Position numbers and translations under genes: made by a program | Shown: positions 1 through 64,000 of the stretch, one piece after another | Numbering within the stretch: position 1 is the first letter of the stretch | Layout of the letters: each line of letters opens with the position of its first letter | The notes under the pieces: model-generated | The model's database searches: none | Seen by the model: only the letters and a program-made list of their open reading frames with translations | What the model was told of the DNA's origin: nothing | Virus record (IMG/VR): IMGVR_UViG_3300024259_002152 | Coordinates: 186,001-250,000 of that record | Reading direction: 5' to 3' (one strand) | Source of the DNA: a virus | Length of the DNA stretch: 64,000 bases

Positions 1-1
1 A

Positions 2-115
2 TCAATAAAGATTAGGTCGAAGGGTGACGAGTTGGTTAGAGCTTTTACTGTTATCAGGGGAGAAGATTTTAAAAAGGTTATAGAACCATTCATAAAGGTG
101 CGAAATGATATTTAA
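2..115 (+). CDS. C-terminal fragment of an upstream gene (unidentified)
   Basis: An open frame enters from the left edge and ends with TAA, giving the last ~37 residues (ending ...KVRNDI). Its stop overlaps the start of the NeuC-like gene by 11 nt, so the two are probably co-translated. The fragment is too short to identify. Because NeuB-type synthases often precede neuC, a sugar-acid synthase is one possibility, but nothing in these residues proves it. Confidence 0.6.
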   Translation, partial: SIKIRSKGDELVRAFTVIRGEDFKKVIEPFIKVRNDI

Positions 116-1238
116 AAAAATATGTTATATTACTTCCAGCCGTTCTGATTATGCTAAAGTAAAAAATCTTCTAAAACAAATAAACGAGGACGATGAGTTT
201 GAGCTGTACATAATAGCCACTAGCGCTCAAATTAAACAAAGATTTGGAGATGGTGTTCAAGAATTAATTGATGATGGTTTAACAATACATAAAAGAGTTG
301 ATTGTATGGTTGAGGGAGACAATAGGCTTGCAATGTTAAAATCATCAGCCATGGAAATATATGAATTAACGAATATTATAGATGAATTAAAACCTGATCT
401 TGGCCTAGTAGTTGGAGATCGTTTTGATATGTTGACTTCTGTATATGTTCTTTCTATGATGAATATACCAATTGCCCATATACAGGGGGGAGAAAAAACA
501 GGAACGATAGATGATGTTATAAGGGATGTTATGACCAAATTTGCTCATATCCATTTTGTTTCAAATGAAGATGCTAGGCAAAGAGTTGAGTCTTTATCGG
601 AAGATAGACAATACATTTATAATGTCGGTTGTCCTAGCTTTGATTATATAAAAAGTTTAGATATACCTGACGATATTGATTATAATATTTTATTGCCTTT
701 TTGTAAAGACGATATTGATATTAGTAAAAAAGATGATTATTTTATTGTAATCGTACACCCAAACGTGGCGATAGAAGAAGATATAGATATGAAAATAATC
801 TTAGATGCATTAGATAATTTTGAGAATAAAAAAGCTATTTTTTATCCAAATACAGATCCATTTCATCAAAAGATTATTAATGCTATTAATAGAAAACACG
901 ATTATATGAAATTTAAACATATCTCTATGGAATGTTTTATGATGTTACTTAAACATTGCAAATGTATGATTGGTAATTCAAGTAGTGGTATCCGAGAAAC
1001 GTGTTTTTTTGGTGTTCCAACAGTTAATATAGGTAGAAGGCAAGAAGGTAGACTGAGTGGAAAGAATGTAGTTAATGTTAAATGCTCTGAGGACGACATC
1101 GTTAGTGGAATAAAATCAGTTTATAATAAAACTTTTGAGCCAGAATATCTTTATGGTAATGGGGCTTCAAGTGATAAGATTGTGGATATTTTGAAATCTT
1201 ATGATAATTTTGAATATAAAAATATATGTATTAAATAA
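105..1238 (+). CDS. neuC: UDP-N-acetylglucosamine 2-epimerase, hydrolysing type (NeuC family)
   Basis: This is a 377-residue GT-B-fold epimerase. Hydrolysing members convert UDP-GlcNAc (or a diacetamido analogue) to a free 2-epimer for sialic or legionaminic acid synthesis in the cytoplasm. Visible family marks are an N-terminal SSRSDY motif, GDRFDM near residue 104, IAHIQGGEKTGTID near 123-136 and GNSSSGIRE near 290, the last being the UDP-binding segment. Length matches the family. The gene abuts a cytidylyltransferase of the NeuA fold one base downstream, so the pair could make and activate a nonulosonic acid; the condensing NeuB enzyme is not visible in the window. The exact substrate is inferred, the family is clear. 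Confidence 0.9.
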   Translation: MIFKKICYITSSRSDYAKVKNLLKQINEDDEFELYIIATSAQIKQRFGDGVQELIDDGLTIHKRVDCMVEGDNRLAMLKSSAMEIYELTNIIDELKPDLGLVVGDRFDMLTSVYVLSMMNIPIAHIQGGEKTGTIDDVIRDVMTKFAHIHFVSNEDARQRVESLSEDRQYIYNVGCPSFDYIKSLDIPDDIDYNILLPFCKDDIDISKKDDYFIVIVHPNVAIEEDIDMKIILDALDNFENKKAIFYPNTDPFHQKIINAINRKHDYMKFKHISMECFMMLLKHCKCMIGNSSSGIRETCFFGVPTVNIGRRQEGRLSGKNVVNVKCSEDDIVSGIKSVYNKTFEPEYLYGNGASSDKIVDILKSYDNFEYKNICIK

Positions 1239-1901
1239 ATGAAAACACTGGCAATATATTTAAATGTTAGAAAAAATAGTTCTAGATGCAAAAATAAACT
1301 TCTTAAATTTTTTGCAGGAACATGTTTGTTCGATATCGCCTTAAAGAAGCTAGAACAAGTGAGGTCGGATGAAAAATTTGTTTGTGCTTATGATAGAGAG
1401 TTTTTTGAATATCAACATAATTCTTCTATTAAACATTATGTTAGAAGTAAAGAATCTGTATCTATTGATGGGCCATTAACAAAAGTATTTGAATGTTATA
1501 ATTCTTTTCAGTCTGACTATGTTATGTTTCTCAATCCTTCTCATGCCCATTTAAGAGTAGATACGATACAATCTGCTGTAGATTTTTTTAAAGCATCTAA
1601 TTATGAGTCCATGACATCTGTAGAAAAGATTAATGACTGGATATTTGATAATGATGGGAAGTTATTATATCCTTCTGATTTGGCCCATGGAGATACTAAA
1701 AGAACAGATCCTTCATATAGGGCTGCACATGCTTTTCATATATATAGTAGAAAAAGATTTATAGATAATAATGGATTGATATGGCCATGGCTGAAAAATG
1801 ATCCTCATTTATTTGAAATATCAAAGATAGAATCTTTGGATGTTGATGATGAGGTTGATTTTAAAATTAGTGAGTCTGTATACCTAGCGCATCTCGATTA
1901 A
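1239..1901 (+). CDS. acylneuraminate cytidylyltransferase-like protein (NeuA fold)
   Basis: This 220-residue protein starts directly after the neuC-like stop. It opens with a variant of the nucleotide-binding loop of CMP-sialate synthetases (NVRKNSSRCKNKLL at ~9-22, compare the usual ARxxSxRxxxKN) and has VMFLNPSHAHLR near 98, the place where the family has a YVxLQPTSPLR-type segment. A late DVDDEVDF motif matches the family's D(I/T)xxDxD metal/end motif. It probably activates a sugar acid with CTP. The first loop is divergent, so the substrate may be unusual. Its 3' end overlaps the convergent minus-strand gene by 35 nt. Confidence 0.72.
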   Translation: MKTLAIYLNVRKNSSRCKNKLLKFFAGTCLFDIALKKLEQVRSDEKFVCAYDREFFEYQHNSSIKHYVRSKESVSIDGPLTKVFECYNSFQSDYVMFLNPSHAHLRVDTIQSAVDFFKASNYESMTSVEKINDWIFDNDGKLLYPSDLAHGDTKRTDPSYRAAHAFHIYSRKRFIDNNGLIWPWLKNDPHLFEISKIESLDVDDEVDFKISESVYLAHLD

Positions 1902-2511
1902 GATTCCAAAACTGATCTTGTTGATATGAGTATATTTTTATATCTTTGTTTATTAAATATACCAAAATTAATTTAAGAAATTTTCTGCTTCTATTTGTTT
2001 TTTCGATGCCTATTTCTTTATCAGCCCCATTGAAATGATGCATAGTTGTCTCTGTAGGTCCATCAAAACCTATTATATGAATATTTTTTGGTTGAAAAAA
2101 TACAGACGACAATAGACAGGCAAAGCCAGACCCTCCTGTTTTATGATTTATATACCCGTTTTGATTAATGTTTATTGTTTTAGTACTTTTAACTTTGTGA
2201 TTATAGTTAAGTAAATAAACGTGGGTTTTGTCTATTTTTTCAGGTACTTTTATTTTTGGGCCAACTATAATATGGTGAGATTCTCCTGGTTTATGAGTTT
2301 TAAGATATTGTTTAAAGAATATCTTATCTAGGAAAAGCATATAATCTACTTCTTTGGTTATCGGAGCTTTACGATTGGAGGATATAGAAGTTGTTTCTTT
2401 ATTATTTAATAAAGTTTCTATTTGTTTCCGATAAATAAGTGATGACGGACCTCCTCCTATGATGATTAAATTATCATAATTAGGAGTAGTATCAAAATTT
2501 AATATTTTCAT
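1867..2511 (-). CDS. DUF115/MptE-like or GT42-like Rossmann protein
   Basis: This 214-residue protein is the only minus-strand gene of the sugar region. It has an N-terminal IIIGGGPSS loop (residues ~16-24) and a later GSGFACLLSS...IHIIGFDGP block (~126-150). That pattern, a glycine loop plus a serine-rich helix followed by a strand ending in GxD, is shared by GT42 sialyltransferases and the DUF115/MptE motility-accessory glycosylation proteins. No clear Shine-Dalgarno sequence precedes its ATG, which lies 17 nt from the divergent start of the next gene. The position next to neuC/neuA-like genes makes a sialic-acid-type transferase attractive. The function is inferred. Confidence 0.6.
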   Translation of the reverse strand: MKILNFDTTPNYDNLIIIGGGPSSLIYRKQIETLLNNKETTSISSNRKAPITKEVDYMLFLDKIFFKQYLKTHKPGESHHIIVGPKIKVPEKIDKTHVYLLNYNHKVKSTKTININQNGYINHKTGGSGFACLLSSVFFQPKNIHIIGFDGPTETTMHHFNGADKEIGIEKTNRSRKFLKLILVYLINKDIKIYSYQQDQFWNLNRDALGIQTH

Positions 2512-2528
2512 AAATATAAGGAATAAGT

Positions 2529-3293
2529 ATGTTATCTTTTAATAAGTATCGACAAAAATCTATCCTTTTCATAGGACCGGGAGAATCAAAACAATATATA
2601 GATATGGAAAAGGCAATGGGAGATTCAGATTATACTGCTAGTCTTAATGATGGTATTTTAGATTATTTGACGGATTTTTATTTTGTAGGAGAAAAATTCA
2701 TATATGATTATGTAGAAAAAAAAGCTGTGTCTTCTTTTTTTGACACAACAGAAAAAATCTTTTTGGGTCTTCATAAGGCTCATAAAACAAGGATTGATCG
2801 TGAGTATTTTGATAATAAACAAAATAATAAGACATTTCATTTTGTAAAATCCATATCAGCATTAAAAGAAGTTTATTCTTATAATCTGGATTTAATTAGA
2901 AGTTTCAATAAGAAGAATATGAGAGTTTTATCTAATTTGTTGAATCATTTTCCATGTAAAAAATGGGAATATATTAGAGCTAGAACTCTGGCAAATTCTT
3001 TACAAATTTTATATAATTTGGGTTTTGAAGAAGTTAGGTTAATAGGATTTATGGATTCTTTTAAGTTTACTAGGCAAAATTATGAAAATCAAAAAGGATA
3101 TATAAAAGAAGCCAGAAAAAAAATAAAAGTTGCTTCTCCTCAAGATAGAAATGAAACAGAATTGAAAACTAGTTTTGAATATCAGGCCCAAATACTTAAA
3201 ACAGTAGATTATGTTTATAAGCTAAATAAAAGGAGAATTTACAATATGTGTCCAAAGGAGAAAAGTCCTCAAAATATATTAGATTATAAATAA
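2529..3293 (+). CDS. DUF115/MptE-like Rossmann protein, possible glycosyltransferase
   Basis: A 254-residue protein with an AAGGA ribosome site 7-10 nt before ATG. The N-terminus has ILFIGPGESKQY (~12-23) and the C-terminal half has ARTLANSLQILYNLGFEEVRLIGFMDS-like spacing (~151-177), the same glycine-loop and serine-helix/GxD arrangement as in its divergent neighbour. It therefore seems to belong to the same broad superfamily as the genes at 1867-2511 and 24521-25360. The middle part is lysine-rich and unrecognised. A role in handling or transferring a nucleotide-activated sugar is likely from context but not shown by catalytic residues. Confidence 0.5.
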   Translation: MLSFNKYRQKSILFIGPGESKQYIDMEKAMGDSDYTASLNDGILDYLTDFYFVGEKFIYDYVEKKAVSSFFDTTEKIFLGLHKAHKTRIDREYFDNKQNNKTFHFVKSISALKEVYSYNLDLIRSFNKKNMRVLSNLLNHFPCKKWEYIRARTLANSLQILYNLGFEEVRLIGFMDSFKFTRQNYENQKGYIKEARKKIKVASPQDRNETELKTSFEYQAQILKTVDYVYKLNKRRIYNMCPKEKSPQNILDYK

Positions 3294-3310
3294 GTTGGGA
3301 GAACAATAAA

Positions 3311-4078
3311 ATGAAAGAAACATATATAGGGATTATACCTGCCAGATACCAGTCATCTAGATTTCCAGGAAAACCGTTATGTGATATTTTTGGTAAACCT
3401 ATGATTCAAAGAGTTTATGGGTCAATTATCGATTGGGATAAATGGAAAGCTGTTTATGTGGCTACCGATAATTTGCAAATTAAAGAAAAATGTGACGAAT
3501 TACAAATACCAGTGATCATGACTAAAGATACTCATACAGATTGTTTAGACAGGGCGGCAGAAGTTGCTGAATATTTAGAATCTAATAATAAAGGAGCAGA
3601 TAAATATATCGTTATTCAAGGAGACGAACCATTATTTAATGTAGATACTCTTAATACAGATTTATCCCCTTCTATTGTTAATTTCTATACTGAAGTACAT
3701 GATACATGTGATAAATATGATAGCAACGCTGTTAAGGTAGTTGTTTCTCGTAACGACAAGGCTCTTTATTTCTCGAGATATTCTATTCCCTATCATGATG
3801 AAAAGACAAAAAGGACTAACGATGAAGCAATTATTTTGAAACAAATAGGAGTTTATATGTTTACTGGGGAAATGTTAAAACTTTATAATGGTTTAAAGCA
3901 ATCTCCATTAGAGAATATGGAGGGTATAGGTTTAAATAGATTGTTGGAAAATGATATTGAAATTTATATGAGATATACTAAACATGATAGTATTAGCGTA
4001 GATACTCCTGAAGATAGAGACAGAATTGTAAAATTAATTAAACAATATCATTCTGATGGAGACTCTCATCTCGAATAA
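3311..4078 (+). CDS. kdsB: 3-deoxy-manno-octulosonate cytidylyltransferase (CMP-Kdo synthetase)
   Basis: A 255-residue protein of the expected KdsB length (~250). It carries the signature PARYQSSRFPGKPL (residues ~10-23), the metal/CMP-binding QGDEPL (~102-107), an RNDKALYFSRYSIPY-type segment (~145-160) and the C-terminal SVDTPEDRDR (~233-242). The reaction is CTP + Kdo to CMP-Kdo + PPi, which activates Kdo for lipopolysaccharide core or capsule linkers, so the phage or its host lineage is likely tied to Gram-negative-type envelopes. It sits in the plus-strand run after a DUF115-like gene with an 18 nt gap and a GGGAGAA ribosome site. The family call is firm. Confidence 0.93.
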   Translation: MKETYIGIIPARYQSSRFPGKPLCDIFGKPMIQRVYGSIIDWDKWKAVYVATDNLQIKEKCDELQIPVIMTKDTHTDCLDRAAEVAEYLESNNKGADKYIVIQGDEPLFNVDTLNTDLSPSIVNFYTEVHDTCDKYDSNAVKVVVSRNDKALYFSRYSIPYHDEKTKRTNDEAIILKQIGVYMFTGEMLKLYNGLKQSPLENMEGIGLNRLLENDIEIYMRYTKHDSISVDTPEDRDRIVKLIKQYHSDGDSHLE

Positions 4079-4093
4079 ATCAGAGGTATTGGA

Positions 4094-4207
4094 ATGGGAA
4101 AAATATGGAGTGAAGTTATCAATAAGTTAAATCTGAAAAAAGTTGAGGAAAATGGTAGGGCAAATTTATATGGAAAAAGTTACTTTCACTACTACATCTT
4201 GTTGTAG
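4094..4207 (+). CDS. possible 37-residue leader ORF
   Basis: An ATG with AGAGG about 9 nt upstream opens a 37-codon frame (MGKIWSEVINKLNL...) that overlaps the start of the next gene in another frame. It has no recognised homologue and could be a translated leader coupling expression of the downstream glycosyltransferase-like gene, or chance. Confidence 0.25.
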   Translation: MGKIWSEVINKLNLKKVEENGRANLYGKSYFHYYILL

Positions 4208-4871
4208 AAGCGATTTACTCTATGAGACTTATAGTAGTTTTGTAAAGAATTTTGAAGGAATAGATTTTAATAAATCTATTTTATTTTTGAATCTAGATTA
4301 TTATGATGGTATAGGAGATATAGACAAAAGTATTACCGTGGCAAAGCAATTTTTTGGTGATGTAGTTCATAATATATCTGATGAGCCTAATTTTGCTAAA
4401 GCCGTTAAGTGGTGTTGGAGGCATAATTTTGATACTTCATATGTTTTTCATTTAGAGGAAGACTGGAAATTATTATCAAAAATTCATATAGAAAATATGA
4501 TTAATATTCTAGAAGGTGAAGATAAAAGTGTAATGAATGTAAGATTGAGACATCGGGGGAGGCTTCCAGAAGGTCGTTCTTCTGATATTACATTGTCTCC
4601 TTCATTATTTAAGAAAGAATTTTTAGAAATATGTGATTATATGCCCGATATATTTAATCCAGAAAAAGTAATAAGTAGATCATATTGCCTTGCAAGAAAA
4701 AAAATGTGTTCTATCTTAGAATTAGCTGTTATCAATTCTTATGTATTTACAAATTTAAATACTAATCTGGGTGAAAAAAATAATAGTATTGTAGAAGATA
4801 TAGGTAGATTATGGAAGAATGAGAATAAAATATATTTACATCCTAAGGGCACAGGATGGAGATTAGGGTAG
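4170..4871 (+). CDS. GT-A-type glycosyltransferase-like protein
   Basis: The preferred start is ATG 4170 (233 residues, MEKVTFTTTSCCRSD...) because AGGG lies 9 nt upstream; TTG 4143 and ATG 4152 are in-frame alternatives. The layout resembles family-2 glycosyltransferases: an initial strand (VTFTTTSCCRSDLL), an A-K-A-V-K-W helix near 80, and YVFHLEEDWKLL (~95-106) where the DxD metal motif of GT-A enzymes would fall, here as EED. It would transfer a sugar from a nucleotide donor in the cytoplasm. The acceptor and donor are unknown. It is followed by a 102 nt spacer with weak hairpins. Confidence 0.55.
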   Translation: MEKVTFTTTSCCRSDLLYETYSSFVKNFEGIDFNKSILFLNLDYYDGIGDIDKSITVAKQFFGDVVHNISDEPNFAKAVKWCWRHNFDTSYVFHLEEDWKLLSKIHIENMINILEGEDKSVMNVRLRHRGRLPEGRSSDITLSPSLFKKEFLEICDYMPDIFNPEKVISRSYCLARKKMCSILELAVINSYVFTNLNTNLGEKNNSIVEDIGRLWKNENKIYLHPKGTGWRLG

Positions 4872-4973
4872 GTATTTTAATTAGAAAAATACAGTAATAG
4901 ATGAAAAAATTCGATAAGAGAATGTTCTTTCATAAAAATATGAACATCTAATTGATGAGAGGGAAGTTTAAGA
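4872..4973 (+). other. 102 nt intergenic spacer with two weak inverted repeats
   Basis: The spacer has two AT-rich hairpins: GTATTTT/AAAATAC (4872-4892) directly after the upstream stop, and ATGTTC/GAACAT (4922-4947). Neither is followed by a U-tract, so they are not convincing terminators. AGGGAAG at ~4961-4967 serves as the ribosome site of the next gene. Confidence 0.35.
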
Positions 4974-5954
4974 ATGCATTTAAAAGTATTGTGTTTATCT
5001 TCTTTTAAAAAGGGAACCGCTCTTACTAATTTGATAAATATGACTCATTATAATCATCCTGAAGTAGAATTTATTTCTTATGAGCATGGACAGAAAGGGC
5101 ATGTTTGGCTAGGGAATAACACAACCCTATTTGAAGGGGAATCAAAAATAAGAAAAGTTGTTTTTGTTTGTTCTGTTCCAACTATCAGAAAACGCAATAG
5201 AATGGATGGTTGGGAGAATATGGATCATGTTGTATATCTTTCTGATTTTTGTAAAAATATTATTGAATCTGATCATAAATCAAACAGTAACTCTAAACTT
5301 TTATTTTTTGGTGGGCTTCCTGTCGATAATGATTTAAATCCTATAGATAAGCCTCGACACATTGATGGTCCCATTCAATTTATAGCTATAGCTAAATGGT
5401 ATAAAAGACGCTACAAAAGGCTTAAGCAGATAATTAAGCTTTATAATAGTTATTTGAAAAAAGAATATCCTGGTTCTATATTAAATATTATTGGGGCTGA
5501 AGATTACAGGAAAGACGGAAACATACACTACTATAAAAAATCTTTTCATAACAAAAAATTAATAGATATTTTTAAAAAATCTCATATTCAATTAACTCCT
5601 ACTCCATTTGATACTGGTCCAAAAACTATAGCAGAATCTCTTCACTATAGAGTCCCGTTTATTTGTAGTAACAATTGTGCTGGAATAGAATATATAAAAG
5701 TTTTGGGTAAGTGCGGAATAGAGGTCGATACGGACCCCTATATATCTAGTTTGAGCGATTATAATAAATATCAACCACTCTCTATGGTATCAAAAAATAA
5801 ATTTCATGCTAGACCCATTCCTTATGAAGATTATTTTGAAGCAGTTAAGCAAATAATTAATAATTTTGAAGAGTATACTTCTTGGCAGTGGAATGATAAA
5901 TTTAATTATACAAAACAATCAGATAGTTTATACAATATACTCAAAGGCAAATAA
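4974..5954 (+). CDS. glycosyltransferase, GT-B fold (family 4-like)
   Basis: A 326-residue protein. The C-terminal half shows the GT4 donor-binding design: LNIIGAED (~166), SHIQLTPTPFDTGPKTIAESLHYRVP (~203-228, where family 4 has the E-x7-E region; here GPKTIAE) followed by CAGIEYI. The N-terminal half begins LKVLCLSSFKKG and includes a VYLSDFCKNII segment. It likely uses a nucleotide sugar to extend an oligosaccharide. AGGGAAG lies ahead of the ATG and the next gene starts at the following base, so this is one operon with the methyltransferase downstream. Confidence 0.72.
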   Translation: MHLKVLCLSSFKKGTALTNLINMTHYNHPEVEFISYEHGQKGHVWLGNNTTLFEGESKIRKVVFVCSVPTIRKRNRMDGWENMDHVVYLSDFCKNIIESDHKSNSNSKLLFFGGLPVDNDLNPIDKPRHIDGPIQFIAIAKWYKRRYKRLKQIIKLYNSYLKKEYPGSILNIIGAEDYRKDGNIHYYKKSFHNKKLIDIFKKSHIQLTPTPFDTGPKTIAESLHYRVPFICSNNCAGIEYIKVLGKCGIEVDTDPYISSLSDYNKYQPLSMVSKNKFHARPIPYEDYFEAVKQIINNFEEYTSWQWNDKFNYTKQSDSLYNILKGK

Positions 5955-6572
5955 ATGGAAAAAATAAAATTAACAGAACATGACAAGAGAGAGCTTTTAA
6001 AGATAGTTAAACTTACTAATAAAAAAAATAGAACAAGTCCATATCAAGCTATCGGAGATTTAAAAGGAACAAGAAAAACAGAATTTAGATACAAATTCAT
6101 GAATTTACCAGAGGATTTTGAAGGTAAATCAGTATTAGATATAGGATGTAATTTAGGGGCTATGTCATACATGGCTAAACAGAGAGGAGCAGGGAGGGTC
6201 GTTGGTATTGATTATAATACAACTCTTTTAGAAACATCATCTAGCATATTTAAAAGACACAATTATGATATATCCCTTATTGGTTACGATTTGAACACAC
6301 AAGGATTTGAGCCATTGGTAAAAATTTTGAGAGAAGAGAAATTCGATTATATATTTGCTTTATCAATTTATCATCATGTTGATGATAAGAAAGTTTTATG
6401 GAATATAATTAACAATTACTGTAGTGATATTTGTTGGTTTGAAGGGCATAAGAGAAATACTAAAGAAGAATTGGAAAAAGAGTTATTATCTAATCTTCAC
6501 GCAAAAAAAATAGAATTCATAGGAAATATAAAAGATCATGTTCGTAGATCAATTTTTAAATGCGTATTTTAG
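5955..6572 (+). CDS. class I SAM-dependent methyltransferase
   Basis: A 205-residue protein with the SAM-binding motif I VLDIGCNLGAMS (~59-70), an acidic residue at the end of strand 2 (VGIDYN, ~86-91) and a motif IV region FDYIFALSIYHHV (~129-141). It starts one base after the glycosyltransferase stop and overlaps the candidate upstream start of the next gene. It probably methylates a sugar or glycolipid made by this cassette. The acceptor cannot be read from the sequence. Confidence 0.8.
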   Translation: MEKIKLTEHDKRELLKIVKLTNKKNRTSPYQAIGDLKGTRKTEFRYKFMNLPEDFEGKSVLDIGCNLGAMSYMAKQRGAGRVVGIDYNTTLLETSSSIFKRHNYDISLIGYDLNTQGFEPLVKILREEKFDYIFALSIYHHVDDKKVLWNIINNYCSDICWFEGHKRNTKEELEKELLSNLHAKKIEFIGNIKDHVRRSIFKCVF

Positions 6573-6583
6573 AGAGCAAAAAA

Positions 6584-7180
6584 ATGAATAACGAAAGAAA
6601 AAGATTAAAACATCAAGCCAGATTAAAAAGAAGAGAAAAAAGGGCAAAAATATCAGCAAATATTCCTAAAGAAGTAAAAGTTATAGATATGCAATTAGTA
6701 TATTATCCATATCGTCAATGGCAAGATGCGTTTCAAAAATATTGGAGAGAAGGTGATGATACTGTTTTTAAAATCATAAATTCACCATGGGCTTTGTTTG
6801 TTGAAGATTATCTTATATCGGGAGATGAGATATTAAAAAATATAGATGATCATGTTGTTTCTAAATGGGGATTTGAAGCATTTGAAATAGCTAAAAAAAA
6901 TATAGATAATATTCATCCTAAGAAAATGGATAAAAAAAGTCATGCTCGAAGATCTGCAAATAGGTTGATCAATTTAACAAAAAGCATAAAAGAATATGGT
7001 TATTGCGGTGGAGCATATAATTCTAATGATAATCTTATTAATGTTATAAAGAATTATATAGCACCTAACGGAAATAAAGGGTTCAAATTATTATATGGTA
7101 ATCGTAGAGCAGCAGTTTGTTCTGGCTTGGGTATGAAAAAAATAAAAGTTAGATGTTGGGACTATTATAAAACTAGTTAA
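6584..7180 (+). CDS. ParB-like (sulfiredoxin/ParB fold) domain protein
   Basis: ATG 6584 is preferred over ATG 6560 because AGAGAG lies 7-12 nt before it; this gives 198 residues. The first 30 residues are very basic (KRLKHQARLKRREKRAK). The C-terminus reads LTKSIKEYGY...GFKLLYGNRRAAVCSGLGMKK and IKVRCW, which matches the ParB-like pattern (sIxexG ... G.hR..A...lG...I.v). Proteins of this fold may bind nucleotides, cut DNA or act as kinases. Embedded in a sugar cassette, it may have a nucleotide- or sugar-phosphate role rather than partitioning. The aldo/keto reductase at 14232 has a similar tail. Confidence 0.55.
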   Translation: MNNERKRLKHQARLKRREKRAKISANIPKEVKVIDMQLVYYPYRQWQDAFQKYWREGDDTVFKIINSPWALFVEDYLISGDEILKNIDDHVVSKWGFEAFEIAKKNIDNIHPKKMDKKSHARRSANRLINLTKSIKEYGYCGGAYNSNDNLINVIKNYIAPNGNKGFKLLYGNRRAAVCSGLGMKKIKVRCWDYYKTS

Positions 7181-7206
7181 GCAAAAATAATTATATAGTT
7201 ATACAA

Positions 7207-7620
7207 ATGAAAAATAAAAAAATAGTATTTACTAACGGATGTTTCGATATTATTCATAGAGGTCATATTGACTATTTAGAAGAAGCAAAAAAATTGGGAG
7301 ATATTCTTCTAATAGGTTTGAATAGTGATGAATCAGTGAGAAAATTAAAAGGTGAAAATAGACCTATTAATAATGAAGAGGATAGAAAAAAAGTTTTACT
7401 GGCTTTGAAAAGTGTAGATGAGGTTATTATTTTTAATGAGGAAGACCCCTTAGAATTAGTAAAACAAATAAAACCAGATGTCATTGTCAAGGGGGGCGAT
7501 TGGAAAATAGAAAATATGATTGGTGCTGATTTTGTGATAGAAAATGGAGGAGAAGCATATTCTTTACCTTTCTATGATGGATATTCAACTACTAACATAT
7601 TGAATAAAATGAAAGATTAA
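7207..7620 (+). CDS. hldE/rfaE2-like: D-glycero-beta-D-manno-heptose 1-phosphate adenylyltransferase-like
   Basis: A 137-residue single-domain nucleotidyltransferase, the size of stand-alone RfaE2 enzymes. It has FTNGCFDIIHRGH (~8-20; the HxGH-type motif is present as HRGH), GLNSDESVRKLKGENRP (~37-54), DRKKVL (~59-64) and VKGGDW (~94-99). The family transfers AMP (or CMP) to a sugar-1-phosphate, typically giving ADP-heptose for LPS core. No kinase half (RfaE1) is fused or seen nearby. With kdsB in the same run it points to inner-core-type sugar activation. Confidence 0.9.
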   Translation: MKNKKIVFTNGCFDIIHRGHIDYLEEAKKLGDILLIGLNSDESVRKLKGENRPINNEEDRKKVLLALKSVDEVIIFNEEDPLELVKQIKPDVIVKGGDWKIENMIGADFVIENGGEAYSLPFYDGYSTTNILNKMKD

Positions 7621-7663
7621 ATATGAATATTTTTATTGTTGATTGTTATGGAGGTTATTTATA

Positions 7664-8599
7664 ATGAATATATTAATAGGCACACATCCTTTTGGTCAGT
7701 GTGGAGAATTGCCAGTTAAACTGTTAAAAGAAACTGGATGGAATATAAAATATAATCCATTGGGGAGAAGATTAGAAGGTGATGAAGTAAAGGGTATGCT
7801 AAAAGGAATAGATGCTGTAATAGCTGGTACTGAACCTTATAATAAGGATACTATCCAATATGCTAAAGATTTGAAAGTTATTTCTAGAGCTGGTGTAGGA
7901 TTAGATAGTGTGGATTGTGAAGCATGTAAACAAAATAGAATTCAAGTAGCATACACTCCAGAAGCTCCGTCTGATTCCGTAGCAGATTTAACTATTGCTC
8001 AAATTTTTAATTTATTAAGGGGTTTACATCTTGCCAATCAATCGGCTAAAGATGGCGAGTGGGAAAGAATATTAGGTCTTTCTATTAAGCAGATTAATGT
8101 TGGGATACTAGGAGTGGGTAGAATAGGGGGTAGAGTTATTAATAGATTGAAACCTTTTGGTGCTAATATATTGGCTTGCGATATTGCTCCTAATAAGGAT
8201 ATAGATGGGGTTACATGGGTTGATAAAGAGGTTTTATTTGCGGAAAGCGATTTAATTTCTATTCATATTCCTTTGAATGAGGAAAATTATCATTTTATAA
8301 GCTCCAAAGAATTTGACATGATGAAAAAAGGAGCTTACATAATTAACACTTCGAGAGGTAGTATTATTAGAGAATCAGATCTTGAATCGTGTCTTGCAAA
8401 TAATCATTTGGCAGGAGCAGCATTAGATGTTTTTGAGAATGAACCTTATAGCGGGGTAATGCAAGACATGGACAATGTAATATTAACTGCTCATCTTGGA
8501 GCGTCCGATAGACGTTCGAAATACCTGATGGAATTAGGGGCAGTTGAGAATTGTGTAAATCTTCTTAGTGGTAATATTATTAAAGATATAGTTATATAA
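7664..8599 (+). CDS. D-isomer-specific 2-hydroxyacid dehydrogenase (SerA-like)
   Basis: ATG 7664 follows a strong GGAGG at 7650 and is chosen over the in-frame TTG 7643, giving 311 residues. The NAD loop is GILGVGRIGGRV (~142-153); the catalytic set is seen as an Arg in NTSRGSIIRE (~227-236) and the His in LTAHLGASDRRS (~278-289), with a Glu in the ENEP block between them. The family reduces or oxidises 2-hydroxyacids, e.g. 3-phosphoglycerate. In this setting it might make a hydroxyacid for decorating a sugar. The substrate is unknown. Confidence 0.85.
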   Translation: MNILIGTHPFGQCGELPVKLLKETGWNIKYNPLGRRLEGDEVKGMLKGIDAVIAGTEPYNKDTIQYAKDLKVISRAGVGLDSVDCEACKQNRIQVAYTPEAPSDSVADLTIAQIFNLLRGLHLANQSAKDGEWERILGLSIKQINVGILGVGRIGGRVINRLKPFGANILACDIAPNKDIDGVTWVDKEVLFAESDLISIHIPLNEENYHFISSKEFDMMKKGAYIINTSRGSIIRESDLESCLANNHLAGAALDVFENEPYSGVMQDMDNVILTAHLGASDRRSKYLMELGAVENCVNLLSGNIIKDIVI

Positions 8600-8630
8600 A
8601 AAATTAGTCTGATAAAACGAAAGATTAGAT

Positions 8631-9620
8631 ATGAATATTCTTATAACGGGGATCACTGGTTTTGTTGGTAGTCATCTAGCAGATTATTTATTAAAAGAAA
8701 CGGATGCGATGATACATGGTTTAACGAGATGGAGATCTCCAAAGGAGAATATTCTCCATTTGGTTGATCATGATAGAATTGTTTTAGAACATGGCGATTT
8801 AACTGATTTTTCTTCTTTATATAGAATTATTAAAAATGTCAGACCAAATTATATATTTCATTTAGCGGCTCAGTCTTATGTTCCATATAGTTTTAATGTC
8901 CCAGCAGCTACTTTAGATTCTAACGTAGTTGGCACTTGTAATTTGTTAGAGGTTATCAAGCTTGTAAAAATAGATGATGGTTATGACCCAATAGTGCATA
9001 TTTGTTCGTCTTCTGAAGTATATGGCCAAGTGAGAGAAGAAGATATTCCTATTAAAGAAGATTGTCCTTTTAGACCAGCTTCTCCTTATGCTGTTAGTAA
9101 AACAGGAGAAGATATGCTTGGGTTACAATACTGGGTATCATGGAACATCAAGACAATTAGAACAAGAATGTTTACGCATACTGGTCCACGAAGGGGAGAT
9201 GTTTTTGTAGTCGCTGCCTTTGCAAAACAAATAGCTAAAATAGAGGAGGGATTACAAAAACCTATTATTAAAGTAGGTAATTTAGATAGCGTAAGAACTT
9301 TTGCAGATGTACGAGATACTGTTAAGGCATATTGGTTACTTGTGAATAAATGTGATCCTGGAGATGTTTATAATATAGGTGGAAACATCACGATGACTAT
9401 CAGAGACATGTTGACGATGCTGCTTAATAAATCTTATAAATTAAAAGATATTAAAATAGAAGTTGATCCTAATCTTCTTAGACCTTCTGATGTTACATTA
9501 CAAGTTCCATGTGTTGATAAATTTGTAAATAAAACAGGATGGAAACCAGAAATAGAATTTGATAAAACATTACAAGATACTCTTGATTTTTGGAGAGAAT
9601 GCTGGAGAAGAAATGTGTAA
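8631..9620 (+). CDS. GDP-mannose 4,6-dehydratase-like SDR
   Basis: A 329-residue extended SDR. It has GITGFVGSHLADYLL (~6-20) for NAD(P), HLAAQSYVPYSF (~81-92), a canonical catalytic SSSEVYG (~123-129) and YAVSK (~148-152), and TRMFTHTGPRRGD (~173-185). These fit GDP-mannose 4,6-dehydratase and its relatives, which make the 4-keto-6-deoxy intermediate for fucose, rhamnose or perosamine. Later fucose-synthase-like SDR genes and an RfbC-type epimerase could use the product. It overlaps the next gene by 8 nt. Confidence 0.85.
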   Translation: MNILITGITGFVGSHLADYLLKETDAMIHGLTRWRSPKENILHLVDHDRIVLEHGDLTDFSSLYRIIKNVRPNYIFHLAAQSYVPYSFNVPAATLDSNVVGTCNLLEVIKLVKIDDGYDPIVHICSSSEVYGQVREEDIPIKEDCPFRPASPYAVSKTGEDMLGLQYWVSWNIKTIRTRMFTHTGPRRGDVFVVAAFAKQIAKIEEGLQKPIIKVGNLDSVRTFADVRDTVKAYWLLVNKCDPGDVYNIGGNITMTIRDMLTMLLNKSYKLKDIKIEVDPNLLRPSDVTLQVPCVDKFVNKTGWKPEIEFDKTLQDTLDFWRECWRRNV

Positions 9621-10563
9621 ATTTGTAGAATTTTATAAGAAAATGTATCTTATTAGAAAAGTAGAAGATATAATAAGAGATAACTACTATGACGATGAGA
9701 TGAAGACACCTATGCATATGTCAAAAGGTTCTGAGGCAATTGCTGTAGGAGTTTGCTCAGCATTAGGGAATAGAGGGCAATATTTTTCAACATATCGTTC
9801 TCATGCCCCATATTTAGCAAGCGGCGGGAACCTTAATGAATTTTTTGCAGAAATGTATGGGAAAAAAGAGGGGAAATACGCAGGGAAAGCTGGGTCAATG
9901 CACATAGCTTCTCCTAGTACTGGGCACATCTCTTCTTCTGCCATTGTCGCAAGTAATATTCCTGTAGCTGTTGGTGCAGCTTGGGCTAATAAAATACAGG
10001 ATAATGGGAAGATAGTAGTTGTATTTTTTGGAGATGGTGCGTTGGATGAGGGTGGTTTTTGGGAGAGTATCAACATGGCTTGTTTATGGAAACTTCCTAT
10101 AATTTTTGTATGTGAAGATAATAGGTTGGCGGTTCATACTCCTTCTTCTGAAAGGCAAGGATATAATGATATAATAAATGTTGTAAATAATTTTAAAATG
10201 AATACGATTTCTTGTAGCGGATTAGAAGTAGATTTTGTTGAATGTCAATCCAAAAAAGCCATCATGAGCATAGATACAAATGAGTTTCCATTTTTTTTAC
10301 GATTTAGTTATTTTAGATATTTAGAGCATGTCGGGGTAAATTCTGATCTAAAAGAAAGTTATAGAGAAAAAGACTCATGGTGGTTATATGGTGATGATGT
10401 TGATCCTGTTTCGATTATGAGGTGTAAATTAATTGACATGAATATAGATATTAAGAGTATTGAAGATCAGATTTCGAAAAAAGTTAATGCATCTCTTGAT
10501 TTTGCTAAAAATGATGAATTTTCAGATATAAGTGAAGTTTATAAGGATGTGTTTTATGGCTAA
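9613..10563 (+). CDS. thiamine-diphosphate dehydrogenase E1 alpha subunit-like
   Basis: ATG 9613 has GGAG 5-9 nt upstream and is chosen over ATG 9559, giving 316 residues. The ThDP motif GDGALDEGGFWESINMA...EDN is visible at ~138-167 (GDG followed by N after ~27 residues), together with MHMSKGSEA (~36) and the TYRSHAPYLA / GKAGSMH segments (~61-70, ~91-97) typical of PdhA/AcoA-type subunits. With the next gene it would form an alpha2beta2 decarboxylase, but there is no E2 or E3 gene, so an acyl-transfer role on a sugar is more likely than pyruvate dehydrogenase. Overlaps both neighbours by 8 nt. Confidence 0.85.
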   Translation: MCKFVEFYKKMYLIRKVEDIIRDNYYDDEMKTPMHMSKGSEAIAVGVCSALGNRGQYFSTYRSHAPYLASGGNLNEFFAEMYGKKEGKYAGKAGSMHIASPSTGHISSSAIVASNIPVAVGAAWANKIQDNGKIVVVFFGDGALDEGGFWESINMACLWKLPIIFVCEDNRLAVHTPSSERQGYNDIINVVNNFKMNTISCSGLEVDFVECQSKKAIMSIDTNEFPFFLRFSYFRYLEHVGVNSDLKESYREKDSWWLYGDDVDPVSIMRCKLIDMNIDIKSIEDQISKKVNASLDFAKNDEFSDISEVYKDVFYG

Positions 10564-11602
10564 AATAAAAACTACTTTTAAAGATGCTATTAATCTTGCT
10601 CTTATTCAGGAGATGGAGAGGGATAAAACCGTTTTCATATATGGTATAGGAGTGCCTGACCATAAAAAGATTTTTGGGACAACTGCTAATTTGGTCGAGA
10701 AATTTGGAAAAAATAGATGTTTTGATACTCCTCTATCAGAAGACGCTCTTACTGGCATGGCATTAGGAGCAGCTCTTAACGGAATGAGACCTATTCTTGT
10801 GCATATGAGAGTAGATTTTTCTTTGCTCGCTATGAATCAATTAATAAATCAAATATCAGCTTTTAGATATATTTCTAATGGAGCATTTAAAGTTCCTATT
10901 GTCATAAGAAATATTATAGGAAGAGGGTGGGGGCAGGGTAGTCAGCATACTAAAACTATGCAATCTTTATTTGCTCATATTCCTGGTTTAAAAGTTGTTA
11001 TGCCAACTACTATAGAAGATGCTAAGGGGCTTACAGCAGCCGCTATAAGAGATAATAATCCAGTTATGCTTATGGAGCATAGATGGTTATATTTTCAAGA
11101 AGGAGAGGTCGAAGAAGAGCCATTTGTACTGCCTCTTAATGAAGCTAGTAAAATAAGAGATGGAAAAGATGTGACAATAGTAGCCACTTCGTGGATGAAT
11201 GTAGAGGCATTGAAAGCATCTGAGGTTATGGCTAGACGAGGAATTGAAGTTGAAATTATTGATGCACGATGCATATCGTCGGTAGATATGAGGACTATTA
11301 GTAGATCTATTCGTAAAACAGGTAGATGTATTATAGCAGATTATGATTGGGTACATTGTGGTTTTAGTGCTGAGTTAGCGGCTCAAATATATCATAAATG
11401 TATAAGTTCTTTGACCGAAAGGGTAGTTAGAATGGGTTTTATTCACACTCCGTGTCCTACTGCAAGACATTTGGAAAATGAATTTTATCCTAGTGCGATA
11501 AACATTATTAAGGAAATAGAAGATTTGTTTGATTTGGAAGAAATTAATCTAGATGGAGAAGAATTTTATAGTTATGAGAAAAAGTTTAAGGGGCCTTTTT
11601 AA
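10556..11602 (+). CDS. thiamine-diphosphate dehydrogenase E1 beta subunit-like
   Basis: ATG 10556 (AAGGA upstream) overlaps the alpha-subunit stop by 8 nt; ATG 10532 is less likely. The 348-residue protein shows DTPLSEDALTGMALGAAL (~54-71), where the family's conserved Glu (SE) activates ThDP, the GSQHTKTMQSLFAHIPGLKVV segment (~130-150) and a transketolase C-domain (TIVATSWMN...IEVIDARCISSVD). It completes an E1 heterodimer with the preceding gene. Its stop overlaps the next ATG by one base, so alpha, beta and the following transketolase pair read as one translational block. Confidence 0.87.
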   Translation: MAKIKTTFKDAINLALIQEMERDKTVFIYGIGVPDHKKIFGTTANLVEKFGKNRCFDTPLSEDALTGMALGAALNGMRPILVHMRVDFSLLAMNQLINQISAFRYISNGAFKVPIVIRNIIGRGWGQGSQHTKTMQSLFAHIPGLKVVMPTTIEDAKGLTAAAIRDNNPVMLMEHRWLYFQEGEVEEEPFVLPLNEASKIRDGKDVTIVATSWMNVEALKASEVMARRGIEVEIIDARCISSVDMRTISRSIRKTGRCIIADYDWVHCGFSAELAAQIYHKCISSLTERVVRMGFIHTPCPTARHLENEFYPSAINIIKEIEDLFDLEEINLDGEEFYSYEKKFKGPF

Positions 11603-12369
11603 TGTTGGAAGATAAGTGCAAATGGTTAAGAGGAGAGATTCTAAATATTCTCATGAGATCTGGGAAGGGACATGTTGGAGGTGCTCTTTCTTGCGTCGAA
11701 ATATTAATATCTCTTTATTATGGGGGTCTTATTGCTGGGGATAATAAGTTTATTCTTAGTAAAGGGCATGTGTCGATAGCTCTTTATCCTATTCTTCATG
11801 ATTTGGGCTATATCAGTGATGAAGATTACAAAGGATGTTATATGAATGGAAATGTGTTAGGGGGACATCCAGATATCAACATCAACGGAATAGAATTTGA
11901 CACTGGTTCATTAGGTCATGGTCTTGGTGTTGCTTGCGGTATGGCAATTGCCAATAAAAATAGGGATGTATACGTATTAATGGGAGATGGGGAGTGTAAC
12001 GAGGGTTCTGTGTGGGAATCTGTTTTATTCGCTGCCAAGCATAAATTAAATAATATTGTTTTAATTATAGATAAGAATAATATTTGTGCTACAGATTTTC
12101 TTAAAAATGCTTGTCCTTTGCGACAATTGAGCGGTCGTCTTCGTCAATGTGGGTGGGTTGTTGCCAATACTGATGGTCATGATGTAGAAAACATAATTTA
12201 CTCTATTAACATGCCAAAAAGGTTATGTTATGATCAACCATTGGCAATCATAGCCAAGACTATTAAAGGAAAAGGTATTTCTTATATGGAGAATAATCCA
12301 AAATGGCATCACGGGGTTCCAAGCAAAGAAGAGTTGGAGATAGCCAGGAGAGAGATAGATGGATCTTAG
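11602..12369 (+). CDS. transketolase, N-terminal (ThDP-binding) subunit
   Basis: A 255-residue split transketolase N half. It has RSGKGHVGGALSCVEIL (~19-35), SKGHVSIALYPIL (~53-65), GSLGHGLGVACGMA (~101-114) and the ThDP motif GDGECNEGSVWES...DKNN (~133-162). Split transketolases (N plus C subunits) occur in archaea, many bacteria and natural-product or sugar clusters, where they move a two-carbon ketol unit. The last codons overlap the C-subunit gene by 11 nt. Two ThDP systems back to back is the notable feature. Confidence 0.92.
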   Translation: MLEDKCKWLRGEILNILMRSGKGHVGGALSCVEILISLYYGGLIAGDNKFILSKGHVSIALYPILHDLGYISDEDYKGCYMNGNVLGGHPDININGIEFDTGSLGHGLGVACGMAIANKNRDVYVLMGDGECNEGSVWESVLFAAKHKLNNIVLIIDKNNICATDFLKNACPLRQLSGRLRQCGWVVANTDGHDVENIIYSINMPKRLCYDQPLAIIAKTIKGKGISYMENNPKWHHGVPSKEELEIARREIDGS

Positions 12370-13303
12370 AGATGCTTTTTTTGATAGTTTATACAATTTA
12401 ATAAAAGATGATGATAATTTTTATTTTCTTACAGCAGATATGTGGGCATTTAGTCTGCAAAAGTTTAAAGACAAATTAAATGACAGATTTATAAATGTTG
12501 GTATAGCTGAGCAAAATATGATTAGTGTAGCAGCAGGTCTTGCCCAAGAAGGTAAAAAAGTATGTGTTTATACTATTACTCCATTTGTAACAGAAAGATG
12601 TTTTGAGCAAATTAAGGTTGATTTATGTTGTATGAATTTGCCAGTTATGATTGTTGGAATTGGCTCTGGTTTGACTTATAGTTATGACGGACCGACTCAC
12701 CATACACCATATGATATATCTTTAATGAGATCACTTCCTAATTTATCTATATATAGCCCTTCGACTCCGTTAGTTAATAAATATGTTGCAGAAATAGCAT
12801 ATCGAAATGAAGGTCCTTCTTATATTAGACTAGATAAGGGGAATTTTGAAGATATTTATGATAGTATTCCTTCTCAACAATCCATTGGTATTTTAGGTCC
12901 CTTAGAACCAGAATCTGATTTAGCTATTATGACTACTGGTTCTATAATTTATGAAGTAATAAAAATGATTCCATTTTTAAATCAGGATAAAGGGATTAAT
13001 ACAACTTTGACTGATATCTATCAAATCAAACCTCTAGATGAAGGAAGGTTAGTTAAAATTATATCTGGTCATAAAAGAGTAGTCGTTATAGAGGAACATT
13101 CTTCTATAGGTGGTCTCGGAAGTATTGTGAGTGAAGTTATGATAGATCATAAACTTTATAAGCCATTGATGAAAATTTCTCTCCCTGATGAATTTTGCAA
13201 AAAATATGGAGATAGAAACTGGATAAGAGCAGAATACGGCTTAGATAGTAGTTCTATTATGAATAAAATAATCTGTACGGAGAATGATATTAGTGAGCAA
13301 TAA
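12359..13303 (+). CDS. transketolase, C-terminal (pyrimidine-binding) subunit
   Basis: A 314-residue partner of the preceding gene. It contains FINVGIAEQNMISVAAGLA (~43-61, with the catalytic Glu in AEQ), ITPFVTERCFEQIKVD (~74-89), SGLTYSYDGPTHHTPYDI (~101-118) and a C-terminal domain ending KISLPDEF. This matches DXS/transketolase C-terminal subunits. With the N subunit it should transfer a C2 unit between sugar phosphates or to a nucleotide-linked keto sugar. Its end overlaps the next gene by 20 nt. Confidence 0.9.
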   Translation: MDLRDAFFDSLYNLIKDDDNFYFLTADMWAFSLQKFKDKLNDRFINVGIAEQNMISVAAGLAQEGKKVCVYTITPFVTERCFEQIKVDLCCMNLPVMIVGIGSGLTYSYDGPTHHTPYDISLMRSLPNLSIYSPSTPLVNKYVAEIAYRNEGPSYIRLDKGNFEDIYDSIPSQQSIGILGPLEPESDLAIMTTGSIIYEVIKMIPFLNQDKGINTTLTDIYQIKPLDEGRLVKIISGHKRVVVIEEHSSIGGLGSIVSEVMIDHKLYKPLMKISLPDEFCKKYGDRNWIRAEYGLDSSSIMNKIICTENDISEQ

Positions 13304-14231
13304 AATATATGATTTAACAGTAGGAGAGTTCTCTAAATTTTTTGGAATAAATAATGAAGAAATGCCACCTGAGTGTGTAGAGATTATTAATAAGCATGAT
13401 TTCAGATATACCTGTTGCAGTAAAATAGAAAGAGATAGGATAATACTAAATTTTGTAAAAAAAATGGATAATAAAATTTATTCACTGTCTGGAAAATATC
13501 AGGAGGAGAGATGGGAAAAGGGGTGGGGAGAGAATTTAAAAAACTTTGTAGAAAATGATTTCGATACTAAATTTTTAATTCCCAAATATAATAAGCAGTC
13601 TTCTTACATAGTTCTAAAAGGGGATTATGTCAAACCTGTTGATTTAAATTTTGAAATCAATTTTATAGAGTTAATTAGGGCTTTTGTATTTTATAGGTAT
13701 TTAAAAGATCAAAATAGTATTCATGAATTTGGATGTGGTTCTGCATATAATTTAGTAGCTTTCTCAGAGATAGATCCAGATAAACAATATTATGGATATG
13801 ATTGGGTTCAACAGTCTATTTCTATTATAGATGCAGTAAGAAAACATCTTGGACATAATGTCCATGGTTCCATTTTTAACATGTTTGATCCTAATCGTGA
13901 TTTGCAAATAAATGGAGGTGTTGCTCTGACCATAGGTGCTCTTGAGCAACTAGGCTCTGATCATCATAAATTTATCGATTTTTTATTGGATAAACCTTTT
14001 TCAAGATATGTTCATTTGAATTCGATATCTGAATTATATGATTCCGATAACAGTCTTGTTGATTATTTGATTCGTCGATTTGAAAAAAGTAGAAATTATT
14101 GTAACGGATTTTTTGGCAGATTGCGTAAGTTGGAGAAAGATGGTGTGATAAACATCTTAAAAATGCAGAAAGTGAGTTGCGGAAGTAAGTATGGAGACGT
14201 TTATTCAATTACAGTTTGGGAGAAAACTTAA
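13284..14231 (+). CDS. SAM-dependent methyltransferase-like protein
   Basis: A 315-residue protein. The second half has a class I methyltransferase core: IHEFGCGSAYNLVAF (~145-159) as SAM motif I, YYGYDWVQQSI (~167-177) with the acidic residue of strand 2, and GGVALTIGALEQLG (~211-224) as motif IV. The first ~130 residues are not recognised. It overlaps the transketolase C gene by 20 nt and abuts the aldo/keto reductase, so it belongs to the same operon and probably methylates a sugar or an intermediate. Confidence 0.7.
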   Translation: MILVSNKIYDLTVGEFSKFFGINNEEMPPECVEIINKHDFRYTCCSKIERDRIILNFVKKMDNKIYSLSGKYQEERWEKGWGENLKNFVENDFDTKFLIPKYNKQSSYIVLKGDYVKPVDLNFEINFIELIRAFVFYRYLKDQNSIHEFGCGSAYNLVAFSEIDPDKQYYGYDWVQQSISIIDAVRKHLGHNVHGSIFNMFDPNRDLQINGGVALTIGALEQLGSDHHKFIDFLLDKPFSRYVHLNSISELYDSDNSLVDYLIRRFEKSRNYCNGFFGRLRKLEKDGVINILKMQKVSCGSKYGDVYSITVWEKT

Positions 14232-15335
14232 ATGCGATATTCAGTAATAGGTGAAGACTTAGTACCATTAATAGGGCAGGGAGGATCTATTATAGGAGAA
14301 GATCCATCTATTAATTACGATAGGATTCTTAAAACTGGGATAGATAATGGTCTTACATTTATTGATACGGCAGAAGTTTATACGGGGGGAGAATCGGAAA
14401 AAATTATAGGTAGAGCTATCAGTAAATGTAGAGAAAAAGTTTTCATTTGTACTAAAGTCTCTCCAAATCATCTACTATTTAACGACATTATCTCTTCTGC
14501 CGATAATAGTTTAAGAAGACTTAATATTGATACTATTGATTTGTACAAAATTCATTGGCCTAATAATCTTTTGTGTCCCGATGATATATTAAGAGCATTT
14601 GATGATCTCCACAGACATGGCAAGGTAAGATATTTTGGGGTGAGTAATTTTTTACCAATGGATTTTGAGAAATTCAACACTAAAGATACTCGTTTCGGTT
14701 CATTCGTATCCAATCAGATAGAATATAATTTATTTGATCGCTTTGCAGAAATAGGGATAATTCCATATTTTAAAAATAAAGATGTTAAAATAATTGCTTA
14801 TTCTCCTTTAAATAGGGGAAATATTTGTTCCGATAGCGAAGAGATATTAAAAGAACTATCTGCAAAATACCATAAGACGCCAGCCCAAATATCACTAAAT
14901 TGGCTGGCATCTCATGATATTATTTCTGTTCCTTTTTCTTCTAATATAGATCATATAGTAGAGAATGCTACATCTTGTGATTTTGAAATTGATGAACAAG
15001 ATATGGATTTAATTAATAAAGAAGTAAAGGGAAAATTGTTATTTAAAAAAGTATCTGAGATTCAAGTTGCTAAAAACGGTTTTGGAGGTCATAAGGTATA
15101 TAATACAAAGGAAGAGGCATTAGAAAATAGATATAATTTTTGTCCCAGTCCTAGGGATATATCAGATTATTTATTGTCTTTAAGTCGAGAAGAATTGAAT
15201 TATATTAAACCAGTTAGAGTTATGGATGAGAATGGAGTTTTGAATCTTATAGAAGGAAGAGTAAGATATTGGGGATGGAATATAGCTTTTGGAGATGATA
15301 TTCTCCTCCCCGTTTATATTGTAAAGAAAGGTTAA
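14232..15335 (+). CDS. aldo/keto reductase with ParB-like C-terminal extension
   Basis: A 367-residue protein. Residues 1-~275 form an aldo/keto reductase with the catalytic tetrad visible as Asp ~44 and Tyr ~49 (FIDTAEVYTGGESE), Lys ~75 (FICTKVS) and His ~107 (YKIHWPNN), plus NADPH-loop residues (IAYSPLNRG). Residues ~300-367 are extra for this family: SPRDISDYLLSLS, then YIKPVRVMDENGVLNLIEGR and VRYWGWNIAFG, ending LLPVYIV. This resembles a ParB-like fold (G-x-R-Y...W...iPVyIv). The fusion suggests coupling of sugar reduction to a second, nucleotide-related activity. The tail assignment is inference. Confidence 0.8.
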   Translation: MRYSVIGEDLVPLIGQGGSIIGEDPSINYDRILKTGIDNGLTFIDTAEVYTGGESEKIIGRAISKCREKVFICTKVSPNHLLFNDIISSADNSLRRLNIDTIDLYKIHWPNNLLCPDDILRAFDDLHRHGKVRYFGVSNFLPMDFEKFNTKDTRFGSFVSNQIEYNLFDRFAEIGIIPYFKNKDVKIIAYSPLNRGNICSDSEEILKELSAKYHKTPAQISLNWLASHDIISVPFSSNIDHIVENATSCDFEIDEQDMDLINKEVKGKLLFKKVSEIQVAKNGFGGHKVYNTKEEALENRYNFCPSPRDISDYLLSLSREELNYIKPVRVMDENGVLNLIEGRVRYWGWNIAFGDDILLPVYIVKKG

Positions 15336-16096
15336 TGATGGATAATACTGAGTTGGGTGCTAAGGTATATTCTGATAAAGATGAATTAGAAGCAAGGTCA
15401 AAAATAGTTAAATTATTAAAAGAATGTCCTATTCCAAACGATGAGATATTAGATAATTTAGGATTATTTCTTACTTCTAAAAATCTGTCAAGGATATTTT
15501 TTATGAATCATATTTACAAGCAGATTGTGGATGTCCCAGGGGTTGTTTTAGATATGGGAACAAGGTTTGGTAATAATATGTGTTTATTTTCAACTTTTAG
15601 AAGTATGTACGAGCCATTTCATAGACATAGAAAGGTTATAGGTTTCGATACTTTTGACGGTTTTCCAGAAGTAACTAAAGAAGATGGGAATTCTAATTTG
15701 ATGGAAAGGGGGAATTTAAAAGTGGGAGAAAAATATTACAGTTATCTTAATAATATTTTGGAAAATAAAAAATTAAACGAGCCTCTTCCTCATATCAAAA
15801 AATATAATTTAATAAAAGGAAATGCTATTGAAAAGTTAGGTGAATATCTTGAAAAACATCCTCAAACTATCATCGCATTGGCATATTTTGATTTCGATTT
15901 ATACAAACCGACCAAGATGTGTCTAGAAATGATAAGGTCGTTTATTACTAAGGGATCGATTTTAGCTTTCGACGAATTAAATGATGAAGATTCTCCTGGA
16001 GAAACTGTGGCTCTGAAAGAAGTATTTGGTTTGGAAAATATTAGATTAAAAAGAATATCAAATGTATCTAGGGCTTCTTATTTTGTTGTGGAGTAA
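15335..16096 (+). CDS. TylF/MycF-type sugar O-methyltransferase
   Basis: A 253-residue protein (ATG ATG start). It has VVLDMGTRFGNNMCLFS (~69-85) for SAM, GFDTFDGFPEV (~105-115), AYFDFDLYKPTKMCLEMI (~187-204) and GSILAFDELNDEDSPGETVAL (~210-230), all typical of the macrocin O-methyltransferase (TylF/MycF) family, which are metal-dependent deoxysugar methyltransferases. The DxD and DELN residues are the metal ligands. It starts in the stop of the aldo/keto reductase and abuts the next SDR gene. A methylated deoxysugar is a likely product of this cassette. Confidence 0.85.
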   Translation: MMDNTELGAKVYSDKDELEARSKIVKLLKECPIPNDEILDNLGLFLTSKNLSRIFFMNHIYKQIVDVPGVVLDMGTRFGNNMCLFSTFRSMYEPFHRHRKVIGFDTFDGFPEVTKEDGNSNLMERGNLKVGEKYYSYLNNILENKKLNEPLPHIKKYNLIKGNAIEKLGEYLEKHPQTIIALAYFDFDLYKPTKMCLEMIRSFITKGSILAFDELNDEDSPGETVALKEVFGLENIRLKRISNVSRASYFVVE

Positions 16097-17053
16097 ATGG
16101 TAAATTTTAGAAGAGGAAAGTATGTTGTTTTTGGAGGTTCTGGGCTTATAGGGACATCTGTTCTGTCTTTGTTGAAAGATAAAGATGGGATTGATGTGGT
16201 GTCTACTTATTTTCAAAATACTCCAAAAGTATTAGCGAAGAATATTTACCATGTTCAGAAAGATTTAAGAGGATGCTCTTGCGATGACATATTGTATGGT
16301 GCCGATTATGTCATTCTCTTGGCCTCTAATATAGTTCTTCCATCTTTATCTGAGAAAGAAATTATTAATAAAAATACCGATAATTTGGTTATAACATCTA
16401 GGGTTCTAGAATCTTGTTATCAAGCGAAAATCAAAAGGGTGGTCTGGGCCAGTAGCACTACTGGATTTCCAGACAAAAATGGGAAACTAAAAGAAGAAGA
16501 GATGTTCGTTGGGGACCCAATAGATAAATATTTTTACCTTGGATGGGTGAATAGGTTTATGGAAAAGGTTTGTTTATTTTATGCTAATAAGATCAAACAT
16601 AAAATGAGAATTTCAATTATAAGACCTACTTGCGTATATGGGGAGAATGAGGGGTTTAATTCCGATAAGTGTCATATGCTTCCGACTATGGTAAAAAAAA
16701 TCATAGATGGAGAGCATATAACAATATGGGGAAACGGAGAAAAAATAGTTGATCTTATTCATGCGGACGATGTTGCCGAGATATGTGTTTTGCTATTAGA
16801 TTCGTCTAATGATTTTCAAGTTTTTAATATTGGCACAGGTAAATATTATAGTGTTAATGATATTATAGACATTATTTGTAAGCTAGAGAATATAAATGAC
16901 TTGTCCATTGATAGGGTTGAAACAGAAAAACTGGATAGTAGCAGATTATTTTCTGTGGAAAAGATGGAAAAAGAAATAAAATTTACTCCTCGTATTGGTA
17001 TTGATAGTGGCATAAAAAGATTAATTAGTGAGTATAAAAAACATCATGGTTAA
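16097..17053 (+). CDS. NAD-dependent epimerase/dehydratase (fucose-synthase-like SDR), copy 1
   Basis: A 318-residue extended SDR: GGSGLIGTSVLSLL (~13-26), a WASSTTGFPD active-site serine region (~118-127), RPTCVYGENEGF (~176-187), NGEKIVDLIHADDVAE (~214-229) and FNIGTGKYYSVNDI (~241-254). Where most SDRs have YxxxK this protein has YFYLGWVNRF, with Asn at the lysine position of its two paralogues (18389 and 19929), so it may have altered or lost catalysis. It overlaps the radical SAM gene by 8 nt. Confidence 0.8.
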   Translation: MVNFRRGKYVVFGGSGLIGTSVLSLLKDKDGIDVVSTYFQNTPKVLAKNIYHVQKDLRGCSCDDILYGADYVILLASNIVLPSLSEKEIINKNTDNLVITSRVLESCYQAKIKRVVWASSTTGFPDKNGKLKEEEMFVGDPIDKYFYLGWVNRFMEKVCLFYANKIKHKMRISIIRPTCVYGENEGFNSDKCHMLPTMVKKIIDGEHITIWGNGEKIVDLIHADDVAEICVLLLDSSNDFQVFNIGTGKYYSVNDIIDIICKLENINDLSIDRVETEKLDSSRLFSVEKMEKEIKFTPRIGIDSGIKRLISEYKKHHG

Positions 17054-18374
17054 AATAAGTTTCATAGTGCCGACATGGCAATATTTTTCGAATCCATTTA
17101 AGTTGCAGCCGTTACTGGAATTATATTTTTCTACAATAATTAGAGAAGAATTTTCCTCAGATTCTATTTTAATTGATATTATAGATCTTAGAGATTATAG
17201 AAAGCAAAAATTAGATGATGATAATTTAGATTATGATGTTTTTTGTGATTCTATTATACCGCAAAGAGATATCTATTTTTATTGGAGTCCTAAAACTGCC
17301 GATTTTTATGAAGTTGAAAGAGTAGTTAAACTATTAAGGGATAAATATCCAGAGTCTAAACATGTAGCTGGTGGAACTCATGTGGACAATTTTATAGAAG
17401 AATGTTCTTTAATTTTTGATGCAGTAGTAAATGGCCCAGGAGATAGAAGTTTTAGTAGATATATAGATGATTATATTAATGGTTTGACATCTAAAGTTTA
17501 TAAGGACGATTGGAAAGATGTGCATTATAAGGATTTCCCATTTCCAAAAAGAGATTTTTTGCCATTATCATCAATAGTTAATAGAGAGTTATTTACAGAA
17601 TATGGAGGTCTTCTCGGGACTTCTGTATTATTCTCGAGAGGTTGCCCTTTTCAATGTAAATTTTGTGTTTACAATATCCCCAATCGTTTGCAAACTAAAA
17701 CTCCTGGGGATATAAAAGCAGAGATTAATTATTTGAAAGATAATTATCATGTTGAGGCTATTAATGTAAGAGACGAAATGTGTATCGGAATGTCTGAAAA
17801 AATATATATTCCGTTTCTTCATGCTATAGGTGATAGTGACGTGGTGTGGAGGGGTCAAACAAGGGTTGGCATAAATAATAATCTTATATCTTTGGCCAAG
17901 GATAGTGGCTGTGTTGAATTGGTTCTCGGAGTGGAGAGTGTGTGTCAAAATGTTTTAGATGGTATAAATAAAAATCAAACCATCGAACAGTCTATTGATA
18001 CTATTAGATATTGTAAAGAAGTCGATATTAAGACAAGGATAAATTTAATATTAGGATTGCCTGGAGAGCCTCTCGACATTGTGGATAGAACCATTAAATT
18101 TTTTGAGGATTATAAGCCCAATTATGTTAGTATTTCTGGGTTGTGTCCTGTGCCAGGATCTGATATATTTAAGAATCCGAAAAAATATGGAATAAAATAC
18201 ATAGATCGTGATTGGAGCAAGCATTCTCATCTAATGTTTCGATATGGGGAGGATGAAGAGGGTGGATTACCATTCGAATACGATGATATTGAAAACTCTT
18301 TTTCCAGAAAAGAAATAATTGCGAATATAAAGGTATTGCAGGAATATTTGAGGCAAAATAATATGTCCTATTAA
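17046..18374 (+). CDS. B12-binding-domain radical SAM enzyme
   Basis: ATG 17046 gives 442 residues. The N-terminal ~150 residues look like a B12-binding Rossmann domain (KHVAGGTHVDNF ~107-118; NGPGDRSFSRYIDD ~130-143). The radical SAM centre is SRGCPFQCKFCVYN, with the CxxxCxxC cluster ligands at about 200, 204 and 207. A typical GVESVCQNVLDGINK segment and LILGLPGEPLD follow. Such enzymes methylate unactivated carbons or rearrange sugars and lipids. A second, different family member lies at 20920. In this cassette it may build a C-methyl or branched sugar. Confidence 0.85.
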   Translation: MVKISFIVPTWQYFSNPFKLQPLLELYFSTIIREEFSSDSILIDIIDLRDYRKQKLDDDNLDYDVFCDSIIPQRDIYFYWSPKTADFYEVERVVKLLRDKYPESKHVAGGTHVDNFIEECSLIFDAVVNGPGDRSFSRYIDDYINGLTSKVYKDDWKDVHYKDFPFPKRDFLPLSSIVNRELFTEYGGLLGTSVLFSRGCPFQCKFCVYNIPNRLQTKTPGDIKAEINYLKDNYHVEAINVRDEMCIGMSEKIYIPFLHAIGDSDVVWRGQTRVGINNNLISLAKDSGCVELVLGVESVCQNVLDGINKNQTIEQSIDTIRYCKEVDIKTRINLILGLPGEPLDIVDRTIKFFEDYKPNYVSISGLCPVPGSDIFKNPKKYGIKYIDRDWSKHSHLMFRYGEDEEGGLPFEYDDIENSFSRKEIIANIKVLQEYLRQNNMSY

Positions 18375-18388
18375 GAAAGGTATATAAT

Positions 18389-19378
18389 ATGATTTCACAG
18401 GAAGTGTTAGAAAGTTTTGGAAGTAAATCTTGTTTAGTTACTGGAGGAACTGGGCTCATAGGCAGACAGGTGGTTAAAATATTATGTGATGCTGGTGCTA
18501 ATGTTACAATTATATCTTTAGATGATATCGATGTTGACAAAAGAGCTATACATTTGGCAGGAGACTTATGCGATTTTAATATTTGTAGGCAAATAACGGC
18601 AGGTAAGGATTATGTGTTTCATATAGCTGGGATAAAAGGATCAGTAAAAGTTACTAGGGAAAAACCATCTAGTTTTTTTGTTCCTTTACTTATGATGAAT
18701 ACCAATATTCTAGAAGCTTGTAGAATTAATAATGTTAAGAAGGTAGTATATACGAGTTCTGTAGGGGCTTATTCTAGCGCTGAGGTATTTAAAGAAGATG
18801 AGAACTTAACAGGAGAACCTATGGACTTGTTCCCTGGATGGGCTAAAAGAATGGCCGAAAAACAAATTGAATCATATGCTATTCAATATGGTTTAAAGAA
18901 CTTTGCAGTTGTTAGACCTGCTAATATATATGGGCCAGGAGACAACTTTGATCCAGATAATGCTATGGTTATTCCTACTCTTATGCAAAGAATATATAAG
19001 AAGGAAGATCCTGTAATTATTTGGGGAGATGGCTCTGCTATAAGGGATTTTGCTTATAGTAAAGATATTGCTGAGGGAATTGTTCAAGCTTTGTGTCATG
19101 GTACTGAAGGAAAATTTGTGAACCTTGGAAGTGGAAAAGGAGTCACAATCAGAGAATTAGTGGAGGCTCTTCATAGCTTTTTAGATTTTAATTATGAGTT
19201 TGATACTAGTAAACCTTCTGGTTTTCCTAGAAGGGTAATGGATATTTCTTTGGCTGAAAAGATGATATGTTACAACCCTTCAACGTCTTTAGTTGACGGG
19301 CTTAAAGAAACATGGGAGTGGTTCGTGAATAATGCCGATGAATATAAAAATAGAAAAAACTATTTTACGGAAGAATAA
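18389..19378 (+). CDS. NAD-dependent epimerase/dehydratase (fucose-synthase-like SDR), copy 2
   Basis: A 329-residue extended SDR: TGGTGLIGRQVVKIL (~18-32), FHIAGIKGSVKV (~74-85), YTSSVGAYS (~117-125), LFPGWAKRMAEKQIE (~145-159), VVRPANIYGPGDNFDP (~172-187) and WGDGSAIRDFAYSKDIAEGI (~211-230). These fit GDP-L-fucose synthase-like or NDP-sugar epimerases. As in its paralogues, the YxxxK motif is replaced by a GWxKR block. The AAGG ribosome site follows the radical SAM stop by a few bases. Confidence 0.82.
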   Translation: MISQEVLESFGSKSCLVTGGTGLIGRQVVKILCDAGANVTIISLDDIDVDKRAIHLAGDLCDFNICRQITAGKDYVFHIAGIKGSVKVTREKPSSFFVPLLMMNTNILEACRINNVKKVVYTSSVGAYSSAEVFKEDENLTGEPMDLFPGWAKRMAEKQIESYAIQYGLKNFAVVRPANIYGPGDNFDPDNAMVIPTLMQRIYKKEDPVIIWGDGSAIRDFAYSKDIAEGIVQALCHGTEGKFVNLGSGKGVTIRELVEALHSFLDFNYEFDTSKPSGFPRRVMDISLAEKMICYNPSTSLVDGLKETWEWFVNNADEYKNRKNYFTEE

Positions 19379-19379
19379 G

Positions 19380-19910
19380 ATGAAGGCAGAAAAAACGAAT
19401 TTACCAGGGGTTTTATTATTTGAACATGAGTGTTTTGAAGATCATCGTGGCACTTATGAAGAATTGTATAATAAAATCAAATTTGATGAAGTATGTCAAG
19501 AATATATTGGTTATACAATAAGTTTTTTAGAAACTAATATAGCATTATCTTCTAAACATGTGTTGAGAGGTATTCATGGAGATGACAGGACTTGGAAATA
19601 TGTAACTTGTTTAAAAGGAAAATATTTTATTAATGTTTTGTGTTATGATAAAGTATCTGAATATTATGGGAAGCACCAAAGTTTTGTTCTGAGCGAACAA
19701 AATAAGAAACAACTTCTTATACCTCCTCTCCATGGTCATGGTTATGTTGTTATGAGTGAGGAAGCCATTTTCTATTATCAACAATCTTGTACTTATAGAG
19801 GTATGGGAGAGCAATTTACCATTAGGTATAATGATGAAAGATTTAATATGTGGTGGCCTATTAAAAATCCAATTTTATCTCAAAGAGATGAGGCTGGAAA
19901 GGTGGTTTAG
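19380..19910 (+). CDS. rfbC-like: dTDP-4-dehydrorhamnose 3,5-epimerase-like (RfbC family)
   Basis: ATG 19380 follows GGAAGA and leaves a 1 nt gap after the SDR stop; 176 residues, the normal RfbC length. It has FEDHRGTYEELYN (~20-32), LSSKHVLRGIHGD (~58-70; the conserved H in RGxH), YVTCLKGKYFINVLCYD (~76-92), PPLHGHGYVVMSE (~119-131) and YNDERFNMWWPI (~155-166). The cupin fold epimerises C3/C5 of 4-keto-6-deoxy sugars. It is a partner for the dehydratase and SDR genes nearby. Confidence 0.88.
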   Translation: MKAEKTNLPGVLLFEHECFEDHRGTYEELYNKIKFDEVCQEYIGYTISFLETNIALSSKHVLRGIHGDDRTWKYVTCLKGKYFINVLCYDKVSEYYGKHQSFVLSEQNKKQLLIPPLHGHGYVVMSEEAIFYYQQSCTYRGMGEQFTIRYNDERFNMWWPIKNPILSQRDEAGKVV

Positions 19911-19928
19911 TAAAAAAGAAAGGGAATT

Positions 19929-20891
19929 ATGTTTTTTAAAGATAAAAATATTTTAGTAACAGGGGCATCTGGATTTACGGGAACTAATCTTATTAAAAGA
20001 TTGCTAGAAGAAGGTTCTAATGTCAGGGGGGTATTGCATCATAAAGAACCTCAAACTGATTTTGATTCTAATAAAATTAGTTATATGTGGGGTGATTTAA
20101 CTAATAAAGAAGATTGCAAAAAAGTAGTAGATGGAATTGATTATGTTTTTATGTGCTCTGCAAATACATCTGGTGCGGCAGTTATGGAAAGTACCCCTTT
20201 GGCTCATGTTACTCCAAATGTGATTATGAACGCTTTAATGCTAGAAGCTGCTTATGAGGCAGGGGTAAAAAAGTTTATGTTTATGAGTAGTACGACCGTA
20301 TATCCTATTTCTGAATATCCTTTGAAAGAAGATGATATTAGTGACGAGTTTTATAGTAAATATTTTTTTGTTGGGTGGATGAAAAGATTTTCAGAAATTA
20401 TGTGTGAAATGTATGGCAGCAAAATCAAAAAACCAATGACAACAATAATAATTAGACCAGGGAATTTGTATGGAGATTATGATGATTATGAGTGGGATAC
20501 TTCTCATTCGACTGCTGCTTTAATTAGAAGGGTAGTAGAAAGACATGATCCATTGGTGGTTTGGGGAGATGGAAGTGATTTAAAAGATATTACTTATATC
20601 TCTGATTTGATTGATGGAATAATTACTTCTATGGAGAATATCGAAAAATTTACTATTATTAATATAGCTAGCGGTAAATCTTATAGTATTAAAGAAACAT
20701 TAAATACCATTCTGGAAGTAGATGGCTATACAGATGCTAATGTGGAATACGATTTAACTAAACCCACTATGATTCCTAAAAGATTGATAGATATAACTAA
20801 GGCGAAAGAGTTGATAGATTTTAAACCTAAATTTGATTTGAGGTCCGGTATAGAGAGGACCATAAAACATTATAGAGAAAATAATAAATAA
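19929..20891 (+). CDS. NAD-dependent epimerase/dehydratase (fucose-synthase-like SDR), copy 3
   Basis: A 320-residue extended SDR: TGASGFTGTNLIKRLLE (~11-27), FMCSANTSGAAVM (~75-87), MSSTTVYPISEYP (~119-131), YFFVGWMKRFSEIMCEMY (~148-165), IIRPGNLYGDYDDYEWDTS (~177-195) and WGDGSDLKDITYISDLIDGI (~213-232). It shares the GWxKR block with the genes at 16097 and 18389. The three copies probably act on successive or alternative NDP-keto sugars. AAAGGGA 7-13 nt upstream of ATG is the ribosome site. Confidence 0.82.
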   Translation: MFFKDKNILVTGASGFTGTNLIKRLLEEGSNVRGVLHHKEPQTDFDSNKISYMWGDLTNKEDCKKVVDGIDYVFMCSANTSGAAVMESTPLAHVTPNVIMNALMLEAAYEAGVKKFMFMSSTTVYPISEYPLKEDDISDEFYSKYFFVGWMKRFSEIMCEMYGSKIKKPMTTIIIRPGNLYGDYDDYEWDTSHSTAALIRRVVERHDPLVVWGDGSDLKDITYISDLIDGIITSMENIEKFTIINIASGKSYSIKETLNTILEVDGYTDANVEYDLTKPTMIPKRLIDITKAKELIDFKPKFDLRSGIERTIKHYRENNK

Positions 20892-20919
20892 TGGAAGAAT
20901 TTTTTAAAGGGCAAATAAT

Positions 20920-22305
20920 ATGAAAAATAATTTGGATTTGTTACTAGTAGAACCATGTTTAGATTGGAAGATAAATTTAAAAAGAAAAAAGGGCATGAGA
21001 ATTACTAAGAAGGAGGATGTTAAAGAAGGACTGAAAATATCTACGGCATATCTTATAGCGTCAATTAAAAATAAAGGCTTTAAGGTAAAGTTTATAGATA
21101 TGACTTTGGAAGAAATGAATGCAGATGATCTGATAGAGTATATTAGAAATAATTCTCCCACAATTGTTGGTATGCCTGCTTTTACTTTTCAAATTCCAGT
21201 AGTAATTCAATTATTTTCTCAAATAAAAAAAGCTTTTCCAAATATCATTTTATGTATCGGGGGGTGTCATGTCTCTGCGTTGCCTGAAAGAACATTAGAA
21301 GAGTGTCCTGATGCTGATTTCGTGATTCAGGGAGAAGCAGAAACTAGTATGCCAATGATTATTGAGAGAATCAATGCTGATAAGGACATTTCAGATATAT
21401 CTGGAGTGATTATAAGAGGTCAAAAAAATTCTAATGATGTATTTTTTGAGGATGTTAATAATCTTCCATTTCCAGCGTGGGAAGAATTTAGAATAAATAA
21501 AGATTTACACAATATGAAAAAACCGTGGTTGCCGATAACAACAGGTAGGGGATGCCCTTTTAGATGCGTTTTTTGTTGTAGGCAGTCTGGGGATCATTGT
21601 AGGAGGAGAACTGTGGAATCGGTAATGGAGGAAATAGAAAGAAATATAAGAGACTTCGATTGTAATACAATAAGTTTTATGGATGAAACCTTTATTTTGA
21701 ATAAACGATGGACGGACCATTTTTTGGATTCTATGCTTTCTTCTGGACTGAATAAAAAAATTAAATGGTTATGTGGGACTAGAGTTAATTCAGTGTCATT
21801 AGAATTACTTAAAAGAATGAAAGAAGCAGGTTGTTTTTCTGTTTTTTACGGATTTGAGAATGCTGATGAAAATGTGTTAGATATCATTAAAAAAGGTACT
21901 ACTCCTAAACAGATGCAAAATGCTGTAGAATGGACAAAACAATCGAAGATAGCCCCTCTAGGGTCATTTATAGTAGGTTTGCCAGGGGAGTCTAAAAGCA
22001 CTGTTCTTAAAACAATTGAATTTGGTACAAATTTAGATTTATATTCCATAACATTTCAGATAGCAGTCCCATATCCTGGTACTGAACTTAGAGAAATGGC
22101 TCTTGCGGGAGAATATGGTATGAGGGTAATGTCGGATGATTGGGCAGAATATATAGCTAACGATCATGATATTTATGGAAGGGGAAAGATAGGGCATTTA
22201 GAAAGTGTTGATTTACCATGGCAAGTAAGAAGAGAGTTACAGAAATATGGATATAGTAAAAATCCGAAAAAAGATTTATCAGAATACATACGGTCTTTAA
22301 GTTAA
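20920..22305 (+). CDS. B12-binding-domain radical SAM enzyme, second copy
   Basis: A 461-residue protein. The N-terminal B12-type Rossmann domain is marked by AYLIASIKNKGFKVKFIDMT (~45-64), SPTIVGMPAF, and LCIGGCHVSALPERTLEE (~110-127). The radical SAM site GRGCPFRCVFCCRQ places the three cluster cysteines near 211-218. Then come FMDETFILNK, LCGTRVNSVS, FYGFENADENVLDIIKKG and FIVGLPGESK. The class includes anaerobic methylases and ring-forming enzymes (e.g. BchE relatives). It is only distantly similar to the enzyme at 17046, so two different radical steps are likely. Confidence 0.87.
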   Translation: MKNNLDLLLVEPCLDWKINLKRKKGMRITKKEDVKEGLKISTAYLIASIKNKGFKVKFIDMTLEEMNADDLIEYIRNNSPTIVGMPAFTFQIPVVIQLFSQIKKAFPNIILCIGGCHVSALPERTLEECPDADFVIQGEAETSMPMIIERINADKDISDISGVIIRGQKNSNDVFFEDVNNLPFPAWEEFRINKDLHNMKKPWLPITTGRGCPFRCVFCCRQSGDHCRRRTVESVMEEIERNIRDFDCNTISFMDETFILNKRWTDHFLDSMLSSGLNKKIKWLCGTRVNSVSLELLKRMKEAGCFSVFYGFENADENVLDIIKKGTTPKQMQNAVEWTKQSKIAPLGSFIVGLPGESKSTVLKTIEFGTNLDLYSITFQIAVPYPGTELREMALAGEYGMRVMSDDWAEYIANDHDIYGRGKIGHLESVDLPWQVRRELQKYGYSKNPKKDLSEYIRSLS

Positions 22306-22329
22306 ATAAAAATATAGGAGATATGTAAC

Positions 22330-22764
22330 ATGGAAAGAAAATGGTTACCAAATTTTTCGGAATTAATCGACAGATTGTCGATTCATCAACTAAAAGAAGT
22401 TTTTCTCCCAGAGCATAAGGATAAATATGCTAAAGAGATGAAAGATATTGAGAATGATATTGATATTATTATTAAAGAGAATGATATTAAAATAACTGGA
22501 AAAATGATTAGAACTATTATTATAATGGCACAGATGAATGAGCATATTTGGTATAATGAGTCAAAAGCAAGAAGCGGAGTTGATCAAGATGTTAATTTGC
22601 TTAAACTTACTCATGGGATCAATGGCCTGCGTAATAGGGCTGGTAACTATCTTCTTGAACAGATAGGAGATTGCGAAAAAAGAGATTGGAAGACTGATTG
22701 TCTAGCGGCAGAATTTAAAGATTGGGAAACCAGTTTATTCGATGATGATCTATCATCTGAATAA
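22330..22764 (+). CDS. hypothetical protein, helical
   Basis: A 144-residue protein of unknown function. It begins MERKWLPNFSELIDRLSIHQLKEVFLPEH, then a charged helical stretch rich in D/E/K, and a conserved-looking HIWYNESKARSGVDQD (~77-92) and LLKLTHGINGLRNRAGNYLL (~95-114). It is not clearly an enzyme. Its place between the radical SAM and the dehydrogenase genes says little about its role. A 90-100 nt spacer without hairpins follows. Confidence 0.6.
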   Translation: MERKWLPNFSELIDRLSIHQLKEVFLPEHKDKYAKEMKDIENDIDIIIKENDIKITGKMIRTIIIMAQMNEHIWYNESKARSGVDQDVNLLKLTHGINGLRNRAGNYLLEQIGDCEKRDWKTDCLAAEFKDWETSLFDDDLSSE

Positions 22765-22866
22765 GGAACAAAAGTTTTTTTAAGAATGTTATCATAGATG
22801 AAATTAATTAGAGATTTATACATGGGCGATACAAAATAAACAAAAATATTTTTAATGGAGAATAAA

Positions 22867-23661
22867 ATGCAAAAAGTGGGTATTATAGGTTATGGGATAA
22901 TAGGTCAAGCAGTAGCTAAGCTATTTACAGGCAAAGCACAGTTGTGTATATATGATTCTAATCCTAGAACTATTTTTAACACAGAAGAGCACAAAAAATC
23001 TATTAATAATTGTAATATAGCTTTTATATGCGTTCCTACTCCTCATAATCAATATGATGGTTTAGATATGTCCATTGTGGAGAGAGTGGTAAAAGAGTTG
23101 AATCCAGGAATATTTGTATGTTGTTCTGCTTTACAACCTGGCACAGCAGATAACTTAACAAAAGAATATAGAAAAAAAATAGTTGTTCAACCAGAATATT
23201 TTGGAGAGACTACCAATCATCCTCTTACTAACTTATCTCAAAGTCCATTTCTGATTTTAGGAGGAGAGAATAAAGATGTAGGTGAAGTTATAAGATTATA
23301 TCAAAAAGTATATAACGCGAGTGTGAGAATAAGAAAGGTAACAGCTTTAGAAGCAGAAGTGATCAAACTTTCAGAGAATAGAGCCATAGCATATAAAGTC
23401 GCTCAGTGTCAAGAACTATACGATGTTTGTCAAAAATCAGGGGTTGATTATGAAACTATTAGACAGGCAGTTTATGGCGATGACCCTAGGTTTAATTTGT
23501 GGTGGACTTTTGTATATGATGATAATAGGGGATTAAATTCTAAATGCATTCCTAAAGATGTTTATGGATGGCACAAATGGGCAGAAGATGCTGGGATAAA
23601 CCCAGAGCTTACCGGAAGTTTATTAGAATATAATAATACTTTGATAAAGAAAGATAAATAA
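22867..23661 (+). CDS. UDP-glucose/GDP-mannose dehydrogenase-like protein, short form, copy 1
   Basis: GGAG at 22857 fits ATG 22867 (264 residues) better than ATG 22855. The NAD loop is VGIIGYGIIGQAVAKLF (~4-20), followed by IAFICVPTPHNQYDG (~52-66), a PEYFGET segment (~115-121), EAEVIKLSENRAIAYKVAQ (~158-176) and LNSKCIPKDVYGW (~218-230) with the nucleophilic Cys of the family. Full-length UDP-sugar dehydrogenases have ~400-450 residues; here the C-terminal UDP-binding domain is missing. It probably oxidises an activated sugar or acts with the next gene. Confidence 0.75.
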   Translation: MQKVGIIGYGIIGQAVAKLFTGKAQLCIYDSNPRTIFNTEEHKKSINNCNIAFICVPTPHNQYDGLDMSIVERVVKELNPGIFVCCSALQPGTADNLTKEYRKKIVVQPEYFGETTNHPLTNLSQSPFLILGGENKDVGEVIRLYQKVYNASVRIRKVTALEAEVIKLSENRAIAYKVAQCQELYDVCQKSGVDYETIRQAVYGDDPRFNLWWTFVYDDNRGLNSKCIPKDVYGWHKWAEDAGINPELTGSLLEYNNTLIKKDK

Positions 23662-23663
23662 AT

Positions 23664-24512
23664 ATGAAAAATACAATCGGCGTGATTGGTTGCGGTTTTG
23701 TTGGAAAGGCGGTGACGAAAGGATTCGCGCAATTTTCGGACGTGAAGATATATGATATAGATGAGAAAAAATCAACCCACAATTTTGAAGAAGTAATAAG
23801 TTGTGAGTTTGTATTTTTATGTTTGCCAACTCCTATGATTTCCGCAGAAGGTGGAAAAACTAATTTAACTATATTTGAAAAATGTATTGCAGATATAGAT
23901 AATATTAAAGATAGAAATAAGGGCTCTATTTATATTATTAAATCTACAGTGCCAATAGGAACGACTAAAAGACTATCTGCACAATACCCACATATGCATT
24001 TAGTGCATTGTCCAGAATTTTTAACAGCTCGTTCCTATCTGATTGATTTTATTTGTCCATCTAGGAATATAGTTGGATGTGAAAATATATTTGTAGGGGG
24101 GAAAGTTAAAAGCTTGTTAGAAGATAGATTTCCAGGAACTCTATGTATAATGATGACATCTCAAGAGTCTGAAACAGTTAAATATATGTCAAATGCCTTT
24201 TTGGCAACCAAAGTTATGTTTTTTAACGAGATGAAATTACTAACTGATAAAAAGAATTTATCCTGGGACAAAATTTTAGAAGGAGTTATGAGTGATGGAA
24301 GAATAGGGACATCGCACTATCAAGTGCCAGGGCATGATGGGCAAATGGGATTTGGGGGTGTGTGTTTTCCTAAGGATATTAATTCTTTGATTGATACAAT
24401 GGAAAAGAGCGGTATTGATCCGATAGTTTTAAAGGCAGTGTGGGAACAAAATAAAAAGATCAGAAAAAATTGGGGTTGGGAAAATGATACTTCTGCTGTC
24501 ATGAAAGATTAA
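23664..24512 (+). CDS. UDP-glucose/GDP-mannose dehydrogenase-like protein, short form, copy 2
   Basis: A 282-residue paralogue starting 2 nt after the previous stop. GVIGCGFVGKAVTKGF (~5-20) binds NAD; FLCLPTPMISAEGGKTNL (~52-69), KSTVPIGTTKRL (~94-105), CPEFLTARSYLIDF (~115-128), ETVKYMSNAFLATKVMFFNE (~173-192) and GFGGVCFPKDINSL (~230-243) with the catalytic Cys are all close to UDP-glucose 6-dehydrogenase (Ugd). As in copy 1, the protein ends ~40 residues after the Cys and lacks the C-terminal domain. Two short paralogues in tandem may form a heteromeric enzyme. Confidence 0.85.
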   Translation: MKNTIGVIGCGFVGKAVTKGFAQFSDVKIYDIDEKKSTHNFEEVISCEFVFLCLPTPMISAEGGKTNLTIFEKCIADIDNIKDRNKGSIYIIKSTVPIGTTKRLSAQYPHMHLVHCPEFLTARSYLIDFICPSRNIVGCENIFVGGKVKSLLEDRFPGTLCIMMTSQESETVKYMSNAFLATKVMFFNEMKLLTDKKNLSWDKILEGVMSDGRIGTSHYQVPGHDGQMGFGGVCFPKDINSLIDTMEKSGIDPIVLKAVWEQNKKIRKNWGWENDTSAVMKD

Positions 24513-24520
24513 TAGTAAGT

Positions 24521-25360
24521 ATGCATTTAAACAGGAAGAAAATCAAACAAAATAAATTGAAGATTTCTCCTAGGGGAGGGAAAAAAAAGAAGATAAAAAT
24601 AGCTGATCCAAAACCAGTTGTTAGACCCGTCAAAAGATCTAAAAAGAAAAATAAACAATTAAGAATTAGTAAGACATCTGGTTTAAATAGTATAGATATT
24701 AAGAATTTTGGGGATAAGTCACTTTATAAACCAATTCGTGAATGGAAAAGCTTATTAGAAGGACAAGCAGCTTTTATATTGGGGAATGCTCCCAGCATAA
24801 CGAGACAGAATCTAGATATTTTGAATCCGTATTTTACGATAGGTGTTAATAGGATATTATATATTTTTACTCCGACTATATTGATTTGGCAAGATATTCA
24901 GATGTGGAATAGCGAAAAGAAAAAAATAGCTAATAATAAATCGTTAAAAATATGTAATAGCGTTAGTGATCCTCGTAAGGCATTTCTAAATTTTAAAGTT
25001 AAGGGTGGAAATTTTAAATTCGGGAATGATCCTTCCATATTGCATGGTACAGGGAATACTACAGCTTTAGCAGCTCAACTAGCTGTTAATTTAGGTTGTT
25101 CGGATATAATTTTATTAGGAACAGATTGTCAATATCAATCTGGAAAAACAGATTTTTATGGCAAGAATAAAGATCATAAATCATATACGTTAAAAATGTG
25201 TAACGTGGCTATGGAGTGGATGAGAGACAATTGTCCTATTCCTGTACATAATTGTAGTAAGAATAAGCTCTGGCCTGAAGAAAATATAGTAGATGTTATA
25301 AAAAAATTAGGCCCTAAGAAACTAAATAGAAAAGAATATATTAGAAAGTTTAAACGATAA
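24521..25360 (+). CDS. DUF115/MptE-like or GT42-like Rossmann protein with basic N-terminus
   Basis: A 279-residue protein. The first ~55 residues are extremely basic (K/R-rich), perhaps an RNA-, membrane- or DNA-contacting tail. The domain then shows AAFILGNAPSI (~83-93), YFTIGVNRILYIFTPTILIWQD (~103-124), GTGNTTALAAQLAVNLGCSD (~181-200) and IILLGTDCQYQ (~201-211). That order (glycine/Ser loop, GVN strand, Thr/Ala helix, GxD) matches GT42 sialyltransferases and MptE/DUF115 proteins, as in the genes at 1867 and 2529. A glycosyl-transfer function is inferred. Its stop codon overlaps the next ATG. Confidence 0.6.
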   Translation: MHLNRKKIKQNKLKISPRGGKKKKIKIADPKPVVRPVKRSKKKNKQLRISKTSGLNSIDIKNFGDKSLYKPIREWKSLLEGQAAFILGNAPSITRQNLDILNPYFTIGVNRILYIFTPTILIWQDIQMWNSEKKKIANNKSLKICNSVSDPRKAFLNFKVKGGNFKFGNDPSILHGTGNTTALAAQLAVNLGCSDIILLGTDCQYQSGKTDFYGKNKDHKSYTLKMCNVAMEWMRDNCPIPVHNCSKNKLWPEENIVDVIKKLGPKKLNRKEYIRKFKR

Positions 25361-25623
25361 TGTATGGAATAGATTTTAATAATCAATTAGTTGATTACTT
25401 ACTAGATGATGATAGAAAAATTCCTAAAGCACATCTAGAAGGGGTATGTAAAATCGAGCAAAAAGATAAAACATGTCGATTTATTGCTTTGTCAAAGATA
25501 GGATATGTGTGCATGAAAAAAAGTCCTGCTAAGGTTAAGCTAGATGAAATGGCAAAAGATGGAAATATGGTGGCACAGTCCGACAACTGCGAGGGGTTGG
25601 GAGATATATATGGTAAAAGTTAA
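25360..25623 (+). CDS. hypothetical protein
   Basis: An 87-residue protein with no recognised motif, starting in the stop of the upstream gene (ATAATG). It contains a strand-rich middle (VCKIEQKDKTCRFIALSKIGYVCM) and a predicted C-terminal helix KVKLDEMAKDG. The last 14 nt overlap the start of the lysine-repeat gene, so the two are probably translationally coupled. Confidence 0.55.
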   Translation: MYGIDFNNQLVDYLLDDDRKIPKAHLEGVCKIEQKDKTCRFIALSKIGYVCMKKSPAKVKLDEMAKDGNMVAQSDNCEGLGDIYGKS

Positions 25624-26473
25624 TAATAAAAAGACTTTAAAAGTGAAAAAGAAGACGGTAAACTTAAAAAGTAAAGCAGTTAAGAAGAAAGCAGTTAAGA
25701 AGAAAGCAGTTAAGAAGAAAGCAGTTAAGAAGAAAGCAGTTAAGAAGAAAGCAGTTAAGAAGAAAGCAGTTAAGAAGAAAGCAGTTAAGAAGAAAGCAGT
25801 TAAGAAGAAAGTAGTTAAGAAGAAAGCAGTTAAGAAGAAAGCAGTTAAGAAGAAAGCAGTTAAGAAGAAAGCAGTTAAGAAGAAAGCATTTAAGAAGAAA
25901 GCAGTTAAGAAGAAAGTAGTTAAGAAGAAAGTAGTTAAGAAGAAAGTAGTTAAGAAGAAAGCAGTTAAGAAGAAAGCAGTTAAGAAGAAAGCAGTTAAGA
26001 AGAAAGCAGTTAAGAAGAAAGCAGTTAAGAAGAAAGCAGTTAAGAAGAAAGCAGTTAAGAAGAAAGTAGTTAAGAAGAAAGTAGTTAAGAAGAAAGTAGT
26101 TAAGAAGAAAGCAGTTAAGAGAGTTGCTAAACAAAAGGCTGTTAAAAAGAAAACAACTAGGAAAAAGGAAGTAAAAAAGAAAGCTAGAAAAAGAGTTTCT
26201 AGAAAGAAAATATTAATGGAAGATATTTATTCGATTATCAATAAGGCTCAATTTGGTAAAAGAAAAATAACATTTGTGACTGATCTGGCTGATGCTCCAA
26301 CCATAGAGAACAATATTAAAGATGTGGAGTTAAAATACGATAAAGTAGAGATGAAAACACAAGTAGTTTTTACTTTATACCCTAATGAGAAGAAATATGA
26401 TGAAGTAATGGATACTATACATTTTGATATTATGGACGATGAAATACCTGATATTGGACAAATTTTTGGATAA
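25610..26473 (+). CDS. lysine-rich repeat protein, histone H1-like, with C-terminal domain
   Basis: ATG 25610 (GGGAG upstream) gives 287 residues. Residues ~22-170 consist of about 30 tandem five-residue units of the type KKAVK with Ala sometimes replaced by Val (and once Phe), encoded by a 15-nt DNA repeat. This is like the C-terminal tails of histone H1, AlgP and other bacterial or phage nucleoid proteins, and would bind DNA without sequence choice. A basic linker and a ~75-residue folded domain (from KKILMEDIYSIINKAQFG) follow. It may condense phage DNA or anchor another activity on DNA. It opens the DNA module and is followed by a 148 nt promoter-bearing gap. Confidence 0.85.
   Translation: MVKVNNKKTLKVKKKTVNLKSKAVKKKAVKKKAVKKKAVKKKAVKKKAVKKKAVKKKAVKKKAVKKKVVKKKAVKKKAVKKKAVKKKAVKKKAFKKKAVKKKVVKKKVVKKKVVKKKAVKKKAVKKKAVKKKAVKKKAVKKKAVKKKAVKKKVVKKKVVKKKVVKKKAVKRVAKQKAVKKKTTRKKEVKKKARKRVSRKKILMEDIYSIINKAQFGKRKITFVTDLADAPTIENNIKDVELKYDKVEMKTQVVFTLYPNEKKYDEVMDTIHFDIMDDEIPDIGQIFG
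25666..26124 (+). repeat. 15-bp tandem repeat array inside the lysine-rich gene
   Basis: About 30 head-to-tail copies of a 15-bp unit (TAAGAAGAAAGCAGT in the array register) run almost without change. Variants are not random: a Val-coding GTAGT triplet of units occurs at ~25906-25950 and again at ~26056-26100, ten units (150 bp) apart, which points to a larger internal duplication. Such an array should vary in copy number by slippage or recombination. Confidence 0.95.
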
Positions 26474-26484
26474 GTCCTTTGTTA

Positions 26485-26496
26485 ATAAGTACTTAT
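26485..26496. repeat. 12-bp perfect palindrome downstream of the lysine-rich gene
   Basis: ATAAGTACTTAT is a perfect palindrome, flanked by TTAA on both sides, just after the lysine-rich gene. It could be a weak terminator or a protein-binding site ahead of the promoter at 26526. It has no clean U-tract. Confidence 0.3.
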
Positions 26497-26525
26497 GTTA
26501 ATTTTCTATATTGTTAAAAAAACAT

Positions 26526-26553
26526 TTGAAAGTGAAAATGAATACTTTATAAT
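26526..26553 (+). promoter_or_regulatory. sigma70-type promoter, conserved family (copy 1)
   Basis: TTGAAA (26526-26531), 16 nt, TATAAT (26548-26553), with GTGAAA directly after the -35 box. It lies in the 148 nt gap ahead of the nucleotidyltransferase gene. Five other intergenic sites share the same -35, spacer length and GTGAAA element. Confidence 0.85.
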
Positions 26554-26621
26554 GATAGTTGGTATGAAATGTAGAGATATTGTCCAAAAGTAAGCAGTAG
26601 CAGATAGGATGAAGCATAAAA

Positions 26622-27509
26622 GTGAAAGATGAACAATTATTAAATAATTCCCTCTTATATCCTGATTTTCTTTGTGAGTCAGGTAGCCATTTATATGGAA
26701 TGGTTACGCCTACATCAGATTATGATTTGAGGGGATTTGTATTTCCTCCATTTTCATATCTTGTTGGGATTAAGAAATTTGAGTGCCAAGAAATGGAAGG
26801 AGATAAGAAAATTTATAGTGCTGCTCATTTTCTTAGATTGGCAATGAAGGGAGATCCTCAATGTTCGGAAAGTTTTTTTGCAAATAAAGAGAATATTGTG
26901 CAATGTTCGGAATTGGGCAAAGAAATAATGGATCTAAAGGATGATATTATTAGTAATGCCATTTATGGAAGAATCATGGGATATAGTACAGGAGAATGGC
27001 GTAAGGCAATGGCGGTTAAATTAGTTTCGACTAAATTTAATAAAACTAAAAAAGAGATTATAAATGATGTGCGTAATCATTGGACTCTTAATAAAGAGAA
27101 TATGGATAGGATTATCGAAATTCTCGATTCCGTAGATAAGAAAAAATGTGTTTCTTCAATGACTGGTCTTGGGGCTAAAAGAAAGGCAGATATTGAGCAA
27201 TATGGTTTTTGCAGGAAGAGTGCTGCCCATTCGATTCGTCTTGTAAGGCAGTTGACAGAGCTTATGGAAACGGGAACGATGACATTTCCTCGCCCCGATA
27301 AGGATGTGCTTTTAGATATCAGGAACGGTAAATACACAAAAGAAGATATGGAAGTAATGCATGATGAATCTGTTGCCCAAGCAGAAAGAATGCGTGATAA
27401 GTCTGTCCTTCCTGATAGGCCTAATGAAAAAAGAGTTTGGAAAAAGTATTCAGAGTTAGTTGCAAATGTTATCCAGAAGGATGTAAAATTTTTGCAACTT
27501 GTACAATAA
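26622..27509 (+). CDS. DNA polymerase beta superfamily nucleotidyltransferase
   Basis: A 295-residue protein with a GTG start; AGGATG lies ~13 nt upstream and no better in-frame ATG is near. The N-terminus has SGSHLYGMVTPTSDYDLRGF (~21-40), the Pol-beta-type motif GS-x-x-x-G...SDxDxRG whose two Asp residues bind the metal. Families with this GS...GxxTPxSDxDxRG motif (YcgL-like) occur in many large phages and in RNA-repair or antitoxin settings. It likely transfers a nucleotide to an RNA end or a protein; the target is unknown. It is first in a promoter-led unit. Confidence 0.78.
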   Translation: MKDEQLLNNSLLYPDFLCESGSHLYGMVTPTSDYDLRGFVFPPFSYLVGIKKFECQEMEGDKKIYSAAHFLRLAMKGDPQCSESFFANKENIVQCSELGKEIMDLKDDIISNAIYGRIMGYSTGEWRKAMAVKLVSTKFNKTKKEIINDVRNHWTLNKENMDRIIEILDSVDKKKCVSSMTGLGAKRKADIEQYGFCRKSAAHSIRLVRQLTELMETGTMTFPRPDKDVLLDIRNGKYTKEDMEVMHDESVAQAERMRDKSVLPDRPNEKRVWKKYSELVANVIQKDVKFLQLVQ

Positions 27510-27510
27510 T

Positions 27511-27535
27511 GTTGTTATTTTGTTAGGATGGTAAT
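27511..27535 (+). promoter_or_regulatory. leader with repeated ribosome-site context
   Basis: The 26 nt before the gene at 27536 contain TGTTATTTTGTTAGGA, nearly the same as TGTTATTTTATTAGGA before the gene at 27996. The shared leader suggests duplication of a translation-initiation region, or a common regulator. Confidence 0.45.
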
Positions 27536-27940
27536 ATGGAACAGAAGAGAAATTTCAGAGGATTAAAAAAATATGAATCTTTGTTGAAAACAATTTGTAT
27601 GGTAGATGATTATGGTCATTTACCCGAGGCGGAATGGGAGGGTTGTTTAGGGATAGCTTGTGTTATTTCTGTGATAGAAGGAGCGACTCCTAATCTATTT
27701 TCTTTGTCAAAACATCTAGATATTCCTCATTATAATATCAATCTACAAAATGCTTTTGAGAGATTGAGAATTAGCGGTATATTTAATGCTAGACATGATA
27801 TCAAAAATGATCCTTTATTAATTGGAAATGGAGTTGATGGCAAATGGAGAACTGCTGCTGAGGCAGAAAGGGGAGCGTGGTGCCATGTCTCAGGGGTTGC
27901 TGGGGGACTCATTGGTCTAGGAAAAACGCTTGAAAAGTGA
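27536..27940 (+). CDS. hypothetical protein
   Basis: A 134-residue protein of unknown function with an AGGATGG ribosome site. It has a predicted helical N-terminus (MEQKRNFRGLKKYESLLKTI), an EWEGCLGIACVISVIEGATP segment (~36-55), DIPHYNINLQNAFERLRISG (~62-81; possible helix-turn-helix-like spacing, unproven) and a glycine-rich C-terminus (WCHVSGVAGGLIGLGKTL). The promoter for the next gene begins inside its last codons. Confidence 0.6.
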   Translation: MEQKRNFRGLKKYESLLKTICMVDDYGHLPEAEWEGCLGIACVISVIEGATPNLFSLSKHLDIPHYNINLQNAFERLRISGIFNARHDIKNDPLLIGNGVDGKWRTAAEAERGAWCHVSGVAGGLIGLGKTLEK

Positions 27941-27957
27941 AAGTAAAGTAGTATAAT
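27930..27957 (+). promoter_or_regulatory. sigma70-type promoter, conserved family (copy 2)
   Basis: TTGAAA (27930-27935), 16 nt beginning AGTGAAA, TATAAT (27952-27957). The -35 box overlaps the stop codon region of the preceding gene. It drives the gene at 27996. Confidence 0.85.
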
Positions 27958-27995
27958 AAGTAGTATATTAGTTGTTATTTTATTAGGAGAACCAT

Positions 27996-28211
27996 ATGAG
28001 AGTTCAAAAAAGAAGAGTTAATACGAAAAGACACACAATTGGCTGGAAAATTGGCGGAAAATGGGTATCGCGTAGAGATGCCTGGGACCTTGCTCGACAA
28101 GGGAGGGTCGAAGGGGTTGTTGCTTGTCGAGGGGAAAGTGGAGTATATATTCAATCACACCCTAATGCATCGACGAGACTTTATGACCTTGATGAGGTTG
28201 TAGACGCTTAG
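27996..28211 (+). CDS. small basic protein, DUF3892-like
   Basis: A 71-residue protein (MRVQKRRVNTKRHTIGW...) with AGGAGA ribosome site and its own promoter. It resembles in layout the small DUF3892-type proteins: a basic strand, GGKWVSRRDAWDLARQGRVEGV (~25-45), then a GVYIQSHP strand near the end. The family function is unknown. Its GC content is visibly higher than that of most neighbours, which may reflect recent acquisition or high expression. Confidence 0.65.
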   Translation: MRVQKRRVNTKRHTIGWKIGGKWVSRRDAWDLARQGRVEGVVACRGESGVYIQSHPNASTRLYDLDEVVDA

Positions 28212-28251
28212 AAGGTATAGGAAAATATTGTTTTTCATCCTCCTCCGTGGC

Positions 28252-28289
28252 ATGGGCGTGTAAATTTTTACATTTATGTGCCTATGCTA
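28252..28289 (+). promoter_or_regulatory. stem-loop spanning the start of the next gene
   Basis: GCATGGGC (28252-28259) pairs with GCCTATGC around the start codon (one mismatch), with an inner TGTAAA/TTTACA hairpin. The start codon region at 28278-28284 is inside the structure and there is no clear Shine-Dalgarno sequence, so translation of the downstream gene may be kept low. A CATCCTCCTCC stretch just upstream is anti-Shine-Dalgarno-like. Confidence 0.4.
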
Positions 28290-29885
28290 TTTTTATTAAG
28301 GGCTTTAAAATTGTTTTATAATACTCCTGAAGAAGTGCGATATTATTTAGACATCTATAAAAGCTCGTATGAACCAAAAATATTATGTCAAAATGATAAA
28401 GTAAAATATTTTTTTCAGAGAATACAAAAAGAACTTTTTTATTACACTTCCGATGAAAATATAAATCTTATCGATTTTGATGAATTTTCTATTGTTGACA
28501 ATATAAATAGAAATTTTCAAATTTTGCAGATAGGGACATTTGCAGCTCCTCGATTTGTTTGGTCATGTTGGTTAGGATTATTTTTATTACAAAGTCAAAT
28601 TATATATAGTGCTCAGAAAACTCAAGGACCTAATGGAGATACTGTATGGGGAGCGTATCTTAAAACAGTTGTAAGAGATCCTAATGAATTTTTTAAAGAT
28701 TTCTGTCAAAATACGATTGGTGTTGGATATGAAAATGCTAGTTGCGATGGAATGCTATTGCAATTTAATTGGAAAGATATGAATGAATATCTTCATATTA
28801 TAGATAATGAGGATTTTCCAGGTTATAAATGTAAAGTGCAATATTTCAGATTTGATAGTAGAGGGGAAAATAATCATGATTATAATGCAAAGTTATTTAT
28901 AAAAGCGAAAAATAGATTAAGAAAATTTTTATGGGATAATAGTCGTGGGTTTGAGGGATTTGATATATTATTTAACTATTTCGGGGAAATGGGGCTTAAT
29001 GCGGTTCCTTTAGATAACTTTTGTCATTTTTCTTATAAAGAATTGAATCATAAAACTAAAGCATCTGATATAATAAAAATATTAGCTAAAAAGGGTCTTA
29101 CGATATCTTCTCAAAGGGCTAAAAATATACAAACATTTATTGGTGGAATTGTGAGAGATCCATCTTTTACCAATTTTAATTCTATTGGTTTTAGAAGGCT
29201 TATAATAGGAAAATCTATTATTCCAGAGATTGAAGAAAAAAATAGTCATTCTATATCTGTATATTTAACGAGTTTACCAGGGAACAGACGTTCTATATTA
29301 AATACTACTAAAAAAGAAGTTCTGAAAAGATACGGCTATAGTTGTTTTAATAAGGGTAAAAGCGAATTTGATAGTTATGAGTGTGCTTCAGAATATATGC
29401 GTATAAGGACTTGTGCGAAGGTGTTTGGTATGCAATCTAATGAATATATAACTAGTGGGGGCTCAGTGGTATCATGCATCAGAGAACTTAGAAGGAAAAC
29501 AAATTGGGATATTATTTGGGACACATTTGAATTAGATAAAAAAATGTCGTATCATTTTCATCATGTTGTTTTTAAAAAAACTCTTTTATCTAAAGGAGCA
29601 GATTGGATAGATTGTAATGATAGAGCATTTCTTATCCCCATGAATAGTCATGAGCATATTAAAACTCCTCATAATAATGAATATGAAACTACTATCTATA
29701 TGATTCAAAAAGGATGGATCTCTTATTCAGAAGCTTGCTATTTATGGAAAAATATTATGGAAAGAATAATTTCTATGACTCCTCCTGGCGTTAGGGAGAA
29801 TAGCGATCTTATCGGTTATCTCAATACATTAGTTGGTGAATTTTTAAGGGAAGGAATAGATGGCAAAATATCTAGTAATTGTTGA
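28278..29885 (+). CDS. large uncharacterised protein with possible HNH-like centre
   Basis: A 535-residue protein of unknown function. The start is GTG 28278 or ATG 28284; neither has a good ribosome site. No family is recognised over most of its length. Near residues ~440-475 it has YHFHHVVFKK...ADWIDCNDRAFLIP followed by HEHI and PH, a His/Asn-rich layout that loosely recalls HNH nucleases but lacks clear zinc cysteines. Its last 26 nt overlap the topoisomerase gene in another frame, so it is co-translated with topA and may act on DNA. The HNH reading is weak. Confidence 0.55.
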   Translation: MPMLFLLRALKLFYNTPEEVRYYLDIYKSSYEPKILCQNDKVKYFFQRIQKELFYYTSDENINLIDFDEFSIVDNINRNFQILQIGTFAAPRFVWSCWLGLFLLQSQIIYSAQKTQGPNGDTVWGAYLKTVVRDPNEFFKDFCQNTIGVGYENASCDGMLLQFNWKDMNEYLHIIDNEDFPGYKCKVQYFRFDSRGENNHDYNAKLFIKAKNRLRKFLWDNSRGFEGFDILFNYFGEMGLNAVPLDNFCHFSYKELNHKTKASDIIKILAKKGLTISSQRAKNIQTFIGGIVRDPSFTNFNSIGFRRLIIGKSIIPEIEEKNSHSISVYLTSLPGNRRSILNTTKKEVLKRYGYSCFNKGKSEFDSYECASEYMRIRTCAKVFGMQSNEYITSGGSVVSCIRELRRKTNWDIIWDTFELDKKMSYHFHHVVFKKTLLSKGADWIDCNDRAFLIPMNSHEHIKTPHNNEYETTIYMIQKGWISYSEACYLWKNIMERIISMTPPGVRENSDLIGYLNTLVGEFLREGIDGKISSNC

Positions 29886-31860
29886 ATCTCCTAAAAAGAC
29901 AGGATATATTAAGAAATTCCTGGGAAAAGATTATGATGTGACAGCTTCAGTGGGGCATATAGCAGATCTACCGAAGAAAAAAATCGGAGTGAGTATAAAA
30001 GATGATTTTAAACCAACCTACGAAGTAAATGCTGATAAAAAAGATGTAGTTAAAAATATAATAGCTAAAGCTAAAAAAGCAGAACTTGTCTATATAGCAA
30101 CCGATCTTGACAGAGAGGGTGAGGGCATCGCTCAACATATAGCTAATATACTTCCGCAAGGAACTAGTTACAAAAGAATAGTTTATGGTTCAGTTACGAA
30201 AAAAGCAGTAGAAGATGCTATAAAAAATGCTGGAGAGATTAATGGAGATATGGTTGATAGCTATGAATGTAGGAGGATACTTGATAGACTATGCGGCTAT
30301 AAGGCGTCCTTTCCCGTTACTCAAGCTACAGGTGGCCCTTCAGCAGGTAGAGTGCAAAGTGCAGCTTTAAGAGTGCTTGCCGAAAGAGAAAAAGAAATAC
30401 AAAGTTTTGTTCCTCAAGAATATTGGCCTATCGAAGTAGAATTAGAAAGGGAGAATGGAGAAAGAGTAATAGCCATTGTTAAAGTCCCGAAACCTCTGGA
30501 TATAAAGAATGAAAGTGAAGCTAATGCTATTATAGATGTTCTGAAAAAGGAGAAATGGACTGTCTCTAAATATGAAGCAAAAGAAAAATCTAATAGAGCT
30601 TATGCTCCATTCATAACATCTACTCTATATCAGGCAGCTTCTTCTGTTCTTGGTTGGGGGTCTAAAAAAACAGCTTCAGTAGCTCAAATGCTATATGAAC
30701 AAGGAAGCATCACGTATATTCGTAGCGACTCAACATATATTGTTCCTGACTTCGTAGAAGGAATTAGAAGTACAATCCCCACAAAATACGGATGTGATTA
30801 TTTATCTAATAAAATTAATACGTGGTCGAATAAGGCGTCTGCCCAGGAAGCTCATGAAGCTATTAGAATCACCGATACTGCCATAGAGAATGTGGGTGGT
30901 GGGGATACTCGAAAGCTCTACGAACTCATATGGAGACGAACTGTGGCTTCTCAGATGGCAAATATGGTGCAGTTTGCAGGTAGTGCTGAGTTTGATTGTG
31001 ATAAATATAAATTCGGAGCTAATGGAAGTAGAGTTATCTTTGATGGGTGGAAAAAAGTATGGACTTATGGGTCATATTCTGACTCAGTTTTGCCAGAATT
31101 TGTAGTCGGAGAAGAACTGAAACTTGTAAATGTAACAACTGAACAAAAATTTACTTCTCCTCCACCAAGATACTCAGAATCTTCTCTCACAAAAGAATTA
31201 GAAAAAAGAGGAATTGGTCGTCCTAGTACATATGCTTCTATCCCTAATACCTTATTTGCCAGAGGGTATATAGAAAAACAGAAAAATATTATTCATACAA
31301 CGGAGATGGGAGTTAGAGTATCTGATTTTTTAATAGGAGTTGATTTTTGTTTTGTAGATCTAGACTTCACAAAATCTATGGAAGATGATCTTGATAAAAT
31401 AGCCAATAAACAAGCTTGTAAATTACAAGTTTTGACATGTTTTTGGGATAGATTGAAAAGTGATATTGAAAATGCTAAAAAGAAGAGGGAAGAAGATAGT
31501 CAGACTGATTATAAGTGTCCAGAGTGTGGGGCTAATCTCTTAAGAAAGCATAGTAAGTATGGACCATTCTATGCTTGCTCTAACAGAACTAATAAAACCA
31601 TAGAATGTCAATATAAATGTCAGATAGGTGAAAATGGAGAACCATTTGAGCCTCCTAAACCAGAGGTAGAAGAAAGTAGTTTTAATTGCCCTAGTTGTGG
31701 AGAGCTATTGCTTAAAAAGACAAGTAAGAAAAATTGGGAATATCTCAGTTGCCGCAACTGGAATAAGACGGAAGAATGCAAAGGATTTTTTGACAAAGAT
31801 AGTGCGGAGAAAATAGTATTTAAAAAGAAAAAATTTAAAAAATGGAAAAAGAAAAAATGA
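29860..31860 (+). CDS. topA: DNA topoisomerase I (type IA)
   Basis: A 666-residue type IA topoisomerase with AAGGGAAGG upstream. The Toprim domain is VIVESPKKTGYIKKFLG (~6-22) with ATDLDREGEG (~79-88; the acidic metal ligands). GPSAGRVQSAALRVL (~158-172) and the active-site Tyr in ITYIRSDS (Tyr ~288) are canonical, as is EKRGIGRPSTYASI. Two C-terminal zinc ribbons (CPECG...C...C and CPSCG...C...C) and a very basic tail end the protein. It relaxes negatively supercoiled DNA during replication and transcription. Length is shorter than the ~865-residue E. coli enzyme but within the phage and CPR range. Confidence 0.97.
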   Translation: MAKYLVIVESPKKTGYIKKFLGKDYDVTASVGHIADLPKKKIGVSIKDDFKPTYEVNADKKDVVKNIIAKAKKAELVYIATDLDREGEGIAQHIANILPQGTSYKRIVYGSVTKKAVEDAIKNAGEINGDMVDSYECRRILDRLCGYKASFPVTQATGGPSAGRVQSAALRVLAEREKEIQSFVPQEYWPIEVELERENGERVIAIVKVPKPLDIKNESEANAIIDVLKKEKWTVSKYEAKEKSNRAYAPFITSTLYQAASSVLGWGSKKTASVAQMLYEQGSITYIRSDSTYIVPDFVEGIRSTIPTKYGCDYLSNKINTWSNKASAQEAHEAIRITDTAIENVGGGDTRKLYELIWRRTVASQMANMVQFAGSAEFDCDKYKFGANGSRVIFDGWKKVWTYGSYSDSVLPEFVVGEELKLVNVTTEQKFTSPPPRYSESSLTKELEKRGIGRPSTYASIPNTLFARGYIEKQKNIIHTTEMGVRVSDFLIGVDFCFVDLDFTKSMEDDLDKIANKQACKLQVLTCFWDRLKSDIENAKKKREEDSQTDYKCPECGANLLRKHSKYGPFYACSNRTNKTIECQYKCQIGENGEPFEPPKPEVEESSFNCPSCGELLLKKTSKKNWEYLSCRNWNKTEECKGFFDKDSAEKIVFKKKKFKKWKKKK

Positions 31861-32264
31861 ATAAAAAATATGTAAATATAGCTCATTATGATGACAGGGG
31901 AGATCCATCTCCCCCTAATAATTACCGTCCTGAATTAGTAGTTGGTAATTATACCTTTCTTTTAGAGGGTTGTAGAGATGCTTATAATGGTTGTATGCCC
32001 GTAAAAGAGGCATCAAAAATAGCTTATAAAATAGGTTCTCTTTTAAAATTAGAAGTTAAGGACTCGTGGTCGGTAGATACTGAAGTTGTTGGGAAAATAG
32101 AGATATATTATATTTATAAAAATGGCGATAAAATCGCCTATGCCATTGAAAGGAAACCTTATTCCAAAGAACAATGGGATCTTTATATTGGGGAAAATAA
32201 AGAATGTCAAGAATGTGGATCATTAGATGAATGTTTTGAGGTTTTACAAACAAAGGCGAAATGA
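31857..32264 (+). CDS. hypothetical protein
   Basis: A 135-residue protein whose ATG overlaps the topA stop (ATGA); an in-frame ATG lies 15 nt further upstream. It contains GNYTFLLEGCRDAYNGCMPVKEASKIAYKIG (~22-52 by segments), an alternating strand IEIYYIYKNGDKIAYAIER, and a Cys pair in ECQECGSLDECFE near the end. No function can be given. Position suggests a small accessory to the topoisomerase gene. Confidence 0.6.
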   Translation: MNKKYVNIAHYDDRGDPSPPNNYRPELVVGNYTFLLEGCRDAYNGCMPVKEASKIAYKIGSLLKLEVKDSWSVDTEVVGKIEIYYIYKNGDKIAYAIERKPYSKEQWDLYIGENKECQECGSLDECFEVLQTKAK

Positions 32265-32279
32265 AATAGAAAAATTCTG

Positions 32280-32489
32280 ATGAAAAAGAACAAAACAATG
32301 GCACGAAAACCACGTAAAGATCGTCATATTTATGATACTAATAGAACGATGGCACGAAGACCTAAAAGAGGTAGTGGATGGTGTAGCAGTTGCGACAGGG
32401 CAATAGTTGGTAATGGTCAAAAATGTCCTGTTTGTAAGGTGAGAAGTGGAACAAGAGGTGATAAAAAAGGAGATAATGAAGAAGAGTGA
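32280..32489 (+). CDS. small zinc-ribbon protein
   Basis: A 69-residue basic protein with CSSCDRAIVGNGQKCPVC (~35-52), a four-cysteine zinc ribbon, after an R/K-rich N-terminus that repeats TMARKP / TMARRP. Such ribbons in phages often bind nucleic acid or RNA polymerase. Two in-frame ATG codons exist (32280, 32298). The ribosome site is weak. Confidence 0.6.
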   Translation: MKKNKTMARKPRKDRHIYDTNRTMARRPKRGSGWCSSCDRAIVGNGQKCPVCKVRSGTRGDKKGDNEEE

Positions 32490-32742
32490 TATAAAAATGT
32501 TAGAAGATTTTGATAATCATTTAATTGAATGGACAGAAGAATTTGAAAAAATGATTATAGAAAATATTTGTCCTAAATGTGAGTGGGAGCCAGATTGTGG
32601 TGATTATATAATTTCATATGGTCCGAAGGAATATTCTTACCATTTATCTTTATTATCTTCTTTTCCTCAATATGTTTGGGCTGAGGTCTATGAATGTCCC
32701 AATTGCAATACGGTATTTAAAGTTGAAGCTGAATCTATATAA
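32476..32742 (+). CDS. hypothetical zinc-ribbon protein
   Basis: ATG 32476 follows AAGGAG and is chosen over GTG 32446; 88 residues. It has CPKCEWEPDC (~32-41) and a later CPNC (~77-80), giving two CxxC pairs ~45 residues apart, which can form one zinc site. The rest is acidic and aromatic-rich. Function unknown. It overlaps the preceding zinc-ribbon gene by 14 nt. Confidence 0.6.
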   Translation: MKKSDIKMLEDFDNHLIEWTEEFEKMIIENICPKCEWEPDCGDYIISYGPKEYSYHLSLLSSFPQYVWAEVYECPNCNTVFKVEAESI

Positions 32743-32758
32743 TAGAAAAAGAATAAAA

Positions 32759-33445
32759 ATGAAATATCCAATTCCAAAAGATACATATAAGAAAGTAGAA
32801 ATAGATAAAAATATAAGTGTTACAGGTTTTAGATCTACAACTTATGATTTTCAAGATAAACTTATTCCTGATCTTATTCAATTAACTATTCAAACAGATA
32901 CTCATGATGCATCTTTTAAATTTAATATTCGTGGGAGAGATAAAATACTTGAGTTAAAAGAAGTGATTGAGTTTGCATTAGAAATAGATGAAGAAAGGGA
33001 AAGAATTAGACGTGAAAATAATAAAAAGGTAAATGAAGAAATAAGAGATCGTGCAATAGAAAGAGATAAAAAAGCAAATAGAAAAAATGGAGATAGCAAT
33101 GTTCCACGAAATTTAGAAGAATGTTTATCTTTATTTGAAGATTTTTTTACGCCTGAAGGGATTAAAGAAATAAAAAAGATGGACGAAAGAGATATGTGTG
33201 TTTTGCATCATGAAATAGGAAGATGGTTGAGGAATAATTGGGGACTTTGGAGAACTGAATCTAATTTGTGCAAATGGTTTCAAGAACAGGGAGTTTTCCA
33301 TCCAGATGATATGTCTGATATTATTTTGAAATCATTTTGGAGAAAAATGAATGATAAATCTATTAAATTAGATGAACAGATACAATGTTGTAAAATATAT
33401 TGGGAAAAAAGAAACAAATCAGATGATAAAACTTTCGGACATTAA
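32759..33445 (+). CDS. DUF6794-like domain protein
   Basis: ATG 32759 gives 228 residues. The N-terminal half is a small strand-rich domain followed by a charged coiled-coil (EIDEERERIRRENNKK region, ~77-115). The C-terminal ~95 residues contain VPRNLEECLSLFEDFFTPEG, LHHEIGRWLRNNWGLWRTES and FHPDDMSDIILKSFWRK, which I recall as the conserved core of the DUF6794 family (NNWGLW and HPDDMS are its best marks). The family function is unknown. The last 23 nt overlap the next gene. Confidence 0.7.
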   Translation: MKYPIPKDTYKKVEIDKNISVTGFRSTTYDFQDKLIPDLIQLTIQTDTHDASFKFNIRGRDKILELKEVIEFALEIDEERERIRRENNKKVNEEIRDRAIERDKKANRKNGDSNVPRNLEECLSLFEDFFTPEGIKEIKKMDERDMCVLHHEIGRWLRNNWGLWRTESNLCKWFQEQGVFHPDDMSDIILKSFWRKMNDKSIKLDEQIQCCKIYWEKRNKSDDKTFGH

Positions 33446-34280
33446 AAATATAGCGACTATCATAAAGACAAAATATGGTAATAATCTTTATAAGATGAAT
33501 TTTATATTTTGTGTTCAAAAAGATGCTAATTCATATTTTATTTTCCAAGAAATTCAAGGAATGCCAATTAGAAGAATCGTTTATCATGAATCAAATAATT
33601 CAGTTACTTTTACAGCTAGTTGGTCAGCATGGGCTAATCCATTTGCTATAGTAGCAGATGCTAATTGTGAGCAAATAGAAAATTGGAAAGATGTATTAGA
33701 TAGAAGTAGACCATATAATTCTTATATAGATGTCGAAGGAGGGTTTAATAAACAAGAATGGAAATCAGTTGATAAGATAAATAGAACAGAAAAAAAGAAA
33801 CGCCATAAGCATAAGACAGATACTTTTGTTGAGTTTAGAGTTGATAGGATACAAAGAGCAATTTTTAATGAGTGGGGTTTTGAACTATATAGTCCTACTA
33901 TTAGCATGATAGGTTTCAAATCACGACATTCTTTTCCACATGAAGTTTTTGACGTGCCAGGAACTTCTGACGACGAATTTGACGATGATGGTCCTACATT
34001 AGATGAGAATGAAGTTTTTGCATATGTAACAACGTGGCAAGGAGGAACGTTTCGTATCACAGAATTTGAAAACAATTCTGACGAAATATCTCAAATATCA
34101 GCAGAATCTAATGCATTTTTCAATTATGATCTATCAAGCTATTGGGATATAAATGAGAGTGATGAAGAAAATGAGAAATTCGATGAAGAGATGGCAAGTG
34201 TGTTTCTTGATGAGAGAGAAGATGATGAAACTATTTTTGATGTTGGGCAGAAAAAAGTAAATTTATATTTTGACGATTAA
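33423..34280 (+). CDS. hypothetical protein with acidic C-terminus
   Basis: ATG 33423 gives 285 residues. The protein has no recognised motif. The middle has a basic KKKRHKHKTD patch (~122-131) and the C-terminal third is very acidic (many D/E, e.g. TSDDEFDDDGPTLDENE). Such a basic-then-acidic design could fit a DNA mimic or a protein-interaction adaptor, but this is only a composition remark. It overlaps the DUF6794-like gene, suggesting coupled translation. Confidence 0.55.
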   Translation: MIKLSDIKNIATIIKTKYGNNLYKMNFIFCVQKDANSYFIFQEIQGMPIRRIVYHESNNSVTFTASWSAWANPFAIVADANCEQIENWKDVLDRSRPYNSYIDVEGGFNKQEWKSVDKINRTEKKKRHKHKTDTFVEFRVDRIQRAIFNEWGFELYSPTISMIGFKSRHSFPHEVFDVPGTSDDEFDDDGPTLDENEVFAYVTTWQGGTFRITEFENNSDEISQISAESNAFFNYDLSSYWDINESDEENEKFDEEMASVFLDEREDDETIFDVGQKKVNLYFDD

Positions 34281-34301
34281 AAACTTATAGGAGTAAATAG
34301 T

Positions 34302-34835
34302 ATGAATGAATTAGAAGGTATCAGATTGTTTTTGAGCGGACCTATCGATCGGGTTAAAGATGATGGAGTTGGATGGAGAAAAGAATTTCAAGACAAATGT
34401 AAAAAATTACAATTGCCTTTTGATTTTTTCGACCCTTGTCATAAACCAAAAGGGATGGGGTCAGAAATAGGAGATGAAAAAATTAGAATACAGAATTTGA
34501 TGAAAAAAAGAAAATGGGAGCAAGCCCAATCTGAAGTTAAAGTATTCGGAAGATACGACTTAAGGATGGTAGATCTTAGTCATGTTCTTGTTCTTTATTG
34601 TGATATTGACGTCCACCTCTGTGGGTCGTATGAGGAATTCGTAACGGCAAAAAGGCAGCATAAGCCCTGTTTTGTTATTATGGGGGAAGGACAATCGAAA
34701 TATGATATCCCTTCATGGCTTATTCAGCATGTGGATGAAGATGAGGTGTTTAATAATGTAGATGAGTGTGTTGAGCACCTTAAACTGATACATGAAGGTA
34801 AAATAGTTCCTGATGATAGATGGGTGATAGTGTAG
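34302..34835 (+). CDS. nucleoside 2-deoxyribosyltransferase-like protein
   Basis: A 177-residue protein with a TAGGAG ribosome site. It has RLFLSGPIDR (~8-17), FDFFDPCHKPKG (~44-55), GRYDLRMVDLSHVLVLYCD (~85-103) and CGSYEEFVTAKRQHKP (~108-123). These are the substrate and catalytic segments of the 2'-deoxyribosyltransferase fold (GP, YD-x-x-x-(I/V)...GxxxE with the catalytic Glu in GSYEE). The family exchanges bases on deoxynucleosides or hydrolyses deoxynucleotides. In a phage it would serve base salvage or modified-nucleotide control. Confidence 0.75.
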   Translation: MNELEGIRLFLSGPIDRVKDDGVGWRKEFQDKCKKLQLPFDFFDPCHKPKGMGSEIGDEKIRIQNLMKKRKWEQAQSEVKVFGRYDLRMVDLSHVLVLYCDIDVHLCGSYEEFVTAKRQHKPCFVIMGEGQSKYDIPSWLIQHVDEDEVFNNVDECVEHLKLIHEGKIVPDDRWVIV

Positions 34836-34843
34836 ATTTGTAT

Positions 34844-34871
34844 TTGCAAAGTGAAAGTGAATGGATAATAA
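34844..34871 (+). promoter_or_regulatory. sigma70-type promoter, conserved family (copy 3, variant)
   Basis: TTGCAA (34844-34849), 16 nt beginning AGTGAAA, TAATAA(T) (34866-34872). It is the least canonical of the six sites but keeps the same spacer length and GTGAAA element. It precedes the gene at 34925. Confidence 0.65.
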
Positions 34872-34924
34872 TGATTGACAGAATGAAACGTGTCTTAAAA
34901 TAGATCAAACATAGGAGATTAAAC

Positions 34925-35374
34925 ATGGCACAAGAAAAGCCTAATTACGAAGTAAATGATGAGTTTAATAATATGGCAGTTCAACTTGTCGAAAAGTATG
35001 CAGAAAAGTTTGACAATATTGAAGTTGGCAAAGTTTGCTGTGTTAATTTAACGAACAAAGATCGTAAAGAAGTAGAAGGAGCAGTAGATCGAATATGGAA
35101 GCTCAAAGCAGTCAAGATGCCTGAAGCTATTCATAATCCTTTCGGGTGGTATGTGATCCTTCATTCCAATGATTGGGACGATATGAGCGACAAGCATAAA
35201 CTTGCCCTTGTAGCTGATGTTCTGCATGGAATACCAAATGAGACAGATAACGATGGTAGAGTTAATCCTTGTAACGTTAAGGGCTATCTTCCTGTCTTCG
35301 AGACCTTAGGAATCAAATATCTTGATGATCCTGATATTCCTCATCTTCTTGATGAAGATGTCGTATGGAAGTAG
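34925..35374 (+). CDS. phage metallopeptidase-like protein, probably inactive
   Basis: A 149-residue protein with its own promoter and a TAGGAG ribosome site. The layout (GWYVILHSNDWDDMSDKHKLALV near ~75-97, then VLHGIPNE, then VNPCNVKGYLPVFETLG) recalls phage putative metallopeptidases, where an HExxH helix sits at this place. Here the helix reads ALVADVLHGIP, so the first His and the catalytic Glu are replaced by Ala and Asp. If the relationship holds, it is a pseudo-enzyme, possibly a regulator or scaffold. The similarity is from memory and weak. Confidence 0.5.
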   Translation: MAQEKPNYEVNDEFNNMAVQLVEKYAEKFDNIEVGKVCCVNLTNKDRKEVEGAVDRIWKLKAVKMPEAIHNPFGWYVILHSNDWDDMSDKHKLALVADVLHGIPNETDNDGRVNPCNVKGYLPVFETLGIKYLDDPDIPHLLDEDVVWK

Positions 35375-35377
35375 ACT

Positions 35378-35596
35378 ATGTATAGAATAGATAAATTTTT
35401 ACAATACTACAATAGTCTCAAGGGTGTTGATATGGAAATCTCTCCAGGGGTTTGGGTCCATGCCCGACCCCTACCATTTTATTATAGTCTTTTCACAAAA
35501 GGATTTTGGAGAGAAAGAAAACAAAGAAAAAAAGATGCTAGAGCTGTCCTGAGGGGAGAAGCAATAGCAGTGACATGGAATTTAGATAAGGATTAA
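35378..35596 (+). CDS. small hypothetical protein
   Basis: A 72-residue protein, basic in the C-terminal half (FWRERKQRKKDARAVLRG). No motif is recognised. It starts 3 nt after the upstream stop and is followed 2 nt later by the next gene, so it belongs to the operon of short genes at 35-38 kb. Confidence 0.5.
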   Translation: MYRIDKFLQYYNSLKGVDMEISPGVWVHARPLPFYYSLFTKGFWRERKQRKKDARAVLRGEAIAVTWNLDKD

Positions 35597-35598
35597 AA

Positions 35599-36057
35599 AT
35601 GGCAAAGTTTCAATTATGGTCAAGAGATGAGTATGGACAAGGTAGCATTATAATGACCTCAGAAGATATAGATGAGGTTATTAAGAGAGGTAAGCAGGAA
35701 GTTACTGATCTTAATGTTCAAAATGCTTTAACTTCTACTGATAGAGAAAATAACTGGGAAGCATATTTTGTAAATGTCAAAACTTCGGCAAAACGTTCTC
35801 AAACAAAATATGCTTATGGATCAACTGATGTTCATACTAAGGATAGGGTTTATGCTATTGCAGATAGTGGTGTAAAATCTATTATACTTTCGGAAGTTCC
35901 GAAAGCAGTTGTTGAGATTTATCTTGGTAATATTTCTACGAAGAGAAAAGAGGAGAAAGATTGGATCGGGACAGATTTGAGAGCCAGACCAATTGACAAT
36001 GTAGATCATCCTGATTTACAAGGTAAGACATTGTTTTTTGTTAAGAAGGTTGGATAA
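35599..36057 (+). CDS. hypothetical protein
   Basis: A 152-residue protein of unknown function, starting MAKFQLWSRDEYGQGS. The C-terminal half is strand-rich. Its stop overlaps the start of the diphosphohydrolase-like gene (TAATG). Tight spacing suggests a shared operon role, but nothing more can be said. Confidence 0.55.
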   Translation: MAKFQLWSRDEYGQGSIIMTSEDIDEVIKRGKQEVTDLNVQNALTSTDRENNWEAYFVNVKTSAKRSQTKYAYGSTDVHTKDRVYAIADSGVKSIILSEVPKAVVEIYLGNISTKRKEEKDWIGTDLRARPIDNVDHPDLQGKTLFFVKKVG

Positions 36058-36473
36058 TGGCAAAAAAATTTGATAGTGTAAAAGATAGTGGAGCGCGTGA
36101 GGAATTCTCTACAGGAGCCAGGAGAGATACGCAGGAAGGTAAGGGACGTTTTGACTTGTTGCCTATTAATGCGATGTTTCGGTTGTCTCGTCATTTTGAG
36201 AACGGAGCCGTGAAATATGGAGATTCAAATTGGCTCAAGGGTATACCCTTAAAGAGGTATTTAGATTCCCTATTAAGGCATACTTTCAAATTTGCGGGAG
36301 GTTTAGAAGGGGAAGATCATCTGTGTGCGATTATCTGGAACGCTTGTTGTTTATTGGAAACTCAAGAACTTATTAGACAAGGAAAATTGCCAAAAGAACT
36401 TGATAATTTGCCAGATCCCGTTTTGGACCCAAAGGAATTTAATGAGGAGATAAGAGATTCTGATTCCAAGTAA
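36057..36473 (+). CDS. dATP/dGTP diphosphohydrolase-like protein (DUF5664/MazZ-type)
   Basis: A 138-residue protein. It contains GKGRFDLLPINAMFRLSRHF (~29-48), ENGAVKYGDSNWLKGIP (~49-65), RYLDSLLRHTFKFAGG (~68-83) and EDHLCAIIWNACCLLE (~86-101). This is the pattern of the phage dATP/dGTP diphosphohydrolase (MazG-like, DUF5664) family; MazZ in Z-genome phages belongs here. The conserved GKxRxDLLP, KYG..NW, RHxxK and EDHL..A.WN residues are all present. It would hydrolyse a purine dNTP to dNMP and PPi. Whether it serves base modification cannot be told, as no PurZ-like gene is in the window. Confidence 0.78.
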   Translation: MAKKFDSVKDSGAREEFSTGARRDTQEGKGRFDLLPINAMFRLSRHFENGAVKYGDSNWLKGIPLKRYLDSLLRHTFKFAGGLEGEDHLCAIIWNACCLLETQELIRQGKLPKELDNLPDPVLDPKEFNEEIRDSDSK

Positions 36474-36478
36474 TTAAA

Positions 36479-36550
36479 ATGAAGGATTTTTTTCAATATA
36501 GTCGTTCAGCGATTAATAGGACGACGAAATCAAATAGAAAGGTTATGTAA
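36479..36550 (+). CDS. possible 23-residue micro-ORF
   Basis: ATG 36479 opens a 23-codon frame (MKDFFQYSRSAINRTTKSNR...) ending at TAA immediately before the next gene's ATG. No ribosome site is clear and there is no homologue I know. It may be chance or a coupling leader. Confidence 0.2.
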   Translation: MKDFFQYSRSAINRTTKSNRKVM

Positions 36551-36841
36551 ATGAAAAATTTAACTATCGGTATCGACGTTAATGGTATTGGAATAATAGA
36601 GATGTCTGTAATAGCTTTGCAGGTTTATGATAGGAAAGAAATAACAAAGGAACAATTGTCAAAAATTATCGAAATAGATTTTGATAAAGGGGAACGAACT
36701 GGCAAAGGTTATCCAGGAGATAGTGCCACACCATGCGCATTGTCTCATTTAGTAATACAACTGTATGATAGGGAGTTGATAACAAAAAACATTTTGTTAA
36801 AAATGCTATTTGGAATGGAAGCAGAGGTCCAAAATGATTAA
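36551..36841 (+). CDS. hypothetical protein with internal repeat
   Basis: A 96-residue protein of unknown function. It contains two similar segments, IALQVYDRKEITKEQLSKI (~21-39) and LVIQLYDRELITKNILLKM (~67-85), each a helix-turn-helix-like ~20-residue block, suggesting an internal duplication. Its end overlaps the next gene by 8 nt. Confidence 0.55.
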   Translation: MKNLTIGIDVNGIGIIEMSVIALQVYDRKEITKEQLSKIIEIDFDKGERTGKGYPGDSATPCALSHLVIQLYDRELITKNILLKMLFGMEAEVQND

Positions 36842-37151
36842 AGTTAAAGAAGCAGAAGTATGTCTTTCAGAGACAACGGTTAGGGAATTATTAAGAGCAA
36901 TCGAAGAAGCGAAGAAGACTATTGTTTTCTCAGGAGAGATGAAACCCATGCCTGATGGGGATATGTCCACATATCAATATGAATTGGAGCAAAGAAAAAG
37001 AGGAAATATCATAGTCTCTTCTCCTCATGGAGATATAAAATTTAGAGTTGAGGTAGAAACCCTCCCTAATACTCAAGAAAGTTTAGGATACAAATTAGAA
37101 AAACCGAAAGAACTAGAAGAGTCTAATTGGTCTGATGTAAGTATTTATTGA
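36834..37151 (+). CDS. hypothetical protein
   Basis: ATG 36834 with AGAGG upstream is preferred over ATG 36810, giving 105 residues. The protein is charged with a helical N-terminus (ETTVRELLRAIEEAKKTIVF) followed by strands. No family is recognised. Confidence 0.5.
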   Translation: MIKVKEAEVCLSETTVRELLRAIEEAKKTIVFSGEMKPMPDGDMSTYQYELEQRKRGNIIVSSPHGDIKFRVEVETLPNTQESLGYKLEKPKELEESNWSDVSIY

Positions 37152-37168
37152 AAGTGAAGGAATAAAAA

Positions 37169-37396
37169 ATGAAAGTTTGGATAAGCAGAGATAACATGGA
37201 TAGTGTAAGGGATATTATAAAAGTATGGGAAAGAAAACCCAACAAGACAAGCGATAGTTGCTTTTATGATTCAATTTCTAGTAGCTCAGGGTGGTTAATC
37301 ATGTCTGCGAATGATTTTAAGGAGAGGTTTGGTTTCCGTCCTCGCAAAGGAAGCTGTAAAGAATATAATCTAGTGCTGGCAGCCCTTCGTAGATAG
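37169..37396 (+). CDS. small hypothetical protein
   Basis: A 75-residue protein with GAAGG ribosome site. It has MKVWISRDNMDSVRDIIKVWERKP and a C-terminal GFRPRKGSCKEYNLVLAALRR. It is possibly a small single-domain protein. Function unknown. Confidence 0.5.
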   Translation: MKVWISRDNMDSVRDIIKVWERKPNKTSDSCFYDSISSSSGWLIMSANDFKERFGFRPRKGSCKEYNLVLAALRR

Positions 37397-37408
37397 AAGA
37401 TAATAAAA

Positions 37409-37828
37409 ATGACATTTAGTAAAACTCTATTAACAGAAATTCAACAAAAAGTTCATCCAAATTGTGTAATATGCAGTCAGAATAACCCAAAAGGATTAAA
37501 ATTAGATTTTAAATTATCAGATGATGGAAGTATTTCATCTATATTTAATTTTGGTAAAGAATACGAAGGGCATAGTGGTGTTTTACATGGGGGCATAATT
37601 TCAGCTATTTTAGATGGAGCCATGGGTAATTGTTTATTTGCTCATGGGCACGTAACTTACACAGCAGATTTTCGTTTACGTTTCAAACATGCGGTCCTTA
37701 TAGGTAAACCTTTAACAGCACATGCGTGGATCACCAAAGTTAGACCGCCTCTATATAAAACCAAAGCAGAAATTTATCAAGACACTATGATAAAAGTAAT
37801 TGCAACCGCTAAATTTATGGAGAAGTAA
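37409..37828 (+). CDS. hotdog-fold thioesterase-like protein (PaaI/4HBT type)
   Basis: A 139-residue protein of hotdog-fold length. HSGVLHGGIISAILDGAMGNCLF (~56-77) is the hallmark HGG-x-x-x-x-x-D helix of PaaI-type acyl-CoA thioesterases, with the catalytic Asp near 71. TADFRLRFKHAVLIGKPLTAHAWI (~88-111) fits the following strands. The family hydrolyses acyl-CoA. Its role in a phage is unclear; it could relieve an acyl-CoA block or be involved in lipid or signal control. An N-terminal CVICSQNNPKGL motif precedes the fold. Confidence 0.78.
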   Translation: MTFSKTLLTEIQQKVHPNCVICSQNNPKGLKLDFKLSDDGSISSIFNFGKEYEGHSGVLHGGIISAILDGAMGNCLFAHGHVTYTADFRLRFKHAVLIGKPLTAHAWITKVRPPLYKTKAEIYQDTMIKVIATAKFMEK

Positions 37829-37831
37829 AAA

Positions 37832-38080
37832 ATGAAAATTATTATGGTTCTCTATCCTGATTGGGATGCTATTTATGTAGATGGTATTTGTAAAAAAGAG
37901 AATGATAATTTAAGTGCGGGAGATATTCTTGAAATATTGGAAAATTATCTTCCCTGTTCTATAGAGAGTATCGAAACAAAAGAGGTAGATGAGGGGTGGT
38001 GGGAACAAAGATATAATAAAGGTATAGATTGCTACCCTGAAAAAATTGAAGATATAGTTTTTCAGAATGAGGAAAGTTGA
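37832..38080 (+). CDS. small hypothetical protein
   Basis: An 82-residue acidic protein (MKIIMVLYPDWDAIYVDGICKKE...), with a strand-helix-strand outline and a DEGWWEQRYNK motif near 55. No homologue is recognised. The gene abuts the next one. Confidence 0.5.
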   Translation: MKIIMVLYPDWDAIYVDGICKKENDNLSAGDILEILENYLPCSIESIETKEVDEGWWEQRYNKGIDCYPEKIEDIVFQNEES

Positions 38081-38296
38081 ATGAAAGTTAATTTTAAAAA
38101 GCCAGAAAACGGGAATAAGGACAATGATGCTCTTTTAGATTATGAGATAATTGACTCTAAAGATAAAAACACTTTAGAGATATGGCATCACAACGCAGAT
38201 GATGGTTATTATTCTTATGGTTTTGAAGTAACAGGAACAGATGAAGAAATAAAAGTTATTAAAGAATTTTGTGATAAAATTACGGAGGCTAAATAA
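38081..38296 (+). CDS. small hypothetical protein
   Basis: A 71-residue protein, starting MKVNFKKPENGNKDNDALLDYE. It has a single strand-rich core (TLEIWHHNADDGYYSYGFEVTG) and a C-terminal helix. Function unknown. It lies directly before dnaX-like gene with 0 nt spacing, so it may be translationally coupled with it. Confidence 0.5.
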   Translation: MKVNFKKPENGNKDNDALLDYEIIDSKDKNTLEIWHHNADDGYYSYGFEVTGTDEEIKVIKEFCDKITEAK

Positions 38297-39406
38297 GTGA
38301 AAGTTGAAACCCCCTTATCTCTCAAGTATCGTCCTAAAAAATTATCTCAGGTAGTAGGGCAACCAGTAGTAGTTAGAGCATTTACTAATGCTTTCAAAAT
38401 AAATAATCTGCATCATGCTTATATTCTAGCAGGTCAATTTGGTTGCGGAAAAACGACAGTTGCTAGAATTGTTGCGGCAACTGAAAATTGTTTAGAGAAT
38501 AAAAAAGATCCATGTGGTAAGTGTAATAATTGTCAAGAAATTTTTGCTGGGAAATCCTATGAAGTTCTTGAGATAGATGCGGGAAGTGAAGGTAAGGTTG
38601 ATAATATCAGAGCATTACACAAATCTTTACATCAATGTCCCGTAGAATGCAAAACAAAATATGTTATTATTGATGAGGCACATTCTTTAACAGGTTCAGC
38701 AGCAGAAGCGTCTTTAAAGATGATAGAGGAACCTCCTCCTATGGTTAGATTTATCTTAGCCACTACTGAGCCACAGGCGTTTAAGGAAACCATTCATAGT
38801 CGTTGCATTATGTGGAGTTTCAACAAGGTTGGTAGGGCTGATATATTCAGTCATTTGCAAAATATTTCTCAGCAGGAGCAAATTGGTTGTGATGATAAAA
38901 CTCTTCAATTAATTGCCAGATATTCCAAAGGGTCAGTGAGAAATTCTTTACAACATCTTCAGAAAATTATGAATTATGTGGGAGATGATTCAATAACATA
39001 TGAATCTGCGGTAGAAGCTCTTGGAGTGATAGATGATGTATTATATTTTGATCTTTTCGATGGCATTATAGCAAAAGATGCCATGAAATGCTTTATGACT
39101 ATTAACAAGATATTTTGCGATGGTAAAGAAGCTAAATTGGTTATAGATGGAGTTTATGAGCATTTGAATAATTTGCTGGTTACGAGGACATGTCGAAAAG
39201 ATCTAGATTCTTTTGATTTTACACAGGAAGAAGCTAAGAGATATATACATCAAAACTCTACAATAGCTAAGAGTGGTGGAGATGATATACTAAGAATGAT
39301 GAACCTATTAAGCAATGTCTCATTTGGGGTAGAGTATAGTTTAAATCCAGCACAATTGCTGAATAAGTTTGCGGTAGAATCTATCCGTATGTTTGCTAAA
39401 AGATAG
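38297..39406 (+). CDS. dnaX: DNA polymerase III gamma/tau-like clamp-loader ATPase
   Basis: A 369-residue protein starting at GTG. The AAA+ core is present: SLKYRPKKLSQVVGQ (~7-21), Walker A GQFGCGKTT (~46-54), a four-cysteine zinc module (C-x8-CxxCxxC, ~65-80), Walker B VIIDEAHSL (~125-133) and sensor/arginine-finger box FKETIHSRC (~155-163). It is the gamma-type short form without tau extension. It should load the sliding clamp, encoded 2 kb downstream, with the delta-like protein at 41636. No delta-prime gene is seen in the window. Confidence 0.94.
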   Translation: MKVETPLSLKYRPKKLSQVVGQPVVVRAFTNAFKINNLHHAYILAGQFGCGKTTVARIVAATENCLENKKDPCGKCNNCQEIFAGKSYEVLEIDAGSEGKVDNIRALHKSLHQCPVECKTKYVIIDEAHSLTGSAAEASLKMIEEPPPMVRFILATTEPQAFKETIHSRCIMWSFNKVGRADIFSHLQNISQQEQIGCDDKTLQLIARYSKGSVRNSLQHLQKIMNYVGDDSITYESAVEALGVIDDVLYFDLFDGIIAKDAMKCFMTINKIFCDGKEAKLVIDGVYEHLNNLLVTRTCRKDLDSFDFTQEEAKRYIHQNSTIAKSGGDDILRMMNLLSNVSFGVEYSLNPAQLLNKFAVESIRMFAKR

Positions 39407-39427
39407 CAAAAATGAACTTTAATACAA

Positions 39428-39474
39428 TTTCAATCATATGTCGATATAAATGTGTGATTTATATATGATTGAAA
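39428..39474 (+). promoter_or_regulatory. hairpin ahead of the sigma-factor ribosome site
   Basis: TTTCAATCATAT (39428-39439) and ATAAAT (39446-39451) pair with ATTTAT...ATATGATTGAAA (39457-39474), forming an 18-bp stem interrupted by a 6-nt bulge (GTCGAT) and closed by a GTGTG loop. The stem ends at the Shine-Dalgarno GGAG (39475-39478), so it is well placed to control translation or RNA stability of the sigma-factor mRNA. Confidence 0.7.
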
Positions 39475-39483
39475 GGAGTTCAT

Positions 39484-40203
39484 ATGGGTAAACGCAGACC
39501 CGTTAAGCGGATCTTTGGCCCACTTGAAAAACTAGAATATGAAGATTTAGTAGATGTTGTAAGAGGTAGATCGAGAACTAAAAGGAAAAATAACGCTTAT
39601 AATGAGATAGAGAAAAGAATAAAAGTCAAAGTATTTTATATTACAAGGCAATTTTATATTCCTGGTCTTAATTTTGATGATATATTGCAAGAAGCTTTGT
39701 TTGCTTTAAGATTTAAAGCTATTCCTGATTATGATAAAGATAAAGGACATGGTGATCGACCTTATCCTTTTGACAAATTCGCTATGCTTTGTATCAGGAG
39801 GCATCTATCAACTTTATTAAAAAGTAGTTTTCGTAATAAAGAGAAGGCCCTAAATACTAGTTTTTCTTTGGATCAAGATAGAAGTACCCACGATGACGAA
39901 AATTTATATTTAGTAGATATTCTTTCTGTCACAAAAGGTTCGTTAGTTGATAAGGTTGGACAGCAAGAGTATTATCGTAATTTGATAGAGAGATTATATA
40001 AAAGACTCTCCAAGTTGGAGAAAAATGTCTTTGTTTTGTATACTTGTAGATATTCATATGATGAAATAACTGATAAAATTAATAAGTTTTATAAGTCCCG
40101 AGGTAGAAAAAGAAAAGTAAATGTTAAAAGTGTGGACAACGCTTTGAGTCGAATTAAAATAAAAGCTAAAGAGATTTTTGATAAATATGATGGAGAGATA
40201 TAG
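39484..40203 (+). CDS. RNA polymerase sigma factor (sigma70 family, gp55/SigH-like)
   Basis: ATG 39484 lies 5 nt after AGGAG; the in-frame TTG 39469 is less likely. The 239-residue protein has a sigma region 2 candidate LNFDDILQEALFALRFK (~57-73) and YPFDKFAMLCIRRHLSTLL (~88-106), and a region 4-like C-terminus with RLYKRLSKLEKNVFVLYTCR (~161-180) and a helix-turn-helix candidate KVNVKSVDNALSRIKIKA. This suggests a small phage sigma (like late-gene gp55) that could redirect the host polymerase to late promoters. It is placed between dnaX and dnaN and has a hairpin-leader. Confidence 0.8.
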   Translation: MGKRRPVKRIFGPLEKLEYEDLVDVVRGRSRTKRKNNAYNEIEKRIKVKVFYITRQFYIPGLNFDDILQEALFALRFKAIPDYDKDKGHGDRPYPFDKFAMLCIRRHLSTLLKSSFRNKEKALNTSFSLDQDRSTHDDENLYLVDILSVTKGSLVDKVGQQEYYRNLIERLYKRLSKLEKNVFVLYTCRYSYDEITDKINKFYKSRGRKRKVNVKSVDNALSRIKIKAKEIFDKYDGEI

Positions 40204-40238
40204 TAAACAGGGGTAGTAAAAAATGATTTAAAAAGAAA

Positions 40239-40266
40239 TTGAAAAGTGAAAACAATCCCATATAAT
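40239..40266 (+). promoter_or_regulatory. sigma70-type promoter, conserved family (copy 4)
   Basis: TTGAAA (40239-40244), 16 nt beginning AGTGAAA, TATAAT (40261-40266). It drives the sliding-clamp gene from the 105 nt gap after the sigma-factor gene. Confidence 0.88.
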
Positions 40267-40308
40267 AAAGTAGTAAGAATTGTAGATATTTTCCACAAGG
40301 AGTAAAGT

Positions 40309-41616
40309 ATGATTTTCGAAGTTAATAGAGAAGAATTCACAAGGGCTATTAAACCCGCTGTAGAGATTGCAACCAAAAACACACTCAAGGATTTCAAATA
40401 TGAGAATTTATTAACGATAAAAGCTGAACAGGATCAGGTTGTTTTGGTTTCTTATGGAGGCACATTAAGTATTGTCGCTCCTATATCAGGAAATAATTTT
40501 GGAGCACTAGATTATAGTTGCGAAGAAGAAGGGCAAACTACTGTTTATGCTGATGACTTATTGACATTTATGCAATCTCTTCCTAAAAGCTACGACAAAG
40601 TAAAGATTTCATTAGTGTCTAATCAGCTTAAATTATCTTCCGCTTCAAAGAAAACTGACGGCAAGAAGGCTAGTTCAGAACGATCTATGCCTACGGTGAC
40701 TGATATTGTTCGTCTTCCAAAAATTGGGACAACTTTTGACCAAGATATTGAATTGGATAGAGAGGTTTTTGTAAATGGTATTGATAGCGTCCTGTTTGCT
40801 CCAGCATACGAAGAAAAATATTTTTCTTATATGTGTATGTTATTTGAAGCAAGTTCTGGCACAGATCAAGAGATGAGATTTTCAGCAGGTTCAGGAGGAA
40901 GGTTTGCGATTAAATCTGTTAAAGGCAAGAATATAGTGCTGAATCAGAATGAAGCGAAGATGATTTTTCCAAAGAACAGTCTTTCTTCTATATTTAAGAT
41001 TTTATCAAGCGCAACAGAATCTTCCATTCGTATTAAATCTATAGGCGTAGATCAAACAAAAAATATTTCTGAGCAAATTCTGGTTGAGTGTGATGGAATG
41101 ACTATATGTGTATTTGGATTAGAGCATTTTACTAAATATCCTGATTTAAGTAAAATTTTAGCACATCAATATTCTAATAGAGTTTATAGTAGTTTGGAAG
41201 ATTGGCAGTCTATTGAGAAGACAATTGAGGGAACACGACACAGATGGAATGATAGTATTCATAATACGGAGATCATCATTGAAGAGAGTGATGAAGTTTT
41301 TAAAGTAACTCCTAAAACTCCTCATGCGAGTCCTACATTTATTGGAATGGTAGATACAAATGATTGTATTATCAAGGGTGATAAGATATGGTTCTGTTGT
41401 AATTCTGATTACCTGAGAGAGATGGTTGTTCAAGGTGGGGGTAAGGGTCGTATTCAGTTGAATTTTGAAAGTCAGTCGATATTGGAAGGGATAACAGATG
41501 ACAAACAGGCTCAGAAAATGATGAAACCAGTCCTGGTCAAATTTCCAGAAAATGTTGATGACGCCAAAAATACTGTTGATAACTTTTATATGTTCTTCTC
41601 AATTTCTACTAAATAA
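40309..41616 (+). CDS. dnaN: DNA polymerase III beta subunit-like sliding clamp
   Basis: A 435-residue protein, somewhat longer than the usual ~370. The N-terminal MIFEVNREEFTRAIKPAVEI (~1-20) and LTIKAEQDQVVLVSYGG (~36-52) fit the first clamp repeat; SMPTVTDIVRLPKIG (~124-138) resembles the second-domain SLPxxxFPxLP region; the end (VKFPENVDDAK...YMFFSIS) recalls the C-terminal hydrophobic strand. The clamp tethers the replicative polymerase. An insertion of ~60 residues between domains two and three (SNRVYSSLEDWQ region) is unusual. Confidence 0.8.
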   Translation: MIFEVNREEFTRAIKPAVEIATKNTLKDFKYENLLTIKAEQDQVVLVSYGGTLSIVAPISGNNFGALDYSCEEEGQTTVYADDLLTFMQSLPKSYDKVKISLVSNQLKLSSASKKTDGKKASSERSMPTVTDIVRLPKIGTTFDQDIELDREVFVNGIDSVLFAPAYEEKYFSYMCMLFEASSGTDQEMRFSAGSGGRFAIKSVKGKNIVLNQNEAKMIFPKNSLSSIFKILSSATESSIRIKSIGVDQTKNISEQILVECDGMTICVFGLEHFTKYPDLSKILAHQYSNRVYSSLEDWQSIEKTIEGTRHRWNDSIHNTEIIIEESDEVFKVTPKTPHASPTFIGMVDTNDCIIKGDKIWFCCNSDYLREMVVQGGGKGRIQLNFESQSILEGITDDKQAQKMMKPVLVKFPENVDDAKNTVDNFYMFFSISTK

Positions 41617-41635
41617 CGTTGTAATGTGATTTGAA

Positions 41636-42808
41636 ATGAATAAGGTAATAGTTTTAGAAGGTAATATAATTGAACGTAAAAGAGTCCTTAAAAAAATTAA
41701 GGACTCTTTTATGGACGATTACGAAACAGTAGTCTTCGATAAAAAAGATTCGTACGACTGTGTTTCTCATGCTCTTACCGAGATTTCATGTTTTTCTGGA
41801 GATAAGTTATTTATTATGAGAGGGCTTCCTGCCGTTGATGCTCCTACTGATGCTCAGGCAAGAACTAAAGTTTTAAATTATTTAAAAAAACTATTTCCCA
41901 CAATTCCTGCGGGAAATGTTCTAGTAATGGATAATATTGGCATATCTGGAGAATCATTTTTAAAGGAAGTTAGAAAATATGGAGAAGTTCATAAGTTTCA
42001 GCAAAAGATTAATAAATCTGATGGTAATCAAATAGCTAGTAGCTATTTTAAAAATAAGAAGATTGTGATTGACGATGCCATTTCTCAACTTTTGGTAGAT
42101 TCGTTAAATTTTAATGGTGATGAAATAGATGTTGATAAATTATATTTGATTTTGAAGAAATTTTATCAATACGTTTATGGGAAAAATAAGATAGTTAAAG
42201 AAGATGTATATGCTATTTGTTCTTCTAAAGAATTTATTATTTGGTCCCTTTATAATATGTTAGATGATGTTAGTTCTTCCGAAGATAAGAATATTGGGTC
42301 TATTATCAGTTTTATTTATAATCATTTGGATAATGCTAAGTATTTTGAACATGAAGTAGTAATGATTTTAAGAGCGATGATATGGAGATATGGCTTATTA
42401 TTGCTGGCCAAGAGTGAAGTAAATAATAAAAGATCTCAGCAGGAAATTAGTGATAATATCTCTAATATAATTAAATTAGAGAGTCATGGTAGATCTTATA
42501 AGATACAAATGAATCCCAAAACGTCTAAAGACGCGTCTATTCCTGAGTATTCGAAGAAAATGATCAACTCTGTGATGAATAGTTATTATGGTAGGGCTCC
42601 ATTAGCTTGTTATACCTACGGGCAGTTATTGTTGATATATTATACTGCTATAAAGACTCTTTTAAAGATAAGATCTGGTTGCACTGGATCTGAGATAAGG
42701 ATAGCAATATCCATTATGATTTCAGTCGTTTGTGGGATAATAACCAAACAAAATACGATAGATGGCATATTGGAGCACAAAAAACTTATATATGGAATTA
42801 ATAGATAA
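41636..42808 (+). CDS. holA-like: DNA polymerase III delta subunit-like (HolA)
   Basis: A 390-residue protein. VIVLEGNIIERKRVLKKIKDSF (~4-25) and FDKKDSYDCVSHALTEISCFSGDKLFIMRG (segments ~34-62) match the outline of HolA-type delta (an AAA+ fold without Walker A). FNGDEIDVDKLYLILKKF (~160-177) matches the D-x-x-x-x-x-N-E-I-x-K region, and the all-helical C-terminus fits domain III. It would open the clamp ring. Gene order dnaX-sigma-dnaN-holA gives a phage-encoded clamp-loading set. The similarity is moderate. Confidence 0.68.
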   Translation: MNKVIVLEGNIIERKRVLKKIKDSFMDDYETVVFDKKDSYDCVSHALTEISCFSGDKLFIMRGLPAVDAPTDAQARTKVLNYLKKLFPTIPAGNVLVMDNIGISGESFLKEVRKYGEVHKFQQKINKSDGNQIASSYFKNKKIVIDDAISQLLVDSLNFNGDEIDVDKLYLILKKFYQYVYGKNKIVKEDVYAICSSKEFIIWSLYNMLDDVSSSEDKNIGSIISFIYNHLDNAKYFEHEVVMILRAMIWRYGLLLLAKSEVNNKRSQQEISDNISNIIKLESHGRSYKIQMNPKTSKDASIPEYSKKMINSVMNSYYGRAPLACYTYGQLLLIYYTAIKTLLKIRSGCTGSEIRIAISIMISVVCGIITKQNTIDGILEHKKLIYGINR

Positions 42809-43080
42809 TGGAAGAAATTTATAAAAGTGTACTACTATTGATCCATTCTCTAACTCAATTGTCTGGAACGACTTACAAGTATAAAGAGGAGCCGAATGAG
42901 GAGAATGGGGAAAAAATAGTTACAATAGTAGATAAATGTGAAAATAAGTTCTTGAAAGTGAAAGAAGAAATAGTTAGAATGGTTCAAGAAGTAGAAGATG
43001 GTCAAAAAACAGAAGAGATAGAAGAAACAGAAGAGATTGAGACAATCCCTACAGAACAAGGTTTTTTAATAAAGGAATAA
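42808..43080 (+). CDS. hypothetical acidic protein
   Basis: A 90-residue protein beginning in the stop of the delta-like gene (TAATG). It has a helical N-terminus (YKSVLLLIHSLTQLSG) and a glutamate-rich coiled C-terminus (EEIVRMVQEVEDGQ, then EEIEETEEIETIP). Function unknown; possibly a small replisome accessory. Confidence 0.5.
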   Translation: MEEIYKSVLLLIHSLTQLSGTTYKYKEEPNEENGEKIVTIVDKCENKFLKVKEEIVRMVQEVEDGQKTEEIEETEEIETIPTEQGFLIKE

Positions 43081-43086
43081 CATATC

Positions 43087-43281
43087 ATGGCAGGATTCAA
43101 AACAATTAAAGTGCTGATTAATGATGATGGAACAGTCGAATTTGACCAAGTTGGATGGACAGGAAAGAAGTGCGCAAATGACATTCAATCATTAATCGAT
43201 GCTATGGGAGAAGAAAAATCAGTACAGAAAAAAGATGAATATTATAAGGACAATAAGGTTCAGATTCAACAAAGATTTTAA
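43087..43281 (+). CDS. DUF2997 family protein
   Basis: A 64-residue protein. KTIKVLINDDGTVEFDQVGWTGKKC (segments ~5-29) and VQKKDEYYKD (~46-55) match the small DUF2997 family (I-x-V-x-I-xx-DG-x-V...G..G..C). Members are of unknown function; some accompany gene clusters with CbbX-like AAA and DUF1257-type proteins in cyanobacteria and phages. It is the second gene after the replisome block. Confidence 0.72.
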   Translation: MAGFKTIKVLINDDGTVEFDQVGWTGKKCANDIQSLIDAMGEEKSVQKKDEYYKDNKVQIQQRF

Positions 43282-43292
43282 AGGATAGATTT

Positions 43293-43712
43293 ATGCCATT
43301 TAAAAAAGTTATAACATCGGACGGTCAGCCTATAGTTATAGGAACAACTCTTGGCGAGGATATTAAATTCCCTCCTGGTTTTTGCTATAGAATAGGAGGG
43401 CTTATCTACACAGTTAAAGAAGATGTGACACAAGATCGAAGCTCTCCTATGAGAGAGATAAGTGTTAGTGATGGTTCAACAGAAATTATGACTGTAGCTA
43501 GTATTACTAATGATTTGAAAGCTCATGGGTGTCAAGTTATGCCAATGGATAAGAGATTTGCTAAAAAAGAAGAGACTCAGACAGAAGAAGTAGAAGTAGT
43601 TGAGAAAAAGATCTCAAAAAAAAAGCCTCAAAAAACGAGCGTCCAAAAAAAAGTGGTCAGGGATAAAAAGGTGGCCAAGAAGGTAACCAAGAAAACCAAT
43701 GGAACTAAGTAA
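43293..43712 (+). CDS. hypothetical protein with lysine-rich tail
   Basis: A 139-residue protein. The first ~95 residues appear folded (FCYRIGGLIYTVKEDV). The last ~40 are lysine-rich (VVEKKISKKKPQKTS ... KKVAKKVTKKTNGTK), like a milder version of the lysine-repeat protein at 25610, and may bind DNA. Its end overlaps the next gene by 14 nt. Confidence 0.5.
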   Translation: MPFKKVITSDGQPIVIGTTLGEDIKFPPGFCYRIGGLIYTVKEDVTQDRSSPMREISVSDGSTEIMTVASITNDLKAHGCQVMPMDKRFAKKEETQTEEVEVVEKKISKKKPQKTSVQKKVVRDKKVAKKVTKKTNGTK

Positions 43713-43905
43713 GATTGCATTAGATATCCTCCCAAGTGGTCATATAAGATTTAGACGGGGAGATAGAGAATATAACAAGCGGATGAGAGAAATCATATCG
43801 TTCGTTGTTGATAATGACGAGACTGTTTTGAGAGAGATAGATGATTTCTTAATAGGATCAGAAGATGTAGAATTGTTAATAGGGGATACAATTCTCTGCG
43901 GATGA
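43699..43905 (+). CDS. small hypothetical protein
   Basis: A 68-residue protein (MELSKIALDILPSGHIRFRRGD...). It has an acidic C-terminal half and no recognised motif. It ends the run; a 139 nt gap with a terminator follows. Confidence 0.5.
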   Translation: MELSKIALDILPSGHIRFRRGDREYNKRMREIISFVVDNDETVLREIDDFLIGSEDVELLIGDTILCG

Positions 43906-43960
43906 TTATTCTATTTTGTTCTTTTTTCACATCGCTCTCGACTGCGATGTTCTTTAATAT

Positions 43961-43986
43961 AGCCATATGGTTTAGATCATATGGCT
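43961..43986 (+). terminator. rho-independent terminator-like hairpin
   Basis: AGCCATATG and CATATGGCT form a 9-bp stem with an 8-nt loop, followed by ATTTTTAT. A second short hairpin (CATCGC/GCGATG) lies 30-45 nt upstream. It ends the transcription unit before ruvC. Confidence 0.75.
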
Positions 43987-44001
43987 ATTTTTATGAAATG
44001 A

Positions 44002-44046
44002 ATCTCCTAAGTCGATATATATAAAAAGTATATTGATTTAGGAGAT
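44002..44046 (+). promoter_or_regulatory. long hairpin that sequesters the ruvC ribosome site and start
   Basis: Arms 44002-44019 and 44029-44046 pair over 18 positions with only two mismatches, both of which are G-U pairs in RNA. The right arm holds TTTAGGAG and the first two bases of the ATG start of ruvC. The loop is 9 nt. An RNA made through here would hide the ribosome site, while initiation inside the left arm or loop would expose it. It is a candidate for a translational switch or RNase III target. Confidence 0.85.
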
Positions 44047-44683
44047 GAGTGTGGCTAATAAATTTGAAGTTATTATAGGCGTAGATCCAGGAGTAGTTGG
44101 TGGCATATCTATTATTTATAAAAATGGAGTAATTGATATTAATAGAATACCAGTAAAAAAGGTAGTAGTTAATAAGAAAAATAAAAAAACCTATGATTTA
44201 GTTGGTATATCCGAGATATTTGAACCATTTATTAATAAAAAAGTTTTATTTGTCCAAGAGAAAGTATCATCACATCCTGGGGAAGGAAGCGTATCGGCGT
44301 TCAATTTCGGTCGATCTTCGGGATATACTATCGGTATGGCTCATGCTTTGGGTTTCGAGGTAGTAGAGGTGACTCCTCAAGCTTGGAAGAAACACTTTCC
44401 AGAGCTTGTTACTCAAGAGATATTAGTAAAAAAAGAAGAGATTAAGAAATTAAGAGTATTATCTAAAACATTAAAGGATAAACCCTCCCAAAAATTGAAT
44501 AAAAAAGAGATAGATAAGCTAAATAGGCAAATTAAGACGTTAGCCAAAGAAGAAGCTAGGAGTTTAGCTTCTTCTCTATATCCTCAATCAGCAGGTGAAT
44601 TTAAGCAGAAAAATAGTGATGGGATAGCAGAGAGCCTATTAATCTCATTATATGGTAGGGATAATCAAAATGAATTGGTTTAA
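44045..44683 (+). CDS. ruvC: RuvC-like Holliday junction resolvase
   Basis: A 212-residue RNase-H-fold resolvase. Catalytic residues are visible: Asp in IIGVDPGVVGGISI (~10-23), Glu in FVQEKVSSHPGEGS (~70-83) and the C-terminal Asp in NSDGIAESLLISLYG (~191-205). A ~45-residue lysine-rich insertion (KEEIKKLRVLSK...) lies between them, as in some phage RuvC-like nucleases. It would resolve branched DNA during replication or packaging. A strong hairpin covers its ribosome site. Confidence 0.87.
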   Translation: MSVANKFEVIIGVDPGVVGGISIIYKNGVIDINRIPVKKVVVNKKNKKTYDLVGISEIFEPFINKKVLFVQEKVSSHPGEGSVSAFNFGRSSGYTIGMAHALGFEVVEVTPQAWKKHFPELVTQEILVKKEEIKKLRVLSKTLKDKPSQKLNKKEIDKLNRQIKTLAKEEARSLASSLYPQSAGEFKQKNSDGIAESLLISLYGRDNQNELV

Positions 44684-45032
44684 ATTTGCAAAAGATTTTG
44701 GTGATAGAAATACGATTAATTCTAAAATAAGGTATCTCAAGATACTAAAAGAAACGATATCTTCTAATTCTAAAATAGTTTTTCAGAGTGGTAAAACAGC
44801 TAAGGATTCGACCTATAGTATCATAACGTCGTCTAAAATTACGTCTTATCCCTCATTGCATGAGGTTCTAATACGAGCAGATTCTTTAGTATTAGATAGT
44901 CCTTGGAAATTTGGAGAATTATGTAGTGATGCCATTAACAAAATAGATCAATTAATATATGCTCTTATAGAAGAGAGAAAAGAGATTACTTATGAAGGAA
45001 AGAAAAAGGGGCCTAAGAAAGGTTGGGTATAA
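44670..45032 (+). CDS. hypothetical protein
   Basis: ATG 44670 (AGGG upstream) gives 120 residues; it overlaps ruvC by 14 nt. There is a short basic N-terminus, a helix-rich C-terminus and a lysine-rich end (KKKGPKKGWV). No family is recognised. Its stop overlaps the next ATG. Confidence 0.5.
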   Translation: MNWFKFAKDFGDRNTINSKIRYLKILKETISSNSKIVFQSGKTAKDSTYSIITSSKITSYPSLHEVLIRADSLVLDSPWKFGELCSDAINKIDQLIYALIEERKEITYEGKKKGPKKGWV

Positions 45033-45691
45033 TGTCAAAGAAAAATGATGTGGAACAACATTCTGTCGTAGTAACTAATGCTCCAAATGCAAATGTCGTC
45101 CCGTATTTGTTCAGTTTAGATAGAATAGAAAAAACAAATTGTAATTTATGTCAATGTGAATTTAGGGATGAAGCTGAAGATATCTATGAGAATCAAAAAA
45201 GAAAAAACTATTCGGAGATAAAAAGAAGATTAAAACAAAACCATGATTTTGATGCAACGGTTGGTGGTATAAAAAATCATATGTTGTTTCATTATAAAGC
45301 TGCTCAAAATAATGCTGCTTTGCAGGAATATGCTGAAGATGTGCAGCAATGGGTTAATATGCAGACCAATAAGCTGGTAGCGATGAAATCAAGGATAGCA
45401 GTGCTAGAAAGAGAAATGTTTACTCTTGGTAAAGAGAGTGAAGAATTAGATATTTCTGAAAGAAGAAAAAATGCCGAAACAATGAAAAAATTAGCAGAAA
45501 CTATTCTTACTTATGAAAATAAATTATCAGAATATCAGGAAGAGGTAAAACCTGTGAATCTTGTATTTAATCAGTTAAAAGTCATTGTCAATGATGAGCT
45601 TGCACATGTTGATAATATCAAAACAAGGACTGTGGTAAGCACTATTTTGAAAAGATTGAATGATAGTGTCGGAGAGATGATGATTGAATAA
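45032..45691 (+). CDS. coiled-coil protein with Cys pair, possible DNA-binding factor
   Basis: ATG 45032 overlaps the upstream stop (TAATG); 219 residues. CNLCQCEFRDEAEDIYEN (~37-54) begins a segment with KNYSEIKRRLKQNHDF and VGGIKNHMLFHYK (~77-89), a layout like the small-terminase-type helix-turn-helix (C-x-x-C...I...L...V..H...H). A long coiled-coil (~95-180) follows. A small terminase subunit or another DNA-binding adaptor is possible but unproven; no large terminase is in the window. Confidence 0.5.
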   Translation: MSKKNDVEQHSVVVTNAPNANVVPYLFSLDRIEKTNCNLCQCEFRDEAEDIYENQKRKNYSEIKRRLKQNHDFDATVGGIKNHMLFHYKAAQNNAALQEYAEDVQQWVNMQTNKLVAMKSRIAVLEREMFTLGKESEELDISERRKNAETMKKLAETILTYENKLSEYQEEVKPVNLVFNQLKVIVNDELAHVDNIKTRTVVSTILKRLNDSVGEMMIE

Positions 45692-45864
45692 TGAAAGTAT
45701 GGAATTTTAAAAAACAAAAGATAGAGAATGGGACAGAGTCTCCTGGTTGTAATAGTGTAGATGGAGTTAAAGATTATAAGCCCGTCTTTATGAGTTATAA
45801 GGAGAACGGAGAAAATAGAGTAATTTCAATTAAGGACAATCAAAATGAAACAGATAGAAAGTGA
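45691..45864 (+). CDS. small hypothetical protein (57 residues)
   Basis: ATG 45691 shares its A with the upstream stop (TAATG) and opens a 57-codon frame, MKVWNFKKQKIENGTESPG..., ending at TGA 45862-45864. The sequence is hydrophilic and unrecognised. Perfect stop/start overlap on the left and a 20 nt overlap with the next gene on the right match the packing style of the neighbours, which supports it as real. Confidence 0.5.
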   Translation: MKVWNFKKQKIENGTESPGCNSVDGVKDYKPVFMSYKENGENRVISIKDNQNETDRK

Positions 45865-46033
45865 AAGTTTAATATATACTCAGAAGAATATTGTGGTGGG
45901 AGATAGAAAGAGAAATGTTATTACTATTGATAAAAAGCCAGGGGCTCAACTGGGTCAAAAAGTAGTGGATAATAAGGTTGTGACAGTAAAGAAAAGAAAA
46001 TGTAGCGGTTGCTCGAGGAGAAGGAAAGGGTAA
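45845..46033 (+). CDS. small basic protein with CxxC end
   Basis: A 62-residue protein (MKQIESESLIYTQKNIVV...) with AAGGAC upstream of the ATG. It ends in KKRKCSGCSRRRKG, a basic tail with a CxxC pair. Possibly nucleic-acid binding. It precedes the large CCA-enzyme-like gene by 1 nt. Confidence 0.5.
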   Translation: MKQIESESLIYTQKNIVVGDRKRNVITIDKKPGAQLGQKVVDNKVVTVKKRKCSGCSRRRKG

Positions 46034-46034
46034 C

Positions 46035-48548
46035 GTGAATAAAGATTTTATCTTATCGGTTTTGAAGAAAGTGAGATTTTTGTTTCCTTTCGTGGTGGAC
46101 TCACCTCATGAGGTTCTTGGGGAGTTGGCGCAAATAATTCCATCTCGATATATGATATTTCCTTGTGATATTATAGATCTTAGACAGTTTATTAGAGAGG
46201 ATAAGATTTCATCTTCGAATCCTATACTGTTTTTTTCTCAAAAATTTGCAGATAAATATTTGAAAGAATATTCAGTGTTTTTAGTTCTTGACTCTCATGT
46301 AGATGTTGTGAATGATCTATACGGAGGTGTTCAAGTTAATTATTGCGATGAACTCCCTTTGTCTCATCTACTTGTTAGAATCCTTATTAACGAACCATCT
46401 GCAAATAACTCTTTCGATGTTGTTAAAAACTTAATGGAAGAATTTAATTTAGGGGTAGAATGTTTGGTATCAAATAGTGTTCCTGGTATTTCTGGTCCTA
46501 GCAAAAAATTGTCATATATAATAGAACCTAAAAAGGCACAAAGAACTATAGGTGTTCCTTCAGACCTCCCTCTTACTCCAAAAGAAAACGATATATTTGA
46601 GTTCTTGAGACAAGTTAAAAAAGATTACAATCTTGATATTCAAATGAGGGTGGCAGGAGGATGGGTCAGAGATAAGATTCTTGGTAAAGAAAGTGATGAT
46701 ATAGATATAGCTGTAGATATGCCAGGTTATGATTTTGCTAAATTGGTGGCCCAAGCTGCCTTTAAGAGCAATATATCTCATGACCCTAAAGCGTATAATG
46801 TTAGTTTAGACAAAGATGCAGACCCAGCCACGAGAGTTGATGATGACAATCTGATGGTAGGGGCTGTAGATTTATTTGGTCAGAAAATAGAATTTGTTCC
46901 AATGAGAACAGAGCACTATCCTGATCCTCAAAGCAGAAAACCTAAAATTACCACAACGAATGATCCAAGAGAAGATGTGAAAAGAAGAGATCTTACAATC
47001 AATTCTATTTATTATAATATAGATACTGGTCAAGTAGATGATTTTGTAGGAGGAGTAGAGGATTTAGGTTTGGAAAGCGGAAAAATGATATTAAGAACAC
47101 CAGATGATGCCAAAAAAACTTATGAAGAAGATCCATTAAGGTTGCTGAGAGCTTTGCGCTTTCATAGTCGTTATCCCAATAGCGAATTAGATCCAGATAT
47201 AATCAAATCAATGTCAGACCCAGACATACAAGAATCTTATGTCAAGAAAGTTGCTGCGTCAAGAGCTGGACCTGAGATAATGAAAATGTTAGTGGGGGAT
47301 AATCCTACTGCATCTTTAAAACTATTATTTGAGAGCGGTTTATATAGGAAAGTTTTTGATGTTCCTGCAATGGGGAATATTAATCCTGATGGTATAGAGA
47401 TGGATCAAAAATCTCCTTATCACAAATATAGTTTATTAGATCATACGATAGAAGTGGTGTCTAATCTTAATAGTATTATGAAAGAGAATGAAGAGCCCGA
47501 TGATATGAGAGGACTTATGAATCTTGCTGCTGTTTTTCATGATTTCGGAAAAATGGATAACAAAGTTGCAAGACCTCATAAACGTCCAAGAGTTCCTGGA
47601 CATACTACTTATGTTGGGCACGAAAGAAGCTCAGAAGATATGGCAGAAGCCATATTGAAATCTATTAACGTGCCAAAAGAAAAAAGAAATTTAGTTAATA
47701 CTGTTATTAAAACACATATGTATCCTCATGATGCTTCGGATTGGAGTAGTAAAAATAAAGGTCCAGGTAATTTTATTGAAAAATTAAAAATAAAAGGCAA
47801 AGGTGGAGTAGATGATTTGTGGAAGTATGTGTTTTATCATGGTCAAGCTGATGCCATGTCGTCTAATCCTGAGACATATGATGAGCAAAAATATAATCAA
47901 GGAAAAGAGTGGTTTGAGCAATATCGTTCTGAACCATCGACAGAATTTACCAGATTTCAAGGAACGTTAATAGATGGTAACGTAGTGGATAATCTCAGGC
48001 AGCAAATAGAGCAGCAGAGACAAGTTCGTATCAGAAAAAACATTATCAGTGATGCTTTACATTTTATTTTACAACAGCAATATACAGGTAATATTGATAT
48101 GTCTTTTGCTTCATTGCCAGAAGGAGCAGATAGAGAGAAAGCTATGAATAAGTCTATTAATGATGCTACTAATAAAGTCAAAGGGTGGATGCTTAATGTG
48201 CATAATAAATATTTAGAACCACCTAAGGGAGGACAGGTTATGGGGTCTAATTGGTTTAAAAAAGTAAAAACTGCACAAGTAGCTGCTCTATCAGGAGATG
48301 TGCAAACTCAAGATCCAGAGATAAAGAAAGGTCCAAAAGAAGCTCTTCCAAAATATCAAGTTGGTATGAAGGTAAGAGATAGAAGAAATTCTGTATCTCA
48401 ACAACAGACCTATGGGGTGGTAGAAGCAATAAAAGGTAATAAAATGAAGATAGTTTGGAATCCTGATAGTAAAGAAAAAAGACAAGAAGAAGTTGTCGAT
48501 ATGGTGGAAAATACTGAAATTTTATCTTTAATTGTTGCGGAGGTATAA
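46035..48548 (+). CDS. CCA-adding enzyme/poly(A) polymerase-like fusion with HD domain
   Basis: An 837-residue protein (GTG start). Residues ~1-175 are an unrecognised N-terminal domain. Residues ~185-400 form a class II nucleotidyltransferase head: MRVAGGWVRDKILGKESDDIDIAVD (segments ~204-227), RRDLTINSIYYN (~317-328) and YEEDPLRLLRALRF (~363-376), exactly the CCA-enzyme signature. An HD domain follows (AAVFHDFGKMDNK ~496-508, GHERSSEDMAEAI, THMYPHD). The C-terminal ~60 residues (KYQVGMKVRDRR...) look like a KOW/SH3-like strand domain. It is about twice the usual length and probably adds nucleotides to RNA ends. It may repair tRNAs attacked by host defence. Confidence 0.82.
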   Translation: MNKDFILSVLKKVRFLFPFVVDSPHEVLGELAQIIPSRYMIFPCDIIDLRQFIREDKISSSNPILFFSQKFADKYLKEYSVFLVLDSHVDVVNDLYGGVQVNYCDELPLSHLLVRILINEPSANNSFDVVKNLMEEFNLGVECLVSNSVPGISGPSKKLSYIIEPKKAQRTIGVPSDLPLTPKENDIFEFLRQVKKDYNLDIQMRVAGGWVRDKILGKESDDIDIAVDMPGYDFAKLVAQAAFKSNISHDPKAYNVSLDKDADPATRVDDDNLMVGAVDLFGQKIEFVPMRTEHYPDPQSRKPKITTTNDPREDVKRRDLTINSIYYNIDTGQVDDFVGGVEDLGLESGKMILRTPDDAKKTYEEDPLRLLRALRFHSRYPNSELDPDIIKSMSDPDIQESYVKKVAASRAGPEIMKMLVGDNPTASLKLLFESGLYRKVFDVPAMGNINPDGIEMDQKSPYHKYSLLDHTIEVVSNLNSIMKENEEPDDMRGLMNLAAVFHDFGKMDNKVARPHKRPRVPGHTTYVGHERSSEDMAEAILKSINVPKEKRNLVNTVIKTHMYPHDASDWSSKNKGPGNFIEKLKIKGKGGVDDLWKYVFYHGQADAMSSNPETYDEQKYNQGKEWFEQYRSEPSTEFTRFQGTLIDGNVVDNLRQQIEQQRQVRIRKNIISDALHFILQQQYTGNIDMSFASLPEGADREKAMNKSINDATNKVKGWMLNVHNKYLEPPKGGQVMGSNWFKKVKTAQVAALSGDVQTQDPEIKKGPKEALPKYQVGMKVRDRRNSVSQQQTYGVVEAIKGNKMKIVWNPDSKEKRQEEVVDMVENTEILSLIVAEV

Positions 48549-48549
48549 A

Positions 48550-49440
48550 ATGTTACAGGTTGGTTATGGAGGTTATTATTTGGTAGGGGGCAACGTAACA
48601 GAATATGTCGATTCTCCGACATATTATGAGCCTGGTTTTAATGTTATGTACCCAATAGAAATAGCCGCTCCTAAGTCAGATCGTTTTTTCATTCTTATCA
48701 GGAAAAGAGAAGATGAGTCGGGAGATGGTTTTGCCAATTTGGTTGCTACAAATGTTTCAGCGACAGCAGTTGACGCCACTAATGGAGAAAGTCTATTAGT
48801 AAGGACTTCTAATAACACTTTACATCCCGCTTGGAATCAAGATCCATCTTCTACTACTCCTGTTCTCCTACAGATAGATAATCAGTTGGACATGGTTAAT
48901 ACTATTTTAAGAGTAAGAGTAATTGATTGTAAAGTGAAAGATTCGACAGATAATAGTTTTATCAATTTTAGAGTGATTATAGAAGAAGATCCTGAAGATT
49001 TATATTTCAATTATATTCCTGTGCATAGGAGAATATATCCCGATAGAAATACTTTTAGTATTGCTGGTAGGTCAGCATATGTAACATTAAGAAATGATAG
49101 CGATGCTTATTTATTAGTGTCCCCCTATGCTTGGTTAAAGGAAGACACAAAGGATAAGTCAGATTTTTCTTATCCTCAAGATACATTTTATTATCAAATA
49201 GAGAATACTTACAATAGCGAAGACTTTACATTTGCATTATCAAGTTATAGTGATTCTTTTGTGGCTGAACATGTGTCTGTGTTAAATGTCCCAGGGAACA
49301 AAAAAGTAGCTCTTATTTTAATAGATAATGCTATTTATGATTATATATTTCAGTTGAGAAGTGGCGTAAGTTTAGTAATATCTGTTGTGGGAGAACTTAG
49401 TGGTATAGAAGATACGTTTACGGTCAACCTTAATGTATAG
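48550..49440 (+). CDS. probable virion structural protein, strand-rich
   Basis: ATG 48550 follows GGAGG; 296 residues. The protein is strand-rich with many Ser/Thr/Asp and few Cys, for example GFANLVATNVSATAVDA (~57-73) and VYISVVGELSG-like end. There is a candidate immunoglobulin-like or baseplate-type fold, but I recognise no family. Position directly before peptidases and stalk proteins suggests a virion component. Confidence 0.5.
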   Translation: MLQVGYGGYYLVGGNVTEYVDSPTYYEPGFNVMYPIEIAAPKSDRFFILIRKREDESGDGFANLVATNVSATAVDATNGESLLVRTSNNTLHPAWNQDPSSTTPVLLQIDNQLDMVNTILRVRVIDCKVKDSTDNSFINFRVIIEEDPEDLYFNYIPVHRRIYPDRNTFSIAGRSAYVTLRNDSDAYLLVSPYAWLKEDTKDKSDFSYPQDTFYYQIENTYNSEDFTFALSSYSDSFVAEHVSVLNVPGNKKVALILIDNAIYDYIFQLRSGVSLVISVVGELSGIEDTFTVNLNV

Positions 49441-49449
49441 GAGCGGGTA

Positions 49450-49962
49450 ATGGGATGGTTTAAAGAGTCACAAAATGAAAATTTTATAGAAAAAGTAAAG
49501 GATATTTTAAAAAAACATTCTTTCACTAACGCAATATCTAACTACTATCATATTCCCATTAGTGAAGTCGATACTCATCTAGAAATAGAGGTGTGTGATC
49601 TTCATGGGAAATTTGCAGAAGGAAATGGTAAATTAATAAGAATAGATAAAAAGTTGTTAGATAATGACTTCTTTGATGAAAATTTTCACTTTGTGATCCA
49701 CGAATTTTTCCATTGGTTGAAGAGAAGGTCAGAAAATAAATTTTACTTCAACGATCCAGAAGAAGTCCAAAGTTTTGTTTTGCAGATGGCTTGGAATTTG
49801 ATAAATGGGAAAAGCGAAGAAGAAGTAACTAGAAAGATTTATCCCATCATTAAGGCTCATTTTAAAGATCAAAATAAATTTGAAGATGTATTTACAGAAA
49901 TGTTAAATAAAGCAATTAATCTCTATCAGATTTATCAGAGAGGGGGAGAATTTTCGATTTAA
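49450..49962 (+). CDS. HExxH metallopeptidase-like protein
   Basis: A 170-residue protein with the zinc motif HEFFH (His84, Glu85, His88) in NFHFVIHEFFHWLKRR, the core of gluzincin/metzincin-like peptidases, followed by a helical domain. A further ligand might be a Glu in NDPEEVQSFVLQMAW (~100-114). Phage HExxH proteins can process virion proteins or cut host targets. It has a GGAG ribosome site and sits in the structural block. Confidence 0.72.
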   Translation: MGWFKESQNENFIEKVKDILKKHSFTNAISNYYHIPISEVDTHLEIEVCDLHGKFAEGNGKLIRIDKKLLDNDFFDENFHFVIHEFFHWLKRRSENKFYFNDPEEVQSFVLQMAWNLINGKSEEEVTRKIYPIIKAHFKDQNKFEDVFTEMLNKAINLYQIYQRGGEFSI

Positions 49963-49963
49963 A

Positions 49964-49971
49964 TATAAATA
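49964..49971 (+). promoter_or_regulatory. T4-late-promoter-like TATAAATA
   Basis: TATAAATA lies ~22 nt before the C39-like gene, just after the upstream stop. This octamer is the whole late promoter of T4, which uses a small sigma factor (gp55); this window encodes such a sigma. In AT-rich DNA it may be chance. Confidence 0.3.
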
Positions 49972-49992
49972 GATATTTTTTACGGAGATATT

Positions 49993-50709
49993 ATGAAAAG
50001 AATAAAAGTAACGCATTTTTTGCAAGATCCTGCACTTTGTGCAGTAGCCGCAGTCGCTGTTGTAGCAAATTTTTATAATCCAGAGATAACTTATGAGCAT
50101 GTGAAGAAAGTGGCTCATAGAAAAATTAGTAAAAAAATATCCGATGATGGACTATATTCTTCTCAAATATGTATGCTCCTTAATCTTCTAGGATTTCAGA
50201 ATGTATCTTTAGTTACTAGTGATTTTTCATGTATAGATTATTCCTGGTGTGATTATGGAAAAAGAAAGATGAAAGAAGTCCTAGAACAATCAATTTATAC
50301 TAAAAAAGAGAAAGAAGAGAGAGCTTTAACCAAAAATCTTTATAAATGGTATACGTTACAAGGTTATAACAATAGTATTAAAATTGATTATAATTTTGGC
50401 AGGTATATTAGAAAGCAATTAAATAAAAGAAAGCCTCTCATTTTGTCTTTTAATTGGACTATGTTTTTTAAGTTTGCTAAAGAGGGAGAAGTCGGACCAG
50501 ATCCAATAAATGGGGAGTCTGAGGAGCATGCTGTAGTTGCGAATGGTTATGATAAAAATGGAGTATGGGTAGTGGACTCTCATCATAATTACTACACCTA
50601 TAATAGGAAAAAGTATAGAAGAGGTTTTTACAAGATATCTTGGGAAAATTTATTCACTATTATGGGTGAGGGAGATGTGATTATTCCTAATGATTATTAT
50701 ATTGAATAA
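49993..50709 (+). CDS. C39/papain-like cysteine peptidase-like protein
   Basis: A 238-residue protein. The N-terminus has FLQDPALCAVAAVAVVANFY (~9-28), where C39-like peptidases have Q-x-x-x-x-C; Cys16 would be the nucleophile. The C-terminal half has GESEEHAVVANGYDKNGVWVVDS (~174-196), with His179 and Asp ~195 forming the expected catalytic pair. It may cleave a double-glycine or structural precursor, or cell-wall-linked peptides. It lies just ahead of the poly-serine genes and could process them. Confidence 0.62.
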   Translation: MKRIKVTHFLQDPALCAVAAVAVVANFYNPEITYEHVKKVAHRKISKKISDDGLYSSQICMLLNLLGFQNVSLVTSDFSCIDYSWCDYGKRKMKEVLEQSIYTKKEKEERALTKNLYKWYTLQGYNNSIKIDYNFGRYIRKQLNKRKPLILSFNWTMFFKFAKEGEVGPDPINGESEEHAVVANGYDKNGVWVVDSHHNYYTYNRKKYRRGFYKISWENLFTIMGEGDVIIPNDYYIE

Positions 50710-50721
50710 GAGAAAATATTT

Positions 50722-52296
50722 ATGGCTTTTGACAGATATGTAGAGGGGTTTGATCAGTGCGAGCCTCCTGTATGTCCTGAAGATATAGTTATAACTATTA
50801 TCAGTGTTAGTTGCACAGAAGACAAGATGCTGCATGTAGAATGGTTGGTTACCGATAAATATAATAGAGATATTAATGGTAACTATTTAGCATGGTCTTG
50901 TGATAATCAGGATTTAGATACTACTGTTTTTCCTTCCATAGGTCCTACTTCTTATGTCTCTTATTTTGATATCTCTAGCTGTATGGGGATTATTTATTTT
51001 AAAATAAAGGTAAGAATTGGAACTACTTTTTTTGAGGGGGATTTAGAAGCGTTCGATACAGCACTATGTACGTCAAGCGATACAGCAGTTCCAGCATCAT
51101 GGTGCGGGGATTGTCCTGATGGAGTTTCTACACCTCCTCCATATCTACTGTATGTGATATCATCTACTGTTCCTTCATATCCTACATATTTTGACTATGC
51201 AGGGTTATGCTGGTATGTAGATGATAATGAGAATGAAATTTCTATAAGGGATTTGCCAGAAGGAGCTATTTTAACTGGAGCAAGTGAAATATATTCATCT
51301 TGTGAAGACTGTTGCTTACAATTAGATTGTCCTAGTCCTTGGGTAGAATTGCCAGCAGATATTCAAGCATTTGCGGGAGAAAAGGTGGGAGTCTTTTATT
51401 TTGAATATCAGACTTATGATGTTGCAGATCAGTTATTCGTTATTAGGAACTTTTTTGAGCCAGATGATTGTCTCACTGATGATGATGGAAATCTTTTACC
51501 TCCCCCTGATAATAAGATACTATTTGATACGGGTTGTGTGAGTACTAATTTACAGGATTGTCCATCTTTTTTCGTAGATGATCCCCTCTGTATGGATTTT
51601 GCTGCTGCTACTTATGGTTTTTGTGTTAGGGTTAGGGAGGGAGAGTTACCAATAGGTATTCTTAATGTTTGTAATTGTAATGATACCGAAGGCACTTATT
51701 GGAGAATATGTAGTATAGATCCTGATCGCAACATTTCTAATTGGGAAGGTGGAGATGAATGTTTATGCACGGATATGAGTTCTTCAAGCAGTTCTAGCTT
51801 AAGTAGTTCAAGTAGTTCAAGTTCAAGTTCAAGTTCAAGTAGTTCTAGTTCTAGTAGTTCTAGTTCTAGTTCTAGTAGCTCTAGTTCTAGTAGTTCTAGT
51901 TCTAGTTCTAGTTCTAGTTCTAGTTCTAGTAGTTCTAGTAGTTCTAGTAGTTCTAGTTCTAGCAGTTCTAGTTCTAGTAGTTCTAGTAGTTCTAGTAGTT
52001 CAAGTAGTTCAAGTAGTTCTAGTAGTTCTAGTAGTTCAAGTTCAAGTAGTTCTAGCAGTTCGAGTTTAAGTAGTTCGAGTAGCTCTCAAAACTTATGGTA
52101 TCATGCGGCTACAGGATGGACGGGGTCAGGATGCACAGGTATACCTGCTGGTTTGGTGCTCATCTGTCTTCCATCAGGTGTTGCGAATGGAAGATGTTAT
52201 AATGGAAGCTTCTCGGGTCTTCCGAGCGGATGCACAACCCTCGGACCAACAACTCCGTGCTCTGCAATAGATGGGACATATACTGGACCTTGTTAG
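50722..52296 (+). CDS. Cys-rich protein with poly-serine stalk (paralogue A)
   Basis: A 524-residue protein, probably virion-exposed. Residues ~1-350 form a Cys-rich, strand-rich domain (~35 Cys) shared with the genes at 54010 and 55947; it begins MAFDRYVEGFDQCEPPVCPED. Residues ~352-455 are an almost pure serine run (one or two Leu). A ~68-residue C-terminal cap (WYHAATGWTGSGCTGIP...) is unrelated to that of paralogue B. Poly-Ser stalks are seen in surface and tail-fibre-like proteins and can carry O-glycans. No signal peptide is visible. The first 56 nt match paralogue B exactly. Confidence 0.75.
   Translation: MAFDRYVEGFDQCEPPVCPEDIVITIISVSCTEDKMLHVEWLVTDKYNRDINGNYLAWSCDNQDLDTTVFPSIGPTSYVSYFDISSCMGIIYFKIKVRIGTTFFEGDLEAFDTALCTSSDTAVPASWCGDCPDGVSTPPPYLLYVISSTVPSYPTYFDYAGLCWYVDDNENEISIRDLPEGAILTGASEIYSSCEDCCLQLDCPSPWVELPADIQAFAGEKVGVFYFEYQTYDVADQLFVIRNFFEPDDCLTDDDGNLLPPPDNKILFDTGCVSTNLQDCPSFFVDDPLCMDFAAATYGFCVRVREGELPIGILNVCNCNDTEGTYWRICSIDPDRNISNWEGGDECLCTDMSSSSSSSLSSSSSSSSSSSSSSSSSSSSSSSSSSSSSSSSSSSSSSSSSSSSSSSSSSSSSSSSSSSSSSSSSSSSSSSSSSSSSSSSSSSSSSSSLSSSSSSQNLWYHAATGWTGSGCTGIPAGLVLICLPSGVANGRCYNGSFSGLPSGCTTLGPTTPCSAIDGTYTGPC
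51779..52087 (+). repeat. serine-codon repeat array (stalk of paralogue A)
   Basis: The DNA alternates AGT with TCN codons (mostly TCT and TCA), an almost perfect 6-nt repeat of AGTTCT/AGTTCA type over ~310 nt. Using both serine codon families in strict alternation keeps the repeat unstable enough to vary in length while coding only serine. Leu (TTA/TTG) interrupts it near both ends. Confidence 0.93.
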
Positions 52297-52327
52297 GTGT
52301 AAAAATATTAAATAAGAGAAAAATAAT

Positions 52328-54010
52328 ATGTTAGATTGTCAAGTAATAACAGAAAACGATGATATCTTTATTTGTAAAAAGATGGGAGAAAGAACCCATT
52401 TTAAAGATTTTAAAATACACAAATCTCAATGTGAGCAGTGCGTGAAAGATGAAGAAATAGTGCTAAGACAGTTTGAAAATAATTTTTATTTTAGCTGTTT
52501 GATAAGTGTCGATCAAATAGATAAATTAGAGAATAAAGAAGAGATTATAGAAAATACTTTAGAATATTTTAGGCATTCTGAAAATGATCCAGATTTAGTA
52601 AATAAATTAAAATCTATGTTATTCTATTTTGTTATGAATCCTAGATTTAAATTTGATCCTATGGACAAATTGAGGTTGGAATATATTTTAAATAATATTG
52701 AAAATTTGAATTTATCGGAATCAATGGAAAGTTTTATTAACGATGATGAAAATTTATATAATTTTTATAAAAAGAACTTATTGGATTTAATGAGTAGTAA
52801 TATAGATGTTTTTAAAAATAGTATTAAACAACAATTAGAAATGGTGGTCGTTACAAAAGATTTTGCTATTCGATTTTTTGGGGAAAATAAAGACAAATTT
52901 GATGATGCTTTTTGTGCCGATTTTCATAAGTCTTTAAAAGAGTATGATAATAATATGGGGAGGATGAAGAAAGATCCTAATTTCGTTCCTGTTTTTAAAG
53001 TATCTTTAATAGATAAAATAAAGGGGGCAAAAGAAGCATTTAAAAGAATAGTAAAGAAATCTAAAGAAGAAGGAAAAGATGCTTTATGGATCAGCGAGAA
53101 AAAAATAATAGAAAGGCAAGTTTGTTGTACTACCTGCACGGATGGAGGAAGTTGTCCTTATTGTGGTTGCCAGATAAAGAAATCATGGTTTTTACCGCTA
53201 GGAAAATCAGAATTGTCAACTGAGGGCTGTCCCAATCTCAATACTTATCCCCATCTTAAAATCTTTCCCTCAAAAAATTATTGGGAAGTGTGTGAAGAAA
53301 AAACTTCTGTGATTATAGTCGCAAGAAATGAAGAAAATTTGAATAAAACTCTTGGAAGTCTTATTGCTAATGCAACAGGAGAAATAGAAATATTAGTTGG
53401 ATTAGATGGGTGCAGATATGATGTTATAAATAATGAAAAAGTTGCTACTTTACAATTTAATCAACATATAGGTAGGAGAAAAATATCTAATCAATTAGTT
53501 AAGTTGGCTACTGGGAAATACTTATTTGAAGTTGATGCTCATTGTGCTGTTTCTTATGGGTGGGATACTAGGTTAAAATGTGTGTGTGATGATAATATTA
53601 TTGTCGGATGTTCTGTTAATTCTATCGATGAAAAATTATGGGGATGTGATGAGGATATTAAATGGGTGGGAGGGAAAATAATAGAAGATGCAAAATGGAA
53701 ATGGGATAAAATTGATAATAATGTTGAGAAGATAGAAGAGGTAGAGAGTTTTAATGCTTGCGGATGGATGATAAGAAAAGATTATTTTGAAAAATTAGAT
53801 GGTCATGATGAAGATCTTGGAGAATGGGGATGGGAGAATGTTGAGTGGACATTAAAGAATAAATCTAATAGTGGTAGAATTATTATAAGAACAGATGTTA
53901 TAGTATCACATCTGTTTCGGAAACAGTATCCCTATGAAATAAAAGGATTAAAGTATAATGATGTAATACAAATATTAAAAAATAAAGACATTTACAAACA
54001 GGGTGTCTAA
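52328..54010 (+). CDS. glycosyltransferase (GT2-like) with N-terminal Zn/helical region
   Basis: A 560-residue protein. Residues ~1-260 are helical with a CxxC pair near 37-40. A cysteine cluster (CCTTCTDGGSCPYCGC, ~265-280) looks like a zinc module. The C-terminal ~240 residues are a GT-A glycosyltransferase: SVIIVARNEENLNKTLGSLI (~327-346), EILVGLDGCR (~355-364), GRRKISNQLVKLATGKYLFEVDAHC (segments ~382-406, with the DxH of the metal site) and GEWGWENVEWTLK (~498-510, the ED/EN acceptor motif). It lies between two poly-serine genes and overlaps the next by 1 nt, so it is the best candidate to glycosylate the stalks. Confidence 0.78.
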   Translation: MLDCQVITENDDIFICKKMGERTHFKDFKIHKSQCEQCVKDEEIVLRQFENNFYFSCLISVDQIDKLENKEEIIENTLEYFRHSENDPDLVNKLKSMLFYFVMNPRFKFDPMDKLRLEYILNNIENLNLSESMESFINDDENLYNFYKKNLLDLMSSNIDVFKNSIKQQLEMVVVTKDFAIRFFGENKDKFDDAFCADFHKSLKEYDNNMGRMKKDPNFVPVFKVSLIDKIKGAKEAFKRIVKKSKEEGKDALWISEKKIIERQVCCTTCTDGGSCPYCGCQIKKSWFLPLGKSELSTEGCPNLNTYPHLKIFPSKNYWEVCEEKTSVIIVARNEENLNKTLGSLIANATGEIEILVGLDGCRYDVINNEKVATLQFNQHIGRRKISNQLVKLATGKYLFEVDAHCAVSYGWDTRLKCVCDDNIIVGCSVNSIDEKLWGCDEDIKWVGGKIIEDAKWKWDKIDNNVEKIEEVESFNACGWMIRKDYFEKLDGHDEDLGEWGWENVEWTLKNKSNSGRIIIRTDVIVSHLFRKQYPYEIKGLKYNDVIQILKNKDIYKQGV

Positions 54011-55839
54011 TGGCTTTTGACAGATATGTAGAGGGGTTTGATCAGTGCGAGCCTCCTGTATGTCCAACGGATATAACGATTGAGATTATTAATGTTGTGT
54101 GTGTATCTAATACTTTATATGTTACATGGAGTATTGTAGATAATACCAGCCAGAATTTACTAGATAATCTTAATTCCAATGATCTGCTATGGTCTTGTGA
54201 TAATCAAGATTTTGATAATATTGTTTCTCCTGGATACTCTTCTACCAATATTTATACTGTTTCTTTTGATGTTTCCACTTGTGATGGAGTCATTTATTTA
54301 AAAGTAAAAGCAAAAATAGTTACTACTTTTTTTGAAAGTGGTATAGAAACATTTGATACATCGGGATGTATTGATGTTAGTAATCTAGCAGTTCCTGCAA
54401 TTTGGTGTGGAGATTGTCCTGATATAGTTTCTACTCCTCCTCCATATTTATTATATGTGAGATCTTCTACTGTCCCTTCGTACCCTACATATTTTGATTA
54501 CGGAGGTTTATGCTGGTATGTAAATAGCAGTAATAATGAGATTATGATAGAAGATTTACCAGTAGGGGCCATTTTGACTGGAGCAAGTGAAATATATTCA
54601 TCTTGTGAAGACTGTTGCTTACAATTAGATTGTCCTAGTCCTTGGGTAGAATTACCATCAGACATTCAAGCATTTAATGGAGAAAAGGTAGGAGTCTTTT
54701 ATTTTGAATATAAAACTTATCTCGTTGCTGATAGAATATATGTAGTTAGAAATTTTGATCCAGATGATTGTGATGCAGAAGGACCTTGGACTCCTCCGTC
54801 TGAAAAAATATTATTTGATACAGGTTGTGTAAGTACTAGTGCAGGTCCTTGTCCATCTTTTTTTGTAAGTGATCATTTGTGTTTAAGTTATGGTTCTTCT
54901 ACTTATGGTTTTTGCGTTCGGGTTAGGGAGAGCGAGTTACCTATAGGTCTTGTTAATGATTGTAACTGTAATGATGAGACTACAGATACTAATTGGGAAA
55001 TATGTAGTGTAGATCCTGATGGTGTTATCTCTAATTGGGAAGGTGGGAACGATTGTTTGTGTGAAGATGCCATGTCTTCCAGTAGTTCAAGTTCAAGTAT
55101 AAGCTCAAGCAGTTCAAGCAGTTCAAGTAGTTCAAGCAGTTCAAGTAGTTCAAGTTTGAGTAGCTCGAGTAGTTCTAGCTCGAGTAGTTCTAGTTCAAGC
55201 AGTTCTAGTTCAAGTAGTTCTAGTTCAAGCAGTTCTAGTTCAAGTAGCTCTAGTTCAAGTAGCTCTAGTTCTAGTAGCTCTAGTTCAAGTAGTTCTAGTT
55301 CAAGTAGTTCGAGTTCGAGTAGTTCGAGTTCGAGTAGTTCGAGTTCGAGTAGTTCGAGTTCGAGTAGTTTTAGTAGTTCGAGTTCAAGTAGTTCGAGTTC
55401 AAGTAGTTCGAGTTCAAGTAGTTCGAGTAGCTTAAGTTCGAGTAGTTCGAGTTCAAGTAGTTCGAGTAGCTCAAGTTCGAGTAGCTCAAGTCACGCTGCT
55501 GAGGGTTGTCCCGCTACGTGTGGAGATTGTAGCGAAACTTATAATGTAGAAATAACAGGTTTTACTACTAGTCCTGAGCATAATATTTCTACCACCGTTA
55601 CACGAATTAGTGGATGTCAATGGATAACTGCTGGGATGGGTTTCGGAATGGCAGGAGCAGCTATTGAATGTGCTGGAGGAGTATGGGTAGTGCGTGAATA
55701 TTATTTATTCCCATATGTAATGGCTATAATTCCATCTGGTACAGAACCTCTCGCTTATACTAATGATTGCCCTACTACTAATTCTCCATATAACTTACTA
55801 AGTGCCATAGGAGATACTGGGATAGCAACGGTATCTTAA
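54010..55839 (+). CDS. Cys-rich protein with poly-serine stalk (paralogue B)
   Basis: A 609-residue paralogue of the protein at 50722. The Cys-rich head (~1-355) keeps the same cysteine spacing and WCGDCPD, CLQLDCPSPWVEL and GFCVRVRE blocks. Residues ~356-494 are a longer poly-serine run with rare Ile/Leu/Phe. The C-terminal ~115 residues (HAAEGCPATCGDCSETYNVEITG...) differ from paralogue A and contain a glycine-rich centre (GMGFGMAGAAIECAGG). The first base of its ATG overlaps the glycosyltransferase stop. It is probably a virion surface protein. Confidence 0.75.
   Translation: MAFDRYVEGFDQCEPPVCPTDITIEIINVVCVSNTLYVTWSIVDNTSQNLLDNLNSNDLLWSCDNQDFDNIVSPGYSSTNIYTVSFDVSTCDGVIYLKVKAKIVTTFFESGIETFDTSGCIDVSNLAVPAIWCGDCPDIVSTPPPYLLYVRSSTVPSYPTYFDYGGLCWYVNSSNNEIMIEDLPVGAILTGASEIYSSCEDCCLQLDCPSPWVELPSDIQAFNGEKVGVFYFEYKTYLVADRIYVVRNFDPDDCDAEGPWTPPSEKILFDTGCVSTSAGPCPSFFVSDHLCLSYGSSTYGFCVRVRESELPIGLVNDCNCNDETTDTNWEICSVDPDGVISNWEGGNDCLCEDAMSSSSSSSSISSSSSSSSSSSSSSSSSSLSSSSSSSSSSSSSSSSSSSSSSSSSSSSSSSSSSSSSSSSSSSSSSSSSSSSSSSSSSSSSSSSSSSSSSFSSSSSSSSSSSSSSSSSSSSLSSSSSSSSSSSSSSSSSSSHAAEGCPATCGDCSETYNVEITGFTTSPEHNISTTVTRISGCQWITAGMGFGMAGAAIECAGGVWVVREYYLFPYVMAIIPSGTEPLAYTNDCPTTNSPYNLLSAIGDTGIATVS
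55076..55489 (+). repeat. serine-codon repeat array (stalk of paralogue B)
   Basis: About 138 serine codons. Parts have a 15-nt unit (AGT AGT TCT AGT TCA and close variants), others an AGT AGT TCG AGT TCG unit, so the array grew by several separate expansions. Compared with the stalk of paralogue A, the TCN codon choice shifts from TCT to TCA to TCG along the array. Confidence 0.93.
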
Positions 55840-55880
55840 AAGATAAAAAGGAAAAATTGTACAAAATGAGGAACAAAAAT

Positions 55881-55938
55881 ATGTTAGACTGTTAAATAAA
55901 AACAGAAAATGGTAATATTTGAGAAATAAAAAAGGAAC
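55881..55938 (+). pseudogene. decayed 5' fragment of the glycosyltransferase gene
   Basis: ATGTTAGA(C)TGT(T)AA... aligns with the first 39 nt of the glycosyltransferase gene at 52328 with 31 identities and no gap. The fifth codon has changed from CAA to TAA, so the reading frame stops at once, and homology fades after ~40-60 nt. It sits in the gap before the third Cys-rich paralogue, exactly where an intact copy would be expected. Confidence 0.75.
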
Positions 55939-55946
55939 AAAATATT

Positions 55947-56996
55947 ATGACTTTTAATAGATATACAGAAGGATTTGATCAATGCGGACCGCCATCATGT
56001 CCTGAGGATGTGATAGTAGAAATTACAAATAAGACATGCACTAATGATAACACATTGCATATAGAATGGACTGTCGTAGACAGGTATAACAGAAATCTAG
56101 ATCTAAATTCTGTTTTATGGTCTTGTGATAATCAGAATTTTAATAATACTTCTTACCCAGAAAATGATTTTCAGCCATATGAAACTTCTTTTGATGTTTC
56201 TAGTTGTGAAGGTATTATTTATTTAAAAGCAAAGGTAAGAATTGGTACAACTCTTATAGAAAGTAAGGTAGAAACATGCGATACGGCTTTGTGTGATACA
56301 ATTAGTAATCTAGCAGTTCCTGCAATTTGGTGTGGAGATTGTCCTGATACTGTTTCTAATCCTCCTTTATACTTATTGTATGTGAGATCTATGACTGTCC
56401 CTTCATATCCTGCATATTTTGATTACGGAGGGTTTTGCTGGCATTTAACTAATGATAATAACGAGGTATCTACGGATGATTTACCAGAAGGGGCTATTTT
56501 AACTGATATAGATACCTCTTATCTATATTGCAATGATTGTTGTTTAAAATTAGATTGTCCCAGTTCGTGGGTGGAGTTGTCGGCTGATGCCCAAGAAACC
56601 CCAGGAGAAAGGGTGGGAGTTTTTTACTTTGAATATCAAACGACTATTTGTCCTGATAGATTTTATGTTATTAAGAATTTTGTGGATAGTGATTGCACTG
56701 CTGCGGGGGCATGGACTCCAGAGTCAGATAAAATATTATTTGATACGGGTTGTATCGCAACTAGTTTAGAAGAGGGTCCATCATTTTTTGCTGGTAATCA
56801 TTTATGTTTAGATTATGGAGAGCCCACATATGGTTTTTGTTTAACTGTTAGAGAGGGAGATTTACCTATAGGTATTGTTAATGATTGCGATTGTTCAGAT
56901 AATTGCAATACTACTTGGAAAATATGTAGTGTAGATCCTGATGGTAGCATTCTTAATTGGGAAGGTAGTAATGAATGTCTATGTGAGGAAATTTAG
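55947..56996 (+). CDS. Cys-rich paralogue C, without poly-serine stalk
   Basis: A 349-residue protein that is the head domain only: it aligns end to end with residues ~1-350 of the paralogues at 50722 and 54010 (MTFNRYTEGFDQCGPPSCPED at the start; WKICSVDPDGSILNWEG and CLCEEI at the end) and stops exactly where their serine runs begin. The cysteine pattern is kept, so it is still likely folded. Loss of the stalk goes together with decay of the preceding glycosyltransferase copy. It may be a stalk-less subunit or a relic under weaker selection. Confidence 0.75.
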   Translation: MTFNRYTEGFDQCGPPSCPEDVIVEITNKTCTNDNTLHIEWTVVDRYNRNLDLNSVLWSCDNQNFNNTSYPENDFQPYETSFDVSSCEGIIYLKAKVRIGTTLIESKVETCDTALCDTISNLAVPAIWCGDCPDTVSNPPLYLLYVRSMTVPSYPAYFDYGGFCWHLTNDNNEVSTDDLPEGAILTDIDTSYLYCNDCCLKLDCPSSWVELSADAQETPGERVGVFYFEYQTTICPDRFYVIKNFVDSDCTAAGAWTPESDKILFDTGCIATSLEEGPSFFAGNHLCLDYGEPTYGFCLTVREGDLPIGIVNDCDCSDNCNTTWKICSVDPDGSILNWEGSNECLCEEI

Positions 56997-57019
56997 GTTT
57001 TCACTAGTTAAAAAATATT

Positions 57020-57385
57020 ATGGAGTATCAAACAATGACGTTTAAAAATATATGTAAAAATTATTTTGATAGGAATAAAAAATATCTGCTATCAGATCAC
57101 ATTATTTACGAGATGAATGGGGCTGTGTTATGTAAGACAAGCAATGCTATTTTTGATTTTCATGAAATAGCAATAAAAAATATTATAGATTATTGCAAAG
57201 AGGCAGGATATGAAAAAATAGATAAAGTAGTTTTTGTTTCTTCTTATGATGTAGATATTGTTGAAGATGCTCCCAAATTACAACTAAAAATGCAAGCTGA
57301 TTCTAAAATAAGTATAATAAAAGAAAATGACAGATTTATAGCAATGGTTTGTATTGGAGAATGGGTGGAGATTAATGAAAAATAA
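57020..57385 (+). CDS. hypothetical protein
   Basis: A 121-residue protein (MEYQTMTFKNICKNYFDRNKKY...), ATG 57020 or ATG 57035. It has alternating helices and strands (IDKVVFVSSYDVDIVEDAPKL; RFIAMVCIGEWVEI). No family is recognised. Its last codons overlap the histidine kinase gene by 11 nt. Confidence 0.5.
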   Translation: MEYQTMTFKNICKNYFDRNKKYLLSDHIIYEMNGAVLCKTSNAIFDFHEIAIKNIIDYCKEAGYEKIDKVVFVSSYDVDIVEDAPKLQLKMQADSKISIIKENDRFIAMVCIGEWVEINEK

Positions 57386-59459
57386 TATAAAACAGAGTAT
57401 ATTCTTAGTGGGTTTTTTAATCATTTTTATTTCTTTTGTGCTGTCATGGAGGGTATTGACTTATAAAAAACTAGAAAATACTATTGTATTGAATACTCAA
57501 GAGAGGCTAGTGACTGTCGTTGAATCGGAATCAGTAATTATCAGTCAATTGATAAATAATTATTTTGTAGAGGACGATTGGTTGGCATTTATGAATGATT
57601 TCAATGGGAGAACGGGAAAAATAGGAAAAGATGGATATATGTGGATAATAGATGATAAGGGAATAGTAAAATATCATCCATATCAACAATACATCGGTAA
57701 AAGTGCAATTATTTTAAGAAGGAATATATTGGATGATGGAGGTTGTAAGAATTTTGAAGATATTATTGGTAGAATGAAAAGAGGAGAAAAAGGATATGGA
57801 GATTATACATCTATTTGGAGCAATAAAGATCAAAAAAAAGTGAAAAAAATAGTAGCATTTTGCCCTCTTGAAGTAAATAAAAACAAATGGTCGATTGCTG
57901 TTTCTATTGGTTATGTGGAGATCTCGTCTCCTATAGTCATAAATAAATATATGGATATTTTCGGCGTAATTGTTATATTTATTTTTACTTGTATTGTGGG
58001 TTATATTTTTTATAAGAAACAAAAGAAAATAGATGAAACAAGTATATTTGTTCAAACAGAACACGAGTTAAGGGAAAGTAAAGATTTTATAAGAAGAGTT
58101 ATTGATACTATTCCTCTTTTAGTTTTTGTAAAAGATTATGAGGGACATTACATATTAGCTAATCAAACATTGGCAGACATGCTAGGCGTAACAGTAGAAA
58201 AAATAGAGGGGAAAAAAGACATCGATTTCATGGGTAGCACTGAGGTTGAGGAAGCAAATCGGTATACAGATGCAGATAAAAAAGTCATTACAACTCAGGA
58301 AGAGATGCATATTTATGAAGAAAAATCTACGGACTCTAAGGGCAATATCGTATATTTTAACACAATAAAATATCCTTTAACTATTGGGGAGAAATCTGAT
58401 TACGTTCTAGGAGTATCTACTAATATCACAGAAAGAAAAATGGCAGAAGAGAAAATAGAGTCTTTGGCAAAATTTCCAGGAGAAAATAGCAATCCAGTGT
58501 TGAGAATAGATCATGATGGCAAACTTATTTATGCTAATAATGCTAGTGAAGCTTTATTAGAACTATGGGGTAGTAACGTGGGAGGATATGTGCCATCATC
58601 TTTTACTCATATAATAAAAGAGTGTTTGTTAGAGCATATAGTAAAAACTAAAGATATAAAAATTAATGGTAATATTTTGACATTGAGTTTCACTCCTATC
58701 CGTGATGATTATATTAATATTTATGGATCAGATATCACAGACATAAAAGCAGCAGAAGAAGAATTGAGAAAAGCAAACGAGGGGTTAGAGGAATTTGCTT
58801 ATATTACTTCTCATGATTTACAAGAACCATTAAGAACTGTTTTTGCATATTCTCAGTTATTGAAAAATTCTTGTTACGATAGATTGAGTGAAGAAGAACA
58901 AAAATTTCTTAACTATTTAATGAGCGGCAGCCAACGGATGAAGATACTTGTAAAAGAGTTGCTTGATTACTCAAGAGTTGGGAAAAGTCGAGATGCATCA
59001 GGAATTGAAAGAGTGAATATAGGGATGTTATTGGATGAGATCTTTGAAGACTCTCAAGTATATATTAAAGAAACAAATGCTATTATTACTGTTCAAAAAC
59101 ATATGCCTACAATTATTGGTTCTCGTTTGAGAATAAAACAGTTATTTCATAATCTAATTAGTAATGCATTGAAATTTAGAGGACAACAACAACCTATCAT
59201 AAAAATAGGTTATCGCGAGTTAGATGATGCAAATTATTGGGAGTTTTATGTTGAAGATAATGGGATAGGAATTGATCCTCAATTTCATGATCGTATTTTT
59301 GGTATTTTTAAAAGGTTGTATTCTAGAGAAGAATATCCTGGAACAGGTATAGGATTAGCTTTGTGTAAAAAGATTGTAGAAACTCATGCAGGTGATATAT
59401 GGGTAGAGTCTGAAGCGAATAAAGGGACTATAATCTATTTTACAATTGCTAAATCATAA
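57375..59459 (+). CDS. membrane-bound PAS sensor histidine kinase
   Basis: ATG 57375 (GGTGGAG upstream) gives 694 residues. TM1 is FLVGFLIIFISFVLSW (~11-26); an extracytoplasmic Cache-like domain follows (DGYMWIIDDKGIVKYHP, ~88-104) up to TM2 (IFGVIVIFIFTCIVGYIFY, ~194-212). Two PAS regions lie at ~235-355 and ~360-455. The HisKA box FAYITSHDLQEPLRTVFAY places the phospho-accepting His at ~480, and the HATPase shows HNLISNALKFRG, DNGIGID and GTGIGLAL. It can sense an external or redox signal and phosphorylate receivers such as those at 62534 and 62928. A full sensor kinase is very unusual in a phage. Confidence 0.93.
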   Translation: MKNNIKQSIFLVGFLIIFISFVLSWRVLTYKKLENTIVLNTQERLVTVVESESVIISQLINNYFVEDDWLAFMNDFNGRTGKIGKDGYMWIIDDKGIVKYHPYQQYIGKSAIILRRNILDDGGCKNFEDIIGRMKRGEKGYGDYTSIWSNKDQKKVKKIVAFCPLEVNKNKWSIAVSIGYVEISSPIVINKYMDIFGVIVIFIFTCIVGYIFYKKQKKIDETSIFVQTEHELRESKDFIRRVIDTIPLLVFVKDYEGHYILANQTLADMLGVTVEKIEGKKDIDFMGSTEVEEANRYTDADKKVITTQEEMHIYEEKSTDSKGNIVYFNTIKYPLTIGEKSDYVLGVSTNITERKMAEEKIESLAKFPGENSNPVLRIDHDGKLIYANNASEALLELWGSNVGGYVPSSFTHIIKECLLEHIVKTKDIKINGNILTLSFTPIRDDYINIYGSDITDIKAAEEELRKANEGLEEFAYITSHDLQEPLRTVFAYSQLLKNSCYDRLSEEEQKFLNYLMSGSQRMKILVKELLDYSRVGKSRDASGIERVNIGMLLDEIFEDSQVYIKETNAIITVQKHMPTIIGSRLRIKQLFHNLISNALKFRGQQQPIIKIGYRELDDANYWEFYVEDNGIGIDPQFHDRIFGIFKRLYSREEYPGTGIGLALCKKIVETHAGDIWVESEANKGTIIYFTIAKS

Positions 59460-59509
59460 GGGTATTATATGTAATAACTTATAGTAAATAAAGTTTATTA
59501 TTTTTTATG

Positions 59510-59537
59510 TTGAAAAGTGAAAGTGTAGTGGTATAAT
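59510..59537 (+). promoter_or_regulatory. sigma70-type promoter, conserved family (copy 5)
   Basis: TTGAAA (59510-59515), 16 nt beginning AGTGAAA, TATAAT (59532-59537). It leads the von Willebrand gene set through an ~80 nt 5' leader. Confidence 0.9.
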
Positions 59538-59584
59538 ATTTTTATTAAAGTATTTTGCTGTTGTTTGTCGAATAGTAAGATAGT

Positions 59585-59628
59585 TAGTTTAGTTTAGTCT
59601 AGTTTAGTTTAGTAAGGAGTTACAAATG
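59585..59628 (+). repeat. TTTAG-repeat leader with ribosome site (copy 1)
   Basis: Six TTTAG-type pentamers (one TCTAG) run up to AAGGAGTTACAAATG, the ribosome site and start of the von Willebrand gene. The same ~40 nt leader, including TAAGGAGTTACAAATG, is repeated before the next gene at 60245. Confidence 0.8.
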
Positions 59629-60243
59629 AAAAAAAACAAGGCGGAATTAGTGTTTATTGTGGACCGTTCCGGCTCCATGATGTCAATTGCTTCTGATATG
59701 CAGGGAGCAATCAAGTCAGTTCTATCAGACCAAAAGAAAAACCTCAAAGGTGATATAAATGTGACCTTTGTACGTTTTGACTCTGAATACGAGGAAGTAT
59801 TCAGTGGTCGATCTATCAATGATGTTTCTGAAACGGATTTAGAAATTAATCCAAGAGGAATGACATCTTTGTTGGATGCAATGGGAAAAACTCTTAATAC
59901 TTTTGAAAGAAGATTTTCTGAAACAGATGAGAAGAATAGGCCTAAGAGGGTTTTATTCCTTATTATTACTGATGGACAAGAAAATAATAGCAAAGAGTAT
60001 TCGAGAGATAAAGTTTTTGGCATGATTAAAACTTTGGAAAGAGATCACGAATGGGGATTTACTTTTATTGGTGCTAACCAAGATGCTATTTCTGAAGGTA
60101 GTAGTATTGGTGTAGCAAGAGGAAAATCTCTTAATTATGCAGCTTCGACGAAGGGAGTTAGGTGTATGGCACGATCTGTTAGTAATTTTACAGCAGATTA
60201 TCTTGAGAGTGGTGATGCAAGTTACTCTGACGGTGATGAGTAA
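59626..60243 (+). CDS. von Willebrand factor type A domain protein
   Basis: A 205-residue protein that is one vWA domain. The MIDAS metal site is FIVDRSGSMMS (~10-20, DxSxS), a Thr in PRGMTSLLDAMG (~82-93) and LIITDGQENNSKEY (~112-125). vWA proteins act as metal-dependent adaptors, often with MoxR-type ATPases or in conflict systems; no ATPase lies nearby. It shares a leader sequence with the next gene and probably works with the two following proteins. Confidence 0.88.
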   Translation: MKKNKAELVFIVDRSGSMMSIASDMQGAIKSVLSDQKKNLKGDINVTFVRFDSEYEEVFSGRSINDVSETDLEINPRGMTSLLDAMGKTLNTFERRFSETDEKNRPKRVLFLIITDGQENNSKEYSRDKVFGMIKTLERDHEWGFTFIGANQDAISEGSSIGVARGKSLNYAASTKGVRCMARSVSNFTADYLESGDASYSDGDE

Positions 60244-60244
60244 T

Positions 60245-60286
60245 TTTTAGTTTAGTTTAGTTTAGTTTAGTAAGGAGTTACAAATG
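60245..60286 (+). repeat. TTTAG-repeat leader with ribosome site (copy 2)
   Basis: TTTAG pentamers followed by TAAGGAGTTACAAATG, nearly identical to the leader at 59585. A duplicated leader before neighbouring genes of different sequence suggests shared translational control, or equal expression of two interacting proteins. Confidence 0.8.
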
Positions 60287-61153
60287 AGTTATGATCAGAA
60301 AATCCAGTCCGCTCGTAAAGTCATTGACGAGCATAATGCAAATGCTGACAATCAAATCAATTTTGAGGAATTTACCAAAAAGCTTATTAATTTGGGAGGT
60401 TCTTCAGAAGAATCTCTAAAAGCAGTGAGTTGGGAAGATTTACAAGATTGTGGACTTCCTAAAATTATTGCTAGGAGATTAACATTTCTCTTCAGGCAAG
60501 ATTCCGACAATGAGGGAGGTAAATCTACTTATGTCTCTGAAAAGAAAGTTGGAACACTTTCTTATAGGGAGTTAGTAGAACGCTACAATCCAAAAGATGT
60601 TAAAAATCCTGTGGGCAAAAGATTAAAAGATCTTTCGGATAACAAGAAGTTTATTGTTTTCGATGATAATAGTAAAGTTATTATTGATGAAACAATAAGG
60701 TTGCTGGAAGATATTGTTAATGGGTTGCCTGAAGTAGAAACGGCTTTTGTGAATAAAAGACCTCTTCAAACCTATAGCGTTGGAGAGCGTCCTGATTTTT
60801 ATGCAGAAGAAAATCCGATTTATCCTGGGAGAGCATTACGTTCTAATGAAACGTGCGATCAAACAGGGCGTTCTTGGCAAGGGGTTTCTATAGAAATCCG
60901 TCAATTACTATATTTGGCTATTGACACAGATGAATTTGTCATTTCGTCTGTATCGGATGCTCACGATATCTTAGATAAAGTTTTATCAAAAGAGTGCTCT
61001 TTTGATAGGTTGAGAGGAAGATATCCTGAAGCATCTAAGGCTTTTGATGAGGCTAGTAAAATCGGGACACTTCCTCTTCTGAAAATCAAAATAGGGGATC
61101 ACGGAAGTGCAGAAAAAGGTAATAATCCTTTTGGTAGGAACACTATCTATTAA
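60284..61153 (+). CDS. vWA-partner protein, uncharacterised
   Basis: A 289-residue protein that follows the vWA gene and shares its leader. The first ~75 residues (WEDLQDCGLPKIIARRLTFLF, ~45-65) have a SAM-domain-like or helix-bundle flavour with an EF-hand-like DNQINFEEF early on (no firm match). The C-terminal part has RSNETCDQTGRSWQGVSIEIR. It ends before a terminator hairpin. I suggest a vWA-associated adaptor, function unknown. Confidence 0.55.
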   Translation: MSYDQKIQSARKVIDEHNANADNQINFEEFTKKLINLGGSSEESLKAVSWEDLQDCGLPKIIARRLTFLFRQDSDNEGGKSTYVSEKKVGTLSYRELVERYNPKDVKNPVGKRLKDLSDNKKFIVFDDNSKVIIDETIRLLEDIVNGLPEVETAFVNKRPLQTYSVGERPDFYAEENPIYPGRALRSNETCDQTGRSWQGVSIEIRQLLYLAIDTDEFVISSVSDAHDILDKVLSKECSFDRLRGRYPEASKAFDEASKIGTLPLLKIKIGDHGSAEKGNNPFGRNTIY

Positions 61154-61164
61154 TATTAATTATG

Positions 61165-61188
61165 GGTGGGCAGCTTAGGTTGCCCACC
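61165..61188 (+). terminator. terminator-like hairpin
   Basis: GGTGGGCA and TGCCCACC form a perfect 8-bp GC-rich stem with an 8-nt loop, followed by TTTATTT. It would reduce read-through from the vWA pair into the next gene, or act as an attenuator. Confidence 0.8.
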
Positions 61189-61207
61189 TTTATTTAGGAG
61201 ATATAAT

Positions 61208-62467
61208 ATGTCACAAGAAATGTCAGTAAAACAAGATTTAAAATGTATTTTTAATATGCCTGAGCAATTAAATAGCTCGTTTGATAGAGATCAAGAGGAA
61301 TTTCATAGTCTACCTCCTCATGCTCCCGTAGATGTTTATCCTGTAGATGAATATGAAAGTTGCCCCGCAAATTGGACACATGGTTCTGATGTGGCAAGTA
61401 GTTATTTTGTTGGAGTAAAAGAAAAACATGGCATGTGGTTAGATTTTAATGAGTGTTTTTATCATACTCATGATGTCGCGATTGTTATTTCAATTCAAGG
61501 TATTAATCCAATAACAGGACAAAAGATGGTAGCAGAAAAAGCTCTAAAGTTGGAGCAATATCATAAAAAATGTCCTATTCATAATGTTGATTATAAACAA
61601 GATAGATATTGTGAGAAGTGTGGGTTCAAATGGCCAGGACAAAATTATCTTGCCACCACAGGAACACCTGAAATGATGTTGTGGTTAGATGGTTTTAGAA
61701 CTCCAGAAGGAACAGTAAGGCAATACATTTTTACAGAAGATGAAATCAGGGGAGTGGCTTCTCAATTAATTGGTAAAGAAAGAGTATTTGCCATAGGTAT
61801 TGCTTATTATCTGAGTAAAAATAAAAAACCTTATACCCTACAACGTCCTGAAGAAAGAGTATTTACAGATAGTTATGCAGGACGTAAGTTTTTTAGTCCT
61901 ATGCATACCTCGGGGAATTGGAGTAAGGCTGCTCGCATCGGTGCGAGTGGATGTGATTCTAAGTCCTCGGGTTCTGATATAAAGATGGAGGCACTTGATC
62001 TATCTGATGAAATATCCATGCTTTTTGATGATTCTCCGAGTTATACAGAATCTTTAGGTGTAGATGATTCTGATATGATGATAGGAGCTTCAGATAATGA
62101 TGATTTATCGACCAACGGATTATTGAAGGGGATAATTACCCCTGATGCGGGAGATGATGGAGATAGAGCTACGGTTTGTACTGTGAACGGTTCGGCAATG
62201 CCTTCTTCCTCTACTCCTACTTCGAGTTCTGCTTTGAGACAAAGAAAGTCCATTACTCCTGTCAAGCAATTAGAGATAGGCGCAGGAGCATTAATACAAC
62301 AACGTGTTTATGATGATCCTAAGGTATTGACTTATTGGGAAGAAAAACCTGCTGGTATGATTTATATCAATTACTGCGATGAAGAAACAAAGAAACGAAT
62401 TTTAGATGCTGGTAGAAGAGCAGATGAAAAAGACGGATTTATGCAGGATATTAAAGTAGGTGGATGA
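61208..62467 (+). CDS. uncharacterised protein with zinc-ribbon-like centre
   Basis: ATG 61208 (TAGGAG upstream) is preferred over TTG-type starts further up; 419 residues. The middle has CPIHNVDYKQDRYCEKCGFKW (in segments ~118-138), a four-ligand zinc site, and then a segment ATTGTPEMMLWLDGFRTPEG. The final third is Ser/Asp-rich and disordered, ending in a small domain (KRILDAGRRADEKDGF). It may be the target or third member of the vWA set. Terminators bound it on both sides. Confidence 0.6.
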   Translation: MSQEMSVKQDLKCIFNMPEQLNSSFDRDQEEFHSLPPHAPVDVYPVDEYESCPANWTHGSDVASSYFVGVKEKHGMWLDFNECFYHTHDVAIVISIQGINPITGQKMVAEKALKLEQYHKKCPIHNVDYKQDRYCEKCGFKWPGQNYLATTGTPEMMLWLDGFRTPEGTVRQYIFTEDEIRGVASQLIGKERVFAIGIAYYLSKNKKPYTLQRPEERVFTDSYAGRKFFSPMHTSGNWSKAARIGASGCDSKSSGSDIKMEALDLSDEISMLFDDSPSYTESLGVDDSDMMIGASDNDDLSTNGLLKGIITPDAGDDGDRATVCTVNGSAMPSSSTPTSSSALRQRKSITPVKQLEIGAGALIQQRVYDDPKVLTYWEEKPAGMIYINYCDEETKKRILDAGRRADEKDGFMQDIKVGG

Positions 62468-62494
62468 TAGGGCTCAATAGAGAGAGCAGGACAT

Positions 62495-62534
62495 AAAGGG
62501 ACTATTTTTTACATAATGTGGGAATAGTCCCTTT
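62495..62534. terminator. bidirectional terminator between convergent genes
   Basis: AAAGGGACTATT (62495-62506) and AATAGTCCCTTT (62523-62534) form a 12-bp stem with T-rich or A-rich flanks on both sides, so it can end transcription from either direction between the gene at 61208 and the response regulator at 62534. Confidence 0.88.
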
Positions 62535-62926
62535 TATATTGATACAGATTTTAAAGTTGCAAAAGTTAAAGCTCTTGAGAGATCTTTTGTTTGTATTTCA
62601 TCTTTGATAAGATAGTCTTTGATACCTAGTAGCCATGCTTTTCTACCAACGGAGTAATCTTCTAATCCTGTTAAGACAATAACTGGTGTGTTCTGGTTGT
62701 GTTTTTCTAGGTGCTCTAATGTAGTTTCTACTGTTTCTATCCCATCTGTTTCGGGCAATCCTAAGTCAAGGATGATAGCATCGAAAGTAGTCGAGGCCAT
62801 TTTTTTAAGTCCATCTTGTAGGCAATTTGATTCATCACAAACCATTACTCTTCCGTTCATTTGTTTAAGATGATTAATGATTAGATCTCTATCTTCTTTA
62901 CTGTCATCTATTATTAATATCTTCAT
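62534..62926 (-). CDS. CheY-like response regulator, receiver domain only
   Basis: The start at ATG 62926 (MKILIIDDSKEDRD) is preferred over the upstream ATG 62947, giving ~130 residues. The receiver core has the acidic pair in IIDDSKED (~4-11), the phospho-accepting Asp in IILDLGLPETDG (~52), Thr in VIVLTGLED (~85) and Lys in IKDYLIKD (~104-107). No output domain is present, so it must act by protein contact. Its 5' part overlaps or nearly abuts the next receiver gene, so the two form one minus-strand operon. Confidence 0.9.
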   Translation of the reverse strand: MKILIIDDSKEDRDLIINHLKQMNGRVMVCDESNCLQDGLKKMASTTFDAIILDLGLPETDGIETVETTLEHLEKHNQNTPVIVLTGLEDYSVGRKAWLLGIKDYLIKDEIQTKDLSRALTFATLKSVSI

Positions 62927-62927
62927 T

Positions 62928-63398
62928 TTACTCAATGTCCTTTCCATCTATAAAGCAAAAATTGTTATTATTGGGCAATTCATTTGATTTAAACCAATAC
63001 TTTCCTATAAGACCAACTTTATCATATAACTCTTGAATATCAAAAGTTTTAGTGATATATGAGTTGGCATGTAATTTGTATGTTTCTTCTATGTCAGGAG
63101 GAAAATCAGAAGTGGTGAATATAATAACTGGTATTACTTTATAGGCGTCATCAGTTTTAATAATTTTTAATATTTCTTTGCCATTAATATTTGGTATATT
63201 TATATCTAAAATAATGATATGGGGAGTTGGAGCAGACTCAAAGTTGCCTTTTTTATAGAGAAAATTTAAAGCATCGCTTCCATTACTAATATTTATCACA
63301 TCTAATGAAAGATTTGGGATCTTAGATAGAGCTTGTCTAAGTAGCTCAAAATCGGCTTCATTATCCTCTATAGATAATATTGTAAATCTCTTAGCCAT
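62928..63398 (-). CDS. Rcp1-like response regulator, receiver domain only
   Basis: A 156-residue receiver. It has ILSIEDNEADFELL (~7-20; the acidic pair), the phospho-accepting Asp in IIILDINIPNING (~65), VIIFTTSDF (~91-99) and SYITKTFD (~112-119) with the conserved Lys. The long pre-Asp loop (FLYKKGNFESAPTPH) is typical of Rcp1-type receivers that serve phytochrome-like or other multi-PAS kinases. With the 57375 kinase it suggests a phosphorelay. AGGAAT lies upstream on the minus strand. Confidence 0.9.
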   Translation of the reverse strand: MAKRFTILSIEDNEADFELLRQALSKIPNLSLDVINISNGSDALNFLYKKGNFESAPTPHIIILDINIPNINGKEILKIIKTDDAYKVIPVIIFTTSDFPPDIEETYKLHANSYITKTFDIQELYDKVGLIGKYWFKSNELPNNNNFCFIDGKDIE

Positions 63399-63473
63399 AT
63401 TTTTAGATTCCTAATTCATATGGGAACGAATACTTATAGATTTCAGTATTTTTACTTGGAATCCTTTTTTTAT

Positions 63474-63501
63474 TTGAAAGTGAAAATAAGTTGATTATAA
63501 T
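63474..63501 (+). promoter_or_regulatory. sigma70-type promoter, conserved family (copy 6)
   Basis: TTGAAA (63474-63479), 16 nt beginning GTGAAA, TATAAT (63496-63501). It directs the thymidylate synthase-like gene, with AAGGAG before its ATG. Confidence 0.9.
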
Positions 63502-63539
63502 GTGAAAATGAATAAAACTTATAGATATAAGGAGAAAAT

Positions 63540-64000
63540 ATGAATAAAGGTAATATTCCTGTGATAAATATTAGTGGAAAAACCATCCCTGAGGCTTGGG
63601 AAAAGGCTGTTTTGGCTGTTTGGGAGAGTGGTTCGAAAGTGAAAACCCAATATGATAAACCAGAAGATCCCCCAAGTTGTGACGCTACGGTTATTGTGAC
63701 AGTGGAGAATCCTTTTGCTGAGCCAAGAATTCATAAGAATTTTCCTGGGGGCCCAGAGGAGTTAGAATCTTATAGACAAGAGGTTGTAGAGGGCATACAT
63801 GATCATTGGATTAATCCTGAGGAGAAAAAATGGACTTATACATATCATGAGAGATTATTTAGATATACTCCTTGTGAAGATTTAAGTAAATCTGATTCTC
63901 CTCGTCCTTTTATACCTATTGACCAGATACAATATATCATAGATTATATGGCTAAATCAGGCTATACAAGACGAGCACAAGCCATTACGTGGCAGCCTAC
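63540..64000 (+). CDS. thymidylate synthase-like protein (ThyA family), 3' end outside the window
   Basis: ATG 63540 follows AAGGAG; the frame stays open for 153 codons to the window edge. The N-terminus (NIPVINISGKTIPEAWEKAV, ~5-24) and the last visible residues (MAKSGYTRRAQAITWQP) fit the ThyA/dCMP-hydroxymethylase superfamily, in which an arginine pair of this kind helps bind the dUMP phosphate. The catalytic Cys and folate site lie beyond the edge. It may make dTMP or a modified pyrimidine, in line with the other nucleotide genes. Confidence 0.75.
   Translation, partial: MNKGNIPVINISGKTIPEAWEKAVLAVWESGSKVKTQYDKPEDPPSCDATVIVTVENPFAEPRIHKNFPGGPEELESYRQEVVEGIHDHWINPEEKKWTYTYHERLFRYTPCEDLSKSDSPRPFIPIDQIQYIIDYMAKSGYTRRAQAITWQP

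Follow-up and report, generated by a model that had tools for sequence, protein, structure and literature searches.

When a virus encodes long runs of serine directly beside a glycosyltransferase (GT), are these runs accidents of repetitive DNA, plain linkers, or acceptors that the virus covers with sugar? This question is raised by a module at positions 50722–56996 of the window, which is the whole 64,000-nucleotide stretch analysed here and corresponds to bases 186001–250000 of a 350,866-bp virus record (G000). G000 is a giant bacterial virus, and phage replication genes for a clamp loader, a sliding clamp and a Holliday resolvase are present in it. The module holds a real, conserved GT27-like enzyme that is apparently dedicated to polyserine stalk proteins. 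In the reading favoured here, with a probability of roughly 0.6, the locus is a recombining array of head–polyserine–tip genes with a dedicated protein O-glycosyltransferase that would glycosylate the stalk serines.

Organization of the locus

All parts of the module lie on the plus strand, in the order head–polyserine–tip, GT, head–polyserine–tip, remnant of a GT start, and head only (Table 1). The original prediction that two Cys-rich stalked proteins flank a GT agrees with the open reading frames found there, whose stalks comprise 103 and 139 residues, and the ATG of the second head gene (54010) overlaps the stop codon of the GT gene. The decayed GT start that had been noticed ahead of the stalkless third paralogue also holds up, as it aligns to 52310–52365 with a score above the best of 300 shuffles. 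Membership of the C39-like peptidase in the module is uncertain, and no Pfam match was obtained for the HExxH protein.

Table 1. Features of the module and its surroundings in the window, and glycosyltransferases found beside polyserine genes in other phages
Location	Feature	Position	Strand	Support or remark
Window	Small protein, HExxH zincin-like motif (uncertain)	49450..49962	+	Motif; syntenic in G001
Window	C39-like cysteine peptidase, directly upstream of module	49993..50709	+	PF13529, 6e-11; syntenic in G001
Window	Cys-rich head (residues 1-352), 103-residue polyserine stalk, 69-aa Cys-rich tip; 524 aa	50722..52296	+
Window	Polyserine stalk 1	51778..52086	+	101/103 Ser; AGY and TCN codons mixed
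Window	GT, 560 aa; N-terminal Cys/helical region, Zn-ribbon, GT27-like GT-A catalytic domain	52328..54010	+
Window	Second head, 139-residue polyserine stalk, unrelated 115-aa tip; 609 aa	54010..55839	+
Window	Polyserine stalk 2	55075..55491	+	135/139 Ser
Window	Decayed remnant of GT gene start	55864..55918	+	Alignment score 55 against shuffle maximum 44
Window	Third head paralogue, stalk and tip absent; 349 aa	55947..56996	+
G000/G001	GT27-like
L027	Two GT9
L035	GT8-like			By motif; two GT2 matches a few kb further on
L048/L095	455-aa Cys-module protein with GT-like domain
L070	Homologue of the 455-aa protein of L048/L095			57% identical
L079	Cys-module and GT9			E = 0.008
L083	Zn-ribbon protein, GT-like protein, then MUCI70-type and GT2
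L093	GT9-like			By motif
L096	Sulfotransferase, then GT25
L101	GT7C-type 858-aa protein			Gene overlaps polyserine gene

Heads, stalks and tips

The two stalked heads are 69% identical to each other and 57–61% identical to the stalkless paralogue, and the 350,866-bp record contains no further copies. Between head copies 1 and 2, nucleotide identity reaches 93% in the first 60 bases and 87–95% around 540–660, with about 60–70% elsewhere over much of the gene. This patchiness suggests gene conversion among the head genes. In contrast to the heads, no clear similarity was seen when the tips of stalks 1 and 2 were compared. The AF2 model of the head has a pLDDT of 55; residues 20–116 look like an Ig/FN3-like beta sandwich, for which Foldseek returned single-domain matches only.

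The codons of the stalks bear on the first possibility named above. Across three stalks (two in G000 and one in the relative G001, described below), which comprise 298 codons, 68 third-position variants keep serine and 6 codons change the residue. Under a neutral 1:2 expectation this bias corresponds to p = 6e-26, a value that overstates the significance because slippage copies variants, so that they are not independent. The ratio of 68 to 6 nevertheless indicates that serine identity has been kept, and not the DNA repeat alone. Judged by its codons, the polyserine is no accident of a DNA repeat.

A GT27-like glycosyltransferase

The GT-A domain that had been predicted for the enzyme could be narrowed to the GT27 type by matches to solved structures. 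Pfam recognizes Glycos_transf_2 at residues 327–489 (E = 8.4e-6), within a catalytic domain that spans about residues 318–540 and is preceded by a Zn-ribbon (CCTTC...CPYCGC...CP, about residues 266–301) and, further N-terminal, by a helical region. When the GT was compared with the PDB by phmmer, polypeptide GalNAc-transferases led the matches (T. gondii, 1.5e-9; GALNT4, 2.6e-8; GALNT2, 3e-6). A two-sequence GT profile matched solved structures at 2.7e-13 over the whole GT-A domain; its best 15 matches were all GalNAc-transferases, and the next match followed at 0.013. Another GT2 of the same virus, used as a control, gave 23 matches, including chondroitin and heparosan synthases but not a single GalNAc-transferase (0/23), so the likeness is no general property of the GTs of this phage.

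The motifs DxH, WGxEN and HxFR, which are metal- and substrate-site motifs of GALNTs, are retained as D403-A-H405 (DAHC), W500-G-x-E503-N504 (WGxENxE), and H528-x-F-R531 with Y534-P-Y536 (HxFRxxxPY), and they are also conserved in the GT of G001. By its sequence the enzyme is GT27-like, with polypeptide GalNAc-transferases as its closest solved relatives, and this type of catalytic domain predicts a Ser/Thr acceptor. Its likeness to GALNTs (CAZy GT27) covers the full length of the catalytic domain. It differs from them in other parts, since GALNTs carry a lectin domain and a Golgi membrane anchor, whereas the phage-encoded enzyme, whose activity is predicted, has neither and instead possesses the Zn-ribbon and the helical N-terminus. 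The C-terminal ricin-type lectin domain is typical of the GALNT family and catalytically not essential; here, the GT domain is followed by about 20 residues, and Glycos_transf_2 is the only Pfam family in the protein. An AF2 model of the GT on a two-row alignment reached a pLDDT of 39.5 and was confident only for helices in the N-terminal part. An exact scan for the GT27 motifs in 2.9 M viral contigs, with a strict pattern that misses variants, returned G001 only. Four motif matches in prokaryote genomes lacked the right reading and were set aside as chance.

Conservation of the module in a relative

Searches with the head and the GT gave only weak chance matches among 50,697 phage records, nothing among genome contigs, and one relative among viral contigs, namely G001 (297,710 bp), in which the module is conserved. 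In synteny with the window, G001 encodes a head-only protein, the GT, and a head with a 56-residue stalk (56/56 Ser) and a third, unrelated tip. The two GTs are 57% identical, and 71% identical over the catalytic part. The shared gene order comprises the genes for a CCA-adding-like protein, a beta-rich 302-aa protein, the HExxH protein, the C39 peptidase, head, GT, head–polyserine, a small protein, a histidine kinase and a VWA protein.

The decayed gene starts are mirror images of each other. In the window, a decayed GT start precedes a head gene, whereas in G001 a decayed head start of 28 codons (L004 11098-11184) precedes the GT gene. These reciprocal remnants fit a putative ancestral head–GT array that would have gained and lost units.

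Polyserine genes and glycosyltransferases in other phages

A DNA pattern for mixed serine codons identified 99 viral stretches. Many of them either form the C-termini of tail fibres, with GYGY at the end, or are not read as serine, and these were taken as controls. A GT or GT-like gene lies within two genes at 10 of about 21 independent true polyserine loci, with G000 and G001 counted as one, and five of the ten pass a strict criterion of Pfam E <= 0.01. The genomes concerned, besides G000 and G001, are G002 (GT9), G005, G006/G015/G010, G011 (GT9), G012, G013, G016 (sulfotransferase and GT25) and G017 (GT7C). Among the neighbours of the controls (46 proteins, 32 loci), no GT family occurs among the 25 families listed, the best 25 of 41. 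In Fisher's test, the strict comparison of 5/21 with 0/32 gives p = 0.007, some control loci being mutually related, and the broad count of 10/21 gives p = 2e-5, with a motif reading that was not applied blind to the controls. PDB relatives were found neither for the fused GT of G017 nor for the GT-like protein of G006, and these two GT calls are Pfam or motif readings.

The pairing of a serine-rich, surface-type protein with a dedicated GT, as originally proposed, is therefore conserved in G001, and unrelated phages show it again with GTs of other families. The expected co-occurrence stands only in part: head and GT remain together in G001, but for about half of the other phage polyserine genes no neighbouring GT can be seen, for instance those of L089 (between tail genes), L055, L107 and L110, which have none within two genes. 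This counts against stalk glycosylation and means that unmodified stalks are possible. The polyserine could accordingly be a flexible linker, as in secreted bacterial enzymes, with the GT acting on host surface glycans or on another virion protein; as G000 has eight GT2-family matches overall, a GT next to a stalk could be incidental. This explanation is considered unlikely in view of the gene order, which puts a stalk gene on either side of the enzyme in G000 and one immediately after it in G001, and of the conservation of the enzyme, its predicted Ser/Thr acceptor, and the recurrent GT adjacency of which the controls show none.

Cysteine-rich modules are shared among several of these loci. 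In G012, the polyserine gene has as its neighbour a 135-aa protein whose Zn-ribbon matches that of the GT in the window (BLASTP 2.9e-9 in a small database; 1.3e-5 by profile). Small proteins beside polyserine genes in L032 (5311-5841) and L034 (10200-10694) have a Cys module in common with the 455-aa GT-like family, the better matches ranging from 4e-6 to 3e-9, and they lack the catalytic part. Polyserine genes therefore tend to have a Cys/Zn module in their company, whatever the GT family, and this module may serve as a docking adapter.

In L089, the polyserine gene lies between the DUF2460 and gp84/BR0599 tail genes, and in L148 it adjoins a J-like tail protein (2e-135). In G000, neither Terminase_6N nor Phage_sheath_1 was matched, and no tail or terminase gene was found with the families tried, so a virion location of its stalk proteins is proposed by analogy. 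The module probably belongs to a more general pattern in phages, in which polyserine tail proteins are paired with GTs, with a chemistry that we infer strongly. Generalized further, to a recurrent stalk-glycosylation cassette of tailed phages, the idea has somewhat less than an even chance. Such a cassette would combine a polyserine (mucin-like) tail protein with a GT whose catalytic domain is swapped among families (GT27-like, GT9, GT25, GT7C-type and others), and a Zn-ribbon/Cys adapter would be shared by several of them. The enzyme of the window would be its GT27-type GalNAc-transferase and would bring mucin-type O-glycosylation into a bacterial cell. Among the papers searched, none dealt with phage polyserine and a GT or with a phage GT27.

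Proposed mechanism

Since the closest solved relatives of the enzyme are animal and protist enzymes that start mucin sugars on serine, it is probable that the virus covers the serine stalks it encodes with sugar. In the mechanism proposed here, tandem head–polyserine–tip genes would recombine and be served by their own O-glycosyltransferase. During infection, in the host cytoplasm, the GT27-like enzyme (metal-dependent, with the DxH motif) would place a sugar on the stalk serines, by analogy alpha-GalNAc from UDP-GalNAc, and the Zn-ribbon ahead of its catalytic domain may dock it to the Cys-rich client. Glycosylation would give stiffness, hydration and protection to a rod of 100–140 residues, which would keep the variable Cys-rich tip distant from the head, the anchor of the rod, probably on the virion tail. 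Duplication, slippage and conversion would vary copy number, tips and stalks. Substrate, linkage, donor sugar, docking and virion location are those that we infer.

GALNTs usually use mixed Ser/Thr/Pro substrates, and pure polyserine would be an unusual one. Mucin-type O-glycosylation is known from animals and some protists. If the mechanism is correct, this locus would encode a phage version of it, in which the enzyme is compact and the acceptor a simple homopolymer. Such a system would be of use for engineering glycoproteins in bacteria and would shed light on how GT27 evolved. There would then also be a reason for phages to keep long polyserine runs, which would accept a brush of glycans that protects or stiffens tail proteins.

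Source of the sugar

G000 contains a 25-kb sugar cassette, which had been suggested to supply the donor. This suggestion is not supported. The dehydratase of the cassette is of the GDP-heptose type, and its two SDR enzymes (18389 and 19929) are similar to GDP-fucose synthase or UDP-glucose 4-epimerase (for 19929-20891, UDP-glucose 4-epimerase is the best match at 3.5e-27, with GDP-fucose synthases close behind). Furthermore, G001 keeps the module without most of the families tested, having no Epimerase_2 and one GDP_Man_Dehyd match, though both records may be incomplete. UDP-GalNAc, if used, could be supplied by the host.

Stalk modification with another donor, such as UDP-GlcNAc, UDP-Gal or a heptose or 6-deoxy sugar of the cassette, followed by extension by cassette GTs, is rather improbable. 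Genes for a GDP-heptose dehydratase-like enzyme, a cytidylyltransferase and a UDP-GlcNAc 2-epimerase, as well as several GT2s, are available in G000, and motifs alone cannot give the donor specificity of a GT. The gene content of G001 points the other way, as does the GT27 sugar-site motif WGxEN retained in the enzyme. Least probable of all is that the GT targets Ser/Thr outside the stalk, in the Cys-rich head or tip, so that the stalk would serve purely as a spacer: both phages have a stalkless head paralogue and the Zn-ribbon could bind a Cys-rich head, but serine identity in the stalks is under strong selection and the stalks are the obvious dense acceptor.

Comparison with known systems

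The likeness to serine-rich-repeat adhesins of streptococci and lactobacilli, on which the original prediction drew, extends to the logic of a long Ser-rich stalk between binding domains with a linked, dedicated enzyme, and not to kinship. Those systems use GT-B enzymes and an accessory Sec pathway. In the phage, the linked enzyme is GT-A/GT27-like and not a GT-B GtfA/GtfB pair of the kind that initiates O-GlcNAc on the repeats, the stalk has no repeats containing other residues, and neither SecA2/SecY2 nor another secretion system was found among the annotated neighbours (46035–59459). The resemblance is best described as an analogy and not as membership, with no homology on the evidence presented here.

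In the virion glycosylation of mycobacteriophages (cited in PMC12619734, ref. 45), phage-encoded GTs are likewise thought to modify virion proteins, there at the C-termini of capsid and tail-tube proteins. The module described here differs in its dedicated polyserine stalk and GT27-like enzyme, with a virion location assigned by analogy.

Another repetitive stalk was encountered in L096, where a collagen-like (GPAGADGAT)n fibre (6195-8494) is directly followed by a GT25 gene. The GT25 family includes procollagen galactosyltransferases. This pair resembles the polyserine module in placing a repetitive stalk beside a GT family with protein acceptors in animals, and differs in the repeat and the GT family; its function is putative. 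One phage genome also encodes a protein with a prepilin-like, methylation-type N-terminus (L143 16129-16686) and a TnpB-like protein (L144 9928-10689).

Neighbouring genes

Upstream of the module, a CCA-adding/polyA-polymerase-like protein with an HD domain and long terminal extensions is encoded at 46035-48548 and conserved in G001. The T4-type late promoter TATAAATA is not more frequent than expected by chance; the C39 gene has one copy 22 bp upstream. Downstream, the module is adjoined by a phage-encoded sCache-PAS-HisKA-HATPase histidine kinase (57354-59459), and G001 has a shorter kinase and two response-regulator-like open reading frames (L004 14780-15913, 18893-19776). Further on, a 42-nt leader, (TTTAG)n-TAAGGAGTTACAAATGA, occurs at 59588-59629 and 60246-60287 in copies that are 98% identical, each directly 5' of one of two consecutive genes, which encode a VWA protein (59626) and a 289-aa protein (60284).
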